From a virus, in the IMG/VR virus record IMGVR_UViG_3300007514_000044, positions 1 to 31,701 of that record: a DNA stretch of 31,701 bases; one strand, given 5' to 3'. Shown here in pieces: positions 1 through 31,701 of the stretch (within the stretch, counting starts at the first letter, position 1; the number at the start of each line of letters is the position of its first letter). The translations under genes and the position numbers were made by a program. Under the pieces are notes generated by a model, which was given only the letters and a program-made list of their open reading frames with translations, was not told where the DNA came from and ran no database searches.

Positions 1-147
1 CCTGCTAATTATCCAGAACCATATAAAACTCTATGGAATAAAACATATCATGAGAAATCTTGGGATGATAGCTATCCTTTTAATAAGGAAAATGTAGAAA
101 CTTTTGCAAAGTTCTGTCTACAGAGTGGAGGATTTGAAATATGTTAG
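1..147 (+). CDS. C-terminal end of an unknown phage protein (partial)
   Basis: The frame is open from the first base of the window to a TAG stop at 145-147, giving 48 residues that end in GGFEIC. The visible part is rich in aromatic and charged residues, and I recognise no family. Its stop lies inside the next gene's start region (ATG at 141), so the two genes overlap by 7 bp as is usual for this operon. The beginning is outside the window, so its size and function cannot be judged. Confidence 0.6.
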   Translation, partial: PANYPEPYKTLWNKTYHEKSWDDSYPFNKENVETFAKFCLQSGGFEIC

Positions 148-377
148 AGCCAGGTAAATATAATACTCAACGGGAGAACGTTTTAAAGCATTTAGAGAGT
201 GGCAGAGAAATTACTCCAATGGATGCCTTAGAGCAATATGGCTGTTTCAGATTAGCTGCAGTCATATGGAATTTGAGAGATGAAGGTTATGAAATTGCTA
301 CAAAGACGGTATCAAATAGATATGGTAAAACCTTTGCATCATACAAATTAAAAGACGTTAGTACCGTCTCAAAGTAG
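141..377 (+). CDS. Small helix-turn-helix protein
   Basis: This 78-residue protein looks like the phage winged-helix/HTH family of the Pfam HTH_39 kind. It begins with a 'TQRENVLKHLESG' helix, then 'ITPMDALEQYG' and 'RLAAVIWNLRDEGYEI', which fit the helix-turn-recognition helix followed by a short beta wing (residues about 45-72). Such proteins bind DNA and are often small regulators or replication accessory factors in phages. It is the last gene before a 150 bp non-coding gap, so it ends a transcription unit or faces a regulatory region. Which DNA site it binds is unknown; the inverted repeats just downstream (385-481) are a natural candidate, but that is inference. Confidence 0.65.
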   Translation: MLEPGKYNTQRENVLKHLESGREITPMDALEQYGCFRLAAVIWNLRDEGYEIATKTVSNRYGKTFASYKLKDVSTVSK

Positions 378-527
378 TGCTAAAGAAGTCAAATTAGCTG
401 CGGCATGGGGTAGGTAGATTTCCTTTATTGGTTATCAAATGTTATTATTGTCAAACATAATACATACCTACCCTTGACTTCTATCTTCAAATATACTTAA
501 ATTTAGAGGTATTAAGGTAAGCAAATT
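378..527 (+). promoter_or_regulatory. Non-coding gap with nested inverted repeats and promoter-like sequence
   Basis: No credible gene lies in these 150 bases. The right side (465-481) is a continuous arm that pairs with two separated left arms: GGGTAGGTA (408-416) with TACCTACCC (465-473), and GAAGTCAA (385-392) with TTGACTTC (474-481). TTGACT at 474-479 resembles a -35 box and is followed at 17 bases by TTAAAT, or at only 12 bases by TATACT, so a sigma-70-like promoter is possible but not clean. AAGG at 514-517 is the ribosome site for the nuclease gene at 528. Confidence 0.5.
385..481 (+). other. Candidate structured element (nested stems)
   Basis: Perfect pairing is possible for an outer 8 bp stem (385-392 with 474-481) and an inner 9 bp stem (408-416 with 465-473). 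A 15-base bulge sits only on the left side. The internal loop can form another 5 bp hairpin, ATGTT (439-443) with AACAT (454-458). It could be an RNA leader, a cruciform protein-binding site or part of an origin. The fold was worked out by eye only. Confidence 0.4.
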
Positions 528-1244
528 ATGGTAGAAATAGATAAAATATATCACAGATATTTACTGTCTGAATCTAAAAATCACAAGAAAAAATATGAGA
601 AATACAAAGGATGGTATAGTGCATCATCTGCTGGTTCGTGCTTTATTAAACAGCATTTAAAAGCTCAAGGAGCAGAAGAACAGCCTATGGATGAACGCAC
701 CATGAGAGTCCTTAGACTGGGAACAATTGTTCATTCTGATATTGAAAAAGCGATTATAGAAGAGAGTAAAAATCTTGATGAAAGCATGGTAAAGATTTAT
801 TCGGAGAAGAGGATAGAATTACCTGAATTGAATGTAGTGGGACATCTTGATATAGGTGTACATCTGCCACCAGAAAATAAACTTTTTGTGTATGATGTAA
901 AGACTGCTCATTCATTTAAATGGAAAAAAGTATTCGGAAGAAATATTGACCCTAATCCATCTGTTAATTATCAATTACAATTAGGTACTTATGGAATGGG
1001 TCTTGGTAGAGAGTTAGAATGTCAAAACGTAGACCTAGGTCTCATTTGGTATAAAAAAGACGATTCTCGTATGAAATTGCAAGCAATAGATAGTGTTTGG
1101 CTAGATAATGCATATGAGTATTGGGTAGAATTAAACGAAACATTAGATGATAATGTTCCTTCCCCTGGAAGTACTAATGCTCCTGTATATAATTGGGAGT
1201 GTAGATATTGTCCTTTCAAAGGAACTGAATGTGAGGGTATATGA
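528..1244 (+). CDS. Cas4/RecB-like PD-(D/E)XK nuclease with Fe-S cysteines
   Basis: This 238-residue protein carries the motifs of RecB/AddB/Cas4-type nucleases: H69 in LGTIVHSDIE, D108 in GHLDIGV, D123-x-K125 in YDVKTA, and Q149...Y155 in YQLQLGTYG. Four cysteines fit a 4Fe-4S cluster: C38 (SAGSC) near the N-terminus, and C225, C228 and C235 near the C-terminus. The family are exonucleases that produce single-stranded ends, and phage versions usually work with an annealing protein. The DUF1071 annealing protein is encoded at 1648 in the same operon, which supports a recombination or end-resection role. It is the first gene after the regulatory gap, with AAGG 10 bases before the ATG. Confidence 0.85.
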   Translation: MVEIDKIYHRYLLSESKNHKKKYEKYKGWYSASSAGSCFIKQHLKAQGAEEQPMDERTMRVLRLGTIVHSDIEKAIIEESKNLDESMVKIYSEKRIELPELNVVGHLDIGVHLPPENKLFVYDVKTAHSFKWKKVFGRNIDPNPSVNYQLQLGTYGMGLGRELECQNVDLGLIWYKKDDSRMKLQAIDSVWLDNAYEYWVELNETLDDNVPSPGSTNAPVYNWECRYCPFKGTECEGI

Positions 1245-1438
1245 TAAATGTTGATAGAATAGTAAATAGTTCTTGTAAACATGCTGATTGTTTTAAACCA
1301 GCTGTCTACGAATTTACAGACAGAAAAGATGGATTTGATAGAACAATAACAATAGGATATTCTTGTGAGCATCATGTTGAAGAAGTAAATGATATGTTAA
1401 AGGAAATTTATCATGGGAGTAAAGATGAAAGTAAATGA
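1241..1438 (+). CDS. Small cysteine/histidine-rich protein, possible zinc finger
   Basis: A 65-residue protein whose ATG overlaps the nuclease stop (ATGA at 1241-1244), implying translational coupling. It has two possible metal-binding pairs: C12-K-H-x-x-C17 near the start and a C-E-H-H group at about residues 42-45. This arrangement suggests one zinc ion, though the spacing does not match a family I can name. The rest is charged and soluble with no membrane segment. It may be an accessory factor to the nuclease, judged only from coupling. Function unknown. Confidence 0.6.
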   Translation: MINVDRIVNSSCKHADCFKPAVYEFTDRKDGFDRTITIGYSCEHHVEEVNDMLKEIYHGSKDESK

Positions 1439-1655
1439 GCTAATGAAATATCTTATGTATATGGAGCCTGATGCAGTAATAGATATATCTTCTGATGAAG
1501 AAGGTAATAGTTATGGAGATATTTCTAATAGTTTTGCAGAAGGTCAATTATTAGACGGAACTAAAGTTTATACTTTATATCCTGAAAATTGCGAAGACCC
1601 TTTAGACAGATATTTAATAAACAAAATACCACCAAAGGAGGAAAAGAGTGAGTAA
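1425..1655 (+). CDS. Small acidic phage protein of the MKVNELxxxLxxxxPDA type
   Basis: I chose the ATG at 1425 over the in-frame ATG at 1413, because GGGAG at 1415-1419 sits 5 bases before it and the resulting start MKVNELMKYL matches a widespread type of small phage protein that opens with a short helix and then 'PDAVIDI'. The product is 76 residues and strongly acidic. It overlaps the upstream gene by 14 bp and the next gene (start 1648) by 8 bp. The function of this family is not known to me. Confidence 0.6.
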   Translation: MKVNELMKYLMYMEPDAVIDISSDEEGNSYGDISNSFAEGQLLDGTKVYTLYPENCEDPLDRYLINKIPPKEEKSE

Positions 1656-2229
1656 ACATTTTGAAACATTAGATTCGATAAATGTGAATAACTATACAGA
1701 GAAAAAGGGAAGATTCACGTACCTTAGTTGGGCGTGGGCTGTAAGAGAGTTATTAAAAGTAGACCCTGAAGCTACATGGGAAATCCATGAATGGGGTATG
1801 GAAGGCAATAGACAACCTTATATGCAAACTGAAGCAGGTTGCTTTGTACAAGTAACTGTTTGGGTTGGAGGTATTGCTAGAACACAGGTACATCCAGTAT
1901 TAGATAATACTAATAAGCCTATTATGGAGCCTAATGCGTTCCAAATTAATACATCTATTCAAAGATGTTTGGCTAAAGCTATTGCACTGCACGGATTGGG
2001 ACTATATATTTACGCAGGTGAGGATTTACCTAATGAGGAGCCAATAACAGAGGGAGAGAAAGCTGCTCTTCTTCAGATGGCTTCAGAGGTATCAAAAGAA
2101 GTTGAAGAACAAGTAAGCACTTCTTTAAGCGAAGGAAAGGTTACTAGAAGTAACTATGCGGCTTCCGAAAGCAAAATTAAAAGAATGCTAGAAGAAAAGG
2201 CTGGTGTGGAATCGGGGGTTTCTCCATGA
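1648..2229 (+). CDS. DUF1071-family single-strand annealing protein
   Basis: A 193-residue protein starting at GTG, with AGGAGG (1636-1641) at ideal distance. The segment FTYLSWAWAVRELLKVDPEA is characteristic of DUF1071, a phage family placed with the Rad52/Erf-like single-strand annealing proteins (the Sak3 group). The conserved core continues through the QINTSIQRCLAKAIALHGLGLYIY region (residues about 110-140). A charged C-terminal tail (about 150-193) is typical and may contact partners such as SSB. Annealing proteins pair single strands produced by an exonuclease; the nuclease at 528 and the SSB-like protein at 2822 lie in the same operon, which makes a phage recombination set. Confidence 0.85.
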   Translation: MSKHFETLDSINVNNYTEKKGRFTYLSWAWAVRELLKVDPEATWEIHEWGMEGNRQPYMQTEAGCFVQVTVWVGGIARTQVHPVLDNTNKPIMEPNAFQINTSIQRCLAKAIALHGLGLYIYAGEDLPNEEPITEGEKAALLQMASEVSKEVEEQVSTSLSEGKVTRSNYAASESKIKRMLEEKAGVESGVSP

Positions 2230-2531
2230 AAAACATATCAGTAGAAAATGATGCGTGGGATGATGCCCTTTTTAGTAAGGGCAGCATCTACACTGTGGGC
2301 ACTAATGATGGTGCTCATTTTAAACAAGTCGAATTTATCGGTACTAAATTATATCATGGTAAATCTATGATGGTATTTAAAACCAACGATGAAAGAAGAC
2401 TAACAATCAATCCCAGTTATCAATCATTTGTTATTGAAGACCCATATAAACCACAATCGTTTACTGGAGACTTCGATACAGATGCTATACTTGAGGCTGA
2501 GATTGCAAATCAAGAAGGAGAAAATCCGTAA
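2226..2531 (+). CDS. Unknown small protein, beta-rich core
   Basis: This 101-residue protein starts in an ATGA overlap with the annealing-protein stop. The core alternates hydrophobic and polar residues (IYTVGTNDG, KQVEFIG, KSMMVFKT, RRLTINPSYQSFVIED), which predicts several beta strands and resembles a small SH3- or Sm-like barrel. The last 25 residues are acidic. A nucleic-acid-binding role would suit its position between an annealing protein and an SSB, but that is inference. I cannot assign it to a named family. Confidence 0.6.
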   Translation: MKNISVENDAWDDALFSKGSIYTVGTNDGAHFKQVEFIGTKLYHGKSMMVFKTNDERRLTINPSYQSFVIEDPYKPQSFTGDFDTDAILEAEIANQEGENP

Positions 2532-2812
2532 TGGGTAAACTAACTGTCAAGGAAGCTGAAGAGCTTCGTGATAAAGGTATCTTATCTAATAAGGCTGTTG
2601 CAGAAATGCAAAAGTCTGGATTAGTGGGTACTCGTAAAAGAGGTGTCAGAAGGTATATGAAGACTGCTGATGGTAAATGGGTGTGTCCGCAGTTATACTT
2701 CCAAGGCTTAAATAATAGTGAATATAGTAAACGTATGGTTGAATTTAGAGAAAAGTTCAATACTCTATTACAAGAGTACACAACTGAACGCTCTACTTCA
2801 TCCATTAAATAA
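2531..2812 (+). CDS. Unknown small basic phage protein
   Basis: A 93-residue basic protein, coupled to the upstream stop through TAATG and with AAGGAG just upstream. It opens with a helical segment (LTVKEAEELRDKGILSNKAV), then a basic stretch GTRKRGVRRYM (about 34-44) and a 'GKWVCPQLYFQG' strand-like segment. The basic patch suggests contact with DNA or RNA. No catalytic motif is visible. It sits directly before the SSB-like gene, so it is likely part of the replication and recombination set. Confidence 0.6.
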   Translation: MGKLTVKEAEELRDKGILSNKAVAEMQKSGLVGTRKRGVRRYMKTADGKWVCPQLYFQGLNNSEYSKRMVEFREKFNTLLQEYTTERSTSSIK

Positions 2813-2821
2813 GGAGTAAAA

Positions 2822-3394
2822 GTGAAAAGTCTAGAAAATACAACAGTCAGTAAATCTGACTCGGCTAGATTGCCTATCGTTCCTGGAACATATCCCGCTC
2901 ATGTGAGTGAGTTTGCTCAAATGGAATATAACGATAGCATTGTTTTCAATCTAACTTACGTAATAGCTCATGAGGCTAAACAGCTAGAAATCAATAAGAT
3001 GTTCGTTGAGGATGGTCAATTGATTAAGGCAACTAATGCTGAAGGTGAAGAAGTTATGATAAGTGCTGGCTATATGGCTGGTAAACCCTTTAAAGGCGGT
3101 GGTGTATGGTTAACTCCTAGCCCTGCTCAAGGTGAAGGTTGGAAAAATAAGAAGTATCAACAACATTGTGAAAATATGGGTATTGTTTTTGATACAAATG
3201 AAGATGGTGAAACTATTCTTGGTGAAATAGAAGAAAATGATGTAATTGGAAGACCAGTACTCATTAAACTAGGTCAAGAAGAATATACTAAAGACGGACA
3301 AACGAAACAGGCGTGGAAAGTTTTTACTGTCTATCCATGGAAAGAAGGTAGTAGGTTGTCAGGAGAAGAAGTTAAGTCTGACGTACCATTCTAA
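2822..3394 (+). CDS. SSB-like single-stranded DNA-binding protein
   Basis: A 190-residue protein starting at GTG with AGGAG at 2812-2816. The evidence for an SSB role is the C-terminal tip EVKSDVPF, an acidic-hydrophobic end like the DDDIPF tip that bacterial SSB uses to recruit partners, together with a beta-rich body with aromatic residues (GVWLTPSPAQGEGW, WKVFTVYPW) and its place next to an annealing protein. It looks like phage SSB-type proteins of the DUF669-like kind rather than the classical bacterial SSB, which has a clearer OB-fold signature. It is the last gene before a 333 bp gap with several inverted repeats. Confidence 0.65.
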   Translation: MKSLENTTVSKSDSARLPIVPGTYPAHVSEFAQMEYNDSIVFNLTYVIAHEAKQLEINKMFVEDGQLIKATNAEGEEVMISAGYMAGKPFKGGGVWLTPSPAQGEGWKNKKYQQHCENMGIVFDTNEDGETILGEIEENDVIGRPVLIKLGQEEYTKDGQTKQAWKVFTVYPWKEGSRLSGEEVKSDVPF

Positions 3395-3400
3395 GAGAAG

Positions 3401-3418
3401 GTTCATTTCATAATGAAC
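3401..3418 (+). other. Perfect 7 bp hairpin after the SSB-like gene
   Basis: GTTCATT (3401-3407) and AATGAAC (3412-3418) pair perfectly around a TCAT loop, six bases after the SSB-like stop codon. There is no T-run after it, so it is not a standard intrinsic terminator. It could slow RNA decay or be a protein or polymerase recognition hairpin. Confidence 0.5.
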
Positions 3419-3428
3419 TCCTCCGAAT

Positions 3429-3517
3429 TAAGGGTAGGTATTGCCAGTGTTCCCACAAAGGTTAACCTAAACAATAACACAAGTGTCGTGATAGAATATG
3501 CTATGGCTCTACCCTTA
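3429..3517 (+). other. Candidate structured RNA or cruciform element
   Basis: TAAGGGTAG (3429-3437) pairs with CTACCCTTA (3509-3517) for 9 bp, and GCCA (3443-3446) pairs with TGGC (3504-3507) just inside. The interior can form GTGTT (3447-3451) with AACAC (3476-3480), and TAG (3492-3494) with CTA (3501-3503). The result would be a closed multi-branch shape of 89 bases. It shares GGGTAGGTA with the element at 385-481. Pairing was found by eye, without energy calculation. Confidence 0.35.
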
Positions 3518-3618
3518 TTTTGTTTAAATTTAGTCGAGCGGTTTGCTTAAATCACACCTCGGATTAGCTTACCCCTTCCACATACCCCTCCTCAAAGTGA
3601 GCCGCTCAATATATTAAC

Positions 3619-3704
3619 AAGGGATTGTTGAGTAGATTAAGTAGTTTAACTAGGTTTGACCCAAAGTTAATAATACTTGGTTGGCAAAGACTTAATAATC
3701 CCTT
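3619..3704 (+). other. Third closed stem domain before the 3728 gene
   Basis: AAGGGATT (3619-3626) pairs with AATCCCTT (3697-3704). Inside it are TAGTT-T-AACTA (3642-3652) and a CCAA...TTGG hairpin (3661-3680). It lies just upstream of the ribosome site of the next gene, so it could act in its 5' leader. Confidence 0.35.
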
Positions 3705-3727
3705 AAATTCTGTTAAAAGGAGATTCT

Positions 3728-4102
3728 ATGCAGAGCGAAAAAGTAATTGATAGATTATCAAATCCGCCAATTATAGACAATAGAAACAAACCAATAGACT
3801 TAGGAGATATGCCTGAGGATATGGATTTAGAACTAGTAAAAGTTGCAATATTCGAAATAGTAGAATCTGTATTAGCATCTTATGAAGATGACGACATACA
3901 CAAAACTTCAGTACGCCATAACATTGCTAATGCAGTATGGAAAAAGATTGTTAATGAGGGTTTTTCTGAAAGATTAATTCCACATGCACATGAAATGGGA
4001 ACTGATGAACTAGCAATTTTAGAAATGCAAGAACTAGATGAATTGGAAAAACTAAAGGAGGATAATAGTGGAGGAAGCAGTAATAACGATAAAGACGAGT
4101 GA
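3728..4102 (+). CDS. Unknown acidic protein
   Basis: A 124-residue protein, first gene after the long gap, with AAGGAG before its ATG. It is strongly acidic, with a helical middle (ELVKVAIFEIVESVLASYEDD, then SVRHNIANAVWKKIV) and a low-complexity acidic, Gly/Ser/Asn-rich tail. The tail resembles flexible ends used for protein contacts or DNA mimicry. I recognise no family. It overlaps the next gene, which starts at GTG 4068. Confidence 0.6.
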   Translation: MQSEKVIDRLSNPPIIDNRNKPIDLGDMPEDMDLELVKVAIFEIVESVLASYEDDDIHKTSVRHNIANAVWKKIVNEGFSERLIPHAHEMGTDELAILEMQELDELEKLKEDNSGGSSNNDKDE

Positions 4103-4319
4103 ATCTGAATTAGAATGTTTGATATGGGCTTTAGGAATGGTAAAAACAATTAGATTACCCATTGAACCTGAATGGAAGAAACCATATAAAGTACTACTAA
4201 AGGATTTACAAAAAATAAAAGACGGGGTAACAGAAGCTAAGAGGAATAGAACAAATGACCAAAAGGAAGAAGAACTTAGGGGCGTTATCTGTAAGTCGGC
4301 AACAAACGAATGCGATTAA
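4068..4319 (+). CDS. Unknown small protein
   Basis: An 83-residue protein starting at GTG with AAAGGAGG (4054-4061) at good distance. The first 55 residues look helical and amphipathic (ESELECLIWALGMVKTIRLP, KPYKVLLKDLQKIKDG). It overlaps the preceding gene by 35 bp and the following gene by 65 bp, which is unusually long for this operon. The last 20 residues, coded in the overlap, look less protein-like and may be there only because the downstream gene fixes the DNA sequence. Function unknown. Confidence 0.5.
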   Translation: MEEAVITIKTSESELECLIWALGMVKTIRLPIEPEWKKPYKVLLKDLQKIKDGVTEAKRNRTNDQKEEELRGVICKSATNECD

Positions 4320-4560
4320 CAGATTAGTTAAGAAAGCTTTAAAAAATAGTTTTAAGGCTAAACCAGCTAAAAATCATATATACTTAAAGGATGTCGATGA
4401 AGGTGAATATTTTGATACTGGTTCAATGAAGGGTATTAAAATAGAAACTGGCAACATGGGCACAAAAGTAATTGTAATAGATGCTGATATTGCTGAAGAG
4501 GATTTAAATTATTACTTGGGTATACATATATTAGCAAACACTACGGAGGTGTTGAAATGA
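4255..4560 (+). CDS. Unknown small basic protein
   Basis: A 101-residue protein that starts 65 bp inside the preceding gene, with AGAGGAA before its ATG and no later in-frame start that would preserve the protein. Its first 40 residues are lysine-rich (MTKRKKN, LVKKALKNSFKAK), and the rest alternates in a strand-like way (GIKIETG, TKVIVIDADI). It may bind nucleic acid through the basic end. Its stop overlaps the ATG of a 29-residue membrane peptide. No family recognised. Confidence 0.6.
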   Translation: MTKRKKNLGALSVSRQQTNAINRLVKKALKNSFKAKPAKNHIYLKDVDEGEYFDTGSMKGIKIETGNMGTKVIVIDADIAEEDLNYYLGIHILANTTEVLK

Positions 4561-4646
4561 TATTAATTGGAATAATACAAATATGGTTATTGGCTTTAAT
4601 ATGGAATAAACTAGATGAATTGCTCAAAGAGGTAAAACGTCAATGA
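4557..4646 (+). CDS. 29-residue single-pass membrane microprotein
   Basis: This tiny frame has every translation signal: GGAGG just upstream of the ATG, an ATGA overlap with the preceding gene, and a second ATGA overlap with the following one (4643-4646). It encodes MILIGIIQIWLLALIWNKLD and then a charged tail ELLKEVKRQ. The first 16-17 residues are hydrophobic enough to span a membrane, with a basic end expected on the cytoplasmic side. Phages use such peptides as small toxins, superinfection or lysis-timing factors, but nothing here shows which applies. Confidence 0.55.
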   Translation: MILIGIIQIWLLALIWNKLDELLKEVKRQ

Positions 4647-4888
4647 GTATGGCAGTAAAACTGGACTTACAAGTACCAGTAGTTTATCAATATAATGGCT
4701 CAGTAACAATAGAAGACAAAGAATATATCTTTGAAGTTAGGTGGAGTACGGACACTCAAGAAGTTGAAACAATTGATTGGGTAATGGGAGGAATGCCGCC
4801 AGAAGGATATATAATGAAAGCTGAAGAAAGAATTGTAAAATTAGTTTCAAAAATTATAAAAGAAGATATTAAGACTATAATTATCTAA
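4643..4888 (+). CDS. Unknown small beta-rich protein
   Basis: An 81-residue protein starting in ATGA with the membrane peptide stop, behind AAAGAGG. The first half looks like successive beta strands (LDLQVPVVYQYNGSVTIEDK, EYIFEVRWS) and the end like a helix (ERIVKLVSKIIKED). It has no cysteines and no catalytic motif that I can see. Function unknown. Confidence 0.55.
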   Translation: MSMAVKLDLQVPVVYQYNGSVTIEDKEYIFEVRWSTDTQEVETIDWVMGGMPPEGYIMKAEERIVKLVSKIIKEDIKTIII

Positions 4889-4898
4889 AGGAGGTATT

Positions 4899-5120
4899 AT
4901 GGGGTCAATGTCATGGGTTGCTCACCTTACCGAAAAAGGTGATGAAAAGGAGTTGGCTGATTATTTGCTCGACCATTGTAGTTTCAGAAGAAAATCAGCT
5001 GCTAAAACTGCCGCTAAAGAGTTTATTAAAGCTCAGAAGGAGATGGAAGAATGTCAAGACAACAAATCTGTCCAGCGTGCGGATACAAATACAACAGATA
5101 TCCAAAAGCAACAGCGATAA
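4899..5120 (+). CDS. Unknown small protein, partly overlapping the next gene
   Basis: A 73-residue protein behind a strong AAAGGAGG, with its ATG at 4899. The body is helical and charged (EKELADYLLDHCSFRRKSAAK, AAKEFIKAQKEMEECQDN). Its last 23 residues are coded within the next gene (start 5051) and are polar and simple in composition, so only the first 50 residues may matter. An alternative frame at 4918-5136 has no ribosome site and was discarded. Function unknown. Confidence 0.55.
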   Translation: MGSMSWVAHLTEKGDEKELADYLLDHCSFRRKSAAKTAAKEFIKAQKEMEECQDNKSVQRADTNTTDIQKQQR

Positions 5121-5455
5121 GAGACTTATTATTTAAAAGAGACAAGAGTACTAAGCTATTACTAAGAGAAGTAATTGAGCTAATAAGAGAATATATTCCC
5201 TCAGAGAACACAGATGATAAAACTCACAAGTTCTTATGGGGAATAAAAGATATAGAGAATAAGATAGTAAAATGGGGTATAAAAATGTATTGTAAAGATA
5301 AGATGTATCTATCTGCAAAAGGATTTGCTTTCTTAAGAGCAATTATTCAGAATCACGCAAAAGATAGAAAGGCATTAGAGCAAGCAGAGTTAAAAAAGTT
5401 AGGTAAAACACCCAAATCACTTAAAATAAAAAGGAAGGAGTTGGGATATGATTAA
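5051..5455 (+). CDS. Unknown protein with N-terminal CPxCGY motif
   Basis: A 134-residue protein with AAGGAG 8 bases before its ATG. It opens with MSRQQICPACGYKY, a CxxC knuckle like half of a zinc ribbon, but I see no second CxxC pair to complete it. The remainder is basic and helical, including LLLREVIELIREYIP and KKLGKTPKSLKIKRKE at the C-terminus. The knuckle plus basic tail suggests nucleic-acid binding. It overlaps the DUF932 gene by 8 bp. Confidence 0.6.
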   Translation: MSRQQICPACGYKYNRYPKATAIRDLLFKRDKSTKLLLREVIELIREYIPSENTDDKTHKFLWGIKDIENKIVKWGIKMYCKDKMYLSAKGFAFLRAIIQNHAKDRKALEQAELKKLGKTPKSLKIKRKELGYD

Positions 5456-6239
5456 TGAAGCAATGTTTCCTGTTCATGAAATACCAGCTGAACATAGTTG
5501 GTTAAAAGTAAATGACAGCAACATAAAACATAATAAAAATACTGGATATAAATTCATAGTAAGAGAAGACACTGGTGAGGTTCTAAGTTGTATGACTGAT
5601 GAATATAAACTAGTAACTAATGAACAGTTGCATTTAGCAGCTGATGAAACCTTAAGAAAATGTGGAGCAGTAGAGAGGGAAGTAAAAGTGTTAGGCGGTG
5701 GTAAACGTACTATTATGAGGTATGTAATACCAAACGTTAAAGTAAAAGTATCAAAGGATGATATTGTAAATCCTGAGATTATGTTCAAGAATAGTTATGA
5801 CGGTTCTTGGGAAGTAGGAGTTCAAGCTGGTGCATATCGTTTAGTATGTGCTAATGGAATGGTGATAGGAGTAGTTCTATCAAATAAATCGAATAAACAT
5901 TCAGTTTATAATCCTAGAATATCAGAGTTACCTGAGATTATTGCAGAGACAGTTGAGACAACTGCTTCTATATTTAAAGATGACTTTGCATTGATGCTTG
6001 ATACTAAGGTAGATAAGAACCATGTACAGAGCCTTATTGAAATGGTGCCGACTAATGTTATGGAACCGTTTGTTCAGTATTTAATAGGGCATAAACCTGA
6101 CAACTATTGGGATTTAATAAATGCTGCGACATGGGTTAATACCCATCATATGAATAGAAATCATAACTCTACTCATACATTTGAATCTCGTATATTTCCG
6201 ACTATAAGCAAATGGACTCATGAAAAAGCGCGGGCCTAA
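5448..6239 (+). CDS. DUF932-family phage/plasmid protein
   Basis: This 263-residue protein matches the DUF932 (phage/plasmid-like) family. The marks are the N-terminal 'TGYKFIVREDTGEVLSC' segment, MFKNSYDGSWEVGVQAGAYR and LVCANGMVIGVV in the middle (residues about 105-145), and a helical C-terminal part with WDLINAATWVNTH. DUF932 proteins are common near replication and recombination genes of phages and plasmids; their biochemical role is not settled. Here the gene sits between small unknown genes and the DNA methylase. Start: ATG after AAGGAG, within the upstream gene's last codons. Confidence 0.8.
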   Translation: MINEAMFPVHEIPAEHSWLKVNDSNIKHNKNTGYKFIVREDTGEVLSCMTDEYKLVTNEQLHLAADETLRKCGAVEREVKVLGGGKRTIMRYVIPNVKVKVSKDDIVNPEIMFKNSYDGSWEVGVQAGAYRLVCANGMVIGVVLSNKSNKHSVYNPRISELPEIIAETVETTASIFKDDFALMLDTKVDKNHVQSLIEMVPTNVMEPFVQYLIGHKPDNYWDLINAATWVNTHHMNRNHNSTHTFESRIFPTISKWTHEKARA

Positions 6240-6414
6240 ACCTAAGCGAAAACTGAGTGCTGATTATGATTGGAAAAACAAACCATCTGGCTGGCCGTTT
6301 AAAGGAGATGCTCCTAACGACCCTGATTATATCAAGGAACGTAATAAGCTCTTCAATGAAAACGGCAACGGCTGGTGGTGGGGTCAGAAAGAAGTAGAAG
6401 AAAAGGAGGACTAA
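6220..6414 (+). CDS. Unknown small protein with basic AT-hook-like start
   Basis: A 64-residue protein starting 20 bp inside the DUF932 gene; no clear SD sequence precedes it, so coupling probably drives initiation. The start MKKRGPKPKRKLS resembles an AT-hook (GRP-like core with flanking lysines), which binds the minor groove of AT-rich DNA. The rest is rich in Trp, Asn, Gly and Asp (WKNKPSGWPF, NGNGWWWGQK). Its stop overlaps the methylase start (TAATG). Confidence 0.5.
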   Translation: MKKRGPKPKRKLSADYDWKNKPSGWPFKGDAPNDPDYIKERNKLFNENGNGWWWGQKEVEEKED

Positions 6415-7247
6415 TGGGTTGGTTAGATTGCCCTGTAATAATACCTTATTATGGAGGTAAATATTATCTAAGTCAAAAGCTAGTTCCTATGATTCCAAAG
6501 CATAACAGATACATCGAAATGTTTGCTGGAGGCTTGTCAATGTTCTTTAGAAAGAAGAAGGTTGATTGGAATGTTGTTAACGATTTAGATAAAAATGTAG
6601 TAAACTTATACACTGTTTTAGCTGAGAATTTTGATGAATTTGTTCATCACATTCAATGGTATGTTAAGAGCAGAAGTTTACATGAAATACTTAAAGAATA
6701 TATTAAAAATACAGAAGTTGAAAACATACCAGATGCTAAAAGAGCAGCCCGTTATTACTACTTAATCCGTTGTTCGTTTAATAATAATCCACAAGGTACT
6801 TTTAGTAAAAACTCGGCTGACTGGAATACTGATAAACTCATTGAGGATTTAAAGTATTCTAGAAAATATCTTAATGATGTTTTAATTGAGAATTTAGACT
6901 TCAGAACTCTGGTGGATAAGTATCCTCCTGTTGAAGGAGATTTTTGGTACTTAGACCCACCTTATATTGTGGCAGGAACTAGGAATGATTACTATATACA
7001 CTCATTGGTTGAAAAAGACCACGTTGACTTACGGAACATATGTAAAGTTATAGATGAGAAAGGTGGTAATTTTATGGTAAGCTATGATGACAAGCCTGAG
7101 GTTCACGAATTGTATAGTGAATATCAAATAGATGCAATCCCAGTGAAGTACGCTGGGCAAACACAAAAAAGAGAATACAAAAACGAATTGGTAATAACTA
7201 ATTATGACAGAGTATCACATCAAGAAACCTTATTCGATGGAGGATAA
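6414..7247 (+). CDS. DNA adenine N6-methyltransferase, Dam/D12 class
   Basis: I chose the ATG at 6414, behind AAGGAGG, instead of the longer frame from 6375, because it gives the normal family start. The 277-residue protein has the Dam-type SAM site PYYGGK (11-16), the FAGG motif I in EMFAGGLSMFF, and the catalytic DPPY at 181-184 with the following I/V residues. A TYPVPCK-like variation is not seen. Dam methylates adenine N6 in a short site, GATC in the classical enzyme; the site here cannot be read from sequence. A phage enzyme of this kind can protect against host restriction or mark replication. The neighbouring gene is the replicative helicase. Confidence 0.9.
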   Translation: MGWLDCPVIIPYYGGKYYLSQKLVPMIPKHNRYIEMFAGGLSMFFRKKKVDWNVVNDLDKNVVNLYTVLAENFDEFVHHIQWYVKSRSLHEILKEYIKNTEVENIPDAKRAARYYYLIRCSFNNNPQGTFSKNSADWNTDKLIEDLKYSRKYLNDVLIENLDFRTLVDKYPPVEGDFWYLDPPYIVAGTRNDYYIHSLVEKDHVDLRNICKVIDEKGGNFMVSYDDKPEVHELYSEYQIDAIPVKYAGQTQKREYKNELVITNYDRVSHQETLFDGG

Positions 7248-7248
7248 T

Positions 7249-8565
7249 ATGAAAACTGATATAAAGATTCCACCAAGCGATATGGAAGCTGAAGAGTGCG
7301 TATTGGGAGCAATCCTAATGGGCGGATGGGAAACATATGATGAGGTCTCAGAAATTATACAAGACGATGAGGCTTTCTATGACCATATGACTAAGCATAC
7401 ATTTAGAGCTATGGGTAGAATGAGAAAAGCTGAACAAGTTATAGAACCTTTAACATTGTTAAATGAAACCAAAAAGAAAAATAACGCTGTGACTGCATAT
7501 TGGCTTACTGGATTACCTGGAAAGGTTGTTGGCGCTTCGATGGCAAAACAGCATGCTAGGATGGTTTGGGAAAAATTTGTTCAAAGACAAGTTGGAAAGA
7601 CTGCATATAAATTATATAACGCTAGTTTTTCAAGCATTGATACTACACGTTCAATCTTAGAAGAACATGGCAGATATGTAGATGTACTACGTGCTCTCCT
7701 GCCCTCCAGGAATGGAGACATAGGTACGATAATCCAAGAGACAGTTGATAAAATTATTAAGGGAAATGCTATGATACCCTTTAATTTTAAACCATTAGAT
7801 GAATTTTCAGGTGGAATGACGCGCGGTGAGATAACTGTGCTAGGCGGTAGACCAGGACATGGCAAAACTACTCTTGTAGTTAATCTAATAAGAAAATTAA
7901 TTGAGGATGGTAAACGTGTATTGCTATTCAATCGTGAGATGAGCAATACTGAAATGATGAGAAAAGTGATAGTAATGGAATCTGAAAACATTACATATGA
8001 TGATGTAAGACAAAATGAGATTCCCAAAGAAGTTGAAGAGAAGTTGAAGAACGGAGTATCTACAGCGGTTAGTGATAAGTATTCTAATTTAGTAATGTAT
8101 GAAGACATACGTTCATTAGAAGAATCTATTGGTGAGATTACTAAGTTCAAACCAGACGTAATAATAGATGATTACATTCAGTTAATCTCTGTTGGAAGCG
8201 ATGCCTTAGAGCGTAGATTTCAATTAGAAAAGATTATGAATGATTATAAATGGATTTGTAAAAAGGAAAACTGTTCTGCTATCCTAGTAAGTCAGTTAAA
8301 CAGAGAAATAGAGAGAAGATTCGACCCAAAGCCTAAGCTTAGTGATTTTGCTGAAAGTGGAGTTATAGAACAGTGCGCTGAATCTGCGCTGTTCGTATAC
8401 TATCCTTATCAGTATGATGACGAAAAGTTTAGTCCTTATTCTATTAATGTTATCGCTGCTAAATCTAGATATGGTTTAACTGGAGAAAGCACTTTAGGAT
8501 TTAATGGAAATAAGTGTAGATTCTATAATTCAGAATCGAAAGCTTTACTTGAATCTAAGAAATGA
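7249..8565 (+). CDS. Replicative DNA helicase, DnaB family
   Basis: The start is ATG 7249, with GGAGG at 7239-7243; the frame upstream to 7204 belongs to the overlap with the methylase. The 438-residue protein has an N-terminal helical domain opening PPSDMEAEECVLGAIL, the RecA-like domain with Walker A GGRPGHGKTT (199-208, K206), and the Walker B segment DVIIDDYIQLI (from about 303). 'ILVSQLNREIERR' matches the DnaB motif H3/H4 region. DnaB-type hexamers unwind the fork 5' to 3'. No primase domain is fused, and no primase or polymerase gene lies in this window, so these must be elsewhere or supplied by the host. Confidence 0.92.
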   Translation: MKTDIKIPPSDMEAEECVLGAILMGGWETYDEVSEIIQDDEAFYDHMTKHTFRAMGRMRKAEQVIEPLTLLNETKKKNNAVTAYWLTGLPGKVVGASMAKQHARMVWEKFVQRQVGKTAYKLYNASFSSIDTTRSILEEHGRYVDVLRALLPSRNGDIGTIIQETVDKIIKGNAMIPFNFKPLDEFSGGMTRGEITVLGGRPGHGKTTLVVNLIRKLIEDGKRVLLFNREMSNTEMMRKVIVMESENITYDDVRQNEIPKEVEEKLKNGVSTAVSDKYSNLVMYEDIRSLEESIGEITKFKPDVIIDDYIQLISVGSDALERRFQLEKIMNDYKWICKKENCSAILVSQLNREIERRFDPKPKLSDFAESGVIEQCAESALFVYYPYQYDDEKFSPYSINVIAAKSRYGLTGESTLGFNGNKCRFYNSESKALLESKK

Positions 8566-8762
8566 TAAAAAGCAAACAGTGTAGTTGTCGTGGATGTTTA
8601 TTAGAGCATAACGGCAACTGCACATGGTTTGCAAAACCTAAAAATATACCACATGAAGTTTTCTCGAAAGGATGTAAGCATAGAGTGGCTAAAACTGAAT
8701 CAATAGAATACCACCCTACAGTCGAAAGGATTATAGAGCTATTCCACGGCGAACTAATGTAG
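8562..8762 (+). CDS. Small cysteine-rich protein, likely zinc-binding
   Basis: A 66-residue protein starting in ATGA with the helicase stop. Cysteines are arranged C7-x-C9-x2-C12, then C20 and C38-x-H40, enough to bind one or more zinc ions. The C-terminal 15 residues form an amphipathic helix (VERIIELFHGELM). It ends at ATGTAG right where the RuvC-like frame begins, so the two may be coupled. Function unknown. Confidence 0.6.
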   Translation: MIKSKQCSCRGCLLEHNGNCTWFAKPKNIPHEVFSKGCKHRVAKTESIEYHPTVERIIELFHGELM

Positions 8763-9229
8763 CGTACATAGGGATAGACCCTGGATACAATGGAGGAATA
8801 TCGGTTATCTGGCCTGATAGAACAATCGATGCTTATAGATTTCCTGCTAAATTATACAAACTACCCAACATAGTTAATTCTATTAAAAATCATTGTGATA
8901 TAGAAGGCTTTAGGCATAGATGGTTAATAGAAGACGTTCATGCATTAAGAGGTTCTTCAGCTAAAGGAACTTTCACATTTGGTAGAAACTTAGGATTTTG
9001 GGAAGGTATATTAACATCTTTAAAAATAAAATGGATAAAAGTAAGTCCAAAAGAATGGCAAGAAGAATATAAATTAAAAGTGCAAGGTAAAGAGAGGAAA
9101 AATAATCTAAAAAAGTTTGCTCAAAGATATGTAAATAATTCAAAGAGCAAATTTAATGTAACATTTGCAACCGCAGATGCTATCTTAATCGCCAAATTTT
9201 ACAAAAAGAAAGGAGTGAATTATGGATGA
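8741..9229 (+). CDS. RuvC-like Holliday-junction resolvase, no ordinary start codon
   Basis: This frame is open from the codon after a TGA at 8696-8698 to TGA at 9227-9229, and contains no ATG, GTG or TTG before the family start. The catalytic RNase H-fold acids are present: D in YIGIDPGYNGG (near 8777), E in LIEDVHA (8930), and D in ATADAIL (9176). GTFTFGRNLGFWEG and PKEWQ are the usual RuvC-type phage motifs. I place a putative ATT start at 8741, 10 bases after AAAGGA (8725-8730), which gives 162 residues. Initiation at 8759, readthrough from the upstream gene, or a sequencing error in the overlap are alternatives. The protein cuts four-way DNA junctions. Confidence 0.75.
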   Translation: MPRRTNVAYIGIDPGYNGGISVIWPDRTIDAYRFPAKLYKLPNIVNSIKNHCDIEGFRHRWLIEDVHALRGSSAKGTFTFGRNLGFWEGILTSLKIKWIKVSPKEWQEEYKLKVQGKERKNNLKKFAQRYVNNSKSKFNVTFATADAILIAKFYKKKGVNYG

Positions 9230-9407
9230 TAATAAAGGATGGCTAGGATATTATAGATTTTATGAGGAGCACACCGACACTTGGATAAATGAATTAATGT
9301 GTTTCCCTTTCGGAATTTGCTATTCACAAGGAGAAAATTGGTTCTATAATCAATTGGTATTTAAATTTTTAGGATTAGAACTATCTATCTCTATTGGCGA
9401 CTGGTAA
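9222..9407 (+). CDS. Unknown small aromatic-rich protein, last rightward gene
   Basis: A 61-residue protein behind AAAGGAGTG, with its ATG overlapping the RuvC-like stop. It is very rich in Trp, Tyr and Phe (GWLGYYRFYEE, ENWFYNQLVFKFLGLE) with a C-terminal hydrophobic run, but it is too polar for a clear membrane segment. It ends at 9407, 17 bp inside the opposite-strand gene, so it marks the meeting point of the two transcription directions. No terminator is visible in the overlap. Confidence 0.6.
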   Translation: MDDNKGWLGYYRFYEEHTDTWINELMCFPFGICYSQGENWFYNQLVFKFLGLELSISIGDW

Positions 9408-12345
9408 TATAATTAGATAAGTCTCTTAGTTGTTTATTTGAGCGTTGCTTTGCCTTTGGTGCGCCATAAACTTCAGACATTGGGTAGTCGCTAAGAGGCT
9501 TTTTCTTTGGTTCTCTAACTTTCCTAGATGCAAAAGGCTTAACCCCAACTTTAGATGTCCAATGATTTACATTTTGTCTCCACTCTCTAGTTTGTCTAGA
9601 TGGGTATAATGAGAATTCTTGCATCGCTACATCTGGGAGCCCAGTTCCTCTATGTAAAGCTGGTATTGTTTTATGCTTTAATCTAGAAAATTCTACATGA
9701 AAACTATTCCACAAAGCTCTTTCTTGTTCACTCTTAGACATATGTTTATAATTTTGATACCCAAGAAGTGCTCTTTCAATAGCCGTATCAGGCATATCCA
9801 TAGTTCCACTAGCCTGAGCCCAAAACAACATTCTATTAAGTGTCGGTCCAGATATTTGATTTATAAGTCCGTACACGGCTTCACCTTGCTCTGGACCTGT
9901 AAATGATTTCCAAATTTGTCCTATTCTTTCAATAGTATCATTAGGCATCAATCTTCTTAAATCTGTATTTGTCGTTGTAGATATTAAAGCAACAGTTCCG
10001 TATATACCTGCTAGTCCTAATAAATTTCTTGCATCAGGGTTGTTTATACCCTGACCCGATACAAAACCAGAATATGTCCCCTTTAATGTTTTTGCTTGAT
10101 GAGCCGCGAATGACATAGGATAATGCATAAATTGAAATATCACAGAGCCAGTACCAGTTAAATAATCTTTTGCACCCATTTTTGGCATCCCGTCTGCTCC
10201 AAGTTCAGGGGCTGTTCCCGAAATTATAGGTGCTTTATTTACAACTGAATATTCAAACGCAAAAGTATTCACAGCGTCTTGAGCTATTTTTTTAGCAAAT
10301 GAGTATGCTTCATCCTTCCATGCTGTTTTAGGATTTGGTCTACCCGCTTCTGTAGCTCTATCTTCTACGGTTTGTCTCCATATTTGATTGTTTTTTCTTT
10401 CCATAAAAGAATGACTAAATGCAATTCTCCAAATGTTTCTTCTTAAAGCATTCTCTCCAATTCTATGAAAAACAAGTGATTTTTGGATTGCCTTAGAGAA
10501 CAATTTATCTCTAATCTCACCAGTCGGGGTTTTACCATCATACTGTATGTGCATTTTGCCTTGGTTATCCATCACCCAGTCAACTTTTGATAGATTTATG
10601 CCCTCAACAGGATTAATACCCTCAGCTACAAGCTCTAAGCCAACTGCAGACTTAGCTCCTCTTTCTAAGAATTTAAATCCAGCTTCTTCTTCTGCTGTTG
10701 CTAATAATCCCTTTATTTCTTTCTTTTGAGTTGCGTCAGGGTCTCCTATAAGGTCTATATCTGACTTCATATCGTGCCTTGCACTCCTAATGACACTCAA
10801 TCCTTGAGATGCATGAAAATAATATCCACTTAAAAAGTTTCTAGCAGCTCCAGGAAGACCCAATCCCATCGTTGTCATCACTTGAACCCCATTTATTGTC
10901 CTAGTTGCCCCATTAAACCAATCAGGTCTACCTCTAAACCCTGAAGTTGACCTACGATATTGCATTGTTAAATATTTATGCATACCCCTTATAAACTCAG
11001 GGGTTGTCTCTGTTATCTTGCCATTATTACCGAGGTCTCGTATAGCATCAATAAAGAAATCTTTTATATATGTATTTCTATTAAACGTTAAAGTTTCATT
11101 CATATATAATTCAAGAGCACTCATTGGGTCTCTAGACCACATAGCTTCCAATATCTCTAGTCTTTTTTTCTGAGACTGCTTTTCCCCTCTAAATGTGTTT
11201 AGCTCTGCCATTATATTGTTCATCTGAACTAACTCAGTTTTCGGGTCACCTTCGCCAGCAACGCTTTCAGTCTTTTCTATATGGTATCTAAGTTTAGAAA
11301 TATTATCAAAAACCCTATGAGGAAAATATGAACCATCGTACATAGATTTTTTAACAGACAATATTTGAGCATCTATTTTCCCAAGCAAATTATTCAAAGG
11401 TGTATTGTTAGTAACAAGCTCACTATTCATATCTGATTGATTTGTATGGGTTTTAACCGCAACCCTCTTAGAAGTTTGTAAAGATTGTATAAGTATTCCA
11501 CCAAGAGAATGCCTAGCAGGCTTATAATCAACAATCTTTCCTTTACTTTTTATCGCTGAAGCTGTCCCAAGCATTGTTTTAGTTCTCTCGACAGCATTAA
11601 TAATATTTAGGTTAACCTCGTCTTTAGTCCCGTTTGTTCTCTTAATATGTTCGCTCCTGGTCTTATTATCCATTTGTACCAATGTATGATAATCTACAAG
11701 AACCTTACCACCTGTGGATGGGTCATTTAATATATCCATTAATTCTTTATAATATTTAGACCTAGCATTCATATCTTCGGTGGAATTAATCTGACTTTCA
11801 TATTTCCTTATCTTATCTACAAGGTCTACCTTAAAATTGCTACCTATTTTAGTAGCAGCTCCTACATCTATAAGAGCAGCTTTTATAAAACCAGCTATAT
11901 CATACATCTGACCAGCGGCTCTCTCCCTTGATACCCTTTCAAAAGAAATTGATTTATTAGTTTTATTAAGCCAAGTTCTAGAGCTGGGAAGTCTATCGTG
12001 TACTAAAGAGGGGACTTGTGTCATTACATAAGCCTCATTCATAGAAAAAGCACCCTTCCTCATTTCATTTTCTATTCTATCTATTTCAAGATTTACTCTT
12101 TTAACATCGGCATCTGATATTACCAACCCCTCATCCCAGTTAGTTCTTATTTTTTCATACATTAGGTCTCGCAATTGCCTATCAGCTGCATTGAAGCCCT
12201 TTATTCCATAATCTTTTCCTTCTTTTGAGCCACCAGCCCATCCAAATTGTTTAGTTAAATTTGGCAAAGAATTCCAATGCCTGTTTATAGACTGAAGTCT
12301 TTTTCTATTCTCTAATACTTCTTTTCTTGGATTACATTGTGACAT
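9391..12345 (-). CDS. Large virion-type protein, likely ejected internal protein
   Basis: A 984-residue protein with AAGGAGT (12351-12357) before the ATG. It is helical, basic and mostly polar, with a few hydrophobic segments: LGLPGAARNFLSGYYFHA (about 493-510), SVIFQFMHYPMSFAAHQ (about 729-745) and LLGLAGIYGTVALIS (about 774-789). These could be transmembrane or amphipathic segments used in forming a DNA conduit. The FQFxxYPxS stretch resembles a segment seen in phage large polyvalent proteins, but I am not certain. It is the last late gene, directly after the giant polymerase-like gene with a 10 bp gap, so it is probably packaged in the capsid like T7 gp16 or N4 gp51/52. No lysozyme or protease motif was found. 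Confidence 0.65.
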   Translation of the reverse strand: MSQCNPRKEVLENRKRLQSINRHWNSLPNLTKQFGWAGGSKEGKDYGIKGFNAADRQLRDLMYEKIRTNWDEGLVISDADVKRVNLEIDRIENEMRKGAFSMNEAYVMTQVPSLVHDRLPSSRTWLNKTNKSISFERVSRERAAGQMYDIAGFIKAALIDVGAATKIGSNFKVDLVDKIRKYESQINSTEDMNARSKYYKELMDILNDPSTGGKVLVDYHTLVQMDNKTRSEHIKRTNGTKDEVNLNIINAVERTKTMLGTASAIKSKGKIVDYKPARHSLGGILIQSLQTSKRVAVKTHTNQSDMNSELVTNNTPLNNLLGKIDAQILSVKKSMYDGSYFPHRVFDNISKLRYHIEKTESVAGEGDPKTELVQMNNIMAELNTFRGEKQSQKKRLEILEAMWSRDPMSALELYMNETLTFNRNTYIKDFFIDAIRDLGNNGKITETTPEFIRGMHKYLTMQYRRSTSGFRGRPDWFNGATRTINGVQVMTTMGLGLPGAARNFLSGYYFHASQGLSVIRSARHDMKSDIDLIGDPDATQKKEIKGLLATAEEEAGFKFLERGAKSAVGLELVAEGINPVEGINLSKVDWVMDNQGKMHIQYDGKTPTGEIRDKLFSKAIQKSLVFHRIGENALRRNIWRIAFSHSFMERKNNQIWRQTVEDRATEAGRPNPKTAWKDEAYSFAKKIAQDAVNTFAFEYSVVNKAPIISGTAPELGADGMPKMGAKDYLTGTGSVIFQFMHYPMSFAAHQAKTLKGTYSGFVSGQGINNPDARNLLGLAGIYGTVALISTTTNTDLRRLMPNDTIERIGQIWKSFTGPEQGEAVYGLINQISGPTLNRMLFWAQASGTMDMPDTAIERALLGYQNYKHMSKSEQERALWNSFHVEFSRLKHKTIPALHRGTGLPDVAMQEFSLYPSRQTREWRQNVNHWTSKVGVKPFASRKVREPKKKPLSDYPMSEVYGAPKAKQRSNKQLRDLSNYITSRQ

Positions 12346-12355
12346 TAATTACTCC

Positions 12356-15300
12356 TTAATTTCTACAAGCAGCTCCAGTGGTTTGGTTGTAACTAGTTTC
12401 ATTAAGTTCTCTTCTTAAATATTCATTCATATTATTTTTCTTAGACCAGAACATATATCCTGTCTCCCTTGAGTCACTACCCCAAAGAGTTCCCTTGGTG
12501 TATTTGTATGGGACTTTTAACCCTTTTCTTTCATAAGCCATCTCAACATAAGGTCTAAAAGGACTAGGTGATAATTTCATTACTGTAGACCACATCGGGC
12601 CAAACCTTTTTTGATGCATATCCCATTGAGAAACTCTCCCCTCAAGACCTCCCTTAATAGCAGCTGCGTCAGGCTGTACCTCATATCCTAATAAATAACT
12701 CTCAAATTCAGATGCGTATTTTAATGCGTCTGAAACCATAGAGTCTCTTAGGTATCCATTTTCATTTAACCATCCAAATACATGCTTATGTAATCTTTTA
12801 TTAATTCTAAAGAATGGTATACCCTGGTCTTTAACATCTAAAGAGGCTTTTACAACTGGGTCTGGCATCAACAATAATAATGATAAATCATTTATTGTAT
12901 CTATTGTTTCCTGATGGTCTCCACCTCTTATTTGACCTTCTACAATCTTACCCTCTATAAATCTATCCATCAATTTTCCTATTTCATTATAAGCAAAAGC
13001 CCTCTCAGTTTCCCATATTCTACCAGATTCAGCTGGAGCCTCCTTATTACTAGTCATAGCCCTTCCAAAGTTCTTCAATATATTCCTCTTCACCGTCTGA
13101 ATAGCATCAGCTACATCTAAGCCTTGTTGCCCAGTTCTCATAGCTATCACATCAGGAGATACATATCTAGTGGCATTTAACCAAGAGATTCCTTGTACTG
13201 CGTCTACCTTTGTTAAAGGAACTGCTTCCATAGGCTTGTTAAGAACTAAATAGTCACGATTCTTTGAGAGACCCTTGATAGATTCTCCTTTCCGAACTAC
13301 TCCAACAAAATTCAAAGCATCTCCAGCTGCTAATTTAGCAGAAGTAATATCTCCTACATCTTTAGGCAATGAATAAATAAATTGGTCATTATATTTGTCT
13401 GTATTTTTGTATTCTTTTATATTCTTTTTATATTTGTAGTTTTTAGTATCAAGTTTTACCACAGTATCCTTTCCTTCAACAGTGGTAGTCGTTCCTATTA
13501 TTTGATTTCTTATTTTAGACTCTTTTACGGTTGCAATAGCCAAATCAAGAGTATTTAACTCATCAGTTGCTCTAGATAATTCTTCTTTATTTGGAAACCT
13601 TGCTCCCTCAAGAAATGCTTTTCTACTCATAGCAATAGCAAGTCTAGAATTTAAAACGTGAAGAGTCGCATCGGTCATCATTGATTGATAAATTTCATTA
13701 CCATCGGTTCTCATAATAGAAGGAATCATTTCATCTACAATTTCACGCCCAAAAGCCTCTCGACTATCTCGATTTACCCCAAAAGCCTTTAATAGAACTG
13801 TAGCTTCAAATATATTATTAGCCATATCCTCAGGTGTGAATTTATTTTTAGGATTTGTTATACCTTCAGGAAGACCCTCAACCATTTCAGGATTTCTAAA
13901 GGCATCACTCCCTTCAAACATTCTTCGTACCGCAAACCCTGAATTATTAGACTCCCACCTTTCTTGACTTCTAGTCTCTATATTTTTACTACCAGTGGTA
14001 AGTTTTATTACTTCTTCAGGCTCTGGGATACCCCTACCTTTTTTGATAAGCTTCATTAACTTACCCATAGCCTTAAATTCATCCATAGACTCCACTATAC
14101 CAGCTTCTTTATTTTGTCCATAGAAAAATCTTATAACTTCTCTTAGCTTTGTTTGTTGTTCTGCTCCGCCACCTTGATATTTTCTAACTAAATCTAGAAA
14201 TATTGTCTTAGAAGGAGAATTAAAGAAAGCTTGAATAGACCTATGGGTATCTTGTATGTCTTGAATTGTTACATTTCTTTTCTTTCCACCTTCATGAACA
14301 TCGTTAAATATTCTAGACGCACCTTGAAGTCTTCTGCTAATTGCTTGTAATATATCAACCTGTATTTCTGGATGAAGAGTTGATAGTTCCATAGCCTTAC
14401 CATGTTCAGTAATTGAACTATGTTGGAATGGAAGTTTAGAAGTTGACTGACCGTCTCCAAATAAAAGTGCTCTAAAATTAATGTCTCCCAACATTGATGA
14501 TTTTCCACCAAAGAAATCAACTGTATTTTGACCAGTAGTTCCAACTCTATGATTTAAATTAAGTGTACGATTTATATTCTCTGGGCTCATAATAAAATTA
14601 AACGCTTGAAAGCCTTTACTACCATCAACCCCATCAATTCTTAACTCTAAACCAAGATTATTCATCCAAGTCAAAGGCTGATTTAAACCTATAAGAGTAC
14701 CTATTTGCCTTCTTCTTGCTTCAATGCTTGCCATATAATCACCAACTGATTTTATTCCCTTTTCACCAGCTGCTCCAGATGATACACTCCTATCAAAATT
14801 AAATCCAAATGGATTAATATCAGGCTTATGCCTATCCATTGTAGGGTAGTCCCTTATTTGAGCAGTTTGAAATAAAGCGTTTTTAATAGCCTGCATTGGA
14901 AGGTCATTGAATGTATAAAAATGGTCTGCATCAAAATCTCTTTGATGAACCACGGCAGTTTCATAATCATTAGAAATCCAATTATTGCCATACTCTTTGC
15001 TGACAATATCCCTTACCCTGTTAATAACCATATCAGCTGATTTTCTAGGAATAGCTAATGTATTAATAGCTACGTCAACCCCACTTCCCTTAAGAGCAGA
15101 AACCACATCGCTTATAAGAAATACATCCTCTCCTATTCTATTTTGAATATTATCAATAACACCTTTAGCCTTCATTATTTCCGAATCATAATTCTTATTC
15201 CAATTTTTAGGAAGATTTTCCAAATCACCTCTTCCATCGGTTGGGTCAATATGAACCCATTCGTCTCCCTTCATTTTCTCTCTGTATAAATTAGCATTAT

Positions 15301-18300
15301 TATATCCAACTACAACATCAACCCCGCCAACCTTTACAACAAATCTCAATTGATTTACATCGGTAACCTGCTTAGTACCCCAATCATGAGGAGCAAATAC
15401 TTCTCCTAATCGTAGTTGTCTTCGAGAACCTCCACCAGCTTCAACATAAATTGGCATTTTTAATACCTGACGTGGTTTTAATGTTTTACCGTCAACTGTG
15501 GTAATCCCAAATATTTCATCATGAGCTAAATAACTAGCAAGACCTGTTCTTTTTTGAGGTCTCCTTACATTCTCAATAACCTTAGAAGTCCATAATCTAT
15601 TAATCCCAGAAGAAACAGCAACGTTAGAAGTGTTTGCCCCCAACTCTAACATAGTTTGTATTAAAGAAGCATCATCAGAGATAAATCCCCCTGAATCCTG
15701 TTTTTGCCATTTGTATAAAGCTTCAGCTATTTCAGTTCTTGCATCTTGTTGCATTCTCCTTCCAAGACCTATGCCCTCATTGACAACATCTCCCAGCCCC
15801 TGCCATATCTGTGTATAAGACAGAATCTTTCGTGGCATGAGATTTGTAACAGTGTTCCCAGCTGAGACTGTAGTCCCAGGATGGTTGGTAAATCCTATGC
15901 TAATTGATTCTGGGTTAGTAATATCTATAATATTACCCTTAATATCTCCCTTTTTTATTGTGGTCTCCCAAGATGAATCTTCCATTAAATGCTTATCACT
16001 AAACTCCATATCTTTCAGACTCTTGTCTCCTTTTAATGAGCCAAATGTTTTCAAAGAACTTCCAAACGCTATCTGGTCAACACCTAGTTCTAGCATTTTA
16101 GGTTCAAGCCTAGGAGAATAAATGTACCATGTCTTTTGTTGAAGTGCTTCCATTCCATCCGCACTTACATAGGAAATTTTAGGTTTCCATCCATTAATAA
16201 CCTGAGTTCTTGTTGGGTCAAAGACTTGATTTGTTAAAGCAGAATACACCATAGCTTCAGCTTGTGAAATATAAACAGCTGCATTTTTTGTAGACACTGT
16301 GTCGGGATTCCTTTTAGTCCCACCTATTGAATCATACTGAAAACCATCTTCACCTTGACTTATTTCGTTTTTCATAGCCTTAATTGCATCTTTTAAAGGC
16401 TCAGTTTCCCTTGAGACTTCAGCTCCTTTTCCTAAATCTCCAAGAGGAGAGGCTAATTCATGCTCTAGGTCTCTTATAAGACTTCTTCTTAAATCAAATG
16501 CTCCATCTTTAACTTCATCAGCAATCCCTAATATTTTAGTAGATGTTAGTTTTTTCTTAGCGTGTTTTCTTACTATTGGATTGGGGTGATTTTCAGCTAG
16601 GGCACTTAAGGAAACCTTTGAAACAGCAGTCTGATTTTGAGCTTCAAATACCTTAGAATACTTAACCATCTTATCTCCCCAACTTGCAACATGGTCTCCA
16701 TTTATATGTATTCCAAGTTTAGCATTAGGCTTATTAAGACCAAATAATCCTAAGAATTGAACTGGATTCATATGGTTCATATAATAAGCTGCGAACTTTC
16801 TTTCGACATTAACTGCTTCAGTAGATGTCTCCGATAGTGTTTTAAATGCCTGCTCGAAGCCATCCCTAACAACTTTTAAATTCTCTTTTTGCTCTAAACT
16901 TAGAGACTTGCTTTTCATAAGATTGTCTAATTTTGCTAATGTATCTCCATAAAAACTTTTAAAAACATTATGGAAAGCTGGCATTTGACTCTTTGGTATG
17001 TAAAATCCATTTGAGGCAGATACAACCATTGGAACTATTCCACCTTCCCTAGCCGCCTTATGAACTGGCATTATATGTTCATCACTAACATCTCCTCTCT
17101 GTCTAAGAACCTCTAAATCTCCCTCTCTAACAAATGGAGCCTCCATTAGCTGCATTAATTTCTTAGGGTCTTTCATAATAGAATAAATATTAACTTCATT
17201 TCCTTCAATAGCTGTTGTTAATATCTCTCCTAATTCTACACCTTCAGATTTTAACTGGTCAATTAGCTTATGCCTTTGCGTTAACCTTACAGTCTGAGTA
17301 GTTTCAACCCATTTTCCATTTCTATATTTAATAACCTCTCTTCTCGCTTGACCCATCTGACTGTTAATTATATGGTATAAACCATACTCCATAAACTCTT
17401 CCAACCTTTGCGTTTTTTCACTATTTTTAAGATTAGCAGAATTAATCTTGCTAGTTGCAATCTTAATTAATTCATTAAAATGAATGGTATTATCAGCTCC
17501 ACCAGCTTTGAGCTTAGAAATATGAGTCAAGACTGATGAACTCCAAGGAGACTTATCCTTATCTAATCTTATCTCAGGACCGAGAAAATAATAATCAGCG
17601 AGCTCTTGCATCGTTGATTTATGATGTGTCTCTTGAAGTTTTAAATAAGCCTCGGTATCAGTTATTAGAGTAGCACTTTTATCTCTAGAAATAGAATGTA
17701 GGTCTATAAATTTTCTAGCTTCAGTTACTAAATTAATCCATTCACCAACACCTTTATTTTTCTCATTAAACGAACCTATTAACTCATCTAAGCTCTGCTC
17801 CGTTGTCATTTTATTTTTACCAGTTGCGCTAAGAAGTTGATTCCTTAAGTGATTATAATACATCCAAGCCTCTGGTCGTGTATTAATATGCTGACCAGCC
17901 TGGTATATATCATTTAGAATATTAATCATTTCATAGTCAGGCTTTTGTATTTCAAATATAGCTCTTTTCAAAGCAGAAGAACCTTCAGCCCCAAGAATAG
18001 ACTCTATATTGACAGTTCCTCCCCCTTCTCCTCTCTCTGATATAGCAGCTTCTATATCTGACCTAAGAGCTTTAACAATTTTTCTGCCCTCTTTTACTAT
18101 TTCCGAACCTGCTCTATCACCGCCATATTTAACATTAACTATTCTCTCAATCATATTAACAGCTTCATCTACCCTAGCCGTATTTGCTTCTGCATCTGCC
18201 CCAAAAACGGCAAAGTCCCTAAGAGCCAATTGTAAATCATCTATAACTTTATCGAAATGATTCATCTCAATTTTTTCTCTTAGATTATTTGATAATCTTC

Positions 18301-21300
18301 TAACGCTTTCCGAAGTTTGAGTCCACCAAACATCAGGAATCATTCTATGCATTCGCTTAATTGAATCAACGCTAATTTCAGGATTCCCAGGTTGAGCATC
18401 TACGTATTCAATACTTCCACCTAAATTGCCAACGTATCCCTCAGTAGCCTTCTTATACATTTCAACAACTTCTGTTCTCTCTTTATCCGTTAGCTTTATT
18501 CCCATACTTTCTTCTTGGCTAAGAAAATAATCATTTAATCCTTTTGCGCTCATAACCTGAATCTTATTTCCATGACGTATTCCAAGACCCATACTTTGTA
18601 TTTCAGAAAGAACGTGAATCTTAGAAGCATCGTGATGCCTTCCAAGTTCATGTGCATACCATCTTTGCTTTACGCCTATCGCTAAAGGTGACATCTCAGG
18701 ACCAGTTTCAAGATTGCCTTTATCTATTGAGTCTCTTAAATCCCCAAGCTTTGATAAATCTATTTTAGGAGATTCTTTTGCGGTTATGGAATCTGAGACT
18801 GGAGTCTTGCCGATAGAAACTAAATCATGCAATAATTTAAGAGTTTTTATATCAGCTGCATGCTTTTGACTATTTGACTCAACGTCTTTACCCTTTCCAT
18901 CTGTAAGCTTTGATTCAATTATTTTCCAAGAAGGAACCGTGTCAGTTAAGTCTCCAAACAAAACGTTAATAATTTTTCTAATACTACTCTCGTATTGCGT
19001 TAGATTTTCAGCCCCACCTAGAATCCTTAACCAAGAATTCTCTATCCTCGCGGCGCTTCCCATATTAATAGATGACATCATCGCAGGTGAAAACATATCT
19101 ACAGGGTTCGCATCAGCGAATTCAGCAAACATCTCTTTAGAGTATATCTCCTCTATTTTTGTCTTCTCTTCTTGTATAATTTTATCAACTTTTTTCTCAT
19201 CCTCTTTTCTCCACTCCCACTTCTGACCTTCCTTTGGCTCTTCTCCTATTCCATATAAATTATTAATTCTTTTTCGCAACTGAATTAATTTTCTAATATT
19301 AAGACTAGTCGCATCAGGCTGAGTATCACCCATAAGTGGTAATTGAAGTCTAGTTATATCATCCGAACTATTATCTACATAAGGATAATCTACTCCCAAC
19401 TCTTCCTTAAGTCTAGTCTGAACATTCTTTAAAAATTCTTTTATTTGAGTTGTTACTTGATTTCCCATTGATATCTCTAAATGAGTATCAAGCTTACCTC
19501 TACCCGCATCATGGTATCGAACCATCTTCCCGTTTTCATTTGGAAATTCTGTGTTACCCAACTTAGTATTAAGCTCTGCTCTTAGCTCTTGGGACAAATG
19601 CTCTATCTTAAAAGGTTTGTAATTAGGGTCTAAGCCTGACTTCATAGACTCAATCATGTTATAGTACTCCACAAGAGCTTCTATATGAGGTTCAGAAACC
19701 CTATCAATAGGAACATATTCTAACTTCTTTCCATGTTCGTCAACAGGTTCACCGTTTTTATTAAACTTTACACTTTCAGTATACTTTCTAATAGTATCCA
19801 TAAATGGTTTGAGAGCGGCGTTTGAAGAAAGAGTTGCTCCCTGCAATTGAGTTATAGCCTCTACCTCATTCCACATCAGCCATTTACTCAAATCCATACC
19901 ATTTTTATCTTTTGGCTTTAGACCTGTTATATGGAATAGTTCATAATAATCATTAAGGTTTGTTCTATCTTCTTTTCCATGATTCCACTCACCTTTCATT
20001 CTTGTGAAATAAGCACCAATCATTAAGTGAGTCAACAATTCTTCTGGAGGTATCCTAGCCCACATTCCATCCTTAAACATCTCAACATTGTTAGCAGCTG
20101 CACCCATAACCATCCTAGGAAGAGAGCCCCTTATAGTTCCAATATCCTTTATCCATTCCTTACCCCATTTTCTAAATCCTTTACTACCAAATGCTCTAAT
20201 TTGCTCTGCTAATTCAACCTTATTTTCGTGAGAAAGTTTGTCCATTTGATGCTTGAAAGAGCCCTTTCCCCACTCTACAACTTTCCCACTGCTTAACACA
20301 AATGTGTGACCCTTTAATAGATTAGAGCCTGCCTTTTCACCTCCATACATAATACCTAAATATTTAGTCAAAGCATTTTCATCCATCTTCTTATAATTAA
20401 CATTATTCCACAATCTTATAAATCTTCCACCCTCTCGAAGTGTTCTTTGACCTCCTCCTCCAAAGTATCTAATGGCTGGGAATGCTAAAGATAAATAAAG
20501 AGAATGCTTTAGAGTGCTACCCCAGTCCATATCCTCACCAGACTTTTTAGCCTCAACCTTACCAGCTAAAGAGTTATACGATGTAAGTAGAACCATGTCT
20601 TGAGCTGCCATTCCAACATATTTATTCAGACCTTGCCTAAATTTTGTTTGATTGACTCCACCCATTCCTTTGGCAACCCATCTAGAAATAGAATTAATAT
20701 GGTCACCATTCTGTACTCCATTTCTAAAGTATCCAGCTATTTGTCTTGTTAAAGCTTTGTTCCCAGATGTTACACCAGCATCTGTTAGGGCTTGACTAAT
20801 GGCTGGGTTGATAAATTCTTCTATGCTATCTAACGACTTTGTATCAGCTCTGCCTTTAGCTGCTATAGCTGCAGCTTTTTGTTTCATTAATTTTTCTTTA
20901 AAAGTTCCTCTTATCGCATTTGAAACTGAAGCTGCTTGCTTTGAGGTAAGACCTTTCTTAACTCCCAACTCAGAAAGACCCTCAACCCCTAACTTATCTA
21001 AGGTAGTTTTTACGGCAGTATCTGCTGACCTTGAGAAGACTTGACTTGTGCCCTTTCCTGTGAGGACACCAACACCCTTACTGAATCCTTTAGCCATTCT
21101 ACCAAAAGCACCATAAGGATTAACTAAACCTGCGACCTCACCAATCGCCGCAGCTATTCTTTCGTTAGTATCTTTCTCTTCCCATTTTCTACCATACTTC
21201 TTTTCTAATTCAGTATCAGTAGTAAGGCTTAAAACTCCAGCTGTTGATGCGTCAACGGCATGCCATAGACCTGTTCCTATTGCATCAGCTAAACTAGCCT

Positions 21301-21439
21301 TTCTCTTAAATGTTGGGTCAATAGAAGTTAGCTCACTCCTACGCTCATCTATTATTTTGGCTAAGTCTGTGTCTGAAGCCTGGATTCCTTGCGCCTCAAA
21401 ATGACGCCTGAGTCTTTGTGTTAATAAGTCTTGTGGCAT
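12356..21439 (-). CDS. Giant protein with single-chain double-psi-barrel RNA polymerase motifs; candidate virion RNA polymerase
   Basis: This 3027-residue protein fills almost a third of the window. Two segments match the catalytic halves of YonO/crAss-like polymerases. LELGVDQIAFGSSLK ends at K1797 and resembles the beta-like barrel with its active lysine. AIPRKSADMVINRVRDI (2129-2145), then HQRDFDADHFYTF (D2168, D2170, D2172), resembles the beta-prime barrel whose three aspartates bind catalytic Mg2+. Downstream, AIKNALFQ and ARRRQIGTLIG (about 2241-2251) fit the helix and trigger-loop region. The first ~1500 residues are helical and unassigned, with a hydrophobic stretch near residues 90-115. 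It starts in TAATG overlap with the upstream gene and lacks a clear SD, suggesting coupling. No lysozyme motif was seen. Role: transcription of early phage genes after ejection (inferred). Confidence 0.7.
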   Translation of the reverse strand: MPQDLLTQRLRRHFEAQGIQASDTDLAKIIDERRSELTSIDPTFKRKASLADAIGTGLWHAVDASTAGVLSLTTDTELEKKYGRKWEEKDTNERIAAAIGEVAGLVNPYGAFGRMAKGFSKGVGVLTGKGTSQVFSRSADTAVKTTLDKLGVEGLSELGVKKGLTSKQAASVSNAIRGTFKEKLMKQKAAAIAAKGRADTKSLDSIEEFINPAISQALTDAGVTSGNKALTRQIAGYFRNGVQNGDHINSISRWVAKGMGGVNQTKFRQGLNKYVGMAAQDMVLLTSYNSLAGKVEAKKSGEDMDWGSTLKHSLYLSLAFPAIRYFGGGGQRTLREGGRFIRLWNNVNYKKMDENALTKYLGIMYGGEKAGSNLLKGHTFVLSSGKVVEWGKGSFKHQMDKLSHENKVELAEQIRAFGSKGFRKWGKEWIKDIGTIRGSLPRMVMGAAANNVEMFKDGMWARIPPEELLTHLMIGAYFTRMKGEWNHGKEDRTNLNDYYELFHITGLKPKDKNGMDLSKWLMWNEVEAITQLQGATLSSNAALKPFMDTIRKYTESVKFNKNGEPVDEHGKKLEYVPIDRVSEPHIEALVEYYNMIESMKSGLDPNYKPFKIEHLSQELRAELNTKLGNTEFPNENGKMVRYHDAGRGKLDTHLEISMGNQVTTQIKEFLKNVQTRLKEELGVDYPYVDNSSDDITRLQLPLMGDTQPDATSLNIRKLIQLRKRINNLYGIGEEPKEGQKWEWRKEDEKKVDKIIQEEKTKIEEIYSKEMFAEFADANPVDMFSPAMMSSINMGSAARIENSWLRILGGAENLTQYESSIRKIINVLFGDLTDTVPSWKIIESKLTDGKGKDVESNSQKHAADIKTLKLLHDLVSIGKTPVSDSITAKESPKIDLSKLGDLRDSIDKGNLETGPEMSPLAIGVKQRWYAHELGRHHDASKIHVLSEIQSMGLGIRHGNKIQVMSAKGLNDYFLSQEESMGIKLTDKERTEVVEMYKKATEGYVGNLGGSIEYVDAQPGNPEISVDSIKRMHRMIPDVWWTQTSESVRRLSNNLREKIEMNHFDKVIDDLQLALRDFAVFGADAEANTARVDEAVNMIERIVNVKYGGDRAGSEIVKEGRKIVKALRSDIEAAISERGEGGGTVNIESILGAEGSSALKRAIFEIQKPDYEMINILNDIYQAGQHINTRPEAWMYYNHLRNQLLSATGKNKMTTEQSLDELIGSFNEKNKGVGEWINLVTEARKFIDLHSISRDKSATLITDTEAYLKLQETHHKSTMQELADYYFLGPEIRLDKDKSPWSSSVLTHISKLKAGGADNTIHFNELIKIATSKINSANLKNSEKTQRLEEFMEYGLYHIINSQMGQARREVIKYRNGKWVETTQTVRLTQRHKLIDQLKSEGVELGEILTTAIEGNEVNIYSIMKDPKKLMQLMEAPFVREGDLEVLRQRGDVSDEHIMPVHKAAREGGIVPMVVSASNGFYIPKSQMPAFHNVFKSFYGDTLAKLDNLMKSKSLSLEQKENLKVVRDGFEQAFKTLSETSTEAVNVERKFAAYYMNHMNPVQFLGLFGLNKPNAKLGIHINGDHVASWGDKMVKYSKVFEAQNQTAVSKVSLSALAENHPNPIVRKHAKKKLTSTKILGIADEVKDGAFDLRRSLIRDLEHELASPLGDLGKGAEVSRETEPLKDAIKAMKNEISQGEDGFQYDSIGGTKRNPDTVSTKNAAVYISQAEAMVYSALTNQVFDPTRTQVINGWKPKISYVSADGMEALQQKTWYIYSPRLEPKMLELGVDQIAFGSSLKTFGSLKGDKSLKDMEFSDKHLMEDSSWETTIKKGDIKGNIIDITNPESISIGFTNHPGTTVSAGNTVTNLMPRKILSYTQIWQGLGDVVNEGIGLGRRMQQDARTEIAEALYKWQKQDSGGFISDDASLIQTMLELGANTSNVAVSSGINRLWTSKVIENVRRPQKRTGLASYLAHDEIFGITTVDGKTLKPRQVLKMPIYVEAGGGSRRQLRLGEVFAPHDWGTKQVTDVNQLRFVVKVGGVDVVVGYNNANLYREKMKGDEWVHIDPTDGRGDLENLPKNWNKNYDSEIMKAKGVIDNIQNRIGEDVFLISDVVSALKGSGVDVAINTLAIPRKSADMVINRVRDIVSKEYGNNWISNDYETAVVHQRDFDADHFYTFNDLPMQAIKNALFQTAQIRDYPTMDRHKPDINPFGFNFDRSVSSGAAGEKGIKSVGDYMASIEARRRQIGTLIGLNQPLTWMNNLGLELRIDGVDGSKGFQAFNFIMSPENINRTLNLNHRVGTTGQNTVDFFGGKSSMLGDINFRALLFGDGQSTSKLPFQHSSITEHGKAMELSTLHPEIQVDILQAISRRLQGASRIFNDVHEGGKKRNVTIQDIQDTHRSIQAFFNSPSKTIFLDLVRKYQGGGAEQQTKLREVIRFFYGQNKEAGIVESMDEFKAMGKLMKLIKKGRGIPEPEEVIKLTTGSKNIETRSQERWESNNSGFAVRRMFEGSDAFRNPEMVEGLPEGITNPKNKFTPEDMANNIFEATVLLKAFGVNRDSREAFGREIVDEMIPSIMRTDGNEIYQSMMTDATLHVLNSRLAIAMSRKAFLEGARFPNKEELSRATDELNTLDLAIATVKESKIRNQIIGTTTTVEGKDTVVKLDTKNYKYKKNIKEYKNTDKYNDQFIYSLPKDVGDITSAKLAAGDALNFVGVVRKGESIKGLSKNRDYLVLNKPMEAVPLTKVDAVQGISWLNATRYVSPDVIAMRTGQQGLDVADAIQTVKRNILKNFGRAMTSNKEAPAESGRIWETERAFAYNEIGKLMDRFIEGKIVEGQIRGGDHQETIDTINDLSLLLLMPDPVVKASLDVKDQGIPFFRINKRLHKHVFGWLNENGYLRDSMVSDALKYASEFESYLLGYEVQPDAAAIKGGLEGRVSQWDMHQKRFGPMWSTVMKLSPSPFRPYVEMAYERKGLKVPYKYTKGTLWGSDSRETGYMFWSKKNNMNEYLRRELNETSYNQTTGAACRN

Positions 21440-23385
21440 TATTTACTTAAACTATCGAAGAAATCATCTTCATCTTGTTTCTTAGTTCGATAAACATCAT
21501 ATAAACCATGACCTTTAAGTATGGTGTTTTTCAATATACCGATATTAGAAAGAGATTCCTTAAGTTTATCTCTTTGATAATCTCCACCTCTCCAATCCCA
21601 ATAATCAGGACCGTCTCCAGCTGTGTACTCCCAATCTATATTGTTATTTTGCCCTTCCTCTGCTAGAAATTTCTTAGTATTAGCATCCACCTGATTCCAA
21701 AAGCTTGGGTCTCTGAGATATTCAGCGAATTTGTTATACTTTGGATTAAACCAATTGCCGACCCATGCATCATTATCTTTATCTCCAACTCCAATCTTAG
21801 AGCCCATTTTGAAATCTTTACCAGTCCCCCTTAGGTTATCTACGAAGTGTTCAGCCTCTAACTCAGCTAGACCCGCAGACTTTCCTTGAGACCTTGCCCT
21901 ATCTTTATAATAATCTTTCATAGTTGTCAATAGGATAGTCATAGCCCCTGAAGATTTTGAAGCCTTTTGTAAATCTGTATGAACTTGGTCTAAAAAAGCC
22001 TGACGAGAAATATCTGTCGAAGCTTCATACCCAGATAGTGTAGATAAATTCTGATAATGACTTCCCCCTGCTCCCCCAGCTCCACTTACTGATTTCGCAA
22101 AGTCAGCTAACATCTGTTTTGTCTTTTGATGTTTCTCAAAAAGAGCTTTATTTGTTATATCTGGAGTCACAGGTGAAGTATCTCTTTGAAATAAATACCT
22201 TTGCTTCCATATTTCATCAGGGTCTGTTATCAAGTTTCCCTTGTCATCCTTATACTCTGGGGTAAATTTCTCATTCCATTCAGCATCGAGATTTGCAATA
22301 ACTTCATTGTTCTTAGTAACAGAATCTAATATACTCTCAAAAGCATCTGATTTAAAATATGTGTCCCCCTCGGTTGCTTCTTTAGCTGGTATCTTTATAT
22401 CACCAACTTTTTTACCTTCTGGGATTTTATCCCCCTCTTTATAAAGAACCGCATCAACCGCAGGTAATGTCGCTCTATCCCACGCTCCTGGGGGAATAAA
22501 CCCAATAGCTTCTAGAAATTGCATTTGTTTCTTAGCCATATCTCCAACAGCTGTTGCTCCGTATGGATTGTCTTTCTGTATTTTATATAATTCTTCTATC
22601 TCTCTAAGCATAGATTCCATACCGCCCTTACCTGCCACTGGGTCTGTTTGGTAGTTTACTATTGTATCAAATAATTGACTAGCTAAAACAGTTTGACCAT
22701 CTCCTATAATTTCCTCAGCTAAATCAGTAAATTGCTCTTTATAAACAGATGCATTCTCTCCAAGATTTTGAAAATTAAATTTTGAGGTTAACATATGAAA
22801 TGCATCCATCTTATTTCTATCAGCCTGAGCCTTCCCCATATTCACATTTTCATTAAATGTTTGCATAGCGTGTGAACGAGCTGCTGCTTTCTCAGCCTCT
22901 TCTTGCATTGCTCTATCGTGAGCGTATCCCATGCCAGCTCTGTGAATAGCCCCCTCTTCAACCATCTTAGTTCTCGCAGTAGCGGCTTCTTCTTTAAATT
23001 CTGTCAGCTCTCTTTCATGCTCATATCCCGATTCGTATTTAGATTTGTCATGAAGTTGCCTAGCCTCTTCTATTTCTTTGTCAAATCTGAAACCAGCTTC
23101 AGTTAGCAACCTTTCTTGAGTTGACTCATAAACAATCCTATCCATTTCTCTATCAGCTTCAACATCTAACTCTAAAGCTCTTTGTAGGTCATCTATATAA
23201 TCCCTAGTTAGAGTAAAACCTCTTTCTCTTTCGCCTTCCATAGCCTCAAAGTCAAGTCTTTGCTCTTGCATTTCTACTTGAGTTCCAAGCTCTAGCTGTC
23301 TGAGTGCTCTGTCTAATTCTCTTTGTTGATGTTTTTCTTGTACATCAAGACCTTGTTGTAATATTGATAATAATTGACTTGCCAT
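21439..23385 (-). CDS. Long coiled-coil virion protein, likely internal/ejection protein
   Basis: This 648-residue protein is, for roughly its first 190 residues, almost pure charged helix (EKHQQRELDRALRQLELG, DVEADREMDRIVYESTQERL, GYEHERELTEFKEE). That predicts a long coiled coil. The remainder is mixed and includes a Gly-rich stretch (SGAGGAGGS) near residue 440 and an acidic, Trp-rich C-terminal part (PDYWDWRGGDY). Coiled-coil proteins of this size next to a Gly/Ala-rich membrane-active protein match the gp14-gp15-gp16 internal core arrangement of T7-like phages. It starts one base after the preceding gene's stop, with no good SD, so coupling is likely. No enzymatic motif. Confidence 0.6.
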   Translation of the reverse strand: MASQLLSILQQGLDVQEKHQQRELDRALRQLELGTQVEMQEQRLDFEAMEGERERGFTLTRDYIDDLQRALELDVEADREMDRIVYESTQERLLTEAGFRFDKEIEEARQLHDKSKYESGYEHERELTEFKEEAATARTKMVEEGAIHRAGMGYAHDRAMQEEAEKAAARSHAMQTFNENVNMGKAQADRNKMDAFHMLTSKFNFQNLGENASVYKEQFTDLAEEIIGDGQTVLASQLFDTIVNYQTDPVAGKGGMESMLREIEELYKIQKDNPYGATAVGDMAKKQMQFLEAIGFIPPGAWDRATLPAVDAVLYKEGDKIPEGKKVGDIKIPAKEATEGDTYFKSDAFESILDSVTKNNEVIANLDAEWNEKFTPEYKDDKGNLITDPDEIWKQRYLFQRDTSPVTPDITNKALFEKHQKTKQMLADFAKSVSGAGGAGGSHYQNLSTLSGYEASTDISRQAFLDQVHTDLQKASKSSGAMTILLTTMKDYYKDRARSQGKSAGLAELEAEHFVDNLRGTGKDFKMGSKIGVGDKDNDAWVGNWFNPKYNKFAEYLRDPSFWNQVDANTKKFLAEEGQNNNIDWEYTAGDGPDYWDWRGGDYQRDKLKESLSNIGILKNTILKGHGLYDVYRTKKQDEDDFFDSLSK

Positions 23386-23386
23386 A

Positions 23387-24187
23387 CTAACCCACTATAT
23401 TTTGATACCATTTTGTTTTAAGATTTCTTCTAGAAGCTTTCATTTCTGCTATCTGTTTATTGGTTTGGTCTATAAAACTTTCATATTGACCTTCAAACTT
23501 AGCCTTACCGTGCTCATATATCCTCGCCATAGAATCGGATGATAATAATCCTGCTTCTAATTCTGTCTCCTCTGCGAATTTTATATCAGTTTCTACCTCA
23601 CCTGACCTTAGTCCCCCTGTAGCAGCAACTGCCTTTTCTCCCTTACTTGCAATAGCTTGAAGATTTGCTTCAGATTTAAAACCACCCTGAAGCATTCCAA
23701 TGTCTCTATTTTCTTCAGCAACTTCTATTTGAGCATCTTTCATTTCACCAGCGGCGACTTGAGCTTCTTCAGTAGATTCTATTTGCCTTCCAATAGCAGC
23801 GTGTTGTTGTTGTGCTTGCTTTGTTCTATTTAAAGTTCCACCAATCATTTGAACTGCTCCTAAAGCTGCCCCAATTGGATTAGCCTTAACAGCCATTCCT
23901 ATAGCTGAACTTCCTATCTTTGAACCTAATCCCTTTAATAAAGAACCTGCCACCTGACCAACTCCACCCAAACCAGCCGAAGGGGCTCCACCTGGAAGTA
24001 GGCTTGTTAAAGTGTTACCTAAATCTCCCATATTAAAAGGGCTTTGATATCCTTGAACTTGAGGTAATCCTACCTCATCCACCTGGTTACCTGTCCAAAG
24101 ATTGCCAGCCCCGCCGCCCATCTGTCTAAATTGTGGTCTAGTCCATGGCTGTGTATATTGTTGTAAATTTTGACCTGGTTGTAACAT
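23387..24187 (-). CDS. Gly/Ala-rich virion protein, gp14-like candidate
   Basis: I prefer the ATG at 24187 over a TTG at 24214, because the ATG forms TAATG with the preceding stop. The 266-residue protein has a Gln/Pro-rich start (MLQPGQNLQQYTQPWTRP), then a Gly/Ala-rich, weakly hydrophobic segment (GSSAIGMAVKANPIGAALG, about residues 92-110), followed by a helical coiled-coil half. This build is typical of small phage ejection proteins that insert into membranes, such as T7 gp14 and P22 gp7. The assignment rests on composition and position only. Confidence 0.6.
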   Translation of the reverse strand: MLQPGQNLQQYTQPWTRPQFRQMGGGAGNLWTGNQVDEVGLPQVQGYQSPFNMGDLGNTLTSLLPGGAPSAGLGGVGQVAGSLLKGLGSKIGSSAIGMAVKANPIGAALGAVQMIGGTLNRTKQAQQQHAAIGRQIESTEEAQVAAGEMKDAQIEVAEENRDIGMLQGGFKSEANLQAIASKGEKAVAATGGLRSGEVETDIKFAEETELEAGLLSSDSMARIYEHGKAKFEGQYESFIDQTNKQIAEMKASRRNLKTKWYQNIVG

Positions 24188-25050
24188 TATTTGTCTTTTT
24201 CTCCAGTCCCCCAATATTGTAGAGGATTGCCAAGATTAAATCTTTTATAATTTTCCCCAAATTGTTCAATCATTCCTTCCTGATAATCTTCTATTCCAAG
24301 CTTTAACATATCAAAAACATCTATTTCTTCTTGTTTAGGGGCTCCCATCTCTCCAGACTCTACTATCTGTGGCTCCACGTCAGGAACAGCTACATCTTGT
24401 GGCTCTTCTCTTCTTGGTGTCATGTCTTTTACTAATGAATCATAATCAGCAAGGACATCTATAAAATTTACCATACTATAGTCGCCATCTTCTCCTCTTA
24501 TCTTGTACAAACCGCCATATTCATTGACAACATTCATAAAATCTCCGTAGTCCTTACCAATTTTCTCTTGAACAGTTTGGAAGGCTTTAAACTGGTCTTG
24601 AACCTCTCTAGTCTTTTTTCTCTCAGCTTCAGCGGCTCCTTCGTATTTATCTAGGTCGATACCCATTTCTTTAAATACTTTATCTTGTTCTTTCTTTTCA
24701 GTAAGATACTCTCCTGTAAATATATCTCCAGTCTCAGGGTCTTTATATCCAACTTTAGGGATAAACCCAGTGTCTCCAAGCCAGCTACCTTCTTCTGTCA
24801 CAACCTTTTCATATCCAAGCTCTGAAGCAATCCCTTCAGCTTCCTTATTTTGTTTATCAATTCTATTTTGAGATTTAAGTATATTTGTAAATTGGGCAGC
24901 TGCCTCAGTCCCCGCGGTGAGAGCTTTTGCTTGTTTATCTAGACCTATAATCCCAATTTCACTCATCTTTCCATGATGAGCTATATCTGAAAGCTTTCTC
25001 CCAACATTGGTCTTCGCTTGCTCGAGCTGTTTATACTTATTTTGAGGCAT
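24187..25050 (-). CDS. Unknown virion-region protein
   Basis: A 287-residue acidic protein with GGAG about 9 bases before its ATG. The first 60 residues and residues 120-165 are predicted helical, and the C-terminal third includes a Pro/Glu-rich linker (RREEPQDVAVPDVEPQIVES) and a final amphipathic helix. It has no recognisable domain. Its place at the head of the internal-protein block, after a 55 bp gap, suggests a virion or scaffolding-type role. I cannot be more specific. Confidence 0.55.
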   Translation of the reverse strand: MPQNKYKQLEQAKTNVGRKLSDIAHHGKMSEIGIIGLDKQAKALTAGTEAAAQFTNILKSQNRIDKQNKEAEGIASELGYEKVVTEEGSWLGDTGFIPKVGYKDPETGDIFTGEYLTEKKEQDKVFKEMGIDLDKYEGAAEAERKKTREVQDQFKAFQTVQEKIGKDYGDFMNVVNEYGGLYKIRGEDGDYSMVNFIDVLADYDSLVKDMTPRREEPQDVAVPDVEPQIVESGEMGAPKQEEIDVFDMLKLGIEDYQEGMIEQFGENYKRFNLGNPLQYWGTGEKDK

Positions 25051-25105
25051 ATTACACTCCTACCGAATTTAATATATTTAACTGTCTTTTAATAATCATA
25101 ATTTT

Positions 25106-25600
25106 TTAAACTGCTGATGCTCTCTTCTTATCACTCTCTTGGAATAAATCTTGAAACATAAAAACGGCATCCCCATGTGTGGTATTATAATACCCCTCAT
25201 AATCAACTCTATTTGTCAACCTGTCTTGTATCCTAGAGTATAAACTTCCACTTCCAGTTTCAGTTGCTTCTACATTTCTCTGATGACCATTAGAATCTAT
25301 ACCTGTAATTAGTTCACCTTCTAATACTAACTCATTACCGCTATCTGCATCCATATAGTCTCCAACATCTCCTTTAAACCTAATCCCAAATTGTGTTTTA
25401 TCACTTCCAGTACTACCACTTACATAAGTACTAGATACCGAAACGCTTCCTATCTTAAAATCATCCCACATTGAAGTCTCTGTTCCTGTAGAGCCTCTAC
25501 AGGTTGCACCTAAAGAAGTAGCAGATGTAGTGTTCGCATTGCCACCTGCAATATGTCCTAATACACCTAATTTTAGGTTAGTTGGATTATTTAGAGCCAC
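25106..25600 (-). CDS. Small structural or fibre-associated protein
   Basis: I prefer GTG at 25600, which has AAGGAA (25609-25614) 8 bases upstream, over ATG at 25618; this gives 164 residues and the natural-looking start MALNNPTNLKLG. The protein is rich in Ser, Thr, Gly and Asp in strand-like patterns (IGSVSVSSTYVSGSTGSDK, ELVLEGELITGID), typical of phage surface proteins. It directly follows the long fibre gene, overlapping its end, so it may cap, bind or extend the fibre. No sequence family recognised. Confidence 0.55.
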   Translation of the reverse strand: MALNNPTNLKLGVLGHIAGGNANTTSATSLGATCRGSTGTETSMWDDFKIGSVSVSSTYVSGSTGSDKTQFGIRFKGDVGDYMDADSGNELVLEGELITGIDSNGHQRNVEATETGSGSLYSRIQDRLTNRVDYEGYYNTTHGDAVFMFQDLFQESDKKRASAV

Positions 25601-27674
25601 AAGAACACTTCCTTTCATTCAGTTCTTTTATCGCTTCTACTAACAGAGGTACAAGTTTTTCGTACTGGACAGTGTGGTATTGTGGGTCAATAGGTGCTTC
25701 TGTCACAGCTTCAGGAAGTACTTTCAATACCTCTTGAGCACTTACGCCAACTTTCTTCTTACTTGTGTCATACCCAAGACTACCTGCTATCTCATTAGGT
25801 TGATAATGAAATCCATTTAATGAGCATACTTTCTCTAAAGCATTTTCTATATTACCATATTTATTTTTCAATCTATCATCAGAGTAATAAGCAGTTACTT
25901 CATTGGTAGCTCTTATCTCTCCTGTCGTTCCAGATGCATTAGTACCAACACCAAAAGAATCAAACCTTACATCATCTGTTGTATTAAGGCTAAGAGAATC
26001 TCTACCATTAGAAGCATTTAAATCAGTTGAGCCTCCATCCCATTTACCATCAGTATTAGTAGTGTAAGAAGGGGTTGCCCATACGGCTGTTCCACTTGAT
26101 GAATACTTTAAAAATTGTCCGCTTGAACCACCACTAGGAACATGCTTATTTCCTGCGCTTGTTGGATGTGAATAATTGTTTGCGTCTGTTGGTGCATGAG
26201 TTGATTGACTATGAGTATAAGCTGTGTTCCAATTAGAAGCATTATAACCCGATAAACTAGGGGTAACTGATATTTTATTGTTAGTCGGTCCTGATATTGA
26301 CCATTCAATTCCATCATTCTCTACAAATCTTAAAGTATCTGGACCTGATGCGTTTGCTGACTCCTCTACTTCACTTCCATTCCAATCGTCAATTGTAACT
26401 ATACCATTAGTTAAAAGACCGCTAGTATCAACAGTGGAAGATATTTTTATAGTATCTCCTCCACCTGTGGCACTTTCTTCTATATTTATACCTGAGCCTT
26501 GCTCTAAGGCTTTAATTGTATCAGCATCATCTAAGAGAGAATAAACTTGAGGACTACTACTCTCATTTGTAGCAAGAGTTGACGATACATTTGTTGTATT
26601 AGTGTCTGTAGAATTGATATTTAAACCGCTTGATGTAATATTTGTATTAAGAGTAAACCACTTCAAGGTATTGGCAGACTCATCCCAACCTAAGACTCTA
26701 TCTCCACCAGGGTCTGATAAGCTCTCTAATCCCAAATGACTTAAGGATATATTCCCAGAAGTGGTAACTGTACCAGTTAAACCAGTTCCTGTTCCAACTG
26801 ATGTAACAGTCCCAGTATACTGGTCAGATGAAGATATAGTAATAGTATCTGCATCTGTTCGAGAGATTACCGTTCTACCAGCCCCTTCAAGTTTTATAGT
26901 ATCCGTTGATGTTGGATTAATTCCTGCTAAATTAAAATTTGCACCCCCTGAAACAGTAGACGCATTTATAGAATAAGTAGTATTGTCATTATCATTAGCG
27001 GTTACACAAGATACTTTAGCTTTCCCACTATAAGCACCACTATTAGCAGGTGCGACAACAGTCCATGTGACATTTTCAGTATCAACGAAAGCTATCCCAT
27101 CTGCTCCGTTAGCGGCTGCAGTGGTTTTATTAGAGTCTCCATCATCATAAGCATACACAGTATCATATCTATGTAAACTTACACTTTGGTCTTGTGCGGT
27201 AAACTTTATAAATGCATTACCATTTGCATCTTCATCATCTTCTATTAAAAGATTATTATTTGCTGAGGCTACATTATATAGAGTAGCAGAATCTGTCCCA
27301 GCTCCACCAGCTTCGATTAGACATACATGACCACTAGGTAAATTACCATGTTGCCCTCCAGTTCCAGGTGTAGATGCTCCATCAATAATCTTAGTTAATT
27401 TAGTAGATTGAGCACTATCAACATAAGATTTAGTAGCTAAATGAGCATTTTGAGTAGGAGTTTTCCCTGATATCGTTGCTTCAAAAGGGACTGTCCCATT
27501 ACTTAAAACCGCACCTGATGTAGAACCAACTGTCCTCTTAATTATTGTGCTTATAGCTTTTTCTTGTACAATAGCAGGCTGTGGGGTCTCTTGTACTTGT
27601 TGGACTTGAACATCATCAGATTGAGAAGAAAGTGTATTTCTTATTCGTCTTTCTTCTTGTGTCATCCCAGGCAT
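25587..27674 (-). CDS. Tail fibre with C-terminal S74 intramolecular chaperone
   Basis: This 695-residue protein has the build of a receptor-binding fibre. An N-terminal part carries the 'PTQNAHLATKSYVDS' segment (about 73-87) common in fibres, followed by a long Ser/Thr/Gly/Asn-rich repeat-like shaft with GTVTSVGTGTGLTG. The last 97 residues are a peptidase S74 chaperone: YYSDDRLKNKYG, then GVSAQEVLKVLPEAV and YEKLVPLLVEAIKEL. In this family the chaperone trimerises the fibre and then cuts itself off between Ser and Asp; here S598 and D599. The mature fibre would be about 598 residues. Its ATG forms TAATG with the nozzle-like stop. Target receptor unknown. Confidence 0.88.
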   Translation of the reverse strand: MPGMTQEERRIRNTLSSQSDDVQVQQVQETPQPAIVQEKAISTIIKRTVGSTSGAVLSNGTVPFEATISGKTPTQNAHLATKSYVDSAQSTKLTKIIDGASTPGTGGQHGNLPSGHVCLIEAGGAGTDSATLYNVASANNNLLIEDDEDANGNAFIKFTAQDQSVSLHRYDTVYAYDDGDSNKTTAAANGADGIAFVDTENVTWTVVAPANSGAYSGKAKVSCVTANDNDNTTYSINASTVSGGANFNLAGINPTSTDTIKLEGAGRTVISRTDADTITISSSDQYTGTVTSVGTGTGLTGTVTTSGNISLSHLGLESLSDPGGDRVLGWDESANTLKWFTLNTNITSSGLNINSTDTNTTNVSSTLATNESSSPQVYSLLDDADTIKALEQGSGINIEESATGGGDTIKISSTVDTSGLLTNGIVTIDDWNGSEVEESANASGPDTLRFVENDGIEWSISGPTNNKISVTPSLSGYNASNWNTAYTHSQSTHAPTDANNYSHPTSAGNKHVPSGGSSGQFLKYSSSGTAVWATPSYTTNTDGKWDGGSTDLNASNGRDSLSLNTTDDVRFDSFGVGTNASGTTGEIRATNEVTAYYSDDRLKNKYGNIENALEKVCSLNGFHYQPNEIAGSLGYDTSKKKVGVSAQEVLKVLPEAVTEAPIDPQYHTVQYEKLVPLLVEAIKELNERKCSCGSK

Positions 27675-28864
27675 TATCTTGCGCCCTTCATTCTATATAT
27701 AATAGATATATCATTAATAGCACATGCTATTGCCCCAGCTGTCCCGCTTATTTTCAATTGAACTGAATAGGTCTCTGGGTTCTTGCCAGTTACCAAATGA
27801 GATGTAACCCCCCAACCAGCAGTTGTACTTAAAGCTGTTGAATTTAGAGTAACTGCATCTGGATTGTTAGTCGAATGATAAGTTCCTGTAAAATCTTTTG
27901 CTCCATTTGTAGAAGCGGCTACAGTTATCCCATTAGCAGCTTTTGCAGTTATATAAATTTTACTAAGTAATTTTTGAACCCCTGGTTGACCAAAGTCAAT
28001 ATCTTTAGTCTGAATATCAATGACTGCCGAAGATGCCGTATCATCCCAATAATAAACTATAACATGAGAGGATACCTGTTGACCGAATATCAACTCTTCC
28101 TTATATGAATAAGGATAATTAATTAAATTAGTTTGATGTCCTATTGTTCCTTGTTTAAATCTTTCATTAGCAGTTACCCAAGATTGTGTCACTAAATCAA
28201 ATAAATAAATATCTCCATCATATGAATTATTACTTGTGTTATATCCTTGCACTACTATTATTTGCTTCTTAGATGGGAAGTATCCAACTTGAGTTTCATT
28301 TGTAATAAAGTCTGACCATGTTTTTGGAAGTATCTTTCTTTTTGCCCCAGTCTCAATTAAATTTCTAATATTCTTACCATCATATAAAAACGCACCACTC
28401 TTATTAACCCAAACGACTCCCATATCCGTGTGAGTAGCTGCGTGTGGATTTAAAATTCCCTTATACTTTAATGAATCCTCTAGAAACTCCCTACCTCCAG
28501 CTACGTTTATAATATGAAGAGTCTTTTCTTTGAACTCTAAAATCCTATCTGCATATGTTTTTAAAGCAACAATATCTTCTCCATCCCCTGTGGCTACTTC
28601 AAGTCTACCTCTATCAGTAAATCTATCATATTTACCTATCTCAGATTTAAAAATAGTATCTGGTAATAGTTTTACAACTCCATCATTTGTTGTGATAGAA
28701 ACGTTTCCAACATAAGCTCTTCTCTCGTTTATAACAGCTGTTTTCCACCTTATCTCTTTAAATGGAGGTATCTTTCTATTATACTTTTTATTGAAATAGG
28801 GAGGAGCTGCGAAGGTCTCGGATAAATGATAATTACCAGGGTTCATTACTGCATAATTAGCCAT
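27674..28864 (-). CDS. C-terminal half of a tail nozzle-like protein
   Basis: A 396-residue protein with GAGGAG before its ATG. WKTAVINERRAYVGNV (40-55), then GRLEVATGDGEDIVALK (86-102) and YADRILEFKEKTLHIIN (104-120) match the blade-type repeats of podophage nozzle/stabilisation proteins (T7 gp12 or P22 gp10-like), which form the tip of the tail tube. In relatives these blocks sit in the middle of a longer protein. Here the N-terminal part appears to be the separate gene at 29228-30679, with a nucleotidyltransferase gene in between. The assignment is from recalled family patterns, not a search. Confidence 0.65.
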   Translation of the reverse strand: MANYAVMNPGNYHLSETFAAPPYFNKKYNRKIPPFKEIRWKTAVINERRAYVGNVSITTNDGVVKLLPDTIFKSEIGKYDRFTDRGRLEVATGDGEDIVALKTYADRILEFKEKTLHIINVAGGREFLEDSLKYKGILNPHAATHTDMGVVWVNKSGAFLYDGKNIRNLIETGAKRKILPKTWSDFITNETQVGYFPSKKQIIVVQGYNTSNNSYDGDIYLFDLVTQSWVTANERFKQGTIGHQTNLINYPYSYKEELIFGQQVSSHVIVYYWDDTASSAVIDIQTKDIDFGQPGVQKLLSKIYITAKAANGITVAASTNGAKDFTGTYHSTNNPDAVTLNSTALSTTAGWGVTSHLVTGKNPETYSVQLKISGTAGAIACAINDISIIYRMKGAR

Positions 28865-29256
28865 TACATCTCCTCATAAATAAAGGGAATATTTTCAAGT
28901 CTTTTTCTTTTAGACTTGCTATTAAACATAGTAGCAACCCTGTGATTTAATTTATTATCATAATAAACATATTTATCAAATTTATGACGCTTCCATTTAT
29001 CATCATCTTCCAACATTAAATAAAACTCAGGAATTATTTGAGCATCAATACGTTTTTTACCAATATTAGTGCTCATTGTTTTTAAAAGAGACTCCCACTC
29101 TCCACTGTGAAGCTTATTAAAAATTGGGTATATAAGAACATCTATGTCTTTAGGGTTCTTTTCACCTCTCGCAAAACTGCCACACAAAAAATATCGGAAA
29201 TTACTTCCATACTTTTCTTTACAGTTATTAACTACCTTGATTAGTTCTTTCCGCAT
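28864..29256 (-). CDS. Minimal nucleotidyltransferase (MNT-type)
   Basis: I chose the ATG at 29256, giving 130 residues; a GTG at 29292 would overlap the upstream gene by 65 bp. The Pol-beta-like signature is complete: GSFARG (26-31), DID (D37, D39), and a third acid D71 in RIDAQII. The family moves NMP groups onto proteins, RNA or small molecules. It is close in size to MNT antitoxins, which AMPylate a HEPN toxin, but no HEPN partner lies nearby. It sits between two nozzle-like genes and is joined to the next by TAATG, so it is expressed with late genes. Its substrate is unknown. Confidence 0.75.
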   Translation of the reverse strand: MRKELIKVVNNCKEKYGSNFRYFLCGSFARGEKNPKDIDVLIYPIFNKLHSGEWESLLKTMSTNIGKKRIDAQIIPEFYLMLEDDDKWKRHKFDKYVYYDNKLNHRVATMFNSKSKRKRLENIPFIYEEM

Positions 29257-30679
29257 CTTCTCTTCTATCTTCTTCTGGGTTATCCGCTCCACTATCTGTA
29301 ATAGTTCTTTCTAACTCACCACTCTCAACTATCAAATTAAATCTTTCATCAAGCAATTGAGCTTGAAACTTTTTTGTTCCAGGGGCGGGGTTTCTTACGC
29401 TTATAGGGACATGGGAATCAGTTGCTATTGTACTTAAAGGATGATATATAGGGCTAGGTTCAAAGCCATATAGTCTAACAAATCCTTTTCTTCCGCTAAA
29501 GCCACTGCTATTAACGGTCATAGATACCCCAACAGTTGTTTCGTCAAAGCTATCTGTTGCACTCGCCGTGCTTCCGTTCGTTGTAAATGTTAAAGAAAAA
29601 GCATCAGAACCTGATGAATCCCATATTCCATGTCCAGTTTCAGTCGCTGAATTATATGTCTTCCAATGAAATTTACCACCCGACCTTAAATCAACCTTAG
29701 TAAGTAAATCAAAGTCATCTGCACCGTAAGGTCTAAAATAAACATTTACACCAATAACTCTATCATCTCCTAGAAGATGTCCAGAATTGCTTGTTATTGT
29801 ACTAGCAGTCCCCATGGGTATAAAAAATTGAGTATGAAGTCTTTCGTTTGACAATCCAATGGTGGTATCTGCTATTGATATAGATGACTCTTGGTCTCCT
29901 TCATAAACTGCACAAAACCCAAACTCAAAAACACCATTCCATGAGCCTCCCTCAGTTCTCCAGTATGCCATAATAAACTTTTTAGTAGAACCATCTCCAA
30001 GAGCAGTTGCGTTAGGGCTTGAGGTGGTAGCATCTACAATATCAATATTGCCATTACCTCCTAGTATTGTCTCTAGAGTCTTTAAGCTTTGGTCAGTTGA
30101 ATGCCATTTCCCTATCTTATGAATAGGAGTTCCTTCGGATGTTTTTTCATCCGTTGTATGAAATAGATTTAATCTCAAGTATCCTGATGACTGAGGAGTT
30201 AAGCTTTGCCCTGAGGTATTAGCAAAATTTGAATCACATATCCTCAATCTACCCTCAGCTGAATAATAGGAAGGCTTGCCTGAAGAATTATCTGTTGCAA
30301 CATCTATAAATGATGTGCCTGGCTGGGCTGTGCTTTGAGAATCAAAAGTATTATTCCCAGTTGCTATATTCGCTCCATCATAGGATACGTCAATAGTCCC
30401 ATCATCTTCATTGAAGATACCTAGCCATTCAGTTGGGGAATCCGTAGCGGTGTAGCTCTTATCAGTTTTATATGAAATTAAACCACTCCCAGGAGTTGCT
30501 GAAGCTGCGACAATTATCTTAGAGCTAGAGTTAGGAGCACCTATTAATCGGATAATTCCTAATTCATCAACAGCGACTCCACTACATACAGAAAATTCAT
30601 TTTGCTCTATGTCTCTTGGGTCTGAATTGTTGTTAAGCCCACCATGAAACTGTTCAAGTTTGTAGACTTCTTTTCCCAT
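29228..30679 (-). CDS. N-terminal half of a tail nozzle-like protein
   Basis: A 483-residue protein. The start EQFHGGLNNNSDPRDIEQNE, followed by VAVDELGIIRL, matches the N-terminal signature of podophage nozzle/tail-tube terminal proteins (a 'GGLN..DP..I' block and then a short strand repeat). The rest is Ser/Thr/Gly-rich beta structure. The end (DSGADNPEEDRREDAERTNQGS) is acidic and charged, unlike a folded end, and overlaps the nucleotidyltransferase start. I infer that the nozzle is made of this gene plus the one at 27674-28864. There is no good SD before the ATG; it follows the upstream stop at once. Confidence 0.6.
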   Translation of the reverse strand: MGKEVYKLEQFHGGLNNNSDPRDIEQNEFSVCSGVAVDELGIIRLIGAPNSSSKIIVAASATPGSGLISYKTDKSYTATDSPTEWLGIFNEDDGTIDVSYDGANIATGNNTFDSQSTAQPGTSFIDVATDNSSGKPSYYSAEGRLRICDSNFANTSGQSLTPQSSGYLRLNLFHTTDEKTSEGTPIHKIGKWHSTDQSLKTLETILGGNGNIDIVDATTSSPNATALGDGSTKKFIMAYWRTEGGSWNGVFEFGFCAVYEGDQESSISIADTTIGLSNERLHTQFFIPMGTASTITSNSGHLLGDDRVIGVNVYFRPYGADDFDLLTKVDLRSGGKFHWKTYNSATETGHGIWDSSGSDAFSLTFTTNGSTASATDSFDETTVGVSMTVNSSGFSGRKGFVRLYGFEPSPIYHPLSTIATDSHVPISVRNPAPGTKKFQAQLLDERFNLIVESGELERTITDSGADNPEEDRREDAERTNQGS

Positions 30680-30907
30680 TTATTTTTTTAAAGCTTTTTT
30701 AACAGCTTTAGCTTTTTTCGTTACTTTATTAACTTCATCTTCTACGTTCACTAAAGCTTTCTTTACTTTAGCAACGACTTCATCGTCTTTTTCACTTGGA
30801 GTAAGAGATGTGGCAAATTCAGCATATTCTATAATAGCATGAACCATTCCCTTTTTCTCAACAAGACGCTTGATGAATTTTTGTAGTAATCTAAAAGATT
30901 TAATCAT
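30680..30907 (-). CDS. Small lysine-rich protein, paralogue of the 53-residue neighbour
   Basis: A 75-residue protein ending in a lysine-rich tail (KKAKAVKKALKK). The middle block SLTPSEKDDEVVAKVKKAL is very similar to SPSKWDDLLWTSVKKAI in the neighbour at 30909-31070. The first half (VHAIIEYAEFATS) is mildly hydrophobic. It looks like a small virion- or lysis-associated helical protein. I know this type from many phages but not its role. Confidence 0.55.
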   Translation of the reverse strand: MIKSFRLLQKFIKRLVEKKGMVHAIIEYAEFATSLTPSEKDDEVVAKVKKALVNVEDEVNKVTKKAKAVKKALKK

Positions 30908-30908
30908 C

Positions 30909-31070
30909 TTATTTATCCTTCCCTGCGAGTTTCATTATTGCTTTTTTAACGGATGTCCATAGCAAATCATCCCATTTACTTGGGCTAAGAGCTACGGCTT
31001 TATCAATTGCGAGTATGCCAATAACGACATATTCCCAATTCTGAACCATAAGTTCTACGACTTCTTTCAT
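30909..31070 (-). CDS. 53-residue membrane protein, possible holin-like
   Basis: A frame too short for routine calling, with GGAGAAAAC directly before the ATG. It encodes MKEVVELMVQNWEYVVIGIL, followed by AIDKAVALSPSKWDDLLW and a basic end KKAIMKLAGKDK. Residues about 13-29 form one hydrophobic segment that could cross the membrane. A similar 'hydrophobic segment plus (L)TPSxxDD' layout occurs in small phage proteins beside holin and lysis genes. The neighbour at 30680 shares the second half, suggesting duplication. Function inferred only. Confidence 0.6.
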   Translation of the reverse strand: MKEVVELMVQNWEYVVIGILAIDKAVALSPSKWDDLLWTSVKKAIMKLAGKDK

Positions 31071-31079
31071 GTTTTCTCC

Positions 31080-31313
31080 TTAATGCATCATAGATGCGAT
31101 TAAAACTTGAACAACAGTAAATACAACACTTAATGTTATTGCGACACCTTTCCATTTATTAATAATAGACTCATGTCTAAAAATACTGCTGTTCTGCTTT
31201 TCAAGATGTTTCTCCATCCTCTTAATATGATGATAGATATTCTCTGTATGGGCTTCTATTTTACTTATTCTAGATTGAATATTATCTCTATGTTCCCATG
31301 CATCTCTTGACAT
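31080..31313 (-). CDS. XhlA-like holin-type protein
   Basis: A 77-residue protein with an AGGTGA ribosome site. The first ~50 residues form a charged coiled coil (QSRISKIEAHTENIYHHIKR, MEKHLEKQNSS), and residues about 56-75 are a single hydrophobic transmembrane segment (GVAITLSVVFTVVQVLIAS) ending in MMH. This layout (helical cytoplasmic part and C-terminal anchor) is that of XhlA/hemolysin-type phage proteins, which help holins permeabilise the membrane. No endolysin is present in the window, so it may be outside. Confidence 0.65.
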   Translation of the reverse strand: MSRDAWEHRDNIQSRISKIEAHTENIYHHIKRMEKHLEKQNSSIFRHESIINKWKGVAITLSVVFTVVQVLIASMMH

Positions 31314-31410
31314 TTCTAATCACCTTGTATTTGATATTAGAAGAATTTGAGAAGACAACAATAGGAGTCACCGAAGTATTTCTCATATTATATATCTTCT
31401 CTATCCTCAT
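31288..31410 (-). CDS. Possible 40-residue small protein (uncertain)
   Basis: A 40-codon frame starting just after the stop of the gene at 31411-31572, with an AGAGAAAAA stretch as the only possible ribosome site. It fills a 97 bp gap and overlaps the XhlA-like gene by 26 bp. The product (MRIEKIYNMRNTSVTPIVV and on) has no recognisable feature. Without it the gap would be empty, but its coding status is doubtful. Confidence 0.25.
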   Translation of the reverse strand: MRIEKIYNMRNTSVTPIVVFSNSSNIKYKVIRNVKRCMGT

Positions 31411-31572
31411 TTACTTTTTCTCTTTCTTTTCTGCTTTTACATCATCCTTAGATTCTGCTTCATCTGCTATCATCTGCTGTACCATAGCAACTGCACCAGT
31501 TACCTGATGAAAGTTAGCCTCTAGCTGTTTCTGCTGATTAATAAGCTCTTCTAATCGTTCTTGTAAAGTCAT
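31411..31572 (-). CDS. 53-residue helical charged protein
   Basis: A short frame behind AAAGGAG at good distance. It encodes MTLQERLEELINQQKQLEAN, then a short Ala/Val/Met-rich segment, and ends in KDDVKAEKKEKK. The first 20 residues predict an amphipathic helix or coiled coil, and the tail is a highly charged lysine/glutamate stretch. It is unrelated to anything I recognise. It lies in a run of similar small proteins before the nozzle genes. Confidence 0.6.
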   Translation of the reverse strand: MTLQERLEELINQQKQLEANFHQVTGAVAMVQQMIADEAESKDDVKAEKKEKK

Positions 31573-31583
31573 TCTTTACTCCT

Positions 31584-31701
31584 TTAGTTATGTTTACCGT
31601 TTGCTCTTCCTTTTAGGAAGTTTAAGTCATCGCTGATATCGTTCATTTCCTTGACTAAATCTTCGTGTCGTCTATCTCTAATCTCATCAGAACGGTTCCA
31701 G
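31584..31701 (-). CDS. C-terminal part of a helical phage protein (partial)
   Basis: The frame runs in from the window edge to a TAA at 31584-31586. Its 38 visible residues include WNRSDEIRDRRHEDLVKEMN and end FLKGRANGKHN, a charged helix typical of a coiled coil. The beginning is outside the window. It is followed closely by the AAAGGAG of the next gene. No function can be assigned. Confidence 0.55.
   Translation of the reverse strand, partial: WNRSDEIRDRRHEDLVKEMNDISDDLNFLKGRANGKHN

Follow-up and report, generated by a model that had tools for sequence, protein, structure and literature searches.

Does the giant late protein encoded by this viral DNA contain a single-chain RNA polymerase (RNAP), and would the phage carry that enzyme in its virion? 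The window, meaning the whole stretch of DNA analyzed, is a 31.7-kb IMG/VR record. A sequence-only reading had pointed to two segments of one 3027-residue ORF as the active-site halves of such an enzyme, and had proposed a virion-packaged polymerase in a phage that is not crAss-like. The elements on which that proposal was built, namely K1797, the IPR block, D2168/D2170/D2172 and ARRRQIGTLIG, were all located at the residues assigned to them, with the aspartates lying in RDFDADHFY (residues 2167-2175). The evidence described below leads, with high confidence, to a virion-carried, single-polypeptide DNA-dependent RNAP of the two-barrel (double-psi beta-barrel) type within a late protein of ~3,000 residues, its packaging and activity being the predicted parts of this reading. 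The branch to which the enzyme belongs includes the virion RNAPs of crAss-like phages and the eukaryotic QDE-1/RDR enzymes. The core is situated mid-chain, with ~1,570 residues N-terminal and ~460 residues C-terminal of the modelled region (Table 1).

Relatives and conserved residues

A DFDxD string in a protein of this length is only mildly unusual, at a rough composition-based estimate of a few per cent, and therefore proved little by itself. Single-sequence searches of the giant protein gave no match in Pfam, PHROGs, the PDB sequences, 50,697 phage records or, with peptide patterns, IMG/VR. When IMG/VR was scanned for DNA words coding for DFDxDHFY, nothing was returned, and the words for DFDADHxY returned seven matches that a frame-by-frame check assigned to chance. 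Bacterial and archaeal genomes, scanned twice in search of clues to the host, likewise yielded no relative. The dnaB helicase gene of the window led to 22 IMG/VR records, and comparison of the polymerase region with these records revealed homologues in five (E values from 2e-22 to 3e-5). In the larger relatives a giant ORF of 2,837-3,213 aa occupies the corresponding position, and in those of the dnaB-linked records that extend far enough it measures about 2,840-3,170 aa and precedes an ORF of 0.9-1.3 kaa. A second round, based on the alignment of one clade and a pattern that contained Asp, yielded 37 loci, 32 of them outside the first set. A tblastn search of the family proteins against the 50,697 phage records gave no match; the crAss control matches 143 records. 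The most divergent giant homologue, in G020 (L065, 13764-20000), carries DWDGDK, is cut by the contig end and has a downstream neighbour of 1,280 aa.

DxDxD is found at the homologous place in 13 of the 13 giant proteins reached via dnaB, window included. This count is unbiased because the records were picked by their helicase and not by the motif. The aspartates are separated and followed by variable residues (DFDADH, DNDGDR, DFDADM, DYDADK, DNDFDK, DFDFDK, DFDLDK, DWDGDK), and the alanine at the fourth motif position of the window protein, remarked upon earlier, is ordinary variation, since A, G, F or L occurs there across the family. In a 40-sequence alignment of the core, with a mean column identity of ~20%, only eight columns are invariant: K1797, two glycines, P2131, D2168, D2170, D2172 and D2308. 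In the same alignment, K1769 reaches a conservation of at least 90%, and crAss RNAPs also have a conserved lysine at the matching place. It should be mentioned that the Asp conservation in the 40 rows is partly due to selection, because the Asp-containing pattern was used to retrieve most of the other rows; the lysine column is free of this bias. The expectation that the aspartates would be conserved among homologues was borne out, for DxDxD in the motif-unbiased set (13/13) and for all three aspartates, as also for the lysine, in the alignment (40/40). As judged from sequence, this conservation lifts the DFDxD motif above chance.

Table 1. Positions of the giant gene, its predicted motifs, its late neighbours and the candidate control elements. 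Coordinates refer to the window unless a relative is named.
Feature	Coordinates	Strand	Basis
Giant late protein, 3027 aa from ATG	12356..21439	-	ORF
Predicted single-chain two-barrel RNAP core, residues 1568-2568	13736..16738	-	AlphaFold2, Foldseek, hhalign
Beta-like barrel motif DQIAFGSSLK, residues 1788-1797; K1797 is the predicted catalytic lysine	16049..16078	-	Invariance, hhalign
K1769, second near-invariant lysine, 28 residues upstream of K1797	16133..16135	-	At least 90% conserved
IPRKS block, residues 2130-2134, ahead of the beta-prime-like barrel motif; P2131 invariant	15038..15052	-	Alignment
DFDAD, residues 2168-2172, predicted Mg2+-binding catalytic triad, beta-prime-like barrel	14924..14938	-	Invariance, crAss alignment, model
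ARRRQIGTLIG, residues 2241-2251, helix in model	14687..14719	-	AlphaFold2
Partner late protein, 984 aa, next gene downstream	9391..12345	-	ORF; conserved position in relatives
Late protein, 648 aa, stop overlapping the start of the giant gene	21439..23385	-	ORF
Late protein, 275 aa, Gly/Ala-rich	23387..24214	-	ORF; Pfam match not found
AACYTGGGCA-type pair	L045 (G011) about 9,937-10,589; G016 37,142/37,743; G018 30,952/31,584; G015 9,552/10,120
AACYTGGGCA-type pair, likewise in G022, G021 and G020
Candidate promoter sequence AACCTGGGCA	Divergent control region of G011, about 49,900-50,600

Comparison with two-barrel RNA polymerases

The profile of the family was compared by hhalign with a reference profile built from the annotated records of ten crAss-like RNAPs. 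The score of 60.5 (P 1.4e-5, probability 80%) is far from the 18.9 obtained with the reversed profile and the 13-15 of five column shuffles. In the alignment, K1797 falls on the lysine of VKVG in phi14:2, and a D-G/A-x-x-Y block upstream is matched as well. Taken by itself, the DxDxD half scores 28.0 (P 0.026) versus 15.5 reversed, and here the R-x-P block of the family is matched with YRIPTQ of the crAss enzymes and DxDxD with their DFDID. Thus, the HMM-HMM comparison agrees with the proposed relation and has clean negative controls. The window protein alone gives no significant match to the crAss profile, so the assignment rests on the family.

Residues 1568-2568 were modelled by AlphaFold2 with the 40-row alignment at modest confidence (pLDDT 60.9, pTM 0.65), the motif regions being mostly above 75. 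The context of DFDAD is a predicted strand-helix-loop-strand, and the ARRRQIGTLIG helix of the model possibly corresponds to the bridge-helix region. In a Foldseek search of the PDB, the best match to the window core is 6VR4 chain A, the virion RNAP of crAss phage phi14:2 (E 8.8e-9, probability 1.00), which is also the sole match below 1e-3; P74-26 gp62, P23-45 gp64, Pol II and the poxvirus RNAP come next. The model of a relative (locus L078; pLDDT 82.6, pTM 0.80) also has 6VR4 as its best PDB match (2.1e-8), followed by QDE-1 and RDR2. It is noted that the two models are not fully independent, because one alignment is common to both. The relation to two-barrel RNAPs suggested by the sequence-only reading is thereby upheld in both models, and the two catalytic halves are predicted to share one pocket. 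The global TM-score to 6VR4 is low, at 0.29 of the query, and since the whole-chain TM-scores are low only the core is claimed as shared; the domain arrangement of the models relative to 6VR4 is uncertain. In the viral model library, crAss-like RNAP proteins are among the 19 matches at E values up to 1e-3. The top matches there are without names in the table, and their accession series suggests that they are ocean-virome bins. Several crAss-like RNAP proteins (L118, BFVD matches) are labelled in public records as DNA helicase or nuclear pore complex-like protein.

These structural matches place the family in the second two-barrel RNAP clade of PMC10770324, which consists of the phage and plasmid single-subunit RNAPs and the RNA-interference RNAPs. 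Like the phi14:2 enzyme (gp66 in the literature, gp077 in KC821624), the present protein is a single chain in which a beta-like lysine motif precedes a beta-prime-like DFDxD motif with similar flanking blocks, and it is a giant late-operon protein that adjoins other large late proteins. However, the similarity in sequence is seen by profile only, the fourth motif residue is A rather than I/V, and the spacing from K to D is 371 residues here versus 296 in phi14:2. QDE-1 and RDR, the eukaryotic RNA-interference polymerases that were the next matches of the L078 model, belong to a branch grouped with the phage single-subunit RNAPs (PMC10770324), but they differ in host, function and surrounding domains. 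The P23-45 gp96 vRNAP and gp64 nvRNAP and P74-26 gp62 are likewise two-barrel phage RNAPs. P23-45 has a two-barrel RNAP fused to a giant virion protein (PMC10770324); this gp96 is a tape measure fusion of a long-tailed phage with the RNAP N-terminal, whereas here the RNAP is central and the gene set is of the short-tailed type. Considering the homology, both catalytic signatures, their order and their conservation, all established by computation, it is nearly certain that the giant protein contains an RNAP core.

Genomic setting and kind of phage

The giant gene and the genes of 648 and 984 aa belong to a single late operon with tail-type genes, and the early genes, including that of the DnaB helicase, are on the plus strand and convergent with it. 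The giant gene is near the promoter-distal end of the operon. The gene of its 984-aa partner starts ten bases after it, and in relatives a protein of about 880-1,050 aa follows the giant gene in nearly all contigs that reach that far; no family match to the 984-aa protein was found in Pfam or PHROGs. The slot upstream of the giant gene is mostly occupied in relatives by proteins of 270-830 aa, and from its position we infer an ejection-type role for the 648-aa protein. The 275-aa protein gives the impression of a possible T7 gp14-type internal virion protein. Shine-Dalgarno sites precede many genes of the window, as had been read from the sequence; none is present before the giant gene, which is probably translationally coupled. 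Elsewhere in the window (27674-30679), a tail gene that is a single ORF of 934-939 aa in relatives is split into ORFs of 483 and 396 aa. A 142-aa nucleotidyltransferase-like ORF (28864-29292) lies between them on the same strand, and no Rfam intron match was found at this split gene.

Two relatives, G011 (59.7 kb) and G016, have overlapping ends. The markers of G011 include a terminase (phrog_38), a portal (phrog_156) and a head protein (phrog_1328). The portal of the relative matches only podovirus-type records that are not crAss, such as Thalassomonas BA3, and the best full-length matches of the terminase are to Vibrio, N4-like and Alteromonas AD45 phages; the major head protein has no match. 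By the portal and terminase the phage is not crAss-like, in agreement with the earlier view of it, and its genome of about 60 kb compares with about 100 kb for crAss-like phages.

The layout resembles that of N4 (Schitoviridae), in which gp50 is likewise a virion-type giant of ~3,000-3,500 aa encoded promoter-distally in a late operon convergent with the early genes. The N4 terminase is also phrog_38 and the N4 portal a weak phrog_156 match, these families being distantly related to those here. However, the N4 vRNAP is a T7-type enzyme with a fold unrelated to the two-barrel core. Identification of the giant protein as a polymerase of this T7 type was rejected, because PF00940 (the T7-type RNAP domain) has no match in the window, 12 relatives and further records while N4, the positive control, matches. 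The T7/N4-type domain was also not found in the two relatives with terminal overlaps. When the N- and C-terminal parts and the upstream and downstream partners were compared by hhalign with the virion proteins of phi14:2 and N4, the scores were no better than those of reversed controls.

Predicted packaging and activity, and a candidate promoter

The late-operon position and the precedents of crAss001 and P23-45 argue, by analogy, that the giant protein is very likely packaged in the virion. The virions of crAss001 contain RNAP-associated proteins, for which ejection ahead of the DNA and refolding in the cell have been proposed (PMC10172136). By the same route, the giant protein would share the capsid with the neighbouring late proteins, enter the cell by extrusion either together with the DNA or ahead of it, and refold there. 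D2168, D2170 and D2172 would then hold Mg2+, K1797 (with K1769) would join in transcription, and the polymerase would transcribe the phage early genes before, or without, use of the host RNAP. Transcription of the early genes by the giant polymerase is considered probable; for the crAss-like RNAP the same role is given in PMC7886860, citing a structural study. The remainder of the chain and the ~980-residue neighbour may serve packaging, extrusion or promoter recognition.

It is unlikely, yet deserves consideration, that the two-barrel RNAP is no virion component and is made late, for late genes or assembly. Packaging is deduced here from indirect evidence, and the fact that in relatives one motif occurs on both sides of the divergent control region means that a single polymerase might serve both directions. 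Against this, the giant gene adjoins the last gene of the structural operon, the size of the protein goes far beyond the needs of a polymerase, and such giant fusions of this type as are known belong to the virion (PMC10172136, PMC10770324); nor could a polymerase that appears only late set the infection going. The variability of the fourth and sixth motif positions (A/G/F/L and H/R/K/M), together with divergence to about 15-20% identity, would fit a degenerate two-barrel RNAP kept without catalysis as a structural ejection protein. This we consider very improbable, since the four residues predicted to be catalytic are all invariant amid change almost everywhere else, a sign of selection for catalysis. 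That the motif is fortuitous, in a giant ejection or tail protein with no relation to RNAPs, as the chance occurrence of DFDxD and the silent single-sequence searches might allow, is already contradicted by the conservation, the profile comparison and two structure searches, which all indicate RNAPs, and it can be practically dismissed. For the virion-carried polymerase, the invariant residues predict a core that is in all likelihood catalytically active.

The divergent control region, which was compared in relatives, is situated to the left of the window and outside it. In seven relatives whose early/late divergent region is intact, two sites with AACYTGGGYA or a close variant as their core face outward, spaced 554-652 bp apart, one before the early operon and the other before the late operon. 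Upstream, the late copies also have a block of the type CAAAAT-N-CTACAATTTTTCTTG in common. In leave-one-genome-out scoring, both G018 sites were recovered with G018 unused in defining the motif. The pair is thus a candidate phage promoter or operator as judged by its sequence and placement. The late-promoter pattern of one clade was not found in the 22 records examined from the other clade; promoter and polymerase could have diverged together, or the motif could belong to something else. Recognition of the AACYTGGGCA element by the polymerase is a tentative suggestion. More speculative still, and rather doubtful, is the broader proposal that an uncultured podovirus-type lineage of ~52-60 kb outside Crassvirales solved the N4 problem independently with a two-barrel injected polymerase, with AACYTGGGCAT as the promoter that starts its early and perhaps its late programme.

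Giant virion fusions of two-barrel RNAPs were already known, whereas the family, its genomic setting and the unrelated carrier protein are new. No description of the giant-protein family was found in the literature searched, a scope outside of which most subscription journals and preprints fall; unannotated relatives are present in public databases. Single-chain two-barrel RNAPs are few and very diverse, and they bear on the origin of the cellular and RNA-interference polymerases. A whole, widespread family is added to them here, with dozens of IMG/VR members that existing profile libraries do not detect and that tblastn does not find in annotated phage records. Its phage lineage has no cultured relative and is unrelated to Crassvirales by portal and terminase. 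Giant injected polymerases of unrelated catalytic folds, in N4 and in these phages, would share one genomic place, and the family offers compact cores and a candidate promoter for in vitro work.

Two minor features of the relatives may be added. A pyrimidine-rich TTTCTTTTCTTTC tract occurs close to where the late operon begins in L045 (G011; about 9,720-9,780) and in L054 (G016; about 17,890-17,970). In the early region of L045 (G011), near the divergent junction, ~1.8 kb (about 10,465-12,260) has little coding content and possibly holds structured RNA or small genes.
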